Below, one piece after another: positions 1 through 64,000 of a stretch of 64,000 nt of DNA. The notes beneath the pieces are model-generated. The model was not told where the DNA came from. It made no database searches and worked only from the letters and a program-made list of their open reading frames with translations. Source of the stretch: Macrotis lagotis (taxonomy: Eukaryota > Chordata > Mammalia > Peramelemorphia > Peramelidae); contig NC_133663.1 in the NCBI RefSeq assembly GCF_037893015.1, positions 140,376,553 through 140,440,552 of the forward strand. The letters run 5' to 3'. A program made the position numbers and the translations under genes. The first letter of the stretch is position 1. Each line of letters begins with the position of its first letter.

Positions 1-2171
1 AGTAGGATTTATTCCAGGAATGCAGGGTTGGTTCAATATTAGGAAAACTGTATACTCAATTATATCAATAACAAACCTATCAGAAACCATATGATCATAT
101 CAATAGATGCTGAAAAAGCTTTTGACAAAATACAGCATCCATTCCTATTAAAAACACTAGAGAGTGTAGGAATAAATGGACTGTTCCTTAAAATAAAGAG
201 CAGTATCTATCTGAAACCATCAACAAGCATTATACTCAATGGGGAGAGGCTAGAGGCATTCCCAATAAGATCAGGGGTTAAACAAGGGTGCCCATTATCA
301 CCACTACTATTCAATATTGTATTAGAAATGTTAGCATCAGCAATTAGAGAAGAAAAAGAAATGAAAGGAATTAGAATTGGGAACAAAGAGACAAAACTCT
401 CACTATTCACAGATGACGTGATGATCTACCTAGAGAATCCCAAGAAATCATCTAAAAAGCTACTGGAAACAATTAGCAATTTTAGCAAAGTTGCAGGTTA
501 TAAAATAAACCTCCATAAATCCTCAACTTTCCTATATATGACTAGCAAGAAACAGCAGGAAGAGCTAGAAAGAGAAATCCCATTCAAAGTATCCTCAGAC
601 AGTATAAAATACTTGGGAGTCTATTTGCCAAGACAGACCCAGAATCTTTTTGAAAACAATTATAAAATACTTCTCACACAAATTAAATCAGATTTAAATA
701 AATGGGCAAATATCAACTGCTCATGGATAGGTAGAGCTAATATAATAAAAATGACAATTCTACTAAAGCTAAACTATCTGTTTAGTGCCCTACCAATCAA
801 AATTCCAAAAAATTACTTTAATGAGCTAGAAAAAAATTGTAAGTAAATTAATATGGAGAAATAAAAAGTCAAGAATTGCCAGGAGCTTAATGAAAAAAAA
901 TGCAAACGAAGGTGGCTTAGCACTAACAGATCTAAAAATTATATTATAATTCATCAGTCATCAAAACTGTTTGGTATTGGTTAAGAAATAGAGTGGTGGA
1001 CCAGTGGAATAGACTAGGTGTAAAAGCAGGAGAGGATTATAGTAATCTGCTGTTTGATAAACCCAAAGAGTTAGGCCACTGGGATAAAAACTCCCTCTTT
1101 GATAAAAACTGCTGGGATAATTGGAAGTTAGTATGGAAGAAACTTAGATTAGACCAACACCTCACACCCTTTACCAAGATAAGATCCAAATGGTTACAGG
1201 ACATAGACATAAAAAACAATACTATAAGCAACTTAGAAGATCAAGGACTAGTCTACCTGTCAGATCTATGGAAAGGGGAACAGTTTATGACTAAGGAAGA
1301 GTTGGAGAACATCACTAAAAACCAATTAGATGATTTTGATTACATTAAATTAAAAAAGTTTTGCACAGGTAAAATCAATGTAATGAAAATCAAAAGAAAA
1401 GTAGTAAATTGGGAAACAATCTTTACAACTAATGATTCTGACAAAGGACTGATTTCTAAAATATATAGAGAACTGAGTCATATTTTTAAAACAAAAAGCC
1501 ATTCCCCAATTGACAAATGGTCAAAGGATATGCAAAGGCAATTTATAGATGAGGAGATCAAAGCAATCCATAGCCATATGAAAAAATGCTCTAAATCATT
1601 AATCATTAGAGAAATGCAAATTAAAGTTTCATTGAGGTACCACCTCACACCTCTCAGATTGGCCAGTATGACCAGGAAGGATAATGATCATTGTTGGAAA
1701 GGATGTGGGAAATCTGGGACACTATTACACTGTTGGTGGAGCTGTGAACTCATCCAACCCTTCTGGAGAGCTATTTGGAACTATGCCCAAAGGGCAACAA
1801 AAATGTGCATATCCTTTGACCCAGCAATACCACTACTGGGTCTATACCCTGAAGAGATGAGGAAAAAGGGTAAAAACATTACTTGTACAAAAATATTTAT
1901 AGCAGCCCTGTTTGTGGTGGCAAAGAATTGGAAATCCAGTAAATGCCCTTCACTTGGGGAATGGTTTAGCAAACTGTGGTATATGTATTTCATGGAATAC
2001 TATTATTCTATTAGAAATCAGGAGGGACGGGATTTCAGGGAAACCTGGAGGGATTTGCATGAACTGATGCTGAGTGAGATGAGCAGAACCAGAAAAACAC
2101 TGTACACCCTCACAGCAACATGGGAGTTATGTTCAACCTTGAAGGACTTGCTCATTACATCAGCGCAATAA
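1..2171 (+). pseudogene. L1 ORF2 fragment: reverse transcriptase and C-terminal region
   Basis: ORF2p is the endonuclease and reverse transcriptase that copies L1 RNA at the nicked target. Visible here are RT motif A (SIDAEKAFDKI, from 97), the GVKQGCPLSPLLFNIVLE block near 277-330, and the catalytic-site segment FTDDVMIYL at 406-432. The canonical first residue of that motif pair in L1 is FADD, so Ala is replaced by Thr while both aspartates remain. The frame is open from 91 to 846. There a run of seven A appears to hold one extra base, and the downstream frame reads ENCK then a stop. The second long open stretch, 993-2171, holds the C-terminal region with a W...CGKSGTLLHCWWSC segment (near 1696-1752) resembling the CCHC-like knuckle, and FDPAIPLLGLYPEE (near 1818-1860). 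Few lesions suggest a younger copy than the other L1s here. It cannot encode full ORF2p. Confidence 0.9.
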
Positions 2172-2510
2172 TTGGGAACAATTTTGGGCTGTCTGCAAAG
2201 GAGAGTACCATCTGTATCCAGATAAAGAGCTGTGGAGTTTGAACAAAGTACAAGGACTATTCCCTTTAATTTGGAAAAAAACCCAGATGTCTTATGGTTT
2301 GATCTGGTTACCTCTGAGAATTCTGTTCCCTTTAAGGATATGATTTCTCTCTCATCACACCCAATTTGGATCGAGGTACAACATGGAAACAAAGTAAAGA
2401 CTGCCAGAGTGCTATCTGTGGGGTGGGGGTGGGGGGAGGGAAGCAAGATTTGGGGAAAACTGTAAAACTCAAATAATATATTTAATAAAAATTAAAAAAA
2501 AGAGAGAGAA
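1..2510 (+). mobile_element. L1 LINE, 3' part (ORF2 and 3' UTR); continues off the left edge
   Basis: This is the 3' portion of a fairly young L1 copy. It opens in the reverse transcriptase (RT) region of ORF2, runs through the ORF2 C-terminal region to a stop at 2169-2171, and then a 3' UTR of about 340 bp that is G-rich near 2418-2443 and ends in an A-rich tail at about 2480-2508. The same 3' UTR is recognisable at 15380-15540 and 43160-43340. The copy is cut by the window edge, so its 5' end and left target-site duplication cannot be seen. Right after the tail the sequence becomes a minus-strand L1, so this copy probably inserted into that one. Confidence 0.93.
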
Positions 2511-2514
2511 TGAC

Positions 2515-5500
2515 TCTAGTTTATCCCCATTGCATATAAAGCTTGTTGATGGGTTAAGCTGCATCCTGCTTATCATTGTAAGCAACAATCCACTTATTTC
2601 TGTTCACTCTAGTGTTTTAGTAGGAATAGGTTGCAGTATTTTGTCAAAGGATTTTCTAGCATCTCTTGAGATAATTAGGATTTATATTATGTTTGCCATT
2701 GACATAGTCAAATATTCCACCAACCCTGCATTCTTGAAATGAATCCTGGTTGGTAATAGTGTATTATCCTAGTGATAATTTGTTGTAAGCACTTTGCTAA
2801 GATTTTATTTAATATTTTTCCATCCATATTCATTAGGGAAATTTGTCTATAATTTGCTTTCTCTATTTTGACTTCCTGGTTAGACTGAGCTCCAACTTCA
2901 CCTATTTCTCCATAGAGTTTACATAGAATTTCAACCAATTGTTCCTTAAATGTTTGATAGAATTCACTTGTGAATCTATCTGACCTTGGAGATTTTTTCT
3001 TAGGGAATTTATTGATGGTTTGATAAATTTCTTTTTTCCAAGATGGGGTTATTTAAGTATTTAATTCCCTTTTCACTTAACCAGCAAAACTTATACTTTT
3101 GTAAATATTGATCCATTTTACTTAGATTATCAAACTTATTGGCATAGATTTGGGCAAAATAGTTCCAAATTATTAGTTTAATTTTCCCCTCATTGGTGGT
3201 GAGCTCACCTTTTTCATTTTGGATATTAGTCATTTGGTTTTCTTCTTTTGCTAATCAAATTAACAAAAGAACTCTCTATTTTTTTTTCATAAAACCAGCC
3301 ATTGGTTTTATTTTTTAATTCAATAATTTCCTTCCTTTAGATTTTATTAATTTTTCCTTTAATTTTTATAATTTATAATATGTTATTTCATTGGGGGGAT
3401 TAATTCATTCTTAAATTTTTACTTGCATGCTTAGTTCATTGATTTCCTCTTTATTTTACTCATGTAAGCATTTAGCAATATAATATAACCTCTATTAATT
3501 GCTTTGGCTATATGCCATAAGTATTCTTATGTTGTCTTGTTATTCACATTGTCTCTGATGCAATCATTCATTGTATCTATAATTTGTTGTTGGATCCATT
3601 CATTCTTTAAAATGAGATCATTTAGTTTCCAGAGTTGAAGACAAGTCATGTCCACTACTTCTGGCTAAGTATATTCTCTCTAATAGAATTACAACTATCC
3701 AGAGTTATGAGAATATTTCTTACAGATGAAGATATTGCCAGTTTCATCTTTTTTTTGGATAACAGATTTTTCCTCCTTTTTTATCTTTTCATGTATCTCT
3801 TGAGTCTCCTTTTTGAAGTGCAAATTTCTAGTTAGCTCTTGTATTTTCTTCAGCAAAAAAAATGGAAGTCTTCTATTTCGTTAAATATCCATCTTTTCCT
3901 CCCGGAACAGAAGGCTCAATTTTGCTGGATAGTGAATTCTTGGCTGCATTCCAAGCTTTCTTACTCTTCAGAATATCGTATTCCAATATCTTTGATTCAT
4001 TAATGTTGATGCAGCCAGATCCTGTGTAATCCATACTGTGACTCCTTGGTATTTAAATTGCTTTTTTTTCTGGTTCCTTGCAGGATTTTTTCTTTTATCT
4101 GATAGTTCTTCTGTTTGACCACAATATTCCTAGGTGTTTTCATTTGGGGATTCCATTCAGGAGTGTACTGATGTCTTCTTTTCTTAAGCATTTTGCCCAC
4201 TGGTTCCACGATATCAGGGCAATTCTTCACTATATTCTGCAATATGGAGTCCAGTCTTTTTTTCTTCTAAATGATTTCATGAAGTCCAGTGATTCTTAAG
4301 TTGTCTCTCCTGAATGTATTCTTCAGGTCATCTATTTTTCCCATGAAATATTTTACATTTTCTTCCATTTTGGGGTTTTGTTTAACAGTTTCTTGTTGTC
4401 TTATGAAGTCATTAGTTTCCACAGATTCCAATCTTTTTTTAAAAGAAGAATTTTCTTCATTTCCCTTTTGCAATTCCTTTTCCAATTGGTCTATTCTATT
4501 TTTGAAGGAGTCTTCCATTGCCCAATTTTGGTTTTGAGAGAATTATTTTCTTCTTGCACTTATCCAATTGTATTTTTGTTTTCTTTTGACAAGATGGCAA
4601 TTTTTCTCCTGCAAAGTGTTAATTTACTCTTTTTTTCTTTTCCCAGTTTTCCAGTTGATTTTTAAACTCCTCCCTGATCTCTTCCAGGAAGTCTTTCTGA
4701 GCTGCAGATCAATTCATATTCTCTTCTGAGTTAGGATTCTTGCATTCAAAGTAACCTTCAAAGGACCCTGCTTTTTGCTGGCCTTCCTTCATTTTCCTAG
4801 GATCTTTAATTGCAGGAAGGAATGGTTCATAGAACTTCAGTGTTGAGATCCCTAGATGTTCTGCTTTCTGTGCTTATTAACTTCAAGTGTTCTGGCCAGT
4901 AGTGGATGGTATATGTATTTCTCTTAAGTGTCTAGGACTTTAATTAATGGCCCACTCCCTAGGCTCAGGGGTGGGGTGGGGCAGCAGAATCTGGGTTATC
5001 CTTGAAAAAAGTGATCTGGGTCCTTGTACTATATAGTTTCTCCCCTTAATCATCAGTCAGCAGTCGGGGGGGGGGGTTTCTTGCCCACACCTGAGACTAG
5101 GGTGGGGGGGGCTGTTACTGTGTTTGCTCCAGGAAGTCACTTTCTCCCACAGGAATGGTGGGGGAGGGACTCAATTGGAAGCATAGGTGCTTCACTGAAA
5201 ACATGAGGGCTCATAGCCCTTGTCTTCCAGACTAGCTGAGCTGACCAGATCAGTGACTAGCTATCCCGCTGGAGCTGTCCCGACCCACACAGTAAATGCT
5301 TCCATACTGGAGTTCTCATTGCCACCTCTGTGCACAAATAAAATGCTTCTGAAGCTCTTCTCAGTTTAGTTCTTGGGCCTCACCCTACCACCCCTGTGCT
5401 GGCATTCTGCTCTTTGCCCCTGGTTCACTCACACTCCCCTGAGACAGACATTGTTGGTAGATATTCTTCTCCTAAGTTCTTCTCTGGGTTCTGTGAGACA

Positions 5501-5602
5501 AATTCTGTTAAGAGGTTTGGTTCATCTTAGTTCTTAAGGAAAGCCAGGAAAGCTTAGGACATTTTCTGACTTTTCTATGCCATCTTGACCAGAAGTCCTA
5601 AA
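2515..5602 (-). mobile_element. L1 LINE, 5' end present, endonuclease region deleted
   Basis: Read on the minus strand, the copy starts near 5600 with the L1 5' signature ACTTCTGGTCAAGATGG. It runs through a 5' UTR of about 800 bp, ORF1 (about 4792 to 3900), the ORF1-ORF2 linker, and then the ORF2 segment WIQQQIIDTMND (near 3600), which normally lies at the end of the endonuclease domain. The linker joins ORF2 directly at about 3640, so roughly 1.2 kb (rest of the linker plus the endonuclease domain) is missing compared with the copy at 11985-13490. RT sequence follows (segment [20 protein letters not shown], 2790-2850). The copy stops at 2515, in the middle of RT, exactly where the plus-strand L1 tail ends. 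Its 3' end therefore probably lies left of the window. Confidence 0.9.
3900..4792 (-). pseudogene. L1 ORF1 remnant (RNA-binding chaperone ORF1p)
   Basis: ORF1p is the trimeric RNA-binding chaperone that packages L1 RNA. A start codon context is seen at 4792-4790 (MKEGQQKAGSFEG). A coiled-coil-like segment lies at 4518-4267 (MEDSFKNRIDQLEKELQKGNEENSSF), with heptad-like spacing of L, I and V. It is followed by the RRM-like part (DDLKNTFRRDNLRITGLHE) and the C-terminal domain at about 4242-4000 (TPEWNPQMKTPRNIVVKQKNYQIKEKILQ). The pieces lie in more than one frame, so the gene is dead. The same domain order is seen in the other ORF1 copies of this window. Confidence 0.85.
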
Positions 5603-5984
5603 GTTGGAATATTTTTAAAAGATTAGGAAAAACTATTTTCTTCCCATTAAATTGATTTTTAAAATTGTCTAACTTTCTATCAAATTACAAGTCTGTCAGT
5701 GAGACAGCAAGCATTTCTTATGCACTTGATAGGTGTAGGAAGAGTAGTATATTCTGGGGCTCCAAAAGAAGCCAAAAAATAAAAAAGTCCTTGCCTTCAA
5801 GTAATGCACATTCAAATGGGATTGCCAATAAGGAAATAACTATGCATCAGTGAGTTAGAAAGAATAGATAGATGATATTTTGGGAGATGGCCCCAACAGT
5901 TAAGTCTATAGAAAAAAAGCACTCAGTAGAAAGTAAAGTAAATATTCATGAAAAAAGACAGGGAAATCAGGATCTGCTTCTGAT
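5603..5984. other. Unassigned spacer
   Basis: AT-rich sequence between the L1 5' end and a SINE. I see no conserved coding frame, RNA gene or recognisable repeat. It may contain the right target-site duplication of the L1, but I could not fix one. Confidence 0.5.
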
Positions 5985-6320
5985 GCGTACATCAATTGAT
6001 TTGTGGAAATTGGTGTTGATTGTCCTTCATTATTGAAGCAATTCATGGTATTAAGGACTTGATGACATGACAGGCAAATGAATTGAATTAATTGAGTGAG
6101 GACTGTGCAAAATAACAAGCATCATGTTTTCCTCTGAAGCCATCTGGTCCAGTATCAGATATGGATCAAAATGACTGGAGACATCCCTAGATTCAGTGGT
6201 AGACCTTGACTTACATAAGCCAGGGTCTTTACTAGTACTCAGTTTGAGGCAATTCCTATTCACTGATTAAGGTAGGTAAGAAAGAAAATGAGACAGAGAA
6301 TGACCTCTTCAACTTTTTCC
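5985..6320 (-). repeat. SINE with CAA-type tail (RTE-linked marsupial SINE), diverged
   Basis: On the minus strand the element ends in a GAAGGACAA-like tail (plus-strand start TTGATTGTCCTTCATTATTG, 6014-6033). The body matches the copy at 61190-61455: both hold a block reading CATCTGG, then TCAAAATGACTGGAGACATCC (here at 6163-6183) or its near copy. A third relative lies at 20865-21085 on the plus strand. I recognise the type as a common marsupial SINE thought to use RTE machinery, but I am unsure of its formal name. Confidence 0.65.
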
Positions 6321-6673
6321 AAAAATAATTATTCTCGGAGAAGAAGACCTTCAGGATTTCTGTAATTTCAGTGCAAAGTCAGAGTACTAGAATATTAGTG
6401 TTTGTTTGGAAGAACTGTTACTTTGATCGGTTTATTCATATAATTTTGTACATAGAATAGATATCAATAAGTTGCATGTCTTATAAGAAAGATGAATAAA
6501 TTTGGTGTTAGAAGAAGTTAATCTGAGACCTATTCTTGCCTAATTCCAGCTGTGTGAGCAATGAGATGACAACATTACTCACATCTGTTAAAATACTTAT
6601 TAAAAGCTCAAATGTTTTCTTATTATAATGTACAAATGTACATTTTTTTAGTTGTATTCTAGCACTTTCTTTT
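6321..6673. other. Unassigned spacer
   Basis: AT-rich sequence between two SINEs. No coding, RNA or repeat structure recognised. Confidence 0.5.
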
Positions 6674-6827
6674 GCTTTTTTTAGGTTTTTGCAAGGCAAA
6701 TAGGGTTAAGTGGCTTGCCCAAGGCCACACAGCTAGGTAATTATTAAGTGGCTGAGACTGGATTTGAACCCAGGAACTCCTGAGTCCAGGGCCGGTGCTT
6801 TATCCACTGCGCCACCTAGCCACCCCT
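6674..6827 (-). repeat. CORE-SINE (WSINE1/Mar1-like)
   Basis: Minus-strand copy. The plus strand reads poly-T, then GGTTTTTGCAAGGCAAAT and GGGTTAAGTGGCTTGCCCAA, ending CACCTAGCCACCCC. It carries the MIR-like core (AGCTGTGTGGCCTTGG on the sense strand) and the tRNA-derived head. Nearly full length at about 150 bp and mildly diverged. Confidence 0.93.
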
Positions 6828-7410
6828 CTTTATTTTGTTTTAAGTGGGTAGATAATCATGATTGATATGATACATATCATCAAGTAGGCTATAATTTTCT
6901 GAAACGATATGCCTCTAGTGACTGGAATATGAAGGTGAAACATTTGACAGTGAGAGAATTCAAAAGAAGAGAGGTTTTCCCCTCATTTTCTTTTCTTTTT
7001 TTCAGAGGGAAGAGAATAGATATTCTATTCAATTGTAGACATGTTGAATTTCAGATTTCTATGGAATCCAAATTGAAACAGCTAATAGGCAGTTGGAATT
7101 GGGAATATGGAAGTTAGTCTAGAGTTTAGAGGTAGATAATCATCAAGATAGAGAGAACAATTGAAGCCAAGGTATTAGCTGAGTTCACTAAATGAAATAA
7201 TAAAGAGGGAGTAAAAAGGCCCAGCAGGAAAGAGTAGGTCTATACAGTGGGCACTACAATTAATTGCTGGCACTACAATTTACTGGCAATAAATATAAAC
7301 AGGAGAGGTAATTTTATATTTCTTTATCAAATTTAGTTGTTCTTGGGATTATTTCTGAAGTGTGGGTTATATTGGGGAGAGAAGTATGTTTTAGAAATAA
7401 ACTGCTCCTA

Positions 7411-7579
7411 GGGGCAGCTAGGTGGTGCAGTGGATAGAGCACTGGCCCTGCAGTCAGGAGTACCTGAGTTCAAATCCTACCTCAGACACTTAATTTTCTA
7501 GTTGTGTGGCCTTGGACAAGCCACTTAACCCCATTTACCTTGAAAATGTCTAAAAAAAAGAAACAAGCAAAAAAACAAA
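7411..7579 (+). repeat. CORE-SINE (WSINE1/Mar1-like)
   Basis: Full-length plus-strand copy beginning GGGGCAGCTAGGTGGTGCAG and ending in an A-rich tail with C and G interruptions (7548-7579). Contains the GAGTTCAAATCCTACCTCAG core and the TGGCCTTGGACAAGCCACTT block. Confidence 0.93.
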
Positions 7580-7729
7580 GAAATAATCTTTTCCCTCTGA
7601 ACTGTTTTTGTATTTTCCCCTACCATCCTTTCATTTTTCAAATTATCAAGATAGTATCAATGAACTTTAATGAATTACATGCCCCTCACTGAAACCCAAT
7701 CAGCAAAATAATAAAACCCAGTCCTAGTC

Positions 7730-7960
7730 AGAAAGGATTAGGGCTTTGAAATATTGTCATACCTTTCATTTCCTCATCTTTACTATCTGAGCTACCTACC
7801 CTTCCATCTATGTCTTCATAGATCCTTAAAAGCTCACACTGTACTTAAATGATTTGCTTGTCTTCTGATGAATTTCACCCACTCTTGGGATTGTGATCCC
7901 TCAGATAGTTTCTCACACTCCTAGACCTTTCCTTACTAAGTTCATCCTCTCATGATGGCT
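7730..7960. repeat. Old unclassified repeat, relative of 16670-16900
   Basis: This stretch aligns with 16670-16900 over about 220 bp. The strongest shared blocks are TCTTCTGATGAA (7863-7874; 16798-16806 and following) and ACCTTTCCTTACT (7925-7937; 16862-16874), in the same order and spacing. Other parts match only loosely. This looks like two copies of one ancient interspersed repeat, family not recognised. Confidence 0.4.
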
Positions 7961-8067
7961 TATATCATTGGTGTAGCTACTGTTTCTGGCTTCCAACTGC
8001 CTTTATTATTTCTTTTCCTTAACTTCTGCTTTACTATAATCTAAATCTATTTCTATATCTAATCTAT
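7961..8067. other. Unassigned spacer
   Basis: Pyrimidine-rich sequence leading into the microsatellite. Nothing recognised. Confidence 0.4.
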
Positions 8068-8072
8068 ATGTC

Positions 8073-8075
<3 letters not shown>

Positions 8076-8120
<45 letters not shown>

Positions 8121-8265
8121 TGTGCACACACACACACACACACACACAATCTATCTCTCTCTATCCATCTATTCATTCTCTGTCACTGTCTCTCTGTGTC
8201 TCATACACACAAATGCACATACACATACACAGAAACATACACACACATACACACACACACAATAA
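8076..8265. repeat. Compound microsatellite (TC)n-(CA)n
   Basis: A (TC)n block at 8076-8117 is followed by (CA)n at about 8125-8149, a TC-rich bridge, and an imperfect (CA)n region to 8262. Reading frames of repeated Leu-Ser and His-Thr across it are products of the repeat and not genes. Confidence 0.95.
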
Positions 8266-8539
8266 CTACATATTATTTAAATAAACCTTTTTGTTCAAAA
8301 CATTTCTTCTAAGTCAGTATTCTACATGAATTTTTTCATGGTCTGCCAGAATCTTTGGTTGTTTAAATCTCAAGGTCAAAGTTATATAAGCATATAAATG
8401 TAAGTTTTTGAATGCTTCCTAGCTCCAGCACTTACAAGAGGGAATGACAACTATCTTGCCTTCAAGTTTTTTACCCTCAGGATTGCCTTTAATTTTTCTA
8501 TGCAAACATTCTTCGTGTAAGTTTCCTTTAGAATTGTAT
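8266..8539. other. Unassigned spacer
   Basis: AT-rich sequence between the microsatellite and the L1 5' end. No gene or named repeat seen. Confidence 0.45.
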
Positions 8540-9290
8540 GATATATCACTTCCAGCCAATATGGTGGAAAGAAGGCCCTGTGCTAAGGTCTCCTGATCCT
8601 CATATGTAATATGAAGCAAACCTCTTAATAGAAACCCAAGAGAAAAAACTCAGAAAGAGGAGGTAGGAGAAAAACACTTACCTCAATGTCTGTTTGCAGA
8701 GATTGTGGGTGAGTCAGGCACAGAGAGCAGAGAGTAGGTGGGGAACAGGTGAGAGCAGGAATAACCTAAGATCAACTAGAGGCATTCACTATGGGAGACA
8801 TGGTCTGATAACCAACTGGAGAGTAGTGACTTGGCTGTGGGACTGATGCTCCAGGGCTTACCAGAAGGTCTGAAAGACAAGTTCCAGTCTCTAGCAACCC
8901 CTACCAGTCTATATAGAGTTATTAAACTCAGTAACCAAGGCCTCTAGCACCCCCAACTGGCTAGATGACTTGGAGTTACTAAACCCAATGAGTAAAGTCT
9001 CTAGGGAATCCCCAAACCAAACATCTGTGAACCAGCCCCTCCCCCTACACAAGATCTTAGGAAAATAAAGAAAGGCATTGGAAAGGGGGATCCATAGAAA
9101 AATTCCTAAAAAGAAAAGACCCTAACTCAGAGAGACAAGACATAGAAGCTCTAAAGAGAATATGATTTGGTCTCCAGCATAGAAAGATTTCCTTGAATAA
9201 ATCAGGAAGAAGTTTAAAAATCAACTGGAAAATTTGGGACAAGAAACCCAAGAGAAGATTAACACCTTGCAAAAAGAAAACAAATTCTTG

Positions 9291-9304
9291 AAAAATACAA
9301 TTAG
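9291..9304 (+). repeat. Target-site duplication, left copy (IDH3A retrocopy)
   Basis: AAAAATACAATTAG, identical to 11060-11073. It is L1 ORF1 sequence duplicated when the IDH3A cDNA was integrated by L1 machinery. Confidence 0.92.
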
Positions 9305-11059
9305 GGCAAGCCTGAGGGGTGGGGCCTGCAGACGATACCGGGCCGGAGCTCAGCGCCGAGGGAGTCTGTGTGTAGCCGCTGCCACCGGGGCCTGAGGGGG
9401 GATGTGATGGCAGGTTCCGTGTGGATTTCTGGGGGCCTTCAGCAACCCAAAACAAGTGACCCGAGGTTTGGCTGGTGGCGTACAGACAGTGACCTTAATC
9501 CCAGGCGATGGTATTGGACCAGAAATCTCAGCTTCTTTTATGAAGATTTTTGATGATGCCAAAGCACCCATTCAGTGGGAAGAAAGGAATGTCTCTGCTA
9601 TTAAAGGACCTGGAGGAAAGTGGATGATTCTTCCTGAAGCCAAAGAATCCATGGACAAAAATAAGATGGGACTGAAAGGCCCCTTAAAGATGCCAATAGC
9701 AGCTGGACATCCTTCTATGAATCTTCTGCTGCGTAAAACACTTAACCTTTATGCAACCCTGTGTCTCCATCGAAGGCTACAAAACCCCTTACACGGATGT
9801 CAATATTGTGACAATTCGGGAGAACACTGAAGGAGAATACAGTGGCATTGAGCATGTGATTGTTGATGGCGTCATCCAGAGCATCAAGCTCATCACAGAA
9901 GAAGATCGCAAGTGGATTGCCGAGTTTGCCTTTGAGTATGCCAGGAACAATCACCAAAGCAATGCGACAGCTGTGCACAAAGCAAATATCATGCGAATGT
10001 CAGATGCGCTTTTCCAACAAAAGTGCAGGGAAGTTGCAGAAAACTGTAAAGATATTAAATTTAATGAGATGTTTGAATATGGTACAAGATCCATCCCAGT
10101 TTGATGTGCTTGTGATGCCAAACTTGTATGGGGACATCCTTAGTGATTTATGTGCTGGCCTGATTGGGGGTCTTAGTGTCACACTCAGTGGAAATATTAG
10201 TACAAATGAAATTGCAATCTTTGAATTGGTTCACTGAATGGCCCCAGACATTGCTGAGAAGAACATGGCCAACCCCACAGCCCTGCTCCTGAGTGCGGTG
10301 ATGATGCTCTAGTACATGGGGATGCATGACCATGTGGCAAAGATCGAAGCCGCCTGCTTTGCGACAATCAAAGATGGAAAGAGCTTGACAAAAGATTTGG
10401 GAGGAAATGCCAAGTGCTCTGACTTTACGAATGAGATCTGCCGTGGAGTCAAAGACCTGGATTAAAAGCAGTGCCTGGTTGGTGCCACAGAGCAATCACT
10501 CCTAATGGACACAATAGAACAACCTGTTGTAGACTCGCTACTATCCGTGTATGTTGGGGTTGCATATTCAGTGGAACAAACATTCTAAAGAGGGCCTTTT
10601 CTTAATATATTCTGTGCCCAGAGATAGAAGCAACCCTCTGGTGCCTGCTTCCAATAGACTTTTTTCAAATGCATTGTTTTATTTATTAACTGTCTCTCTC
10701 TGGTGAAAATGTTTTATATATTGTAAGGATGGATTCCTGTCCTGTCATTTTCCATTGTTAACCATTTTACACTTCAGTTAGAACAGTTCTATTCCTCAAC
10801 TGAAAGACTTACTGTAAATATCAAGACACTGAATTAACAAGAGAAACAGCTAACTTTTTAAAGAGAAAACCCTATTTTCCTTGGAGCATGTAAACCATAA
10901 TGGAAATAAAACCAGATCCTAACATAGCACAAGATGACATTCTTATAGAAATAAATGGGTATAAGAGGAATTTCCTGGGAGAGTCACACAAAGAAGGTAC
11001 AGATGGTCATATTGAAGTTGTGTAGTGAGCTAAAAAATAAAGAGATTTGCTCTCCAAAA
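9305..11059 (+). pseudogene. IDH3A: IDH3A processed retrocopy (NAD-dependent isocitrate dehydrogenase, alpha subunit)
   Basis: The parent gene encodes the catalytic alpha subunit of mitochondrial NAD+ isocitrate dehydrogenase (isocitrate to 2-oxoglutarate in the TCA cycle). The retrocopy has a GC-rich 5' UTR (from 9305), a start codon at 9407-9409 (MAGSVWIS), recognisable blocks [17 protein letters not shown] (near 9482), [39 protein letters not shown] (from 9778), [30 protein letters not shown] (from 10098), and ends ...[19 protein letters not shown]...VKDLD with a stop at 10463-10465. There are no introns. An AATAAA signal lies at 11036-11041, followed by an A run at 11056. Lesions: about 16-17 nt lost after WIS, about 8 nt lost near 9751 (in LYANVRPCV), about 17 nt lost near 10070 (YLDTVCL), and two in-frame stops near 10236 and 10309. 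No function as an enzyme is possible. The parent is elsewhere in the genome. Confidence 0.97.
11036..11041 (+). promoter_or_regulatory. Poly(A) signal of the IDH3A retrocopy
   Basis: AATAAA about 15-20 nt upstream of the A run that ends the cDNA, which fixes the original mRNA 3' end. Confidence 0.8.
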
Positions 11060-11073
11060 AAAAATACAATTAG
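11060..11073 (+). repeat. Target-site duplication, right copy (IDH3A retrocopy)
   Basis: AAAAATACAATTAG, exact match to 9291-9304. L1 ORF1 resumes right after it (ACAAATGCAAAAAGAAAAT). Confidence 0.92.
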
Positions 11074-11790
11074 ACAAATGCAAAAAGAAAATAATTCTCT
11101 CAAAACCTCAATTTGTCAAAATGGAAAACTCTTACAAATATAGAACTGACCAATTGAAAAATGAGTTGCAAAAGGGAAATTAAGATAATTCTTCTCTAAA
11201 AAGAAAGAAAGGTGTCTGTGGATACCAATGATTTCATGAGAAAAAAAGAATCTGTTAAATAAAACCAAAAAAATGAAAAAAATCCAATAAAATATAAAAT
11301 ACTTCATCAGCAAAACTATTGACCTTGAGAATAGATTGTGGAGAGATAATCTAAGAATTATTGCTCTTCCTGAAAACATTGAAGAGAAGAAAAGTGTGGA
11401 CTTAATATTACAGGATTTAGTTATGGAAAACTGTCCTGATACCAGGAACCAGAGACCAAAATAGGTATTGAAAGGATGCATCGATCTCCTCCTGAAAGGG
11501 ATCCCAAAATGAAAACACCAAGAAATACTGTGGCCAGATTCCAGAATTATCAGATGCAACCAGAAAGAAACAATTTAGATACCAAGGATCCACATTATGT
11601 ATTACACAAGACCTGACTGCATCAACATCAAGGGATTGAAGGGGATGGAATACAATATTGTGAAAAGCAAGGGGGTTTGGAATGCAGCCAAGAATTCATT
11701 ATCTGGCAAAACTGAGCCTTATCTTCCATGGCAAAAGATGGACATTTAATTAAATAGGAGACTTACAACTTCTCCTGATGAAAAAACCAG
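11060..11790 (+). pseudogene. L1 ORF1 remnant, 3' of the retrocopy
   Basis: Continues the ORF1 that begins near 9055: coiled-coil region (CAATTGAAAAATGAG near 11151), the TGACCTTGAGAATAG block (11320-11334), LRIIALPENIEE-like codons (near 11350) and the C-terminal DPKMKTPRNT-like segment (near 11500). Several frame changes and stops. Same domain order as the other ORF1 copies here. Confidence 0.85.
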
Positions 11791-12596
11791 AGCTTAATAG
11801 TAAATTTGGACTTCAAACAGGAGACTGAAGAGACACATGAAAAAGTATAAAAAAGGAGGGAAGTAAAAAAAAGAAAAAAATCTGTTATCTAATAAGGTGA
11901 AACTGGCTATATCTTTATCTGGGAGAAAGACTCTAATAACTCCCAATAATTGTAATTCTATTAGAGAAAATATATTTAGCCAAAAGTGATGGACATTCAT
12001 GGCCTTTGTGTGATTAAGACAGAATGATTTAAAAACAATGCCTCTTGAGAAAGGGGGACAGTAAAGAGATAGGAGGATGGAGGAGACTGAATGGAATGAA
12101 TCTTATAACATTAGGAGGTAAAAAGGTCTTTTTGCAAAAGGTGGGAAGAAGGGAGGAGGTGACAAACACCTGAATCTTTCTTTCTTTCATCAGATTGGCT
12201 TAAAATTAATGTAAATACACTCAATTAAATTGAGAGATTTATCTTACATTTAAAATTATTAAAAGGGGGAAAGAGGCTGGGAGGAAAGGGGGAATCAACA
12301 AAAGGATGTAAAGGAAAAAGCAGCAAAGGAAAGGGGAAATACGGGGAGGTTGGATATATGAGGGCAAACACACGGAAGGTGGTGGTATTCAGAAATAAAA
12401 TGCAGGTGAATATGGATAAAAGGGAAAAAGAGGAAAATGCAAACAGAGGGAATATAACAAGGAGAGTAAAAAAAGGTAATAATTATAACTTTGAATATGA
12501 ATGGGATGAACTCTCCCTTAAAACATAAGTGTATAGCCATTTGGATTAAAAACCAGAATCTTAAGATATGTTACTCACAAGAAAGTCATTCGAAAT

Positions 12597-12617
12597 ATAT
12601 ACATATATATATAAATC

Positions 12618-12653
<36 letters not shown>

Positions 12654-12711
12654 TATATATATATACATATCTATCTATCTATCTATATTACTGCTGAAAG
12701 ACTGGAGCAAT

Positions 12712-12755
<44 letters not shown>

Positions 12756-12936
12756 ATAGATAGAGATAGAGATAGAGGTAGAGATAGAGATAGAGATAGA
12801 GATAGAGATAGATATAGATATAGATATAGATATAGATATAGATATAGATATAGATATAGATATAGATATAGATATAGATATAGATATAGATATAGATATA
12901 GATATAGATATAGATATAGATATAGATATAGATATC
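12597..12936. repeat. Two microsatellites, (TA)n and (GATA/GATATA)n, inside L1 ORF2
   Basis: The first block (about 12597-12686) is TA, CA and CTAT repeats. The second (about 12712-12936) begins as (GATA)n, passes through GAGATA units, and ends as a long uniform (GATATA)n. Between them, about 12687-12711, lies a short L1 remnant (GCTGAAAGACTGGAGCAAT) matching the endonuclease-region text AATGGTTGGAGAAAAATC near 33879. The flanking sequence on both sides is L1 endonuclease region. Confidence 0.93.
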
Positions 12937-15547
12937 TCCTTCAGCTGAAGTTAACAAAGCAGGAGTAGCAATCCTTATCTCAGACAAAGCACCTGCAAAA
13001 AAAGATATCATTAAAAGAGATAAGGAAGGAAATTATGTCCTACTAATAGGTACCATAAACAATTAAGTAATTTCAACACTAAATATGTATGTATCCAATG
13101 GCATTCTTAAAGGAGAATTTGAAGGAGTTAAAGGAAGACATAGGCAGCAAAACTCTACCTGTGGGAGACCTCAATCTTTCAATCTCTGATTAAGACAAAT
13201 CTAACCATAAAATAAACAAGAAAGAAATTAAGGAGGTAAATAGATTGTTAGAAAACCTAGATATGATAGACATATGGAGGAAATTGAATGGGGATAGAAA
13301 GGAATATACTTTTTTCTGCAGTGCATGGCACTTCAAAAATGGGCCATGTACTAGAGCATATAACCTAATAATCAGTTGTAGAAAGGCAGAAATAATGAAT
13401 ACATCTTTCTCAGATCATAATGCAATAAAAGTCACATGCAATATTGGGCCAGAGAGATATAGACCCAAAATTAATTGGAAAATAAGCTAATTTTAAAGGA
13501 GTGGATCAAAAAACAAATTAAAGGATGAATTAATTATTTCATCCTAGATAATGACAATAACGAAAAAATATACCAAAACCTATGGGATATAGTCAAGGAT
13601 GATGACAGGGGATATATCATATCTCTAAATGCTTATATGTATACATTTCTATATATACATTTCTGTATAATGCTAGCAAGTTACAACACAAAGAACTAGA
13701 GAGAGAGAGATCCCCTTCACAGTATCTTCAGACAATGTAAAATGCCTGGGAGTCTACCTTCCAAGGCAGACTCAGAAACATTTTGAAAACAATTATAAAA
13801 CAATTCTCACAAAAATAAAATCAGATTTAAATAACTGGACAAATATCAACTGCTCATGGATAGGTTGAGCAAATATAAAAATCCAAAAAATTGCTTTAAT
13901 GAATTAGAAAAAAATGTAAATAACTTCATATGGAGAAAATAAAGTGGAGAATCTCCAGTGATTTAATTTTAAAAAGTGTAAAAGAAGGTGGCTTAACATT
14001 ACCAGATTTAATATTATATTAATAAAGCATCTGTCATCAAAACTATCTGGTATTAGCCAAGAAAAAGAGTGTGTGGATCAGCGGAATAGACTAGGTGCAA
14101 TAGCAGGAATTAATTATAGTAATCTTATGTTTGATCAACACAAAGAGTCCAGCTATTAGGATAAAATCTATCTCTTTGATAAAAACTGTTGGGAAAACTG
14201 GAAGTTAGTATGGCAGAATCTTGGATTAGACCAACACCTCACACCCTATGCCAATAAATGATTGAAATGTATACAGAAAGCAGACATAAAAAATCAATAT
14301 TATAAGCAAACAAGGAGAACATGGTATATTTTATCTGTCAGATCTATGGAAATGGAAGCACTTTATGGCCAAGGAAGATATGGAGAACATAATTAAGGAT
14401 AAAATAGACTGTTTTGATTACATTAAATTAAAAGGCTTTTGCACTGACAAAACCATTGCAACCAAGATCAAAAGAAATGTAGTAAATTGGAAAACAATTT
14501 ATCACTAGTATTTCTGATAAAGGACTCATTTCTAAAATATAGAGAGAGCTGAGTCAAATAAAAAAAATCAAAGGCAAATCATTCCCCAAGTGATAAATGT
14601 TCAAAGGATATGCAAAGGCAATTCACAGTTAAGGAAATCAAAGATATCCATAGTCATATGAAAAAATTGCTCTAAATCACTAATTATTATAAAAATGCAA
14701 ATTAAAGCATCTATGAGGCATCATCTCCCACCTCTCAGACTGACCAATATGACCAGAATGGAAAATGATCAATGTTGGAAGGGATGTGGGAAATCCGGGA
14801 CATTAATACATTGTTGATGGAGCTGTGAACTCATCCAACTTTTCTGGAGAGAAATTTGGAATTATGCCTAAAAGACAACATAAATGTGCATGTCTTTTGA
14901 TCCAGAAGTACCACTACTGGTTCTATACACTGAAGAGATTATGGAAAAGGATAAAAACACAACTTGTACAAAAATATTCATAGCTGCTCTGTGGTGGCCA
15001 AGATTTGGAAATTGAGTGAATGTCCTTCAATGGAGAATGTCTTAATAAACAGTTGTGCATGATGTATGTGACAGAACAGTATTGTTCTATTGGAAACCAG
15101 GAGGGATCAGAATTCAGGAAAGCATGGAAGAATTTGCATGAACTGATGCTGAGTGAGATGAGCAGAACCAGAACATTGTCCTAACAGCCACAGGGAAGTG
15201 ACGATCAACCTTAATGGACTTGTTCATTCCAACAGGGCAACAACTGGGCACAATTTTGAGTTATCTGTGATGGAGAATGCCATCTGTATCCTGAGAAAGA
15301 ATTGTGGAATTTGAACAAAGATCAAAGACCTTTAATTTCAAAAAGTTATCTTATTGAGTAATTTTACTATATCTCATACTTTATGTTTCTTCCTTAAGGA
15401 TATGGTTTCTCTCTCATCACATTTCACTTGGATCAATGTATATCATGGAAATAATGTAACTACTAATGGACTGCCTTTTGGGGGGTAGAGGAAAGCAAGA
15501 TTGGGGGAAAATTTCTAAAATTCAAAATAAATAAAGTCTTTCCAAAA

Positions 15548-16290
15548 AAATCAATTTTATGATATAAACCATTGTTTAACAAAGGATTGTTTAAAGAAAT
15601 GCTCTTGCCTCCACACACAGTAGGAACTAGAGTTTGAAACAATCAATTCATTCATATGACTCTTACAATTACAATTGTAAAATCCATTTGCTTAACTAGA
15701 TGCGAATTTGCACCAAAACTAAAGAACACTGGGAATTACAAAGGGACAGATGATTTAAATGGCTCTAATACAATGAGAGGGCAAGGAAATCTGAAATGAA
15801 ATTCATATTATCAGAAAAAACCTCACAAAAATATCACCTTACTTCTTTCCTTTGTGATTAGTTAACAGTAATCATTACAATTACCATCTTTGAAGTGAAT
15901 CCCAATAGTCGATACAATTATGCATTTCCTAGCCTCCCCACCCTAAATCATGCATTTTACCAATACTGCCCCCCAAAACAACTATTCCTTGGGATAGTTT
16001 CATCTATTTATTGAGAGACTATTTATGTTTTCTGTCACTCCATTCTTATACATAACCTTAAAAGTCTGTCACTGCAAGGCTTGACAGATTGATAATTGAC
16101 ATTGGTTTTCACAAGACTTCTCCTGTTGTTTCGAAAGTATAAGTCAATACTATATTATGTATCAAGAACTTATGTATTTCCCCACTGTGGAAAAATTAGA
16201 TGAAGTTAAAATTAGAAGTTTATATTTAAGGTCTCTGTGCTTTTTATTTTACTTACTTGAAAGTATTCAAAACGGATACTGATGCAAGAT
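15548..16290. other. Unassigned intergenic sequence
   Basis: No long coding frame, splice-like structure, RNA gene or recognised repeat. Could be old unique sequence or repeats too decayed to see. Confidence 0.45.
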
Positions 16291-16354
16291 GGATGGCCAA
16301 GTATAAGGTATATGAAGTTAAGAAGGATGGCCAAGTATAAGGTATATGAAGTTA
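16291..16354 (+). repeat. 30-bp direct tandem duplication
   Basis: A 30-bp block beginning GGATGGCCAAGTATAAGG occurs at 16291-16320 and again, without change, at 16325-16354 (period 34 bp). Confidence 0.95.
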
Positions 16355-16669
16355 TTATTGACTTGGCAGAAGTCTCACAAACATAAAAATTCAGAAAATT
16401 CAGCTTAGTGCTTTGACTGAAGAATAGGAAATTTTGGAGAGAAAAATGTTATACAAGCAATCGGTTGCCTCTGCACTGACCATGTAGCCTATATTTGCTG
16501 AAGGTAATATATGCATCTGCCCCCATCCCATTGTTTAAATTATTGAGATGAGGTTCATGAACTTTTAGTAAGTAACTACTCCTTCCCTGGCAAGAACAAG
16601 TCTCTGTCAACAAAATCAATGGAGCCCTGCACTAGCCTGAAAGATTAAGTCTTTGAGTTTCAACAGGTC
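16355..16669. other. Unassigned intergenic sequence
   Basis: Nothing recognised. Confidence 0.4.
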
Positions 16670-16900
16670 TCTCATTACTTCATCTCTGCTCTCTGAGCTC
16701 CTTGTCCTCCCACTTACATACCCATTTCCCTACCTTTCTCTAAATATCCATACATACTGCTTAACAGCTCACTCTCTACTCATTTGAGTCACTCATCTTC
16801 TGATGAAGCTAGCACCATTTTGGGGGAGTATGATACCCCAGGTAATCACTCAAGCTCCAATACCTTTCCTTACTGCTCATTTCATATATGTTACTGATGT
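16670..16900. repeat. Old unclassified repeat, relative of 7730-7960
   Basis: See the partner at 7730-7960. Shared ordered blocks include CTCTGAGCTCCTT/ATCTGAGCTACCT, CATCTTCTGATGAA and ACCTTTCCTTACT. Family unknown. Confidence 0.4.
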
Positions 16901-17469
16901 GACTTTTGTTGCTAAACCCCTTATGGTATCAAGAGTTCTCAACCATCATTACTCTTCCTTTACCTCAACTTTTGATGACTTGCAGCAATAATTTAATTAA
17001 CTTTTTTGTACATAAATTCCTTCAGTTAGAATCAAGGTTTTATATGATTTTTTTCATGTTCCTCTTGAATCCCCAGCTAGATTTTTGCCACCATCAATAT
17101 TATATTTGAAGAAGAAATTTTGTTTGTTTTTCTTTATTTGTGACCCTTTGAGGGAATTTTGTAGACTGCAGGAAAATGGAAACTATATCATCAGCTGACA
17201 GATGTAAATGAATTAAAGACTAAAGGAAATATCATAATCCTCACATACAACCATGAAGGAAAAACTCAGAATCATTGCCTTTATTAATCTTATTAGCTTT
17301 ACACTACATATGGGAATGTGTTTCTACTCAAATGAGGAAAGGAAACTGAGAAGTACACTGAAGATTTTTAAAACAGGCCATAGGTTCATAGGATTTAAAG
17401 ACTGGTGGGACCTGAAAAAATAATTTTATAAAGTTTTTTTTCTTTAGTTGATGTTGAAATCCTTCTACT
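16901..17469. other. Unassigned intergenic sequence
   Basis: Open frames of 62-67 codons occur by chance in this AT-rich DNA. None has recognisable domain content or a shared frame with a known protein. Confidence 0.4.
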
Positions 17470-17472
17470 GTT

Positions 17473-17473
17473 T

Positions 17474-17552
<79 letters not shown>
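17473..17552. repeat. (TA)n microsatellite
   Basis: About 80 bp of TA repeats with single G and C interruptions (GTATA near 17489, CATA near 17530). Confidence 0.95.
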
Positions 17553-18524
17553 CCCCTAGGCTTTAATTCTTTGAATAAATAGAGTTACCAATATATTATA
17601 GAATATAAATCCTGGTTATATGATTTTATAAGAACAAGAATAACAAATATGACTATGTATTTTTCCAAAGATTTCTTAGAAAAGAATATTAAGAGAAAAT
17701 AATAGTGTTATATTAAGGGCTATTTTTAGCTGAACTCCATTTATCTCACAGGTTCCACTAAATACCATCTTGTCACATAGTTCAGGCCTAAAAATGTTTC
17801 GGTATTGGCTATCTCCCAGGAATAACAGGCTCACACATGGTGGGGTGAGAGGAGAAAAGCTTTTAATCAGGCAGCAATCAGCCAGCTTTCTTTTGTTTTT
17901 TTTTTTTCCTACAGCTTCTTGGACTCAGTCAACTATTCTGGGCCAAACTAAAAATAAAGGTTAATTTGTGCTGAACTTATAAACAAAACTCCACATCCCA
18001 CCATACTTCACACTAAATGCTGAAATGTGCATTTAAAAAGCTTTGCTCTGAAAGAACAAAAATGGAAAGAGAAATTCACATCTACACACAAGAAAAGCAG
18101 TACTGTGTATTTTTGTTCTTTCGCAAATCGTATACAGAAGTCAAATTCAGAAAAAAATTAGAATATCTTAATACAGTACATTGTATGATTAAGAGTCACA
18201 CAGTACCGTATGATATCTTGTGGAAAAGATTCTTAGTCTAATCGTGAAGTATGAATCATCCAATATCAATCTAGACAGATTATTTGAGATATGTGTAATG
18301 TGAGGAACTTAAGTATAGCTAAAGTTTGGTAATGTTCCCATCTTTATCAATGTAATTGTTATTTTTAAATTCTAGAACAAAATCCAAATACTATAGCAAT
18401 AGTCCTGTTTACATTATGGTAGGAAAATGAAAAAATCACTTCAAAAATACTGTTTCAGTTCCATTTTTTTCCTTTGGAATCTAGCTCTATTACAAGGAAG
18501 CTATTGGAATATTATATTGGGGGT
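17553..18524. other. Unassigned intergenic sequence
   Basis: Includes a slightly more GC-rich patch around 17755-17980. No gene, RNA or repeat family could be named. Short open frames at 17770-17964 and 18017-18241 show no domain content. Confidence 0.4.
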
Positions 18525-18690
18525 GGGGGAAGCTAGGTGGTGCAGTGAATAAAGCATTGGCCCTGGAGTCAGGAGGACCTGAGTTCAAATCTGACTTCAG
18601 ACACTTAATAATTGCCTAGCTATATGACCTTGGGCGAGTCACTTAACCACACTGCCTTAAATAAAAAGAAAAAGGAAAAAGAAAAAAAAG
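18525..18690 (+). repeat. CORE-SINE (WSINE1/Mar1-like)
   Basis: Plus-strand copy: AAGCTAGGTGGTGCAGTG head, CCCTGGAGTCAGGAGGACC, core TTGCCTAGCTATATGACCTT, and an A-rich tail with GAAAAA interruptions (18660-18690). Confidence 0.92.
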
Positions 18691-20140
18691 AAATACTGTA
18701 TTATAGGGATCCAGTAGTCACTATGTTTTGATCAAAAGCACAGAACTTAATTATGGTACTCAAAATATAAACCAGGGAGTTTGGCAGGAAATAAATTAGT
18801 CCAACATCTGACAATGTACACTACAGTAAACAGCAAAAGAAAATTTAATCTTAATATAAAAAGTCCCATCATTAAAAATAAAATTTAGAAAATGGGAAAA
18901 GTACCTCATATAACTATAAACAGGCAAAATTCTTAATTAAACATGAGATAAGTGGATTTATACAATTCAAACTACAATATTTTGCCATTAATTTCATTGA
19001 CAAAACTAGAATGAGATTTATTGAATTAAGAGGGAAAAACTTTTATATTACATATCTTAATTAGAAATTGATATCTGAAATATTTTGGAAACTAAGTGCA
19101 AATAAATAATGTCAAAGATCATTTCAGAAAGCATAAATGACCAAAGAATATAAACAAAGTTTTCTCCTATCTACCCCACCCCAGAATTGCAAACTGCTAA
19201 GATTTATATGAAACATTGTGCTAAAGAAATGATTAAAAAATAATATGGACTGGCCATGTAATGATCATGAGCAATAACTGAAAGACTTAAAATTTAAGAG
19301 AACTTGGCAAGAAGTCTCAGAAAATTCAGTAGAACTCCTATGATAAATTTATGAGTATAAGAAAAAGTTAAAAAAATTGGCAAGGATAGGTTATGATGTT
19401 ATGATGTTATGACTGTTCTCTTGGAATACTAGGGAACATCTGCTATCGTAGGAAAGAAATAATTTCACCCCTATAGCTATGTAAAAATGAAACATATTAA
19501 AATATTATATGACATATAAATCAAAACTCAGTGTGTCACTTCTAAATGATAGCATTAGAATTGGACTGTATATTCAGAAAGGTACACTATTTTACAGATC
19601 TCTATTACCACCAGTCATCCTACTATCTTATATTTTTTTAGAGTTTTCTTCTGTGGGTATACAAATATAGATTATCAACTTCACTACTACACAGGAATAT
19701 TTATTTGGCTCCTTTTCCCCTTTCCCTTCAATGAATCTATGTGTTTATATCAAGTGGATAATTTCCTAACATTGTGAGTGGTCAAACTGGGATACATTTG
19801 GTCATAGAGTTTGATATTGCTTAGGGAGTTGTAATTGACATGGTGTAATTAATATTGAATCGAGATTTATATTTTGTCAAATAGGTTATACAAATTAAGC
19901 TTCATCTCTACCAGATATTTTTAATTATTTTGTGAGTCAGAGACATTTTTATCATCTGTTGAAATTTATGAAAATCTCAAAATAATGCTTTTAATTTCAG
20001 TAAATAAAATGCATAGAATTAAAATTGAATTAAAAATGAAGCCAACACAGTTCATAAATTAGAGGGCAACTGAATCTAAAGGTACAAATAATCTTCAACT
20101 TCAATTATCAATACTAGGTAAAATGATATGCTAAAACTTT
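18691..20140. other. Unassigned AT-rich stretch, possible RTE LINE trace near 19240
   Basis: Most of this stretch shows nothing. At 19244-19262 the text GACTGGCCATGTAATGATC resembles the WAGHV motif near the end of RTE-type ORF2, and the following 100 bp could be its decayed continuation. The match is short, so I do not annotate an element. Confidence 0.3.
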
Positions 20141-20579
20141 AAAATAAAGATGAAATGCTATTTATGGATATTCTATTTTCTCTTGTGTCCTCTTTTTTAT
20201 TAATCTACATAACTTTCTGTGATCTCAGTACCCACTGATTTAATTATCACCTCTATATACATTGTCAATTGATTTTCATTTCAAACCTGAATTTTTTCAT
20301 TTCAATTTCTATTCCTTCATCTCTTACCTATGATACATCATCATGAACTCTAAATGTCCTAACCAAGATTAATTATCTCCTTTTTTGAAATCTATCTTTT
20401 CTCCTGACTTCCCTGTTTCCATCAAAAGAACTTCCATTCTCCAAAATCAACTAGATTCAAAGGCAAGACTTTTCACTCTTTCTTATTCCTTATACAGATT
20501 AATTTGTCAATTTAAAAAATGCCTCCACCAGATGTAGAACTTCTGTCCTTTCTATCCACCAAAATAACTAATTTATTTT

Positions 20580-21280
20580 GGGTCCTGGAATATTGTTATA
20601 AACTCTAAATTATTCTACCTGTCTTCAATCACACTCCTTTACAATTGTTCTTCCACAGACCTACCAATTCAATACTTAAAAAGTGCTTAAAAAGGTATGA
20701 CTACATCACTTTCCTGATCCTTAAATTCACTATTTCCTTCTCAACTAGCTCTTATTCTTACTCCCACATTCTATGTCTCAAATAAATCGGTCTATATGGT
20801 ATTGACCATAAACAATATTCTATTACTTACCTTCATGATTTATACAGGTTGTGTTGGGAGTTTAGAGCTTGGTCAGATAGAATAGATATGAAGGTCATCC
20901 CAGGCATCCCATGCCAAAACCAAATCTCCTGACATTTTTCCTACCACTGAATTTTCATGACTTTAGAATACATGGAAGATTTTGAGAATTCTGCTTTACT
21001 TAAAAAGAATTAATACTCAAGTCAAGATCTCATCTGTGATATCATTGGTCCTCTTTGAAAAAGAAGAATGAACCAATACAACAACCCTCAAAAATTAGTT
21101 CTTATTTTCATTTTTTTATACTTCATATTGGTGTATCTTTGCATTATTTGCCACTCTCGTCTACACTCTTCTAGAGAAGGTAAATTTCTTGCAGACAAGG
21201 AATTTTTTAATTTCTACATTCCTAGATGCTTGCAAAGTTAATTAATACTCAATAAATTCTGAAATAATTAATTTAGATTC
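20580..21280 (+). mobile_element. L2 LINE remnant, interrupted by a SINE
   Basis: The part at 20640-20860 follows the L2 3' region (AAAAAGGTATGACTACATCA matches the L2 text for GATCATGTCACTCCC). Then comes a SINE (20865-21085), and then the L2 3' end at about 21150-21270 (GTAAATTTCTTGCAGACAAGG and TTAATACTCAATAAATTC match the L2 ending). Older sequence from about 20150 may also belong to it, but the alignment fades. Confidence 0.6.
20865..21085 (+). repeat. SINE with CAA-type tail (RTE-linked marsupial SINE)
   Basis: Plus-strand copy with tail block GATATCATTGGTCCTCTTTG (21039-21058) followed by GAATGAACCAATACAACAAC. The CATCCCATGCC block (20904-20914) matches the SINE body. Same family as 5985-6320 and 61190-61460. 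It splits an L2. Confidence 0.65.
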
Positions 21281-21374
21281 TGAATTATGCTTCAATTATT
21301 TAAGGTAATCACGTGCTACTTTATAATGGAATAATACTATATAATGGGATAAAAGAGTACTGTAGTTAGTTTTG

Positions 21375-21625
21375 AGAGATGAAGTGACATAGTTAGAAAT
21401 GGAAAATGCAGAGTGGATATGAGGTAGGGAGAGATCTGCATTTGATCTATACTTTAATGCATATTAATTATCTAACTATAGACAAATCATTTAGTCTCTC
21501 TAACCCTCACCTTCTTCATCTATAAAATAATAGCTCTAAAAATTATTTCCCTCAAAGAATTTCAAATGTGAGATCAAATGAGAGATATTGGACATGAAAC
21601 AGTATAGAAGTCATTATAAGACAGG
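21375..21625 (+). repeat. MIR/THER-type SINE remnant
   Basis: Follows the MIR layout: CTAACTATAGACAAATCATTTAG (core), CTCTCTAACCCTCACCTTC, TTCATCTATAAAATAATAG and ATGTGAGATCAAATGAGA. Highly diverged and ancient. Confidence 0.75.
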
Positions 21626-21739
21626 AGGGAAAGTCTTGGATCAGGATTCAGTAATCTTAAGAAAGTCACTAATATCACTGGTCTCACTTTCTTGAGAATC
21701 CAATCAAGTGACCAATCAGGTAGTGAAGTATGTAAGTTT

Positions 21740-22075
21740 GCTCCAGTTCTGCTTCATTTAGTCATCTTCTTTAGATACTTTATTTCTATCCATACTCCAC
21801 CTTCTCTCTCACTTTTCTATGTCTGAAGTCATAATCAAATTAATACTATCTTTATACCTCAAAGAGAAATTGAGTCTACCTCACTGTGCTTTCACTCATA
21901 ATTCCTGTAACATTATGAACCAAAGTACCCATATCTTGTCACCAATCCCCTAAAAATTCTATTTCCTGCTATTAGAATATAAGTTTTTAAGGTCAGTATA
22001 TTCTTTAATTTTGTGGTTTGTATCCTAAGGGCTTGACATATAGTAAAAGGTTAATAAATGATTTTTTAAAAATAA
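21740..22075 (+). mobile_element. L2 LINE 3' end
   Basis: The ending (about 21960-22075) matches the L2 terminus: ATTAGAATATAAGTTTTTAA, then GTATCCTAAGGGCTTGACAT, then AGTAAAAGGTTAATAAATGA. The sequence before it (21740-21960) is likely the L2 3' UTR but is poorly preserved. Confidence 0.65.
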
Positions 22076-22904
22076 TTCATAGATTACTTCATTCATGTAA
22101 AACTTCTTGTACTTAAGAAATTCGATTAAATTTTGATTTAACTACTGTCGATATGGATCTAAAACACATCGTTTGGAAATAAATGATTATAATTGACAAT
22201 ACATATATCAAGAAGATTAATAGATTTACTCACAGTCACATATTATTATAAAATATATTCATGGAAGATTTGAAGAAAATAGCACAGCTTTTGGAAGATA
22301 TTGCAAAATGCTATATTAAGAATGCAAGATGTGATTTTTGAGGCTAAAATGCTAATCCTCTTTCCTTTATAAAGATAAATTCACATATGTAATTAATAGA
22401 TTAACACATTTGTTACAGTGCCTAAGCTACTGCCTAATAAACTATGACCTATGAGTAAACAATTGAAATAAAAAAAAAAACAGGAAGAGCATTTATAGCT
22501 GAAAATATAACCAAAATCATAATTGCATGTCTATAATTGTTCTAAAAATGAAGTTAGCCATTTTTGAAGTATTGTTCACTTAACTCCTTTTTGTACTCAA
22601 ATGGAATTTGAAATGGTTATCTCCATTGCAACTTCAATTTGGTTGATTTGCCTGTAACGATTCTGCATAAATTCCAATTGGCATAGATATGCCAGCCAGA
22701 ACTCTATAAAAAAATAACAAAGGCTTATTTTGTCTGTTTGAAAGAGTTGGCTTACATGTATGTCAGTAAAATGCCACGTTAATTTTAAAACTGCTTTCCT
22801 TTTAGAACCAAAACAGTCCTTAAAATTGCCAGTACAATTTTCATTAAATTCAGTGATAGGCATGTGGAAACATCTGAGAATAATGTTTGCACAACTTATT
22901 TTGA

Positions 22905-22960
<56 letters not shown>

Positions 22961-23150
22961 ATCCACAGAGATTTTTGCACAAAGCTGATTAACTGAATTA
23001 GTTTGAAGACACTTAAAAGAAACTCAGACTTATGACTTCTTTCATGGAAACTGATTATTTTTATATAATCAGAGACAAGATGCACATATATACTTAGAAA
23101 GTGAGTTGCTGAGTGCTTATTCAACATCATTTGGAAAATAGGGCTAGGAA
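22076..23150. other. Unassigned intergenic sequence with one (TA)n block
   Basis: No gene or repeat family identified. An antisense open frame across 22597-23130 is interrupted only because a (TA)n tract encodes Tyr-Ile repeats. It has no domain signature and I reject it as a gene. Confidence 0.4.
22911..22957. repeat. (TA)n microsatellite
   Basis: About 47 bp of uninterrupted TA repeat. Confidence 0.95.
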
Positions 23151-23362
23151 AATATGTTATCTGCAGAACTTATGAAGCGGGGAGAAAAATCATCTCAACT
23201 AATGGGGAACAATTCCTCTATTCTGTGCTTGGCATTTGTTCTAGGACTGTCTGGTAGCAAACACCATATTGAATATTCCTCAGTCTTTTGTGAAGTCATA
23301 TTGGTTCTCAGGTGATCATCTTCTCAGTGAAAAATCAGCCTATTTAAGTGGACTCTGGTAAT

Positions 23363-23372
23363 AATGTTACCA
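23363..23372 (+). repeat. Target-site duplication, left copy (SINE in RTE)
   Basis: AATGTTACCA, repeated exactly at 23535-23544 on the far side of the SINE. Confidence 0.85.
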
Positions 23373-23534
23373 AGAGGGGCGACTAGGTGGTGCAGTGGAT
23401 AAAGCACCGGCCCTGGAGTCAGGAGTACCTGGTTTCAAATCCGGTCTCACTTAATAATTACCTAGCTGTGTGGCCCTGGGCAAATCATTTAACCCCATTT
23501 GCCTTACAAAAACCTAACCCCCCCCAAAAAAAAG
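23373..23534 (+). repeat. CORE-SINE (WSINE1/Mar1-like) inserted in the RTE fragment
   Basis: Plus-strand copy GGGGCGACTAGGTGGTGCAG with tail CTAACCCCCCCCAAAAAAAA. A 10-bp target-site duplication flanks it, and RTE coding sequence continues on both sides, so the insertion is younger than the RTE. Confidence 0.93.
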
Positions 23535-24149
23535 AATGTTACCATGAAAGAATAATAGAAAGTGCCCTCCCTGTGATTATCACAGGGAAATCTATTTCCT
23601 TTACTTTTATTGAGGTGAACAATGTAGATACCTTTGAATCCTGAGAGACAAACTCTTCTTGTCATATAATCTGGAAAATTTGTGAGCTTTCCTATGAGAA
23701 ATGGACCTCCCACTTTGTAAATCTCAGCTGAAATAGAATCAAGATCAGGTGTTTGTAACAGAAGAGGAGCCTAATGACATTCAAATTTTTCTTCTGTAGT
23801 AAATTGACAAGAGATTGATTGACTTTACCTGATATTAGTGGCTTCAGAATATATTGGTGATGATCTGTTGAAAACACTATGGAAGTGTTTAGTCCATCTC
23901 TCTAGGATCAAGTTCTTATCACAAATCAATGTGACAGCAACAATATTGGGTAACTGAGATGTGCCACGTGTCTTTAGCACATAAAAAGCCTTAAGAATAT
24001 CAAAAAAGTGATTTGGATTGTTATTATCAGAATAAAACTGAATATTATCTTCCTTCTAACTGAGCCAGAAATTCTGCATCTCTCTCTAAGCTTTGTTTGT
24101 ACTTTACTTTTGATGGAGTTAAATACTACCTTCATGAGACTGTTGGACT

Positions 24150-24305
24150 AAGGGGCAGCTAGGTGGCACAGTGGATAGAGCACTGGCCCAGGATTCAGGA
24201 GGACATGAGTTCAAGTGCAGCCTCAGACACTTAATAATTACTTAGTTGTGTGACCTTAGACAAGTCACTTCACCCTATTGCCTTAAATTAAAAAAAAATT
24301 AAAAG
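24150..24305 (+). repeat. CORE-SINE (WSINE1/Mar1-like)
   Basis: Plus-strand copy starting AGGGGCAGCTAGGTGGCACA, with core ACTTAGTTGTGTGACCTTAG and an A-rich tail at 24288-24305. Confidence 0.93.
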
Positions 24306-24339
24306 AGATCGATGAACTATCCTGCTGATAAAGAATTCA

Positions 24340-24545
24340 TAATTTTCATTTAGCAGCTTTCCATCTAATATCTTACCTCACTTTGTTATTTTCTATTTTT
24401 CTTGTACATAGATTGTTACTACATGATTGCTTGTTGTTGTCTTTCTAGTTCGCCTGAGAAACAACCATCTTTTTAATTTCTTTGTATCACCAGAAATTAG
24501 CACAAAGTCCGAAAACATAACAGAAACTTAATATTTATTCACTGA
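24340..24545 (+). mobile_element. L2 LINE 3' end
   Basis: Ends in the L2-type terminus: TTTGTATCACCAGAAATTAG, CACAAAGTCC, then ACTTAATATTTATTCACTGA. Only the last ~100 bp are clear. Confidence 0.55.
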
Positions 24546-24547
24546 CC

Positions 24548-25330
24548 AACCAATATATAAATTTCTTATTACTGTAAAGGCAAAGATCACCCTCCCAATC
24601 TTCAGATTCATGTGTTTTTTTAATGTTTCACTCTCATTTCTCATTAGCATATCTTATCAATTATATCTTTTTTACATCTTTCTTATATACTCCTTTTTCT
24701 CTTTTCACACTGTACTACAATGATGTTGGTCCCCAACATTTCATGCCTTAGCTATGAATAATCTGCTAGTTGTTCTCCCTGCCTCAAATCTAATCAATCT
24801 TCTACTCAGTTGTCAAATTAATCTTTCTAGAGTACAAATATGACTATGTCTTACAACTATTCAGTAAACTGAAGCAGCAGCCTATTACCTCTGGCATCAA
24901 GTATAAAATCCTCAACTTGTCATTTAATGACCTTCATAACATTCTCTTTTTTCAAATTTTCCATTCTTCTTACCCTCTACTCTGATCCTTCCAATACACC
25001 CTGCCCTCAAACCATGTACTTTGGGATCTAGTGAAACTGGACTGCTTGCTATTTCCTTCATAGTACAGTACATGTCTTCATTGTTTTGTCCTATCTATCC
25101 ATCCCCATTACTGTAACTCTCTCTTCATATAACTCATAGTTTCCAGGTCTTCCCTGGTTTCTTCCAAGTTCCAGTTAACATACCAAATTTTCTCAGAAGC
25201 TTTTTTAATCCAACATAATGATTACACCTATCCCATTATCTCCACTCTATGTAGAATATTATTATTTGAATTATTCTCCCATAATTATTATCTGACCTCA
25301 ATGAAATAAGGCTTTTTGATTTTTGAGGGA
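24548..25330 (+). mobile_element. L2 LINE remnant, long 3' region
   Basis: Several ordered L2 blocks: GAGTACAAATATGACTATGT (24831 on), CAGCAGCCTATTACCTCTGG, AAGTATAAAATCCTCAACTT, AATGACCTTCATAA, then CCAAGTTCCAGTTAACATACC and TTTCTCAGAAGC (25164-25202) that match the 3' UTR. The best preserved L2 in the window. Confidence 0.75.
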
Positions 25331-26190
25331 GAGGGTTTTTCCCCTAAATTTTTTCCATAAATTCCCTAATTTCTCCCTAAAATTAGCACATAGATATATG
25401 TGAAAATTTATATTTGTAAGTCAAACTGGAAGAAGAAAGCTAGCAATCAGTTGAGGCCTCCCAACATTCCCCTCCAAATAACCTTAAAATAATGACTCAA
25501 GTTGATTCTGAAATGGCAGAGTAAACTAAGGTTAGACTAAGACATTCTATCGACCTAAGGTAGATTAGAAGGTCAGAACAAGGGTTCCTTAGCATGACAG
25601 GGGAAGTGGGCCTACAGTTCACATGGATGAAACATCAGTAGAGGGACTAGATAGTAGTAACAGAGGCATCAAAATCTTCTGAACCTTTCATGCCTGAGAC
25701 AGTAAGGGGACATAGCAAATGGTCAGAGAGAGATTATAAATGACGCCTATGCTAACACCAGGCAGGGGAGACAATACTGTGTGTCAAATCAGTTTCCAAT
25801 AACCACTTCTTAATTCAAGGCAGAGCAGATCACTTTCAGCCAAGAGGAAATAGGAACCTTGAGGAGCAGTATGCTTGGGCTACAAGATATCAATGATTAT
25901 AAAAAAACAGTGTCACTTCTAGCTCTAAAGGGTAATGGACTCTGAGAAACTGACTCAAATACAATCTCAAAGGGCCCATCTTGAGTAAGGACCAGTGTAT
26001 AGACCAAGAGACCAAGAACACGCATCTTCTCAAATCACACTACCTTGGAAGTATAAAAACTTTAAGTGTCATAGAACTAGTTCTGAAAAGAGTATTGCAT
26101 TAAAAGCCTGAATGTTGAGATAGTGATCCTCCAACCACACTCCCTGCCATTCTGACAACAAAGTCCAACTTTGACATAAATTTTAATACA

Positions 26191-26201
26191 AGAATTAGTG
26201 T
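26191..26201 (+). repeat. Target-site duplication, left copy (SINE)
   Basis: AGAATTAGTGT, repeated at 26354-26364. Confidence 0.85.
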
Positions 26202-26353
26202 AGGGAGTAGCTAGGTGTAATAGTGAATAGAGCACCAGCCCTGGGGTCAGGAGGATCTGAGTTAAAGTCTAGCCTCACTCACTTAATTATTTCCTAGATG
26301 TATGACCTTATGTAAGTTGCTTAACCCTATTGCCTTGCAACAATTAAAAAAAA
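26202..26353 (+). repeat. CORE-SINE (WSINE1/Mar1-like) in an L1 5' UTR
   Basis: Diverged plus-strand copy: GTAGCTAGGTGTAATAGTG, CCAGCCCTGGGGTCAGGAGG, core TTTCCTAGATGTATGACCTT, tail AATTAAAAAAAAA. Flanked by an 11-bp direct repeat (26191-26201 and 26354-26364). Confidence 0.92.
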
Positions 26354-28033
26354 AGAATTAGTGTGTGAAAATGAGCAAAAAAGAAAGAAGAATGTGATCT
26401 TAGAAAGCCACTATAGTATTACAGGAAAATCGAGATACCAACTTAGAAGATGAGGTCTAAAGAGCTACAAAGTCACAAATATGAGAATTATAGATTAGAT
26501 TTCCTAGAAAAGTTGAAATGATTTCAAAATCAGTTAAGAAAGAAATAGGAAAAAATGAGAAAAGATATGAGAATGATACAAGAATTATGAAAAGACAACA
26601 ATTTGGTAAAAGATTCACAAAAATACTGAAAAAATGCTCTAAAACATAAAATTAGACAGATGCAAAAAAAGAGATAAAACCTCACTGATAATAATAACTC
26701 CTTAAAAAATAAAATTGACCAAATGAGAAAAAAGGATACAAAAGTTTTCAAAAGAAAATAATGCCTTAAAAATTATAATTGGGCAAGTGGAAGATGACTT
26801 CATGAGACATTAAGAAAAACAAAACAAAGTCAAAAAATGAAAAAATAAAGAAAATGTGAGCTATCTCATTGACAGAAGAACAAACCTGGAAAATAAGTGA
26901 GTATAGAAAAATTGAGAATTGTTGATCTGAAAGATAAGATCAAGAAAAATAGATATTATATTTCAAGAAATTATCAAGAAAAATTATGTCAGTATTGAAA
27001 TAATTCACCAATCACCACCTGAAAGAGAACCTAAAATGAAAACTCCTAGGAATATGGTATTCAAATCTCAGAATTATGAGATCAAACTGAAAATACATCA
27101 AACAGCCAGAAAGAAATCAGGAAAATATAGAGGAGTCACAATCAGTATTACAGAAAATTTAGTGGCTACCATAAAAAAACAGTAGAGGGCTTAATTATAA
27201 CATTTCAGAAGGCAAAAAAACCCTGTTATGACTAGTAAGAAAAAGCCTATATAGCAAAACTGGGTATAATATTTCAATAAAAAATGAATAATTAATGAAA
27301 TAGAGAATTTTCAAGTATCCTTGATGGAAAAAAAAAGATGAATAGAAAATTTGATGTCCAAATATCACCTCAGGAGAAGCATAAAAAGGTATACTTGAAA
27401 AAGAAATAATTAGGAACACAATTAAGTTAAAAAGTTTACATTCATAAATGGGAAGATTTACTGTGTTCTTCCTAAAAGCTTTATCTTTATTATAAGGGTT
27501 AGAAAGTATCAACATTGAAAGAGAATATAAAGAATAAGCTGATTATGTTGGAATAAAGTAAAACATAAAATGAACTGATGATAAAAATGATGTTCTATAA
27601 GAAAGGAGAGGGAAAAATCAAGAAAATTATACTAAAATTAAAGTACAAATGAGTAAAAGCGAGATAATGCACCTTTCAGATCTATGGATAAAGGAAACAT
27701 TTATAGCCAAAAAAAAGAAAAATAAAGAGGTAAATAGAATTAAAACAATTTTGCACAAGCAACATAAATGCAGCCATAATTAAAAGAATAATTGAGACAA
27801 ATTTATAAAAACAAATAAATATATTTATAAAATTTATTAAAATAAGAAATATTTTCCAGTTTCTCAGTGATAAAAGATTATGAATAGGCCATTTTCCTAA
27901 GAAGTCAAAACTATTAGATAGTCCCATGCAAAAATACATTAAATCAATTATTAGGAAATGCAAATTAAAATAACTCTGAGTTATCACTATATATCCATCA
28001 GATTGATAGAAAAGAAAATGATGCCTGCAGGAG

Positions 28034-28410
28034 TGTTGAGACCCACTCAAGCAAATCAGAGTTAGAAGGTCAGTTATGAAAACCTAAGATCTGGTGCCCG
28101 TTAACCTGAAGGCGTTCCACAGAACTCTGATTTGATAACACAACTGCATCATTCATGGCCACACTTGTTAATAGCCCTGTTCCTGAGCCTGTTGATATGG
28201 GTTACATCTTACCAGGTCACCTCTTGTCCAAGTTTGAGCTACATCATTGTTTTTTATCTTTTATACTAATATAATACTGCTATAATGAACTGTTTGATAC
28301 CATCAATAAATGGCTCTGCTAGTTGTCCTACTAGCATCCCCACCCAAGTGAATACTGGTTTCTTTTCTCCTGAGCTGAATTAATCTCCTGTTGAACAGGG
28401 GAACTCGACA
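28034..28410 (+). mobile_element. Solo LTR of an endogenous retrovirus-like element (fossil)
   Basis: A 377-bp block interrupts the L1 ORF2 remnant. It begins TGTTGAG and ends CTCGACA, an almost perfect terminal inverted pair of the TG...CA type. A poly(A) signal AATAAA lies at 28305-28310 followed by GGCTCTGCT-type sequence as in LTR R regions. L1 sequence continues on both sides. Flanking hexamers CAGGAG and TAAGAG may be a decayed target-site duplication. No internal viral genes are present here. The family is not identified, and it is younger than the L1 that holds it. Confidence 0.65.
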
Positions 28411-29092
28411 TAAGAGTGAAAATTTGACACTCTAATCCATTACTGGTAAGGTTGTGAAGTAGCCCAACTACACTAGAAAATGATTTGGAATTATACCCCA
28501 AAACTACAAATCTGGATATACTCTTTGATCACACAAAACTACTCTATTTTCCAAACTTATTAAAGACAGGAAAAAGGATGTATTTAAATAAAATTATTTA
28601 TAGAAGTTACTATTATAATAACAATTAATTAAAAATTGAAGGGTATGCTCATCAATTGAGGAATAGTTGAACAAGTTATGATAAATGATTGTATGGAATA
28701 TTATTGATCTATAAGAAAAGGTGTACAGAACAATTTCAGAAAAACCCATCAAGACTTGTATATACTCAAGCAAAGTGAAGTGCAAAAAATCAGGACTGTA
28801 TTGTACAAAGCAATAGTAAGCTTATTAAGATAATAATATTACTTGATCACTCTGATCAAGAAAATAATCCAAGACAATTCCAAAAGATCCATGAAGAAAA
28901 ATGATATTCACCTTCACAGAGAGAAATGATTAAATCTGAATGAAAATTCACCCCATATATATTTGTATTTTTTAATTTCATCCTTATTTTGGTGGGGTTT
29001 TTCACAACATGGGCAATATGGAAATATGATTTGCATTATTCAGTATGTATAATTAACTTCAAATTTCTTTTTTTAAAAAATTTTATTTATTT

Positions 29093-29250
29093 GGGGCGGC
29101 CAGGTGGCACAGTGGATAGCGCACCAGCCCTGGAGTCAGGAGTATCTGAGTTCAAATCTGACCTCAGACAATTAATAATTACCTAGCTGTGTGGCCTTGG
29201 GCAAGCCACTTAACCCCATTGCCTAGCAAAAACTAAAAAAAAAAGAAAAG
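29093..29250 (+). repeat. CORE-SINE (WSINE1/Mar1-like) in an L1 3' UTR
   Basis: Plus-strand copy GGGGCGGCCAGGTGGCACAG, core TACCTAGCTGTGTGGCCTTG, A-rich tail. The preceding AAAATTTTATTTATTT recurs at about 29319-29334, which is consistent with a target-site duplication or with a shared L1 motif. Confidence 0.92.
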
Positions 29251-29334
29251 ACTCAGCTCATGAGCAACCTTCCATATGAAGTCCGTCCAAACCCTTTCTC
29301 CCTCCCCCTTCATTATTAAAAATTTTATTTATTT

Positions 29335-29471
29335 AAGGCAGTGAGTTTAAGAGTAACTTGGCCAAAGATACACAACTTGGCATTTATTAAATGTCTGAGA
29401 TCAGATTTGAACTCAGGTACTCCTGACTCTGGAGCCAGTGCTCTATCTACTGTATCACCTAGCTGCCCACG
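29335..29471 (-). repeat. CORE-SINE (WSINE1/Mar1-like), minus strand
   Basis: Plus strand reads AAGGCAGTGAGTTTAAGAGT, TTTGAACTCAGGTACTCCTG, GCCAGTGCTCTATC and ends ACCTAGCTGCCC. Lacks a clear poly-T. Lies in the same L1 3' UTR as the previous SINE. Confidence 0.9.
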
Positions 29472-29751
29472 ACTACAATTTTCTTACCCTCTCTTGGAGA
29501 GGGTTGGGTTGAGAAAAAAAATTTGAAAATCAGAATATTTTAAAATGAATGTGAAAATTGGTTATGTGGTTAATGTGTAAGTGGGAAATATTTAACAAAA
29601 TATATTAAAACATTTTAAAAAGAGAGCAAATATATATGAAAATCAATTGTTCCTTATATACTTACTGGATCATAATATATGATTCCATGAAAATATGCAG
29701 AAAACTCTGAGGCAGTATACTGGTCACTTCTTTTTGAAAATATATTCTATT

Positions 29752-29755
29752 ATGA

Positions 29756-29831
<76 letters not shown>

Positions 29832-30020
29832 AGGAAGGAAGGATGGAAAGAAGGAAAGAAAGAAGGAAAGAAGGAAGGAAGAAAAGAAAGGAAGGAAGGA
29901 AGGAAGGAAGGAAGGAAGGAAGGAAGGAAGGAAGGAAGGAAGGAAGGAAGGAAGGAAGGAAGGAAGGAGGGAGGTCGGGAGGGAGGGAGAGAGGAAGGAA
30001 GGAAGGAAACAAAGAAACAA
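29752..30020 (+). repeat. Polypurine tract (GAAA)n-(GGAA)n
   Basis: A nearly pure purine strand: (GAAA)n at about 29753-29830, then mixed GGAA and GAAA units, then (GGAA)n to about 30009, with GGAGGG and two pyrimidine breaks in the later part. Long Lys-Glu-Arg or Phe-Leu-Pro-Ser frames on both strands come from the repeat only. Confidence 0.95.
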
Positions 30021-30107
30021 AGAGAAAAAAAAGAGAAAGCCTGGAATATATAATGGGCAATCAATAAATACATTTTGTCTTTAAAAATTTTTGGAAAAAT
30101 GTATTTC

Positions 30108-30256
30108 AGGGGCAGTTTGGTGATGCATGGATTAAAGCCCTGGGTCTGGAGGTAGAAGGATCTGAGTTCAAATATGGCCTCACACACTTAATAATTGCCT
30201 AGTTTAGTGACCTTGAACAAGTTACTCTACATCCCATTGCCTTAAATAAAATTTTA
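30108..30256 (+). repeat. CORE-SINE (WSINE1/Mar1-like), diverged
   Basis: Plus-strand copy GGGGCAGTTTGGTGATGCAT, GGAGGTAGAAGGATCTGAGT, core TAATTGCCTAGTTTAGTGAC, tail at 30245-30262. Confidence 0.88.
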
Positions 30257-31346
30257 AAAAATTATTCCTATATTCTTCAAAATAAATAAATAAATAATAT
30301 AGCCACTATTTGAGAGTCCTTTTCTCAATCAGAGAAATTACATAAATATTTTTTTCATATATTTGATGATTCAGTAAATTCTGGACATAATCTACTATAA
30401 TAATTAATACTATAAGTTTAGCAAAAATGAATCAGAATTTGAAAATACATGCTTATAATTAAAAAACATGAAACTAAATAATATTCAATGTAGAATAATG
30501 AACCATTACAAAATAATTTTAATATCTGATATTTTTCATTCTTTTTATCTTTTAAATATAAATTACCTTCAATTAACATTTTGAATCTTTTTCATGCCTA
30601 TCACAAATGGAAAAATAAAAGAAAACTGAAATACGGAAACAAATTAAATTGTTAAAAAAAAATTCTCTCATTTAGCATGCCAGAAATCTGTGCCTTATTC
30701 TGTAGTTTGAGTCTGTCTTTTCTTCTCTGCCATTATTGGTATTCCAGAATTATAGCTGGTCATTATATTTATTGCAGTTGCTAAGATTTTCAGTTTTTTT
30801 TCTACACAGTGTTGTGATATAAGTAGTCTTTAGTCTTTTATTTCATTCTTAATAGAAATGTTGCTGAAATATTTCTTTTAGCTAATACTTATTGCAAAAT
30901 AGCATTCCATTGAAATCATGTAAAATATTATTTCATCCATTCCACAATTCATTGACCTCTCTTTTCTTTCCAATACTTCAAAAAAATAACATAGCAATAG
31001 CTCTTTGTATATTTCAAGTAGTATTGCTTGAACTTAGTTTAAAGGGTTTGGTTATAATGCACATTATATAATAATCTGCAGATTTGTTCATTCTGTGGTA
31101 CTCAAGCAAGAAGAATGTTCCATTTTCAGATTCCTTATATGTCAAAAATTTTCTTTAAAAATGGAAGAAATGTGCAGCAAAGGAAAATTAGAAAATATTA
31201 CAGTAATGATTTTAAGCACTTTTCAAAATCTTAATTGATTTTCCATTTTATACATGTAAAGAATACAGAAAAAAGTTCATCCCTGCCTAATAAATTATGT
31301 GGAAAGAGAAAAATTTTAAAAAATACTTAGCAAGATTCATAATAAT
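30257..31346. other. Unassigned stretch; possible decayed L1 antisense near 30880-30980
   Basis: Very AT-rich. At 30898-30970 the text TAGCATTCCATTGAAATCAT, TTTCATCCATTCCACAATTC, CATTGACCTCTC resembles the antisense of the L1 ORF2 3' region (compare GTTCAGCCATTCCCCAATTG in typical copies). Too decayed to annotate as an element. Nothing else recognised. Confidence 0.35.
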
Positions 31347-32093
31347 AGACTTCTGGCCAAGATGGCAGAGAGAAGCCAGGCATTGTCCTGGACTCTCTTG
31401 GCTTTCTGTCAGAACTAATATGAATCAAACCCTTTAACAGAATTTAGATCCACAAAACTTAGAGAAAAACAAAGGAGAATATCTACGAATAAGGTCTGTT
31501 TCAGGGGAGTGTGGGTGAGTCAGGGGCAAAGAGCACAGTCAGCACAAGGGCAGTAAAGTGAGGCCTGAGAACAGGTGCAGAAACTTAGGCTATGTGAGTG
31601 GTGAGTGGGAGAATTGCAGAGTGAGGTTAGACATAGATCCATTCCAGTCAGCTTGGCTAGTCTAGAAGACCAGGTCTGTGATCCACACATTTTCAGCAGA
31701 GTCACCTTGATTCCAGTTGGGTCCCTTTCTCCCCCATCACTGTGGGAGAAAGTAACTATTTTTACAACAAGCATAGTAACACCACCACCACCCCCAGGCT
31801 TAGGTATAAGCAGAAGATCACCCTCAGTGCTGAGTGAAGATAAGGTTATTAATTATATGGTCTGAGGGCTCAAGACACATTGTTGAATAATCAGATCCTA
31901 CTGCCCCTCCTCCTCCCCACAGGCCTAAGCATTGGGCCACAAATCAAGGCCACAGACACTCCAGAGAAAGTGTCTAGCACCCCTTACTGGTCAGCCCATT
32001 TGGAGTTACTAAGACTAGTGAGCAAAACCTCTAGGAATTTCAACACCAAAAGACCATAAACCTGCCCATCCCCCAATATAAGATTCTAAGAAA

Positions 32094-33110
32094 ATGAAAA
32101 CGAGCCAATGGGGGATGTCTATAGACAGCTAACTTTAAAAACAAAGATCTTATCTCAGAAAGAAGTAGAACTTCTGAGGAGAATATGAATTGGTCTTGAG
32201 AAAGACTTCCTAGAATAAATCAGGAAGGAGTTTAAAATTATTTGGAAAAATTGGGAAAGGTAACACAAGACAAAATTAACACCTTGCAACATGAAAACAA
32301 ATACTTGGAAAATACAATTGGAGAAATGCAAAAAGGGAAATAATTCTCTTATAACCACAATTGGGCAAATAGAAAATTACAAAAATAGAATTGACCAAAT
32401 GGAACAGGAGTTGCAAAAGGTAAATGAAGAAAATTCTTCTCTAAAAAAAGATTGGAATCTCTGGAAACTAATGACTTCATAGGACAACAAAAATCTGTTA
32501 AACAAAACCAAACCAAAAAGATGAAAAAAATAGAAGAAAATGTAAAATACCTCATCAACTAAACAACTGATCTGGAAAATAGATCCAGAAGAGACAAATT
32601 AAGAATCATTGAGCTTCCTGAAAATATTGAGGTTAAAACACAGCCTGGTTTTAATACTTCAGGATATAGTGAAGAAAAATATACCAGATATCATGGATGC
32701 AGAAGACAAAATAGTTATTGAAAGATTACAGCAATACCCTCCTGAAAAGTATCCCAAAATGAAAACATCAAGAAATATTGTAAACAAATGCCAGAACTAT
32801 AAGATAAAGAGAAAATGGCACAATCAGGCAGAATAAAATAATTTAGATAGCAAAGAGCCACAGTAATCATTTCACAGGACCTGACTGCATCAACATTAAG
32901 GGATTGAAGGGCCTGGAATATGATATTCTGAAGAGCAAGAGAACTTGGAATGCAGCCAAGATTCACTATCTGGCAAAACCAATTCTTCTCCTCCAATGGA
33001 AAAGATGGATATATAATGAGATAAGAGACTTCCAACTTTTCCTTTTGAAAGGACCAGAGCTAAATAGAAAACTTGGACATCAAACAGGAGACTCAAGTAC
33101 ATGGAAAAAC
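32094..33110 (+). pseudogene. L1 ORF1 remnant of the 31347-43340 element
   Basis: ATG at about 32095 (MKTSQWG...). A 63-codon open segment at 32291-32482 holds the coiled coil (QMEQELQKVNEENSSLKKDW), followed by TDLENRSRRDKLRIIELPENIE-type sequence near 32570 and the KYPKMKTSRNIV...QNYKIK C-terminal segment at about 32745-32815, in the frame 32609-32836. Frame changes separate these segments, so no complete ORF1p is encoded. Confidence 0.85.
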
Positions 33111-34162
33111 TAAAAAATGGAAAAGGAAAAAAAAACTTTTTATCCAATAAGTTGTAACTGGCTATATCCCTATTTGGGAGAAAGATTCTCATAACTCTTG
33201 AGAACTGTAATGCTACTAGGGAGAAAATTCTTAGTAGAATTAATATACCCTTATGACTTGTCCATGACTGATAGAATGATTTAAAAACAATTTATACCCC
33301 AACAGGGTGAACAGTAAAGAGACTGGAGGATGGTAGAGATTGAATGGGGTAAATTACATTACATGAAGAGATGAACAGGACCCATTGCAATAGATGGGAA
33401 GACAGGAGGAGGTGAGAACTGCCCGATCCCCAGATTTGACTCAAAGAACAATTAACACATGTAGACTCATTAAGTTAAGGAAAAGTATCTTACCTTTCAA
33501 GTATTAAGAGGGGAAAAGGGAGAGAGAGGAGGAAAAGAGGAACAAATGGAAGAAAGGGAAGGAATAGGGGGTAAAGGGGAAGAAGAAGGAAATTGGAGGG
33601 GAGTTGGATATAAAGAGAAAAACACACTGGAAGTGGTATGCAGAAGCAAAATATTTGGGGATATGGATATGGATAAGTTGAAAAAAGGGGAAAATGCAAA
33701 CAGATTGAAGACAGCATGTAGGGCAATAAAGAGTAATTATAAATTAAAATGTGAATGGGATGAATTATCCCATAAAACATAAGTGAATAGCAAAAATGGA
33801 CTAAACACCAGAATCCTACAATATGCTGCTTACAAGTAACTCATTTGAAGCAGAGAGACACATATAGTGTATAGGTAAATGGTTGGAGAAAAATCAAAAA
33901 TGCTATACCTGAAATGAAAAAGTCAAGAGTAGAAATCCTTCTCAGACAAAGCAGTTTCAGAAATTGATCTCATTAAAAGAGAAAAAGAAGAAAACTATAT
34001 CCTCCTAAAAGGTACCATAGAGAATCAAGCTATCCCAATACTAAATATGTATGCACCAAGTGGTATAGCATCAAAATTCTTAAAGGAAAACCTGAATGAC
34101 TTATAGGAAGACATAGACAGAAAAGGTCTAATGGTGGGGGACCTCAACATCCCTGTCTCAGA

Positions 34163-34176
34163 ATTACATAAATCTA
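34163..34176 (+). repeat. Target-site duplication, left copy (nested L1)
   Basis: ATTACATAAATCTA, which matches 39450-39463 (ATTAGATAAATCTA) at 13 of 14 bases. The outer L1 endonuclease region reads through once both copies are merged. Confidence 0.9.
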
Positions 34177-35167
34177 GCCAAGATGGTGACTTGAAGGCAG
34201 GAATTTCTAGAAACTCCCCCCCACAAAAGCTCCAAAAGTTGCCAAATTATGACTTTAACCAAAATTTAGAGGGACAGAATCCTCAGAAGACTGAGTGATA
34301 CAATTTCCCAGTGCAACACAAGTTAAAAGTTCTGCAGAAAAGATCTATTTCATCAGGACTGAGGGGTTGGAAAGAGCTGCAGCCACAGCACTGCAATAGT
34401 GCTACCACAGGGCAACACTTTCTCAGTGCAGCATCCTGCAACACCACCACAGCTGCAGTACCACAGCAGCACAGCACAGCTCGGCTAGGCACCTGAGTCT
34501 GTGGCAGAGGTGATGGTTTCCAGACCTCTTCATCCAGATATCACTGAGGACAGCGGGAAGGGTTGGTGAGATAGCTCTGCCACACCAATATAGAGAGCTG
34601 ACCTCAGAGAAGCACTGCTGTGAGAACCTGCATCAAGAGTCAGCAGAGTCACCTAGGATGTCCAGAGTTCTTAGCCCACAGACAGTGAGGGTATAAAGGA
34701 GACTGCAGAGGTCTCTCTGCTCTCCCTGCATAAGGACTCTGTTATATGCCCACACACAGATACATGTGGCACTTTGGGCTACCATAACCCCATGGATGAG
34801 CAGGGACTCTCTTCACAACTCCAGGGCAGAGGGGAAGGCCTGTGGTCATTCACATCCCAGAGCACAGGCAAGAGAGCAGTCAGAACCTTTCCTGAGACCT
34901 TGGAGGATTTAAGGTGCCTGTGGATTTTCCCTAAAATCCTCCAAAGCCTTGGAAGTGTGGTAAATCTGTCAAAGGTTGGGAAAATGAACAAAGAATAGAA
35001 AAAAGAAGAATCTTACCTCAACATGGGAGACTAAAATACATACTCAGAATATGACATAGTTGAAGCTTCTGTATCCAAAACCTCTAAAAGAAATAGAAAA
35101 TTGCCCATGCTATGGATAAGCTCAAAAAAGTCTTTGAAAAGCAATTAAGGATTTAGAGGGAAAAAAA

Positions 35168-37527
35168 TTTTTAAAGATTTTACTGTTTTACAATTTTTCT
35201 CCCAATCTTTCCTCCCTCCCCCCCAACAGAAATCAATCTGCCAGTCTTGATTTTGCTTCCATGTTGTATATTCATACAAATTGAGTGTGTTGAAAGAGGA
35301 ATCATATTGTAGGGTTCTGGTTTTTAATCCACTCTGCTATTCGCTTATGTTTTAAGGGAGAGTTCATCCAATTCACATTCAAAGTTATGATTATTAATTC
35401 TTTATTGCCCTCCATGATATCTTCCCTCTGTTTGTATTTTCTCTCTTCCCCCCTTATCTATATTCCCCAGTATTTTGTTTCTGAATATCACCCCCTTCAG
35501 TGTGTTTGACCTCCTATGTCACTCCCTCCCATTTCTTTCCCCTTTCCCTTTTTCCCCTTTCCCTTCCCTTCCTTTTGTTAGTCCTCCTTTTCCTTCCTTC
35601 CCTGCCCTTTCTCTGTCCCCACTTCCCTTTTCCCCTTTTAATAGTTGAATAGTTAGATGTTTTTTTAAGTTAACTAAGTATGTGTTGACTTTAAGCCAAG
35701 TCTGATGAGAACATTCAGGTGTTTCTCATCTCCTCCCTTCTTCCCCCTCTATTATCATAGGTATAAAACGTAATGAGATTTACCCCATTCAATCCCCTCC
35801 CTCCTCCTGTCTCCTTCTTGTCCACCTTTTTAAGGAGGTAGTGTTTTTAAAAATCATTTTATCTGAGTCATAGAAAATTCTGAGTATCTGTCACTTCTAG
35901 CTAAGTATATTTTAATAGAGTTAAATTCTTGAGAGTTATTAGAGTCTTTCTCCCAAATGGGGTTAAAGCCATTTATATCACATTGGATCACAGTCTCATG
36001 GATAGTTCATGAATGTCCTTCACTTCTGCCTAGGTATATTCTCTCTGTTAGAGTTACAATTCTCAAGATTTATGAGAATCTTTTTCCCCATGCTGGGATA
36101 TAGCCAATTTCAACTTGTTGGATAGCAGTTTTTTTCTTTTACCGCCCTCCCTTTTTTTTTTACCATATGTCTCTTGAACCTCCTGTTTGATGTCCAAATT
36201 TTCTATTTAGCTCTGGTCTTTTCATCAAGAATTTTTGGAATTATTTCATTTCCTTAAATGTCCATCTTTTTCCTTGTAAGAGAAGGCTCAGCTTTGTGGG
36301 ATAGTGGATTCCTGCCTCCATTCCAAGCATCCTCGCTCTTTGAAATATCTCATTCCAGGCCCTTCGATCCCTTAATGTTGATGCAGCCAGGTCCTGTGTA
36401 ACCCTTACTGTGGCTCCTTGATATTTAAATTGTTTCTTTCTGGTTGCTTGCAGGATTTTCTCTTTTATTTGATAGTTCTGCAATTTGGCCACAACATTCC
36501 TTGGTGTTTTCATTTTAGGATCTTATTCTGGAGGGGATGAATGTATTCTTTCATTAACTACTTTGCCCTCTGATTCCATGATATTTCCCATCACTAGATC
36601 CTGTAATATTAAGTACAAGATTTTTTTCTCTTCAATGATTTCAGGAAGTCTAGTAATTTTCAGGCTGCCCTTTCTTGACCTATTCTCAAGGTCAGTGGTT
36701 TTGCTGATGAGGTATTTTACATTTTCTTCTATTTTTTGATTTTGTTTTACAATCTCTTGCTGTCTCATGAAGTCATTAGTTTCTGCAGACTACATTTTTT
36801 TTAGGGAGGAGTTTTCTTCATTAACTTTATGCAATTCCTTTTCCAATTGGTCAATTCTACTTTTGAAAGAGCTTTCCATTTGACCAGTTGAGGTTTTGAG
36901 AGAATTGTTTTCTTATTCATCTGCCCAACTGAGGATCGGGGAAATTTATTCTCATTTTGTATTTGTCCAATTTTATTTTCTAAGGATTTGTTTTCTTGAT
37001 GAAAAGTATTTCTCTTGGGTTTCTTCTGTCAAATTTTCCAATTGATTTTTAAACACCTTCCTTATTTCTTTAAGGGAATCTTTCTGTACTGGAGACCAGA
37101 GCATATTCTCCTCAAAGGTTCTAGATCTCTCTGAGTTAAGGTCTTTTCCTTCCAAGAATTTTTCTATGGATCCACTTTTCTGCTGACCCTTCTTCATTTT
37201 GCTAAGACCTTGAGTTGGAGAGTGGCTGGTTCACATTGGTTAGGTGTTGGGATGGCTAGATGCTTTACTGAGTGCAATTTCTCTGGCTGGCCAGTAGGAG
37301 GTGCTGCTTGTTTTCTCTGGCATGTCTGTGACCTCGATTGAGGCATTCTCCTTTAGCCAAAGGTGCAGAAGGCAAATCCTGAGGTAGATGTTCTTTCTCC
37401 TGGCTTTTCTTTCTGGGTTTTGTGGGTCATGTTTCTGTTAAGAGGTTTGCTTCATAAGATAGATGGGCAAAGATCAGGAGACTTTAGAACTGTGCCTGTC
37501 TTCTCTCTGCCATCTTGGCCAGAAGTC
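35168..37527 (-). mobile_element. Internally deleted L1: 5' UTR, ORF1, linker and 3' tail joined at a microhomology
   Basis: Minus strand: the 5' end is at about 37527 (ACTTCTGGCCAAGATGGCAG), 5' UTR to 37200, ORF1 37197 to about 36190, linker, the first codons of ORF2 (near 35340-35310), and then a direct jump at about 35300-35310 to the L1 3' UTR, ending near 35168. Almost all of ORF2 (about 3.6-3.8 kb) is missing. A shared ATATG lies at the junction. Flanking repeats (TTAGAGGGAAAAA at 35153 and TTAGAGGAAAAA at 37528) support one insertion event into the half-L1. Inner-most level of the three-deep nest. Confidence 0.88.
36190..37197 (-). pseudogene. L1 ORF1, near-complete but broken
   Basis: Starts at ATG 37197 (MKKGQQKSGSIEKFLEGKDLNSERSRTFEENM), which is the ORF1 start seen in sister copies. 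The first 74 codons are open. The coiled-coil part follows near 36900-36780, then MRQQEIVKQNQKIEENVKYLISKTTDLENRSRKGSLKITRLPEIIEE (36768-36620) and the C-terminal domain MKTPRNVVAKLQNYQIKEKILQATRKK (36513-36430). Frameshifts separate the three open parts, but they are few, so this copy is among the youngest ORF1s here. Confidence 0.87.
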
Positions 37528-38462
37528 TTAGAGGAAAAATTTGGTAGTCCAAACTGCCACTTGTATCTATACATGTGGGTGATGGAGATAAATCATGAAA
37601 AACAAGTCAACAGCTTGGTGAAGGAAATATAGAAAATACTGAAGAAAATAATATGTTAAAAACCAGTTTAGACCAAATGTAAAAAGAAACATAAATGGCA
37701 AATAAGTAGAAGAATGCCTTAAAAAACAGTATTGGTCAGCTGAAAAAAGGAGAAAACAAAATCTATATGAAGAAAATTAAGACTTCAAATGCAAAGTCAA
37801 TGACTTTGCAAGAAATCAGGAAGAAATAAAGCTATATCAAAAAAAATTAGAAGAAAATGTGAAATATCTCACTGAGAAAACAATTGACCCTGAAAACAGA
37901 TCCAGGATGACCAGGAAAAGAACCTAGATTTCATTTTTCAAGAAATAATACAGCAAAATTGCCCTGAGATCCAAGAAGCAGAGAGTAAAAGAGAAACTGA
38001 GAGAATTCACAGATCACCTCCTGAAAGAGATACCAAAAGAAAACTTTCCAAGAATATTATAGCCAAATTACAAAATTTCCAAGTCAAAGAGAAAATGCTA
38101 AAAGCTTCCAGAAACAAACAGATGAACCACTGTGGCTCTATAGTCAGGATTAGACAGGATCTGGCAGCATCTATATTAAGAGCTTGGAATAGGGTATTCT
38201 GGAAGGCAAAAGATTTTAGTTTGCAACTGAGAATCAATGACCCAGAAAAAACTGACCTTCTCTTTCAGGGGATAAGAGGAGTTTCAATGAAACAGGTGAT
38301 TTTCACACCTTCCTAATGAAACAACCAGAGCTGAACAGAAAGTTTGATCTCCAAGTACAGGACTCAGGTGGATCATAGAGGGGTAGACAAGGAAGCCTAG
38401 TTATTAAGAACTTAATGATGCTGAACTACATATATTCCTGCATGGGAAGAAGATAATTATAA

Positions 38463-38554
38463 CTTACATGAACTTTCTCATTAATAGAACAGTTAAAAGG
38501 AGCATATGTAGACAAGGCACAGGAGGGGGGTGGATATAATGGTACAATATAGTA
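38463..38554 (+). repeat. Linker monomer unit, source-like copy
   Basis: A 92-bp stretch of the half-L1 linker (CTTACATGAACTTTCTCATT ... ATATAGTA). A near copy, about 96% identical over 91 bp, sits at 39898-39988 in the outer L1. See that entry. Confidence 0.9.
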
Positions 38555-38932
38555 AAAAGATGGAGTCAAAGGGTGATAAAGGAAAGTACTGGGGGGGGGT
38601 AGAAAGGAGAGTAAGAAGGGGCTAAGAAAATTCACATGAAAGTCAAGAGGAAGTTTTTACAATGGAGTGGAACAGGGGGAAAGTGAGGGGGAATGAGGGA
38701 GCCTTCATTCTCATCATAAATGGCTCTCTCTGAGGAAATTTCCTATCTGAGGAAATAATATACAAACTTAATAGGGAATAGAAATCTATCTTACCCTAGA
38801 GAAAAATGAGGGAAATAGATGGAATAAGGAGGAATTGAGGGAGGGAAGGGTAGATTGGGTGACAGAAGAGAGGGAAGTTCATGGGAGAGGGTACTCAGAT
38901 ACAACACACTTCTGAACAGGGACAGGATGAAA

Positions 38933-38971
38933 GGAGAGAGAGAACGAGAGAGAGAGAGAGAGAGAGAGAGA
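38933..38971 (+). repeat. (GA)n microsatellite
   Basis: About 38 bp of GA repeats with one GAACGA break, inside the half-L1 3' UTR. Confidence 0.9.
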
Positions 38972-39449
38972 ATAAGTGAGAGTAAGTGAGAGTGGGGAGG
39001 AGTAGAGTGGGGGGAAATACATCTAGTAATGGTGATTTTGGGAAAAATATTGAAGCAACTTCTATAGTGGACTTATGATTAAAAAAAAAAGGTAACTCAT
39101 CCCAGAGACAGAGCCATTGGAATCTGAACCCAACATGAAGTACACCTTGTTTTTCCTTTCTCACTATTCTTGAGGGTTCTGATCTTTTGGTGGGGAGGGG
39201 AGGGTGTTTATGTTTACTCTCACAACAAGATTATTGTAATAGCATAAAATAATCAAAAAAAGAAATAAAATTTTCAACATGGAAATATATTTTGCATGTC
39301 TGTACATATATAATCTATATCAAATTGCTTGCCTTCTTGGGGAGGAGGGATTGTCAGGAAATGAAATAATTTTCAAAATTTAAAAAAAACAAATGTCAAA
39401 ACTTGTTTTTACATAAATCTTAATAAAATCAGTTTTAAAAGATAAAATA

Positions 39450-39463
39450 ATTAGATAAATCTA
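39450..39463 (+). repeat. Target-site duplication, right copy (nested L1)
   Basis: ATTAGATAAATCTA. Partner of 34163-34176. The outer L1 continues with TCCATAAAATAAACAAGAAA. Confidence 0.9.
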
Positions 39464-39897
39464 TCCATAAAATAAACAAGAAAGAAGTTAAGGAGGTAAA
39501 TAGAATGATAGAAAGCCTAGACATGATAGGCCTTCGGAGAAAATTGAATGGGAATCAAAAGGATTAACCTTTTTTTATCTGCAGCATCTACACAAAAACT
39601 AACTATGTACTAATGCATAAAAATCTCATAATCAACTGCAAAAAGAAACACAGAAACAAAGAAACAATGAGTACTTCCTTCTCAGCCATGGTGCAATAAA
39701 AATCATGTGCAATAATGGACCCTGGAGAGATAGACCTAAAACTAATTGGAAAATAAACAGCCTCTTTTAAAAGAATGAGTGGATCAACCAACAAATTATA
39801 GATAGAATTAATGATTTAACTAAACCTAGACAATGACAATAAAGAAGCAATATTCCAAATCATATGGGATACAGCCATGGAATTTATTAGGTCATGG

Positions 39898-39988
39898 CTT
39901 ACATGAACTTTCTCATTTATAGAACAGTTAGAAGGAGCATATGTAGACAAGGCATAGGAGGGGGTGGATATAATGGTACAATATAGTA
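39898..39988 (+). repeat. 91-bp L1 linker monomer inserted in ORF2 of the outer L1
   Basis: This block differs from 38463-38554 by three substitutions and one G in a G run. It does not belong to ORF2, because sister copies (13600-13640) pass directly from the GGGATATAGTC region to AAATGCTTATATG without it. No poly(A) or target-site duplication surrounds it. Confidence 0.85.
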
Positions 39989-40788
39989 CCATTAAATGAT
40001 TGCATGAATAAAATAGAGAAAGAGGAAATTGATCTTAGCATTCAATTAAAAAAAATTAGAGAAAGACCAAATTAAAACTCCCCAATTAAATACCAAATTA
40101 GAAAATTTACAAATTAAAGGAGATATTAATAAACTAGAAATCAAGAAAACTAATGAACTAATAAATAAAACCAAGAGTTGGTTTTATGGAAAAACTAATA
40201 AAATAAATGAACCTTTGGCTAATTGGACTCAAAAAAAGAAAGAAGAAAAACCAAATTACTAATATCATGAATGAAAAAGGTGTACTTAGCACCCATGATG
40301 AGAAAAATAAAGTAATAATTGAGGACTTTTTTGCCCAACTCTGTGCAAATAAATTTGATAATCTAAGTAAAATGGATGAATATTAACAAAAATATAATTG
40401 GCCCAATTTAAAAGAAGTTGAAATTAAATATCGAAATAACCTTATCTCAGAAAAAGAAATTCAACAAGTCATTAATGAATTTCCTAACAAAAAATCTCCA
40501 GGACTTGATGGATTCACAAGTGAATTCTATGAAACATTTAAGGAACAGTTGGTTCCAATTCTATATAAACTCTTGGAAAAATAGGTGAAGACAGAACTCT
40601 GCCTAACTCATTCTATGATAACAATATGGTGCTGATATCTAAACCAATAAAGAGTTAAAACAGAGAACGAAAATAATAGACCATTTTCCATAGTGAATAT
40701 GGATGCAAAAATCTTAAATAAAATCTTAGCAAAGTGATTACAACAAGTTATCATTGTAATAACACAGGATTTATCCCCCAAATGCAGG

Positions 40789-40803
40789 GTTGCTTCAATA
40801 TTT
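40789..40803 (+). repeat. Target-site duplication, left copy (SINE)
   Basis: GTTGCTTCAATATTT, which matches 40955-40969 (GTTGGTTCAATATTT) at 14 of 15 bases. Confidence 0.9.
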
Positions 40804-40954
40804 TTGCTTAGGTGTTGTCAGTGCAAATGGGGTTAACTGGCTTGCCTAAGGCCACAGAGATACACAATTATTAAGTGTCTGAGGCTGAATTTGAATTCAG
40901 GTACTTCTGACTCCAGGGTTGGTGCTCTATCCACTGTGCCACCTAGCATTCCCT
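40804..40954 (-). repeat. CORE-SINE (WSINE1/Mar1-like) in L1 ORF2
   Basis: Minus-strand copy: plus strand TTGCTTAGGTGTTGTCAGTG, GGGGTTAACTGGCTTGCCTA, ending CCACCTAGCATTCCCT. Flanked by a 15-bp direct repeat. Inserted in the RT part of the outer L1. Confidence 0.93.
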
Positions 40955-43340
40955 GTTGGTTCAATATTTGTAAAACTGTCAGTATAATTGACTGTATCAG
41001 TAACAAACCTTATAGAAATCATGTGATTATCTCAGTAAGTATGGAAAAAAGACTTTGAAAACATACAGCAAACAAAACCACTAGAGAAAATAGGCATTAT
41101 TGATTGTTACTTAGAATGATAAACAGTATCTATCAGAAACCATCAATACACCCTTTATGCAATGGGGATAAGCTGGAGGTATTGCCAATAAGATCATGGG
41201 TGAAACAATGTTGTCTGTTATATCCATTACTATTCAATATATTATTAGAAACATTAGCTTTCAGCAATAAGAAAAGAAAAAGAAATTGAAGGAATTAGAA
41301 TTGGAAAGGAAATTACAAAACTCTCACTCTTGTAGATGACATGATTGTAAATCCTAGAGAAACCTAAAAAATCATCTAAAAAACTACTAGAAACAATTAA
41401 CAACTTTAACAAAGTTTCAGGACATAAAATAAACCCACATGAATCCTCAGCATTTCTATATATTACTAGTAAGATGAAGCAGCAAAAGCTAAAAAGAGAA
41501 ATCCCATTTAAATTAACTTCAGGCAGTATAAAAATACATGGGAGTCTACCTGTTAAGGCAGGCTCAACAACTATAAAACACTTTTCATACTAATCAGATC
41601 ATATTTAAATAACTGGACAAAAGTCAATTGCTCATTGTTAGGCCAAGTTAACATAATAAAAATGAAAATTCTTGCTAAATTAAACAACTTACTTAGTGCC
41701 TTCCCAAGCTTCCAAAAATTACGTTAATGAGTTAGAAAAAATGTAACTAAATTAAGACAAAGAAAAAGTCAAGAATATCAAGGGTTTTAATAAAAAAATT
41801 GTGAAAAAAGATGACAGCCTTACTAGATCTAAAATTATATAATAAAGCATCAGTCATAAAAATTGTCTGGTACTTGTTAAGAAGCAGAGTTGGTGAATCA
41901 GTGAAATAGACTAGGTGCAAAAAAGACAGCAGGACATGATTATAGTAATTTGCTGTTTGATAAACCCAGAGTCTAGCATCTGGGGAAAAGAACTCACCTG
42001 GAAATATGTATGACAGAAACTTGAATTTGACCAGTATCTCACACTATCTACCAAGATAGGATCAAAATGAGTGCAGGATTTAGACATAAAAGACACCATT
42101 ATAAGCAATAAAGGAGAATAAGGAATAGTTCAGCTGTCAGATCTATGGCAGTTTATGACCAAGGAAGAGATGGAGAACATAATTTAAAAAACTGGATAAT
42201 TTAATTACATTAAATTAAAAAAGTTTTTGCAAAAACAAATCCACTGCAACCAAGATCAAAATAAATGAAGTAAATTGGCAATTTTTCAACTCTTTTTTCT
42301 GACAAAGGATTCATTTATAAAATATATAGTGAATTGAGTCAAATTTATTTTAAAAAAGCTATGACCCAATTGACAAATGGATAAAGGATGGGCAAAGGCA
42401 ATTTGCAGATGAGGAAGTCAAAGCTATCCATAGTTATATGAAAAATTTCTCTAAATCATTACTGATTTGAGAAATGCAAATTAAAGCATCTCTGAGGTAC
42501 CACCTCATATCTCTAAGATTGGCCAATATGTCCAGAAAGGATAATGACCAATTTTGGAAGGGATGTGAAAAAATCTGGGATACTAATGCATTGTTGGTGG
42601 ACCTGTGAAATAATCCAAACTTTCTGGAGAGCAATTTGGAATTACTCCCAAGGGCATAAAATGTTCATAATCTTTGATCCAAAAATACCAACTACTGGTT
42701 CTATACCCTGAAGAGATCATGAAAAACAGTAAAAACATCACTTGTACAAAAATATGCAAAGCAGCTCTTTTTGTGGTGGCAAAGAATTGGAAATCAAGGG
42801 GATGTCCATCAATTGGGGTAAGGCTGAACAAATTGTGGTATATGGATGCTATGGAACACTATTCTTCTATCAGAAGCCAGGAAGGATGGCATTTCAGAGA
42901 AGCCTGGAAAGACTTGCATCAACTGATGCTGAATGAGATGAGCAAAACTAGAGCAAAATTATACACCATAAGAGTAACATAGATGTGAGGATTAACCGTA
43001 ATGGATTTGCTCATTCCATCAGTGAAATAATCAGGGACAATTTTAGGATATCTGTGATGGAGAATAATATCCATATCCAGAAAAAGAACTGTGATGTTTA
43101 AACAAAAATCAAAGATTTTAATCTTTATTATTTAAAAAAGAGTTTGTCTTTTATACTACATAATTTGGCTATCTCTAATATTTTATTTTTTTCCTCAAAG
43201 ATTTTTTTTTTCTTTCAACACATTCAGTTTTGATCAACACATAGCTAGGAAACAATGTAAAGATTATCAGATTGCCTTCCGTGAGTTGGAAGGGGTAGGG
43301 AAAATGGGTCTTTTTTGTTTTATCAAACAAAATATTTTTC

Positions 43341-43544
43341 AAAGAACATTGTTCTAACAATGTGATTCTCCGTTCTGGATCCCTTTTCTTTTCCCTATAT
43401 TCTAGAAAATTCATCTCATGGAAGTCATTCGGAACTCTCTAAGTTTGAATATGGAAGCTTTTAGATATCATTTCATGTGGACAATGTTTGGTTTCCAACC
43501 ATATCAATGAATGTGGGCAAAGAACAGTATTAACAAAAATAATT
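43341..43544. other. Unassigned spacer
   Basis: Short stretch between two L1 copies, unassigned. Possibly the right flank of the outer L1. Confidence 0.35.
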
Positions 43545-43744
43545 GGAACAGGAAAAATATAGAAAGCACCTTATACCTATCAGATTGGGCAATATGACAA
43601 AAAAAGAAATTGAACAATGTTGGAGGGTATGTGGGAAAACTGGGACACTAATGCAATGTTGATGGAGGTGTGAACTGATTCAACCTTTCTGGAGCACAAT
43701 TTGAAACTATAACCAAAGGGCAATAAAATAGTGCAAACCAGTTT

Positions 43745-43807
<63 letters not shown>

Positions 43808-44415
43808 ATACCACTACTAGTTCTGTATCCCAAAGAGCTCGTAAGAAAAGTAAAATAATTTGCTTATACAAAAATATTTATTGCAGCTCTTTTGGCAGTA
43901 AAAAAAAGAATTGAAAATTGAGGAGATTGAATCTATTGAATGACTGAACAAATTGTGTTATATGAATATGATGGAGTACTATTGTTCTGTAAAAATTCAT
44001 AAGTGACTAGATTTCTGAAAAGTCTGGAAAAAATGCATGAATTTATGTTGTGAAATAAGCAGAAACAGCGTTGTATACATTTAAAGCAACATTGTGTGAT
44101 GATCAACTATGACGAACTTACTCTTCTCATTAGTACAATAATCAAAGAATATTCAAAAGGATTTGTGATAGCAAATAGCATCTACATTCAGAAAAGGAGC
44201 TAAGGAGTCTTAAGGCATTACTATTTTCAGTTTTTAAAAATATTTTTCCATTTTTGTTCTGATTCTTCTTTTACAGCAGAAATATGGAAATATATTTATC
44301 ATATTAAGCATGTCTAACCTGTAATATGTCTGTCAAATAGAGGGAGAGGAATGGTAGAAAAATATGGAACTTGAAATCTTGCAAAAATGACTTTTGAAAA
44401 ATAAATATAAATAAA
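43545..44415 (+). mobile_element. Old L1 LINE, ORF2 3' end and 3' UTR
   Basis: Block AATGTTGGAGGGTATGTGGG (43616 on), CTTTCTGGAGCACAATTTG, ATTTATTGCAGCTCTTTTGG and TTGTGTTATATGAATATGAT are L1 ORF2 C-terminal text. The 3' UTR with TGGAAATATATTTATCATAT and a G-rich block (44340) ends near 44400-44415. A (TA)n microsatellite sits inside at 43748-43805. Another L1 lineage than its left neighbour. Confidence 0.8.
43748..43805. repeat. (TA)n microsatellite inside L1
   Basis: About 58 bp of pure TA. L1 ORF2 resumes with TCAATACCACTACTAGTTCT. Confidence 0.95.
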
Positions 44416-45234
44416 TTAATGAATGAATTAATGAATAAAATTTAGATGGAAAGCATTTAGCTGAATAAATAAAATGCAACATAAAAACATAAAATAACAC
44501 AGAGGAACATAAAAAATAAGAAACAATAGCAATACCTGCTCTCTTATGAGTAAAAAAAATTCTTCCTCTTTTCCTCCTTAAGTAATATGGAAAATACTTA
44601 CATAAGATAGAGAATTGATAATGGATGCAGAATATCAACAGCATGATTAATGTCTTGAATAAGTTCTATTTGGGGCTTAATTTCAGTGACAAATAAAGTA
44701 TCCACATAATTGATAATCTAGTCTTCAATTACATATATGACCAGTACATGTCCTGCCATGAAGTCATTATTTTCCAGTTATTTTGGAACAAAATTCTTTT
44801 GTCTAATTTTGTCTTGACACCACCAATAAAGATTTTCAATGCCCCTGCTCAAATTTAGAAGTTTCCCTTATTTCTTGGGGTTTCAAATCTATATGGAAGC
44901 TTTAGTTTTTTTCCAGTTTTCCTTCTCATTCATTAAGAGACAGAAACAATGAATGTTAGGCACATACATTTCTCCCTAGAATTGGAGGAACTTTTTTTTA
45001 AACTTTCAATTAATGCCTTTATGCTAGTCCACACATATCAGAAAATGTATTCATTTCTCCTATTTTGTTCAGGAATATGAATCTTACAAAAGGAGTTGAC
45101 GATAGCTATTAATTTCTTCCTCATCTTATTTTCTTATAAAACATCTTTTTTATTTTTCATGTTTGTTGATGATTGTTATATTTATACTGACAATGAGATC
45201 TCTTTTTTTTCTCTATTCTATTTATGTACCCACT
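44416..45234. other. Unassigned intergenic sequence
   Basis: Low-complexity A-rich start, then AT-rich sequence. Open frames of about 100 codons (44333-44644, minus) span L1 3' UTR and low-complexity DNA and have no domain content. Confidence 0.4.
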
Positions 45235-45368
45235 TAGCAGTCAAAATACTTTAAGTGACCACAAAGGTTCCTGAGTGCAGAAATTGCTTCATTTTCATTC
45301 TTATATTCCCAGCACATAAAAAGTGGTCTTCAAAATGTAGGCACTTAATAAATACTCGTTGATATATT
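45235..45368 (+). mobile_element. L2 LINE 3' end
   Basis: Matches the L2 terminus: TGAGTGCAGAAATTGCTTCA, TTATATTCCCAGCACATAAA, then GTAGGCACTTAATAAATACT (45337-45356). Confidence 0.75.
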
Positions 45369-47054
45369 CACTTTTCTCCTTCAAATGTCCATGTTTTTTT
45401 CTCCTTCAATTTCATCCATTTCTATGTTGTCATTTTTAATAATTATCATTTATTTCTTAGGCATTTAACCTTAAGTTTACCTTTTCAGATTTCACAATAG
45501 CCATCAGAGAGAAATAATAATTCAGTGTTTTACCTAATTCATCTGAAAAGTTAAAAAAAGATTATATTAATATATAATTCAAGTAATAATATGATCTATT
45601 TAGTTCTGTATTATTATATACACAAAGAGTAGATGTGATTGTATCACAGAATCTCTTCTTTTTGTGGGTATATATTTGTGCATAACCTTTATTTAGATCT
45701 TTATGTATGATTTCTTCATTTACCTCTCAAATAAAAATGCCTACCATTTTATTTTGCTTTGCTTTTACTTTTTCATACAATTCCATTGTTTATTTCTGTT
45801 TTCAGAAATTTAAAAAAAGAGTACAATTTTCCACTCTCAGTTGTGTGACTGAATGAGGACAGGCACCATAACAGTCTCAGCTACCATAAATCACAGTTGT
45901 GAGTTTCTTTGTTCACTAGACTTTCATCACAGATGTCAGTATTTTCCCTGTTATCTCCCCCAAAACAGGATCAGATTTGAAGAAGGAGGCTATTTGATTC
46001 CTATTACTTTTTGTGAGTCTCCACATTCACTGACAGAACAAGTCTTGTATTTCATTTTAGGAACTCTCAAGTTGGATACCACTGGGAAGAATGTTGCTAT
46101 ACAATAGTAAAAGAGAAAGACATTATGAATTCTTCATGTTTGGAATTAGAAAGAAATAGCTTTCTATGTCTATTTGTACCCCAAAATACTGTTTTGGAAA
46201 CTTTTCCTATTCTGAATTTCAAAGCAATCCTCATAGAAGCAAAAGAAGTCAGAACTGTTCCTTGGCAAAAGAGACTTATGGCTTCAAATAATAAAAAATG
46301 TCCCTATAGCATTATGACATAAAATGTTTCCTTTTATGCCTATAGATGACACATGCCATATTATCATTATAATATGCACATCAAGATTTTATATATATAT
46401 ATATATATGTGTATATACAAACAACTAGAAATATATATGCATATTTAAATTTTTTATTCAGAGTATATCTAGTCAAAAGAATTCATCCTTTGCTTAAAAT
46501 GCTTTTCAATCATAATCATAATTCAATTTCTTCATAATTCTATGTACCTATTTTCCTAATAATAACAAACTAATATAGATAACATTTTTGCTCACACATA
46601 TATCTCCTCAGAGTGATAACTAATAACAATATTTAAATTTTTTTAATTGTACACATACACACACACACATTTCATCTTCCCTAGTAAGAAACAATTGAAG
46701 TTATCCAGTAACCAAAAGATTAGATTGCATTTTTTTTTCTGGAGACAAAAGGAATTCCAAGAAACTTATTATCTCAATTTAAATTGTCTCATGAAGAATA
46801 AAAAAGGTATTCACTAGTCCACAAGTAAATGCATCCCAAACTTATGGTTCCTAAATGATGAGAATGTGTCTTATCAGCTAAGTGTTAATCTGTCTCTGCT
46901 TTATATTTTTTCCTTTATTTTCCCCTAAGCTTAAAACAGTTTTCTGAAATGTTGTACAGCTAAGTTCAATCAAACATCAAAGAATTGAGTTGTAATAAAT
47001 ACCTATTCAAGATTATATAGTGAAAACAAATAAAAGAACAAAAGAAAGATCCAC
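45369..47054. other. Unassigned intergenic sequence
   Basis: The longest stretch of the window without a named repeat. It holds short TA (46391-46409) and CA (46654-46669) microsatellites. Open frames at 45853-46107 (84 codons) and 46125-46322 (65 codons) are on the same strand and near each other, but show no domain, no codon pattern I can support and no splice structure. I list them as observations only. Confidence 0.4.
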
Positions 47055-47230
47055 AATTTGGAACCAGTGTGTTGCCTGCTGGATTGGAGTCAAAGGACAG
47101 TGGTTTGAATCTTAATTTACTGCTTGCAACCTATGTGGCCTTGGGTAAATCATTTGACTTTCTCTGAGTCTTATTTTACTTTTCTGTAAAGGTCCCTCAG
47201 TTCAAAATCCAAGATGTTGTGATCATCATA
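47055..47230 (+). repeat. MIR/THER-type SINE remnant
   Basis: TGGAGTCAAAGGACAGTGGTTTGAATC, then the core TTGCAACCTATGTGGCCTTGGGTAAATCA (split here as separate blocks), then CTCTGAGTCTTATTTTACTT. Ordered MIR-like layout, strongly diverged. Confidence 0.75.
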
Positions 47231-47284
47231 TACCACAACAAAATGACAAATAAAAACAAAATGGGTTAAATATATTATATCTAA

Positions 47285-47605
47285 CATATATTTCTATGAC
47301 TTTTCAGGAATTATCTCCAATCTTTTGAATTATATCCCTCCAGATTCTATTTTTGGATTACTTTACCTTTTTCAAAACTCAGCTTAAAAGTTACCTTCTC
47401 CACAAGTCCTTTTTAATCTTACTAACAACTCACCTTCTACATGAATCATTTTTATTTATATTATGTCCTTTTTTGGGGGTATGGGTACTTATATTTGTAT
47501 TAGCACCATGCTGTATACTATAACATCTGCTCCTGGGAAGCAAGTATTACATGATTTACAGCACATAATTCATACAAGCACTTACAAATGCTTTCTGACT
47601 CCAGA
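47285..47605 (+). mobile_element. L2 LINE 3' end
   Basis: Blocks CAAAACTCAGCTTAAAAGTTACC (47373), CTCCACAAGTCCTTTTTAAT, TATTTATATTATGTCC and the ending CCTGGGAAGCAAGTATTACA, CACATAATTCATACAAGCAC follow the L2 3' UTR. Confidence 0.75.
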
Positions 47606-48539
47606 GACATAGGAAAAGAAACAATACATTATAATCTGAGAGATAGCCTTAACTCAATTTAAAAAATTAAACAAAGTAGCCAAAAGCTTTTGATACTAAG
47701 AAAATGAAAGACCCTAGCAAATAAAAGACTGAACAAAGAAAACCAGGAAAAACTTAAGTGACAATTGAAATAAAGAGCCTTGATGAAACAATGACAAAAA
47801 TTACAAATATGTATAATGCAACAAGCAACACAATTAAAAAAAATCCATAGTAGCTACAAATGGCAAAATCATAACTTAAGAAAAATGAATTACAGATAAT
47901 TTAGAATAACTAGAAATGTAGGCTACAAACATTTCTGAAATATTGTTCATGACTATAAAATATTTGGAATCAAATCAGACATCTTGGTTATAGATAACAC
48001 AAAATAATTTTAACATTTTATTTCAGGAAAACATAATAAATAAACAAGAAGAATCAATGAAAATAATCTATAATAAACATACCAAATGGATACATAGAAA
48101 CCTGGGAGAAGCTTAAATTTAACAAATCTAAATAAATTATTGTTGGGGCATGTGTATGAGAGTCTATTTGTGTGTGTCTGTGTGTGGGTAGGAGGATATT
48201 TAGATGCAAGAAAATTTAAATCAAAAAAGGAAGTAGAATTAATTATGTATAAAAGAGTGAATTCAAATCACAAACATTAAAAGAGAAAAATAGTCATATG
48301 TTGTGGTAAATGAGTGAATACCAAATAGGAATTTATTCATTGTAAAGATTTGAAAACCTAATTATTTTGTAACTAGATTTATGAAAAGAATAAAAAAAGT
48401 TTCTTCATATCCTTATAAGAATATGTAAAAGAAAAAATAGTTTTTAAAATGTATAAGATCAAAAATGTACACTTCCCAGTATAGCTAAATAACTACACTT
48501 ACACATATATTAATATTTTGCTAAATATACACATAAACA
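47606..48539. other. Unassigned A-rich sequence, possibly old L1
   Basis: A-rich on the plus strand in the manner of decayed L1 ORF sequence, but no block could be fixed to an L1 part. Confidence 0.35.
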
Positions 48540-49200
48540 GTTGCTCAAATACTGTTATTTATCATTGAAATAAAAATCAAGACATCCTTAAGAAAACATT
48601 TTACCCAATAGAAGGACATTCTTTTAAAAAGGAAAATGTTCTAAAACATTGTGGTAAGAATGTTAACGTTTGAAAACATCTTGGAGAACAATAGGGCTAT
48701 GCCTAATAAATCATAAAATTAACAATAGTTTTGACCCAACTGATTCTGTTGTAGAGATTTTTACATCCAAATTATCTCAAAAGGAAATAAAATGCCTATT
48801 AAAAGATCTATATATATATAGAAAATATATAAACATATCTCTTTTATTCATAATGGTACAGTGAGACATGGTAGAAAAACATCATACCACAATTACTATT
48901 TGTGTGACTCTAAAAATCAATTGACAATTCAGTTTTCTAGGCAGTTCTCTAAGAATGTAAGATATAGAGTGAGTGCTACACTGAATTGGTAGACAAAACT
49001 TTTCATACTTATGAAATCACACTTTCAATTCTTATGACTAGTAAACAAACCATATTTTCCAACAATTAAGGAATTATTGAATAATCCATGACATATTAAC
49101 ACAAAATAAATATGGTATTATAAAAAAGGGAATAATATAAGGCATATGAGGAAAAAATGGACAGGCATATGAGTTGGTACTGAACAAAATCAGGTAACCA
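48540..49200 (+). mobile_element. Ancient L1 ORF2 remnant, interrupted near 48855-49025
   Basis: CTTGGAGAACAATAGGGCTATG (48679 on) and TTTTGACCCAACTGATTCTG are decayed L1 ORF2 C-terminal text (compare GGAGAGCAATTTGGAACTAT and TTTGACCCAGCAATACCACT elsewhere in this window). After a SINE-like block, AATTAAGGAATTATTGAATAATCC (49063 on) and ATGACATATTAACAC match the next part (AATTGGGGAATG, GAATGGTTTAGCAAACTGTGG). Heavily eroded. Confidence 0.5.
48855..49025 (+). repeat. MIR-like SINE remnant in old L1
   Basis: GTACAGTGAGACATGGTAGA, TTTGTGTGACTCTAAAAATC, GAGTGCTACACTGAATTGGT and CTTATGAAATCACACTTTC match the order of a marsupial MIR/THER-type SINE. Weak match; the L1 text on both sides supports an insertion. 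Confidence 0.4.
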
Positions 49201-49689
49201 AAATTCTGTGAAAACTAATGAGAATGCAAGGAGCCAAACTATTTACTAAGGGACCATAGATTAACTCTTGCCTAAAGACGTGCTTTGATAAGCTAGCACC
49301 ACAAAAAATCATCCCCCAAGTTGGGAGTAGAGTAATAAAATTATAACCACAGGATATTTTGAATGTTAGTGGTTATAAAGTCTTTAACACCTGTTATTGG
49401 AAGAAGTACTCACATGAAATTAAATTACAAATATTTTTATATATTATATCATACTATAATTACTCTGAGTTCATCTGCCTGTGACTGTGACTATATTTAT
49501 ATTTTGTTTATAAAAAGTAATGTATAGTTTCATTCACTTTGGTTTATTCAGTTGGCAAATTCAGATGAAGTAGACAGAGGCAGGCATTTTAATTATGAAT
49601 AATTTAATTTAAAATTGAAATCTTTAATTTGGGTTTGTGTCTTAAATATAAACTGCTTTTGGCTCTTTATGATTCCACTGGGGGCTTTC
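49201..49689. other. Unassigned intergenic sequence
   Basis: No gene or repeat family recognised. Confidence 0.4.
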
Positions 49690-50035
49690 TTTACTATTTT
49701 TAAATTCCTTGAATGAAATGTAAAAACAAATTTTCACTTTCGTTTTTAAAACTTGGATTTCCAAATTCTTTCCCTTCTTCCCACCCCACACTCCCTCATT
49801 GAGAAAGTGAGTTATTTCATATATGTGAAAAATGTGTATTCATGAAAAACTTTGTCATAATAGTCATGTTGTGAAAGTTATCATACTCCATAAAAAAGAG
49901 AAACCCCAAGAAAAATAAAGTTTAAAAAATGTGTTTCAATTTGTATTAGACACCACCAGTTCTGTTGTGGGAGATGGATAGTTTTCTTTATAAAAAATAC
50001 TTTAGAATTGTTTGGTTTTACATGATTGTTACGCT

Positions 50036-50270
50036 TGAAGTGAAAATTTGATTTTCACATACAGGACTCAATAGGTGCATAAAAAATTAAACAGAAAGGG
50101 AAAGAAAAGTTAGTCAATAAGATTAAACTTTATACATTCCTACAAAGACAGTCAGTGCTTTTTTTTTGACAATTTGTAGAAAATTTTATTCTGGCAGTAC
50201 CTACTTCCCCCTGCTGTGAAGAGGGAATCATGCTTCTTTACCCATTTTCTGAAATCCTAATTCTTCTGTT

Positions 50271-50333
<63 letters not shown>

Positions 50334-50440
50334 CTAAACGTATCTTTTTCTAAGATCAAACATAATCCCCAGCCCACCCCCAAATGTTGAAAAATCTCAT
50401 GAAAAACCAAGTGATAGAAAGAGGGAACAAAAATTGTAAT
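50036..50440. other. Block splitting an L1 3' UTR; includes a plus-strand L1 linker-like piece and a (TA)n tract
   Basis: 50046-50100 (AATTTGATTTTCACATACAG, ACTCAATAGGTGCAT) resembles the end of ORF1 and the linker at 38341-38380 (GTTTGATCTCCAAGTACAGG) on the plus strand, opposite to the host L1. A (TA)n tract lies at 50273-50328. The rest is unassigned. Confidence 0.4.
50273..50328. repeat. (TA)n microsatellite
   Basis: About 56 bp of uninterrupted TA. Confidence 0.95.
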
Positions 50441-50640
50441 TCACTTTGTCTTCACATACAATCAACTCTTTCCCTGGAGTGAACTGCATTCATTATCATA
50501 AGTTCATCAGAGAAGTTGCTTCCATATTTTTTCCCACAGTTACTATTGATGATTGAACTTCTCTCTATCCATTCCTCCCCATGCCCCTTTATTATTTTAT
50601 CTCTCTTTTTTCACTTTATCCCTTCTCACAAGAATTTTAT

Positions 50641-50788
50641 GGGGCAGTCAAGTAGAGCAGCAGATAGAGCACCAGCCCTGGGGTCAGGAGGGCCAGAGCC
50701 CAAATCCCACCCCAGACATTAAAAACCACATAGTCATGGTCCCAAGCAGGTCATTGCATCCCACAACCTTATAACAAAACAAAAAAAG
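50641..50788 (+). repeat. CORE-SINE (variant), embedded in an ORF1-only L1 at a shared site
   Basis: GGGGCAGTCAAGTAGAGCAG, CACCAGCCCTGGGGTCAGGA, then variant text CCCAAATCCCACCCCAGACA and CAAGCAGGTCATTGCATCCC, ending in AACAAAACAAAAAAAG. The same variant blocks and the same surrounding L1 text occur at 61757-61895, so this SINE probably travelled as part of the L1. It is antisense to the L1. Confidence 0.9.
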
Positions 50789-51723
50789 TGTTATGTCTAA
50801 CTAGCTTCTCCCATGATCTTCCCTCTTTTCTATCACCTACTCTCTCCCTCCCCTCCCCTTGTCTGCTTTCTCTCATTCCTTTTCTCTCCTTTTCTCTTCT
50901 AGAGTAGAATAGATTTATATACCCTATTAAGTGTGTGTGTTATTTCCTCTCTGAATCATTTCAATGAGAATGAAGACTCACTCATTATCCCTCATCTTCT
51001 CCCCCTTCCACTCTATCCCAAAAGCTTTTCTTGACTCTTTGACATGAAATACCTTAGCCCCTTCTTTGTCTCCTTTCCCTTACACTCAATGCATTACTTT
51101 TTCACCTCTTGCCTCCAAATTTATAATATATTATACCTTCATGTTCAGCTCTCTACTATGCCTTGTCTAAATATATTCATCCTAACTGCTCTATTAATTG
51201 TGATGGTTCATATTTGTTCTTAGTATCATCTTTACATGGAGGAATACAAGCAGTTCAACATCAGTAATTCATAATAATTTTCCCGTCTCATCCACTCTTT
51301 CTATGCTTCTCCTTAATTTTGAACTTGGAGATCAAATTTTCTGTTCAGTTTTGGTCATTTCAATGGGAAATATGAAATTTCCTTATTTTATTGAATGTCC
51401 ATCTTTCCATTGGAAGAGGCTGCACAGTTCTGCTAAGGTAGTTAATTCTCAGTTGTAATCCAAGCTCTTTTGCTTCCCAGACAAGTCCTATGGGCCCTTT
51501 GTGTGGTCGCTATTAAATCCTGTGTAATTCCAACTGAAGGACAGGACACTTGAATTGTTTCTTTCTGGCAGCTTGTAATATTTTCTCTGTGATTTGGGGG
51601 GTCCTGGAATATGGCTATAATATTTCTAGAGATTGTTTTTTGTATATCTTTCAGGAGGAGATCAGGGGATTCTCTCAATTGCTATTTTACTGTCTGCTTC
51701 TAGGATATCAGGGAATTTTCTTA

Positions 51724-51735
51724 TAGAAATTCTTT
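51724..51735 (+). repeat. Target-site duplication, left copy (SINE)
   Basis: TAGAAATTCTTT, matched by TAGAAATACTTT at 51885-51896 (11 of 12). Confidence 0.8.
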
Positions 51736-51884
51736 CTTTAAGGTTTTTGCAAGGCAAATACAGTTAAGTGGCTTGCCCAAGGCTACACAGCCAGGTACGT
51801 ATTAAATGTCTGAGGCTGGATTTGAACTCAGGTACTACTAACTCCAGGGCTGGTGCTCTATTCACTGCACCACCTAGCAACCCC
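51736..51884 (-). repeat. CORE-SINE (WSINE1/Mar1-like) in L1 ORF1
   Basis: Minus-strand copy: plus strand AGGTTTTTGCAAGGCAAATA, CTACACAGCCAGGTACGTAT, ending CACCTAGCAACCCC. Flanked by a 12-bp direct repeat. Only about 25 bp from the RPS6 retrocopy. Confidence 0.93.
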
Positions 51885-51909
51885 TAGAAATACTTTAAGA
51901 ATGAAATCA

Positions 51910-52724
51910 ATCTCTTTCCCATGACTGGGCTGAGATGGGCAGCTGTGCAAAGATGAAGCTCAACATCTCTTTCCCACTCACTGGCTGTCAGAATGTCATT
52001 GAAGCTGATGATGAGAGATGTGCTTTTATGAGAAATGGATGGCCACTGAAGTTTCTGCTGCTGCTCTGGGTGAAGAATGGAAAGGTTATGTGGTCTAGAT
52101 CAGTGGTGGAAATAACAAACAAGGCTTCCCCATGAAGCAGGGTGTTATGGTTAATGGATATTTCTACCTGTTGCTCATTAAGGGTTACTCTTGCTATCAT
52201 CCTAGAGGAACTGGAGAAAGAAAATGTAAATTTGTTAGCAATTGTATTGTAAATGCTAATGTGAGTGTCCTCAACTTGGTTATCATGAAGAAAGGTGAGA
52301 AAGATATACCAGGACTGACAGATACAACTGTTTTTTGTCATCTGGTGCCCAAAATAGTTATCATAATCTGGAAATATTTCAGTTAACCAAAGAAAATGAT
52401 GTTCACTAGTAGGTAGTGAGAAAACCCCTCAACAAGGAAGGTAAGAAACCAAGGACCAAGGCTCCTAAAGTTCAACATCTTGTGACTCCCCATGTTTTAC
52501 AGCACAAATATAGATGTTTTGCTTTGAAGAAGCAATGAACTCAGAAGAACAAGGGAGAAGCAGAATATGCCAAGGTTTTGGCCAAGAGAATGAAAGAGTC
52601 TAAAAGAAAACATCTAGAACAGATCGCTAAGAGACATCAAATGTCTTCTCTGAGAGCATTCACCTCAAAAATCTGAGTCCAGTCAGAAATACATTTCTAA
52701 AAATGTTTTAGGAATAAATATGTT
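51910..52724 (+). pseudogene. RPS6: RPS6 processed retrocopy (40S ribosomal protein S6)
   Basis: The parent encodes eS6, a small-subunit protein and S6 kinase substrate. The copy begins with a short pyrimidine-rich 5' UTR (CTCTTTCCCATGACTGG, as expected of a TOP mRNA), ATG at 51953 (MKLNISFPLTGCQNVIEADDER), and keeps recognisable blocks: GFPMKQGVM (near 52122), [40 protein letters not shown] (52209-52331), and the tail [11 protein letters not shown]...[21 protein letters not shown] (to 52689). No introns. The early region is frameshifted after DDER (KLRTFYEKRMATEVAADAL equivalent out of frame), several in-frame stops follow near 52385, and the parental stop codon reads TAC. A SINE follows right after AATAAATATG, so no poly(A) run remains. 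More diverged than the IDH3A copy, so older. Confidence 0.95.
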
Positions 52725-52880
52725 TGGGCAGCTAGGTGGTACAGTGGATAGACCACTGGGCCTGGAGTCAGGAGAACCTGAGCTCAAACTGTCTTCAGAC
52801 ACTAAATAATTACCTAGCTCTGTGACCTTGGGCAAGTCACTTAACCCCATTGCCTTGCAAAAACCAAAGGAAAAAAAAAG
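52725..52880 (+). repeat. CORE-SINE (WSINE1/Mar1-like) abutting the RPS6 retrocopy
   Basis: Plus-strand copy GGGCAGCTAGGTGGTACAGT, GGGCCTGGAGTCAGGAGAAC, core TACCTAGCTCTGTGACCTTG and A-rich tail. It starts where the retrocopy poly(A) should be, which suggests the A run served as its target. Confidence 0.93.
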
Positions 52881-53440
52881 AAATTAAGGTTATTTTCTTG
52901 ATATGACTTTCAGTTAGCCAGATAATTTTTAAATTGTCTCTTCCAAAAATGTTTTCCTTTTTGGTTGATTTTTCCAATGAGAAATATCTCATTTTCTTCT
53001 TGTTTTTCATTCTTTTGGCTTTGTGTTATTGTTTCTTGCTTCCTCACAAAGTGATCAGCTCCCTATAGTTACATTCTAAATTTGAAGTATTTGTTTTGTT
53101 CAGAGAGCTTTCTCATTTCATTTTCCATCTGCCCAATTCAACTTTTTAAGGTAGTCTTCTCCTCATTAACTTTGTGGACTCCTTTTTCCATTTGACCTAA
53201 CCTAGTTTTTAAAATATTATTTTCTGCAGTATTTTGACCAAACTGCTGACTTGGTTATCATGATTTTCCTGCATTGCTCTCATTTCTCTTCCAAATTTTG
53301 TCTCTACCTCCCTTATATTGTTTTCAAAATCTTTTAAGAGCTTTTCCATAGCCTGAGACCAACACCTATTTTTCTTGAATGCTTTGGATACAGAAGCTTG
53401 GAATTTGTCATCTTCTGAGTATGTGTTTTGAATTTCCATG
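52880..53440 (-). pseudogene. L1 ORF1 N-terminal part of the ORF1-only element
   Basis: Open for 76 codons from 53439 (MEIQNTYSEDDKFQASVSKAFKKNRCWSQAMEKLLKDFENNIREVETKFGREMRAMQENHDNQ). The heptad-like spacing and EMRAMQENHDNQ point to the N-terminal region and the start of the coiled coil. It continues in other frames toward 52890. The rest of ORF1 lies at 51340-51735, beyond the retrocopy and SINEs (MRESPDLLLKDIQK..., 51678-51442). Confidence 0.8.
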
Positions 53441-53902
53441 GAACCAAAGTAGTTATTGGTAGTCAGGTTCTTCTTTTCTGTTTACTGATTTCCTTAGCCT
53501 ATGCCCTAGTTTTGAGGTGCTTCTCAAGCTTTTGAGTATTATTGGGGCACCCCTGCAAGGACCTCAGTTCCTTCAATGTCTTAGGAGAGATTATGACAGC
53601 TCTCCTGGACTATGCATGATTTCAAACACTTCCCTCTGTCCTGGAGCTGTGAGAATGGTACCTGTTCTTCTCTGGCAATAGAGAGCCCTAGATTTTGACC
53701 AGGGTTTGCATATGATCAAAGCAGCAGAGTCTTGTCCCAGGGATAGAAAAGAGACATTGGAAGTCTCCCCCTACCTGCTTACCTTCTGTGGGCTGAGTGC
53801 TCTGGGAGCAGCTATCCAGCAGCTCTCTACTGGGTGATCTGTGGATCTGATTCTGCTTCTCAGAATCTTGGCTGCACAGAGGACTGAGGATTATATTTTT
53901 AT

Positions 53903-54270
53903 TTGGATAATTGGAGGAAGTGTACTTGGAAATTGAGTTAGGGTCTAAATTGATTATAATATAATCCATACTTTTAACTCTTGAAAGTTATTTATATTGG
54001 GACAGTTGGAGAATGCATACTTGGAAAGGTGATATGGTTATAAATTGATTATGATGTTAGTCTGTCTATGCTTCCAGAGGATTTCATTTTTAATAGGACA
54101 GTAGAAGGAAGTGTTCTTGAACAGAGGATGTAGATATGAAGTGATAATGATGTAATGATGCCAATTGCCCTTGAGATCTATATTTGAAAGGGATATACTT
54201 CCATTAGTGGGTAAGTACAAGAGGGTTATAAAATAATTGACATAAAAACATAGATTATGCAGGCAGATTA
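53903..54270 (+). repeat. Degenerate tandem array of ~94-bp monomers in an L1 linker
   Basis: Unit landmarks: TTGGATAATTGGAGGAAG (53903), TTGGGACAGTTGGAGAATG (53997), TAGGACAGTAGAAGGAAG (54094), and a weaker GAAAGGGATATACTTCC (54185). Each is followed by an ACTTGGAAA or CTTGAACAG block and then by a TTGATTATAAT or TGATAATGATG block. Spacing is 91-97 bp. The half-L1 linker unit at 38463-38554 is a relative (ATAGAACAGTTAAAAGGAG). Confidence 0.65.
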
Positions 54271-54537
54271 TGGCAGAGCATTAGAGGATAAATAATAACA
54301 CATGATGAGGCATAAAAGAACTATTATAGTAGAGGGAGAAAAAGGAGGGTATGATCACTGAGTAAATATTATTCTCAGCAGATTTGGCTCAAAAAGGGAA
54401 ACATGTATTCCTAGATGGGTTTATAAAATTATCCTACAGTACAGGAAAACAAGAGGGTGAGAATAAAGAAAAGCAGAACAGGGATTAAAAAGAGGATAAA
54501 AAGTAAAGGGAAAGGGTTTTTTTAAAGGTGTAAAAGG

Positions 54538-54689
54538 TGGGGCAGCTAGGTGGCACAATGAATAGAGCACCAGCGCTGGAGTCATGAGAACCTGAATTCA
54601 AATCTGGCCTCAGATGCTTAATAATTACCTAACACTGTGATCTTGGGCAAGTCACTTAACCTCAATGCCTTACCAAAAAAAAAACCCTA
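54538..54689 (+). repeat. CORE-SINE (WSINE1/Mar1-like) with perfect target-site duplication
   Basis: GGGGCAGCTAGGTGGCACAA, CCAGCGCTGGAGTCATGAGA, core TACCTAACACTGTGATCTTG and A-run tail. Flanked by the exact 14-bp repeat AAAGGTGTAAAAGG at 54524-54537 and 54690-54703. Confidence 0.95.
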
Positions 54690-57600
54690 AAAGGTGTAAA
54701 AGGGAAAAGAAGAAGAAAAGGGAAGGGGACTGATAAAAACTAAGGAAGTTTGAGGGAAGAAGCAGTATGCAGCAAAACATTGGTGTAGAAAGGAAAGAGA
54801 AAAGTATAAATGGCTGAAAGAAGGATGGAGAGAAATACAATATTAGTAATCATAATGATGAATGTGACTGTTAGGAACTTTCCCACAAAAAAGAAGAGTA
54901 TAGCAGAATGAATTAAAAACCAGAATACTGACATATGTTCTTTATAAAAAACAGTTGAAGCAGAGAGATGCACAAAAAAGGTTAGAAAAGGTTAGAGGTT
55001 CATATATTGTGATTTCATTGAACTTCAAAAAATCAGATAATCATAATATATTTCTTAAAACCTTATCTCAGGGAAAGAAAAAAGCAAAAATATATCTTAT
55101 TATCAAAGATAAGGAAAAGTAACATATTTTCCTAGATGGCACCATAGACAGTAACACAATATCAATATTAAACCCATATTTACCAAAATCTTAGAAGAAA
55201 AATTGAAGGATTTTGAAGAAGATATAGACAACAAAACTATATTAGTTATTTCAAACTCAGTCTCTCACAGTTAAATAAATCTAATTATAAAGTAAACAAG
55301 AAAGAAGTTAAGAGGGTGTATTGAATTTTAAAAAAGTTAGATATGATACACCTTTGGAGAATATTGAATGGTGATGAAAAGGAATATGGCTTCTTCTCAG
55401 CAGTACTTGGCACCCACACAAAAGTTACCATGTATGAGGACATAAAAACTTCCCAGTAAAACGAAGAAACGTAGAATGTTTAAGTGGACCCCTTTTAGAT
55501 CATGTTACAATAACAATTACATGTAATAAAGGGCAATGAAATGATAAGCTAAAATCAATTCAAAAGTAAATAACATGATATTAAAGAATGAGTGGATAAA
55601 ACAACCTATCATAGAAATAATCCATAACTTCATTTAAGACAATGACAATGATGAGACTTCACATTAAACCTTGTGAGATGCAGCCAAAGCATTTAATAGG
55701 GGAATTGTTATATCACTAAATAATTGCATGAATAAAATAAAGAAAAAGGCAAGCAAAAGAATTTATCACACTACTAACAAAGCTAGAAAAACAGTACACT
55801 AAAATTACCCAATTAAATATCAAATTAGAAATTCCTGAAATCAAAGGATAAATTAATAAAATTGAACTAATAAACAAAATTAAGAGTTGGTTTTATGAAA
55901 AATAATAAAAAGGATAAAACTTTGTTAATATGATTTAAAAAATAGGAAGGAAAACCAAATTACCAGTATTAAAAAATGAAAAGGGTTTTACCATCACGAA
56001 TGAGGAGGGAATTAAAGCAATAATTTAGAGTTATTTTGCTCACCTTCATGCCAACATATTTGATAATGGAAGTGAAATAGATGAATATTACAAAAAATAA
56101 ACTACCCAAATAAACAAGAGAAAATTAAATACTTTCCTAATGTGATTTCATAAAAAGAATTTGAACAATGATCTCCCTAAGGAAAAAATTTCCAGGACAA
56201 GATGGATTTACAATTGAATTCTACCAGCTACATAAAGAATAATTCATTCCAATTCTTTGTAAACTATCTGAAAAAGGTACATGAAGAAGGATTCCTGCCA
56301 AATTCCTTTTATAACATTAACATTGTGCTGGTACCTAAACCAGAATGAGACAAAAGCAAAAAAGCAAAACATTAAACTAAGCTCTGCAATGAATAATAGT
56401 GCACAAATTTAAATAAAAATTTAACAAAGAGATTACATTAGGTTATCACTAGGAAAATGCATTAATCAGGTAGAATTTATAACAGGTACGCAGTAATGGT
56501 TCATCATTAGGAAAACAATCTGCAAAATTGACCATGTCAGTAACAAAATTGCAAAATTCATATGACTATCTAAAAAAAGGTTTGACAAAATACAACACAT
56601 TGCTACTGCAAACACTAGAAAGTTCAGGAGTAAATGGAATTTTCATTAAAATGATGTGTAATCTCTCTACAAAATTATCAAAAGTATTAAATATAATGTG
56701 GATAATTTAAAAGCATTCCTAGTAACAACGTGTTGATGCAAAGATGTCCATTATCATAACTATGATTTAAGTTTTCATTAGAAATATTCACTTTAACAAT
56801 AAGAGAAGAAATAGAAATTGAAGGAATTAGAAGAGGCAATGAAGAGACAAAATTCTCACTCTTTCCAGTTGATATGATGCTATACTAGAAAAATCAATTA
56901 AAAACCTACTTGAAAAATTTAGCAGCTTTAACATAGTTGTAAGATATAAAATGCATAATAAAATTAATCATTAGCATTTCTATATAGTATCAAAAAATAG
57001 CAAGATATAGAAAGAAAATTCTATTAAAACTAATTGTAGACAACAAAAAATATTTGAGAATATACTTCCAAAGAAAAACTCAGAAATTATCTGAATGCAA
57101 TTACAAAACACTTTTTATGTTAATTGCTCATAGATAGGTCAAGTTCATATATAAAAAATGAGAATTCTGCCCAAATTATATTACTTATTCACTGCTATAC
57201 CAATCAAGCTACCAAAAATTATTTTACAGAGCTAGAAAAATTAGCAACAAAATTCATCTGGAGTAACAAATGATCAAGAATAAAAAGTGAATTAATGAAA
57301 GATGCAAATGAAGTAGAACTAGTCATAACAGATCTAAAATTATATTATAAAGTGGCAGTCATCAAAACTGCCTGGCATAGGTTATGAAATAAAGAAGTTA
57401 ATCAGTGGAGCAGATTAGGTTTAAAAGACACAGTAATAAATGATTGTAAAAATCTATTGGTTGTTAACCCCAAAAACTCTAGTATCTGGGATAAGAACTT
57501 ACCATTTGCAAATGCTGCTGGGAAAACTGAAAAATTGTAAGGTAAAATCTAGGTATTGACATTTCATACGTAAGTATGGTTGAAATGTGTACGGGATTTA

Positions 57601-57924
57601 GATTTATAGGGTGATACCATAAGCCAATTAGGAAAACAAAGTACAATCTATCTTTAAGATTTGTAGAATGGGGACAAGCTTATGATGAAAGAATTGATAG
57701 AGAAGATGCAAAATTGCAAAATGCAAATTTTCAACTGCACTAAATTAAGAGAATTTTGCATAAATAAAACCATTGCAACCAAGATTAGAAGGAAAGCAGA
57801 AAGACAAGAAACAATTTTCACAGGGAGTGTTTCTGCTAAGGAACTCATTTCTAAAATATATGCTAAATTGCATAAAAATTTTTATATTCAATTTTATATT
57901 CAAATTTATTTTTGCATTATTTCA

Positions 57925-58345
57925 ATAAACTTGTTGTGAAAGTAAACATAAACTCCATGCCCCCTAAAAGAGAGAGAAACCTTAAGAGAAATGAAGTGAA
58001 AGGAAAATAAAAAATATACTTCAGTCTGTATTCAGATACTAACAGTTCTGTTTCTGGAATGGGCTGCATTCATATCATAAATCTATAAAAGAAGTTGCTT
58101 CACTATTTTTTCCTACAGTTGCTATTGTTAACTGTATCACCCTCCATTCTATTCCCACCCATTCCTAGTTAATCTTTTCTCTCTCTACTTTCACCCTGTC
58201 TCTCCTCAGAAGTGTGCTGTGTCTGATTACCCTTTCCTAAGATTTTCCCTCTCTTCTATCACCTAGTCCTTTCCTCCCCTCCCCCTTTCTTCCTTCTTCC
58301 ATCCCTTTCCTTTCATTTTTCCTCTGGGTGAGATGGAGTTCTATA
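57925..58345 (-). mobile_element. Internal L1 3' UTR fragment, antisense, inside L1 ORF2
   Basis: Plus-strand order TTGTTGTGAAAGTAAACATAA, AACAGTTCTGTTTCTGGAAT, GAAGTTGCTTCACTATTTTT, CCATCCCTTTCCTTTC matches 49868-50000 and 50460-50900 in the ORF1-only L1, in the same orientation. It lacks the last ~230 bp of that 3' UTR and any 5' part. No SINE is present at the site where its relatives carry one. Confidence 0.75.
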
Positions 58346-59234
58346 CTCGATAAATTGAATCAAATTCATAAGAATACAAATCATTTTGCAATTTATAGTC
58401 AAAGTCTATGAATAGGCAGTTTTCAGATTAGCAAATTAAAGTTGCTAGAGTCAGGAAAGAATGTTTTGAATCATTATTGGTTAGGGAAATATTTATCACT
58501 TCAAACCTATCGGATTAGTTTAAAAGACAAAAAATGAAAATGATCAATATTGGAGGAAAACTGGGGCAATAATACAATTTAGGTATAGCTGTGAAATGAT
58601 CCAAAGATTCTGGAAAGCAATTTAAAGCAATTCCCAAAGGCAATAAACCTGTGCTTTGATGCAGCAATACCTCTACAAGGCATATATTCCAAAGAGATCA
58701 TAAAAAGGGGGAAAAGACCCACATGTACAAAAATATTTATTACAACTCTTTTTGTAGTGGCAAAGAATTGGAAATTCAGAGGATGCCAATTAATTAGGGA
58801 ATGTTTGAATAAGTTATAGTATATGAATGCTATGGAGTACTATTGTTTTGTAAGAAATCATGACTAACTAGACTTAAGAAAATCCTGGAATGAGTTGCAT
58901 GAACTGTTGTTGAATGAAGTGAGGAGATCCAGGATAACAATGTCCATATGAACAGCAAAACTTTGAGATGATCAACATTAATCGACACAACTCTTCTTAG
59001 TTGTTTAGTGTTCAAGGACAATCCTGAGCAAACTGTTATAGAAAATACCTTCCACAACCACAGGAAAAAATCTATGGATTTTGAAAGCTCAGCAAAGCAT
59101 ACTATGTTTACTTTTAAAATTTTCTTTTATATTTTTCTTTATTTCTCATGTTTTCCCCCCATTAATTTTAATTATTCTTTTACAACATGATTAATATGAA
59201 ATCATGTTGTGCATGATTATGCACATATAATATA

Positions 59235-59380
59235 AAACTGAGTACCTTATTCTTCTATATTCCCTCCATAACCATCTAATTATCACTGAGTAGCATCTCT
59301 ACCTCTAAATCTTGCTGCCATCTATGTCCTTCTTGCTACTCATGAAGTCACCTGCCTAAGACCAGAATGTTATTATCTCA
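59235..59380 (+). repeat. L2-like block inside an L1 3' UTR
   Basis: AAAACTGAGTACCTTATTCT ... CCATCTATGTCCTTCTTGCT, ACTCATGAAGTCACCTGCCT, AGAATGTTATTATCTCAGGC. It replaces the normal L1 text between CACATATAATAT and GGTATGGGGAGG. It matches 60325-60475 closely in its second half (about 90% over 70 bp). Confidence 0.7.
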
Positions 59381-59470
59381 GGCAAGTCAATGATGGACTT
59401 AAGGTATGGGGAGGGGGAAGGGGAGAAAGAGTAGTAGAAAAATGTGGAACTCAAAAGCTTGCAAAAGGAT

Positions 59471-60324
59471 GAATGTTGAAAACTATCTTTGTATGTAATT
59501 GGGAAAAAATGAATGAAGGAGAGAAAAAATGGAAAAAGGTAGTGTGTCAAACTTTTATATTGGTCTGTAAAGAACCAGAAAGCAAAATTATTTTCTTTAC
59601 TTGTACATCAATTTTTCATTTATTTGGTTCTGCATTTTTAAAATCTAGGCATTTAGTTTGAAATGTTATCAATGGGTTTTCACTGTTTATTTGACTAAGT
59701 GCTATTGAAAGGCTATTAACTTTATTAATAAAATTAATAAAATTTTATTACCTAATGATAGTCTACAGTTAAGGTAAACTTACTATAGGTTAAATGGTTT
59801 TTCATTGCATGGTAAATGGATTTTTATTCATTCATCTATGTTCACTCATTGCATCCCTTATGTCACATTGTCTATCCATACACATTTTTCCTAAATATCT
59901 ATTCTGGTCCATTTTCCCTTTTCTTTCTGTTCATTCACTCCTAGTATTCTCATAATTCCCATTGTATCTAATTGCCATATCAATTAAGCTAAATTATTTT
60001 TTTAATTTATTGTTTGTCTTTTGCCAACCACATGAGATACAATGTCAAAAGTAAGGTTATCACTACAATCAAGTAATTGGCATACTTGTCTGGGAAAGGA
60101 TATGTATTAGAGTGTGGAAACCTGGGAATTGTGCTTTACTATAGAAATCTTGGGAATAGTAAATGGAATAAGAAGGCAATATAAATTTATGTCTCTTTCA
60201 GAGGTAATGGTAGTAATGTTGAACAAGCAAAAGAAAGACAGAGAAGGGAGAGAAAAGAATATCTTTAACAGTAAAGAAAATGACCAGACTTTTAAAGAAG
60301 ATGCATAGTCCTTGGAAGAACAAA
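59471..60324. other. Unassigned intergenic sequence
   Basis: No gene or named repeat recognised. An open frame at 60114-60308 (64 codons) has no domain content. Confidence 0.4.
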
Positions 60325-60790
60325 ACTGAGTGTCTTACTCTTCTATAACTCCCATGTAAACATTTAGTTATAAAAGAATGTCATCTTTACCTATAATACA
60401 ACATTGCCATCTGTGTCCTTCTCGCTACTCATGAAGGCACCTGCCTAAGACTAGATTGTTATTACCTCAGACATTAACAGTTTATTTGGTTTTTCTAATT
60501 CATCTCCATGTCTCAAGTTTCTCCACACTTCTATCTATTCTAAACAGTTTCTAAAGTCATTATCATTAAGTATAGATTTGAGCAAGTAACTTCCCTTATC
60601 AGTAAATCCCAATGATTAATTACTGCAACTATGATAAAATATAACCTCTTCTGTTGAATTTTTAAAAGTCCTTCCAGTTTTATTCCAGTTTTTATTTCCA
60701 TCATCATTACATGACATTCTCAGTCTTACAGTCAATGATTCAGTTAAATTGCTTTCCATCAACTGTCTCCATGCTTTTGTACTGGGAAAT
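60325..60790 (+). mobile_element. L2 LINE remnant
   Basis: TAAGACTAGATTGTTATTACCTCAGACATT (60448 on, in parts) matches the L2 text for GACTATTGCAATAGCCTCC. It continues with TTCTATCTATTCTAAACAG and GAGCAAGTAACTTCCCTTATC, as in other L2 copies. Its first 150 bp are repeated at 59235-59380. Confidence 0.6.
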
Positions 60791-61189
60791 TTGATATCTG
60801 TAATAATGGCTGTTGTTGCCTAGTCAAAAGCCCTCATGCCTCCTCCTTCACCCAATTGATTGTCTTTTTTCCTTAATTACCATTCAAAAATTTTGTATTA
60901 TTTAGGAATATATAGTTATTGTTTTTATAAATTTACATTTCAAAAATTTGACTTTATGCAAAGAATTCTAAAAGAAATCCACATCTATAAAAACCTCTGT
61001 AATGAATAAAAATTTATGAGTCAGATTTTTGGGAAATAATAATAAGTTGTTGATAGCCAAAAGACCCTGACTTATCACATATATCTCTGAATTTTAGATT
61101 CAAACTTTGGTAAAGGGAGCTTCCCTGAGGGAGTATGCCTTAATGCTTAATAAGAGATGGATGTATAAGCGAGTAGGTTAGCAAAATTT
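60791..61189. other. Unassigned intergenic sequence
   Basis: Nothing recognised. The first part may be the L2 continuing. Confidence 0.35.
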
Positions 61190-61460
61190 CTACAAGTTCT
61201 TCTGATGGTTGCCCTTCATTCTCAAAGATGATTATGAAATCAGGGGAGTTGATGAATTGGTTTGAGTGAGGGAATGTTCTGTTAAGGCACCACCCTGACA
61301 TTCTCCTTAGAGTCATCTGGGGCTGGTTACTTGACATGAATCAGAATAACTGGAAATGTCCCTGAATGCAAGGCAATAAGATTTAAGTAACCTGCCCAAG
61401 TTAACAGAACAAGTGTCACGTATGTGAGGTCAGAGTTCTCCTGATGCCAAGGCCAATGCT
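61190..61460 (-). repeat. SINE with CAA-type tail (RTE-linked marsupial SINE)
   Basis: Plus strand GATGGTTGCCCTTCATTCTCAAAGATG, AGTCATCTGGGGCTGG, TGAATCAGAATAACTGGAAA, TGTCCCTGAATGCAAGG (in order). Same family as 5985-6320. Its left end is the CAA-tail side. Confidence 0.65.
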
Positions 61461-61465
61461 GTTTG

Positions 61466-61617
61466 GTTTTTTTTAGGTTTTTTCAAGGCAAACGGGGTTA
61501 AGTGGTTTGCCCAAGGCCACACAACTAGGAAATTATTAAGTGTCTGAGACTGAATTTGAACCCAGGTACTCCTGACTCCAGGGCTGGTACTTTATCCACT
61601 GCACCACCTAGCCACCC
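61466..61617 (-). repeat. CORE-SINE (WSINE1/Mar1-like)
   Basis: Plus strand poly-T, GGTTTTTTCAAGGCAAACGG, GGCCACACAACTAGGAAATT, ending CACCTAGCCACCCGG. Sits between the CAA-tailed SINE and the following L1. Confidence 0.93.
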
Positions 61618-61756
61618 GGAATGAATTCTTTATCATTAGTCCATCAGAGAAGTTGCTTTCATATTTTTCCCCACAGTTGCTATTGCTAATTTTGTTTACC
61701 TCCATCCATTCCTCCCCATTTTCATTTATTCTATTGTCTCTCTCCTTTCACATTAT

Positions 61757-61895
61757 GAGAGTACCAGCCCTGGGGCCAAGAAGACCCAAGTCCAAATCCC
61801 ACCCTAGACACCCAACAACCTCCTAGCTGTGTGGTCTCTGGCAGGTCACCCAACATCACCACCTTACGTAAAAAAGCAAAACAAAATAAAACAAG
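61757..61895 (+). repeat. CORE-SINE (variant), same site in the L1 as the copy at 50641
   Basis: The head is missing. It starts at GAGTACCAGCCCTGGGG and carries TCCAAATCCCACCCTAGACA, CAGGTCACCCAACATCACC, and the tail AAAAGCAAAACAAAATAAAA. The L1 text on either side (CATTCCTCCCCATT before, TTCCATGATCTTCCCTCTC after) is the same as around 50641-50788. Confidence 0.88.
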
Positions 61896-62399
61896 CATTT
61901 GTTAAATCTGACTACCCTCTTCCATGATCTTCCCTCTCCTCTATCAACTATACCCCTCCTCTCCCCCACATACTTTTTCCCATCCCCTCCATCTTCATTT
62001 TCTCTAGGGAAAGATAAAATTTTTTACCCTATTAAGTGTGTTTGTTGTTTCCTCTCTGAACCATTTCTGATGAGAATGAAGTCTCACTCATTCCCCTTCA
62101 CCTTCCATCTTCTATTCCATTGCAAAAGTTTTTCTTGATTCTTTTATTTAAAATATCTTAGCCCATTTTACCTCTCCTTTCCCTTTCTCTCAGTACATTC
62201 TTTTTTTCATCCTTTGACTTTATCTTTAGAATATATTATTCCTTCATATTCAACTCTCTCCTATACCTTATCTAAATACACTCCTTCTAACTGCTCTATT
62301 AATTGTGATAATTCATATTAGTTATCAGTATCACCTTCCCATGCAGGAATACATGCAGTACAACATCATTAAATCCCTTATAATTTACCCTTCTCATCC

Positions 62400-63400
62400 A
62401 CCTTTACTATGCTTCACCTGAGTCCTGTACTTGGATATCAAACTTTCTGTTCGACTCTGGTCATTTCAGAGTCAAAATTCCCCTCTTGCATTGAGTGTCC
62501 ATTTTTTCCCCTTGAAGAAGTTCAGTTTTACTGGGCAGTTGATTCTAGATTGTAATCCAAGTTCTTTTGCCTTCAGGAATACCATATTTGCATTCTACAA
62601 ACCCTTAATGTAGTTATTGCTAAGTCCTATGTAAACCTGATTGAAACTCCATGATATTTGAATTGTTTCTTCTGGGGTACTTGTAATAATTTCTCTTTGA
62701 CGTGGAATTCTGGAATTTGACTATAATGTTCCTGAGAATAATTTTTCTTTTGATCCCTTTCAGGAGGAGATTGGTGGATTTCCTTAAATTTTACTTTACT
62801 CTCCACTTCTCAGATGTCAGGGCAATTATCTTGTAGAAATTTTTAAAAATGAAATCAAGACTCTTTTCCGGGACATGACTTTCAGGTAGCCCAGTAATTT
62901 TTAAATTGTCTTTTATGAATCTGTTTTCCAGGTCAATTCTTTTTCCAACATAATATTTCACATTTTTTCCTAGTTTTTCATTCTTTTCATTTTGTTTTAT
63001 CATTTCTTGATTCCTCACAAAGTCATCAGCTTCCCTTGGCTCCATTATACATTTGATGGATTTGTTTTCTTCAGAGAGATTTCTTATATCCTTTTATATT
63101 GGGAAAATTCTGCTTTCTTCTCATCCTTCTCCTCATTAATCTTTTTTGGATTTCTTTTTCCATTTGACCTAAACTTGTTTTTAACATCTATTTTCTTCGG
63201 TAATTTTTTGCATCTACTTGACCAAGTTGCTGATTTGTTTATCATAATTTTCCTGCATTGCTCTCATTTCTTTTCCCAATTTCCCCTCTACCTTCATTAC
63301 TTCATTTTCAAAATTTTTTTGAGGTCTTCCATAGCCTGAGACCAATTCATATTTTTCTTGGAGGCTTTAGATACAGAAGCTTGGACTTTGCCATATTCTG
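62400..63400 (-). pseudogene. L1 ORF1 remnant of the right-edge element
   Basis: An 84-codon open part at 63045-62791 (MEPREADDFVRNQEMIKQNEKNEKLGKNVKYYVGKRIDLENRFIKDNLKITGLPE) spans the end of the coiled coil and the start of the RRM-like domain. The N-terminal part lies in other frames near 63370-63060 and the C-terminal part near 62780-62620. Several frame changes; not functional. Confidence 0.82.
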
Positions 63401-64000
63401 AGTATATTTTTATCCTCCATGGGACCAAAGTAATTAGCTATGTTTGGTTCTTTGTTTTCTGGTTATTCAGTTCCTTAGTCTATGCCCTGGTTTTGAGGTT
63501 CTTCCCAAGCTTTTGAGTGTTTATTGGGACTCTTCTGTAAGGACCTCAGTTCCTTCAATATCTTAAAAGAGGCTCTGACTGCTGTCCTAGCCTGTGCTCT
63601 GGTTTGTGGATGATCACAAATGCTCCCCTCTGTCCTGGAACTGTGAGGATGCTCCCTGCTCTACAGTAATAGGGGATGCCAGACTGCGACCAGGGTCTGG
63701 ATATGGACAAAGCACCAGAGACCTGTCCCAGGGACAGAAGAGAGACCTCAGCAGTATCTCACCACCCCCTTACTTTATGTGAGGCTTCCAGACAACACCC
63801 TGTTGGGTGGCTTATCAGGCCTACTCCTGTTTCTAGAGTTAGGCTGCTCTAGCCTGGGCTCCAGGTTCACTCTGGCTGAGTTTTCCTGTTGATCGTCCAA
63901 GTTGTGCTTTGTGATCCGTGGGTTGGTAGGTCTAGATACTGCTTTGCCTGCTGTGAACTAGCGCTCCTAGGCACCCAAGCACCTTTCAGGTTGTTTCCTA

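Follow-up and report, generated by a model that had tools for sequence, protein, structure and literature searches.

Half-L1 (HAL1) elements were described in mammals by Bao and Jurka (2010), as cited by PMC5322556, PMC5753468 and PMC4859970; in the excerpts of these three papers they are credited with a poly(A) tail, target-site duplications (TSDs), dependence on the L1 machinery and several independent origins. For marsupials, the library family names HAL1-2a_MD and HAL1-3A_ME occur in the excerpts of PMC3478180 and PMC3229502, and the excerpted literature presents marsupial HAL1 only as names in tables and data sets. As far as these excerpts go, the half-L1 is a known kind of element, of which marsupial families already bear library names. 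Judging by these names, half-L1 families of marsupials have probably been catalogued before. We take MD to stand for Monodelphis domestica and ME for Macropus eugenii. The outer family presented below resembles the HAL1 of mammals in carrying ORF1 only, and differs from the described elements in that its host is a marsupial.

Structure of the outer half-L1

The window, i.e., the whole stretch of DNA that was analysed, comprises 64,000 nucleotides of Macrotis lagotis. Positions 34177 to ~39260 of its plus strand hold a 5'UTR, ORF1, an L1 inter-ORF spacer and an L1-type 3'UTR, without ORF2. With a probability of roughly 0.9, this element belongs to a half-L1 (HAL1) family which was most likely born once, by loss of ORF2 from an L1, and which multiplied without ORF2.

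The copy lies in a larger L1 (copy D, 31347 to 43290, plus strand), which has a 5'UTR, ORF1, spacer, ORF2 and 3'UTR and matches the other L1s of the window. The ORF2 of this L1 is broken after 34176 and picks up again with the right duplication; it is there that the outer half-L1 was inserted. The left (AATTACATAAATCTA, 34162 to 34176) and right (AATTAGATAAATCTA, 39449 to 39463) duplications, both read on the plus strand, agree in 14 of 15 positions. The preliminary description was thus correct in reporting a duplication, but its length is 15 bp rather than the 14 bp (13/14) given there. L1-type TSDs as known from HAL1 are present in this copy, for which an empty site exists in the paralogous L1 at 8548 to 15477 (~13193 to 13207), and in three of the nine full-length relatives tested, namely L016 (13/13, with 2 of 60 random placements equally good), L018 (14/15, 1 of 60) and L015 (9/9, 1 of 60). 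In this crude test, the TSDs of the other six relatives were not above background, with 5 to 18 of 60 random placements equally good.

The 5'UTR (34177 to 35111, plus strand) starts at GCCAAGATGG, which lies a few bases in from the 5' end of the family: this sequence is reached by 9 of 20 genome loci, seven of which have ~9 extra bases like GGGGGYRGA. The family 5'UTR and ORF1 occur together in 15 of the 20 loci. ORF1 begins with an ATG at 35112, and its first part (35112 to 35152, plus strand), upstream of an inner insertion, aligns with the ORF1 of the relatives; the rest (37540 to 38379, plus strand) is decayed, with a stop at ~38377-38379. The window copy has stops in all frames, and the majority frame of 21 copies is open over 312 codons, one TGA excepted.

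What had been named a 3' UTR is a non-coding 3' part that is indeed present, yet is made up of two pieces, an L1 inter-ORF spacer and, next to it, an L1 3'UTR. The former is a purine-rich region (38380 to 39045, plus strand), homologous to the L1 spacer and colinear with that of the L1 at L014 7650-9700; the latter (39046 to 39260, plus strand) terminates in the A-rich, polyadenylation-like end of the family. The ORF2-deletion junction of the family, at which spacer passes into 3'UTR, is placed to within ~15 bp at 39040 to 39055 (plus strand). As had been proposed, 5'UTR, ORF1 and non-coding 3' part are contiguous around the inner insertion, without ORF2 between them.

The proposed end of the element at 39449, on the other hand, did not hold. 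A 3' end at the same point or a few bases off is common to 19 of 20 relatives (L022 being ambiguous) and is followed by unrelated sequence; it corresponds to ~39250-39277, and the boundary is inexact because the end region is A-rich. The outer family thus has its own 5' and 3' ends and an A-rich tail, as HAL1 elements do. The last ~188 bp (39261 to 39448, plus strand) are another L1-type 3' end, outside the family, which either came as a separate insertion into the A-rich tail or was taken along. That this piece is part of the outer element, e.g., by read-through of the RNA into a downstream L1 end, is rather unlikely. The outer TSD encloses it and a homologous L1-type 3' end also terminates another copy of the window (H, below), but the family end is joined to it in none of the 39 other best matches of the genome search, and it also occurs on its own, at L033 (1501-1688), where its start differs by no more than a few bases. 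It was ruled out as a family feature on these two grounds. The A-rich text flanking it on both sides could, by eye, be a TSD of its own.

A single junction without ORF2

The genome was searched with the segment formed by the ORF1 end and the 3' part, and scores were computed for the best 40 among 11,593 first-look candidates. All of these 40 match the segment, the 39 non-self ones at 74-82%, and at the junction there is no room for ORF2 in any of the best 40 of 11,593. Given that the query spans the junction, the search favours ORF2-less copies, and a copy that had ORF2 but was equally similar would come out among the lowest of the 40. Without a large insert, 37 of the 40 alignments (self included) cross the junction at query ~701-716, the shortest ending at 720. 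Three matches were suspected of ORF2 due to an alignment stop at query 604-605; their sequence, once read, crosses the junction without ORF2. The flanks were read in 24 of the 40 matches (self included), none of which has ORF2 inside the element, and its absence in the remaining 16 was judged from continuous alignments.

With six copies of a sister lineage added to these 24, 30 copies were read; these are the copy of the window, 20 copies at L009-L028, those of L029-L031, four more inside those loci and two in the window. The preliminary description would have been refuted by a junction occurring once or mostly with ORF2; this test was run, and all 30 copies share one junction, with ORF2 in none of them. 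Absence of ORF2 is thus a property of the family, as it is in HAL1. A probe found the identical junction at 26 of 26 places (the 20 loci with copies of the outer type, or F-type, the four further copies, and copies G and H), and also at L029-L031. The arrangement of a full L1, with ORF2 between spacer and 3'UTR, is found neither in the outer nor in the inner element.

Copies H (49690 to 53892, minus strand, with SINE insertions) and G (61618 to 64000, minus strand, interrupted by a SINE and the window end) belong to the sister lineage, and their outer limits are taken from the preliminary description. Their ORF1, spacer and junction are the same as in the outer half-L1, and the 3' half of the 5'UTR is also matched, which agrees with the common layout reported there. 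A half-L1 3' fragment within another L1 (57906 to 58344, minus strand) matches 38778-39252 at 69%.

The ORF1 tree unites the HAL1 copies in a single clade (support 100). Two ORF1 copies outside it, J and L011q, were left out of the reading for ORF2. Adjoining the clade is the L1 of L014 (grouping 100), which has ORF2 endonuclease-region sequence after ORF1 and a colinear spacer; the family, like HAL1, derives from an L1 lineage. The autonomous marsupial L1s (window copies D, C, A and B, and L014 7650-9700) have the same ORF1 family and the same order of 5'UTR-ORF1-spacer and 3'UTR. Unlike the half-L1, they have ORF2 sequence, which is represented in copy A by a PF00078 reverse transcriptase in an ORF of 251 codons and in L014 by the endonuclease region. 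The shared junction and the single ORF1 clade in the sample bear out the earlier proposal of a marsupial HAL1-like family.

Selection on ORF1

The family encodes a homologue of L1 ORF1p, a trait of HAL1, according to fragments of the relatives: L024 matches PF02994 (5.2e-10), L028 matches PF17490 (1.1e-6) and PF02994 (1.3e-4), and the fragments of both match the solved ORF1p structures 2yko, 2w7a and 2ldy. An N-terminal fragment of L019 matched no L1 family, with weak coiled-coil matches only.

Synonymous and non-synonymous changes were compared, as the preliminary description had recommended, in 15 of 21 F-type rows (>600 bases) and 5 of 7 rows of the second lineage, oL012a (F-type) and oL022b (short) being dropped. 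The net ORF1 dN/dS between the two ORF2-less HAL1 lineages is 0.34 (95% 0.19-0.62), in comparison with 1.03 inside the family; three frames of a 3'UTR control gave 1.13, 1.43 and 0.98. It stays at 0.27-0.41 when any one second-lineage row is dropped or kappa is set from 2 to 4. A site-pattern test inside the family was no more than suggestive (p = 0.07); the shared variants include seven nonsense changes, hence many of them are recurrent mutations rather than lineage markers.

Judging by these substitution rates, ORF1 was under purifying selection between the two lineages while ORF2 was absent, and the dN/dS test supports the earlier idea that ORF1p alone was kept as cargo. The maintenance of ORF1 without ORF2 suggests, in turn, an action of ORF1p on the RNA that encodes it. 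It is improbable that ORF1 was instead a passive passenger with a low dN/dS inherited from its L1 ancestor. Copies evolve neutrally after insertion (1.03 within the family), so that the signal comes only from the branches between the two lineages, represented by 15 and 5 rows; the two lineages, however, share their ORF2-less junction and form a clade that excludes the ORF2-associated L1, hence the compared branches were most likely ORF2-less throughout.

The inner element

Within the ORF1 of the outer half-L1 lies the inner element E (35168 to 37527, minus strand), which consists of a 5'UTR, ORF1 (~37030-36200), an inter-ORF spacer and, directly after this, the final ~135 bp of an L1 3'UTR. 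It matches L1 5'UTR, ORF1, spacer and L1 3'UTR 2338-2488, and its matches to PF17490 and PF02994 are weak and below the curated cut-offs. Its putative left TSD (TTAGAGGGAAAAAAA, 35153 to 35167, plus strand), which is also within the outer ORF1, was determined by eye from the flanks and from uninterrupted relatives, and the right one (TTAGAGGAAAAA, 37528 to 37539, plus strand) by eye.

Although previously called an L1, E is a second half-L1 with its own ORF2-deletion junction (35297 to 35307, minus strand), where the break at 35303/35302 has a 5-bp microhomology, ATATG, at 35303-35307, and no GT-AG. This junction is repeated in L014 (minus strand, 1081-1117) with 2 differences in 37 bases. It occurs twice in the sequence examined, in which three further matches are plain L1 3'UTRs. 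Both E and its L014 copy (minus strand, about 948-3943) have the order 5'UTR-ORF1-spacer-3'UTR, like the outer half-L1. In contrast to the outer family, their ORF1 groups among L1s (100 for the two of them, 94 when copy C is included), and the junction is a different one. On sequence grounds, E is an independently originated half-L1, of an L1-derived lineage unrelated to the outer family. At this locus, ORF2 loss is seen twice, with different junctions, in a half-L1 nested in a half-L1 inside a full L1.

In both families, the missing part runs from close to the start of ORF2 as far as the 3'UTR, which would fit an origin of half-L1s by splicing of L1 RNA, with ORF2 as the intron, and subsequent retrotransposition. 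We give this origin little credence: by eye, the E junction has no GT-AG at any placement within ATATG, for which reason a splicing origin of E was rejected, and the outer junction is too diverged for exact placement.

Origin and spread of the half-L1s

That the ORF2-less copies are separate internal deletions of full L1s, arising during or after insertion, is extremely improbable: the inner and outer elements did lose ORF2 at least twice at different junctions, but the outer-family copies fall in one clade with mostly one 3' end and, in many, one 5' end, and the one junction common to 30 of 30 copies read leads us to reject independent deletions for these copies.

According to the preferred reading of a single birth, ORF2 would most likely have been lost once from an L1, leaving the inter-ORF spacer next to the 3'UTR. 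The half-L1 would then presumably be transcribed from a promoter in its own 5'UTR, and the ORF1p made from its RNA would presumably bind that RNA in cis. Endonuclease and reverse transcriptase would be supplied in trans by the ORF2p of full L1s, as the TSD and the absence of ORF2 suggest, and target-primed reverse transcription would carry the element to new sites, each flanked by a short duplication (of 15 bp in this copy). The outer copy was later struck by the second, unrelated half-L1 (35168-37527).

A copy of the second HAL1 lineage lies cleanly inside an F-type copy at L012, and another lies between F-type remnants at L022; L012 alone offers a clean case of the nesting by which overlapping activity is shown. 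Given these positions, a designation of the second lineage as "old" was dropped. We see about an even chance that the ORF1-only elements form a long-lived, diversifying clade, with two lineages overlapping in activity and ORF1 under purifying selection, and that ORF2 loss is recurrent, with a microhomology involved in at least one case.

Half-L1s provide a natural experiment in which the two L1 proteins are uncoupled. If selection keeps ORF1 without ORF2, ORF1p must aid its source RNA, which is the question of cis-preference. If true, the reading would provide evidence from nature for an effect of ORF1p on the RNA it is made from, even though ORF2p comes in trans, and would mean that recurrent ORF2 loss kept giving rise to new half-L1s. 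The many datable copies in one genome would make the strength of selection on ORF1 measurable.

The outer half-L1 in the window

The outer element, a half-L1 of the HAL1 type (i.e., with ORF1 and without ORF2), lies within D, a full L1 on the plus strand at about 31347-43290, whose ORF2 it breaks after 34176. On the plus strand, it presents a 5'UTR (34177-35111), an ORF1 in two pieces (35112-35167 and 37540-38379), decayed in this copy, a purine-rich stretch (38380 to about 39045), and an L1-type 3'UTR up to about 39260. It is flanked by a 15-bp duplication (34162-34176 and 39449-39463, 14/15 matching), and the unoccupied site is seen in a related L1 at 8548-15477, whose positions 13193-13207 align with both flanks.

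That related L1 contains, at 9456-10237, pseudogene-like frames of the mitochondrial NAD isocitrate dehydrogenase alpha subunit, the first of which matches solved structures. Within 91-2171 lie the longest two ORFs of the window, of 251 and 392 codons, both from the ORF2 of a single L1; the former has a reverse transcriptase domain, and the latter has no Pfam match. In the ORF2 of D, a stretch of about 92 bp (39898-39988) stands in place of about 10-17 bp and shares 95.7% identity with a segment (38463-38554) that the outer half-L1 has 1.4 kb away. Copies in the fetched loci reach 91% identity to it at most, and the stretch is probably a local templated insertion.

A family of ORF2-less copies

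The outer element belongs to a genuine HAL1 family. When the source genome (3.66-Gb assembly, 607 contigs) was searched with 38340-39449, the best 40 of 11,593 first-look candidates were scored, and the 39 matches outside the window presented 74-82% identity. Given this query spans the junction (i.e., the spacer-to-3'UTR join where ORF2 is gone), it favours ORF2-less copies, and the 40 are a small, best-scoring sample. Twenty-four of them were read with their surroundings: 20 loci of 9.9 kb, three 2-kb stretches, and the window copy.

ORF1 sequence is followed by the inter-ORF spacer and then by the 3'UTR in 20/20 fetched loci, none of which has ORF2 inside the element; the 5'UTR is present in 15. 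Several of these 9.9-kb loci also contain L1 ORF2 fragments elsewhere, as insertions of their own; the closest of them, a truncated L1 3' end, follows the copy in locus L012 after 107 bp. The 5' end, GCCAAGATGG, is reached in nine of the 20 loci, with about nine more bases like GGGGGYRGA in seven of these copies. In 19 of the 20, the 3' end coincides, give or take a few bases, with one A-rich, AATAAA-like point, L022 being ambiguous, and beyond their 3' ends the copies run into mutually different sequences. Three matches whose alignments stop early (L029-L031) also run on into the 3'UTR, and the alignments of the other 16 of the 40 cross the junction without an ORF2-sized gap, the shortest reaching just a few bases beyond it.

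ORF1 fragments of the relatives match solved L1 ORF1p structures, and those from L024 and L028 match Pfam families PF02994 (5.2e-10) and PF17490 (1.1e-6), respectively; the N-terminal fragment from L019 has no L1 family match in Pfam. The majority ORF1 frame of 21 copies is open for 312 codons save one, where TGA is commonest, which is consistent with decay of CGA. Distances of the 3'UTR to the family majority are 6-10% (K2P) for the copies and 13% for the window copy.

The tail of about 188 bp at 39261-39448

The final stretch of about 188 bp (39261-39448), before the right duplication, does not belong to the family, since among the best 40 matches to 39150-39449 both parts are joined in the window alone: 38 matches cover only the family end (query positions up to 135), and one covers only the tail. 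The latter (L033 1501-1688), surrounded by unrelated sequence, begins at the same point to within a few bases. This solitary L1-type 3' end is perhaps a short repeat in its own right. Older L1s, and H, another half-L1 of the window, have 3' ends similar to this tail. That the outer duplication brackets both the family end and the tail speaks for a gain by read-through, yet a separate insertion in the A-rich end is the likelier origin.

Origin of the junction and the two lineages

The preliminary description had proposed counting copies that share the ORF1-to-3'UTR junction, and this junction recurs in 30/30 copies read. A junction probe found it at 26 of 26 places, namely the 20 loci, four more copies inside them, and the window half-L1s G (61618-64000, minus) and H (49690-53892, minus); the window copy of the outer element and L029-L031 complete the count. 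The spacer segment lines up colinearly with that between the ORFs of an L1 at L014 7650-9700; this L1 then continues with sequence of the ORF2 endonuclease region almost as far as the fetched stretch extends. The 3' segment is similar to the 3'UTR of older L1s, found in L013 and L014. In the ORF1 tree, every half-L1 of the outer kind falls in one clade (support 100), which the L014 L1 adjoins (100); outside it stand two further ORF1 copies, J (window 26705-27152) and one in L011. Given a single clade with a common junction and this L1 adjoining, the loss of ORF2 was most likely a single event that preceded the diversification of the clade.

Two lineages compose the clade: the F type, to which the outer element belongs, and a second lineage with G, H and copies in L009, L011, L012 and L022 (support 93 and 98 in two ORF1 trees). 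A second-lineage copy cleanly breaks an F-type ORF1 at L012 1450-3434, and at L022 2700-3958 another is flanked on both sides by what remains of an F-type copy. These nestings, of which L012 is the one clean case, suggest the activity of the two lineages overlapped.

The inner element is a second half-L1

The outer ORF1 is interrupted by an inner element on the minus strand (35168-37527), with its own duplication, TTAGAGG(G)AAAAA, identified by eye. Previously described as a whole L1, it presents L1 5'UTR, ORF1 and spacer matches and then passes straight to the last ~135 bp of an L1 3'UTR; since the spacer runs directly into the 3'UTR end, it is a half-L1 too. Pfam matches of its fragments are below the cut-offs, or absent. 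At its junction, the L1 sides have ATATG in common and no possible placement yields GT-AG, hence a microhomology jump or a deletion seems likelier than splicing as the route of ORF2 loss.

This junction recurs, with two differences in 37 bases, in an element at L014 (minus, about 948-3943), which is 84% identical to the inner element over 2,275 aligned bases. In the ORF1 tree, these two pair (100) and join the L1s (94 with C, another window L1), far from the outer family. As in the window, the L014 element directly adjoins an F-type ORF1 (3946-5246).

Selection on ORF1

Differences within a family are mostly post-insertion and expected to be neutral, and those between lineages add the changes of active elements. 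The comparison used 15 of 21 F-type rows, those with enough sequence, and five of seven second-lineage rows, one short row being left out and one being placed in the F type by the tree. With kappa 3, in line with the measured transition bias of about 3.1, the net divergence between lineages presents a dN of 0.048, a dS of 0.143, and a ratio of 0.34 (0.19-0.62 in 200 bootstraps over codons), against 1.03 inside the F type, which answers the synonymous and non-synonymous comparison proposed earlier. With kappa 1, these ratios are 0.20 (0.11-0.37) and 0.70. As a control, the 3'UTR (21 and 5 rows) was read as if coding in each of the three frames, with ratios of 1.13, 1.43 and 0.98. Omitting any second-lineage row, or setting kappa to 2 or 4, keeps the between-lineage ratio at 0.27-0.41, and a run that included the misplaced row points in the same direction. 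A within-family site-pattern test was suggestive at most (p = 0.07), with seven nonsense changes among the shared variants. Given both lineages have the ORF2-less junction in common, purifying selection appears, from these substitution patterns, to have acted on ORF1 while the elements were without ORF2.

Relation to known half-L1s

The suffixes MD and ME stand for Monodelphis domestica and Macropus eugenii. The names HAL1-2a_MD and HAL1-3A_ME occur in passages of PMC3478180 and PMC3229502, which suggests marsupial HAL1 families are already catalogued. HAL1s are described, in sections of PMC5322556, PMC5753468 and PMC4859970, as L1-dependent elements with ORF1 only and several origins in mammals. 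The outer family, likewise with ORF1 and without ORF2, is thus of a known kind, and the locus is informative through the second half-L1 nested in it and through the measured selection on ORF1, the simplest reading of which is that ORF1p aids the RNA that encodes it.
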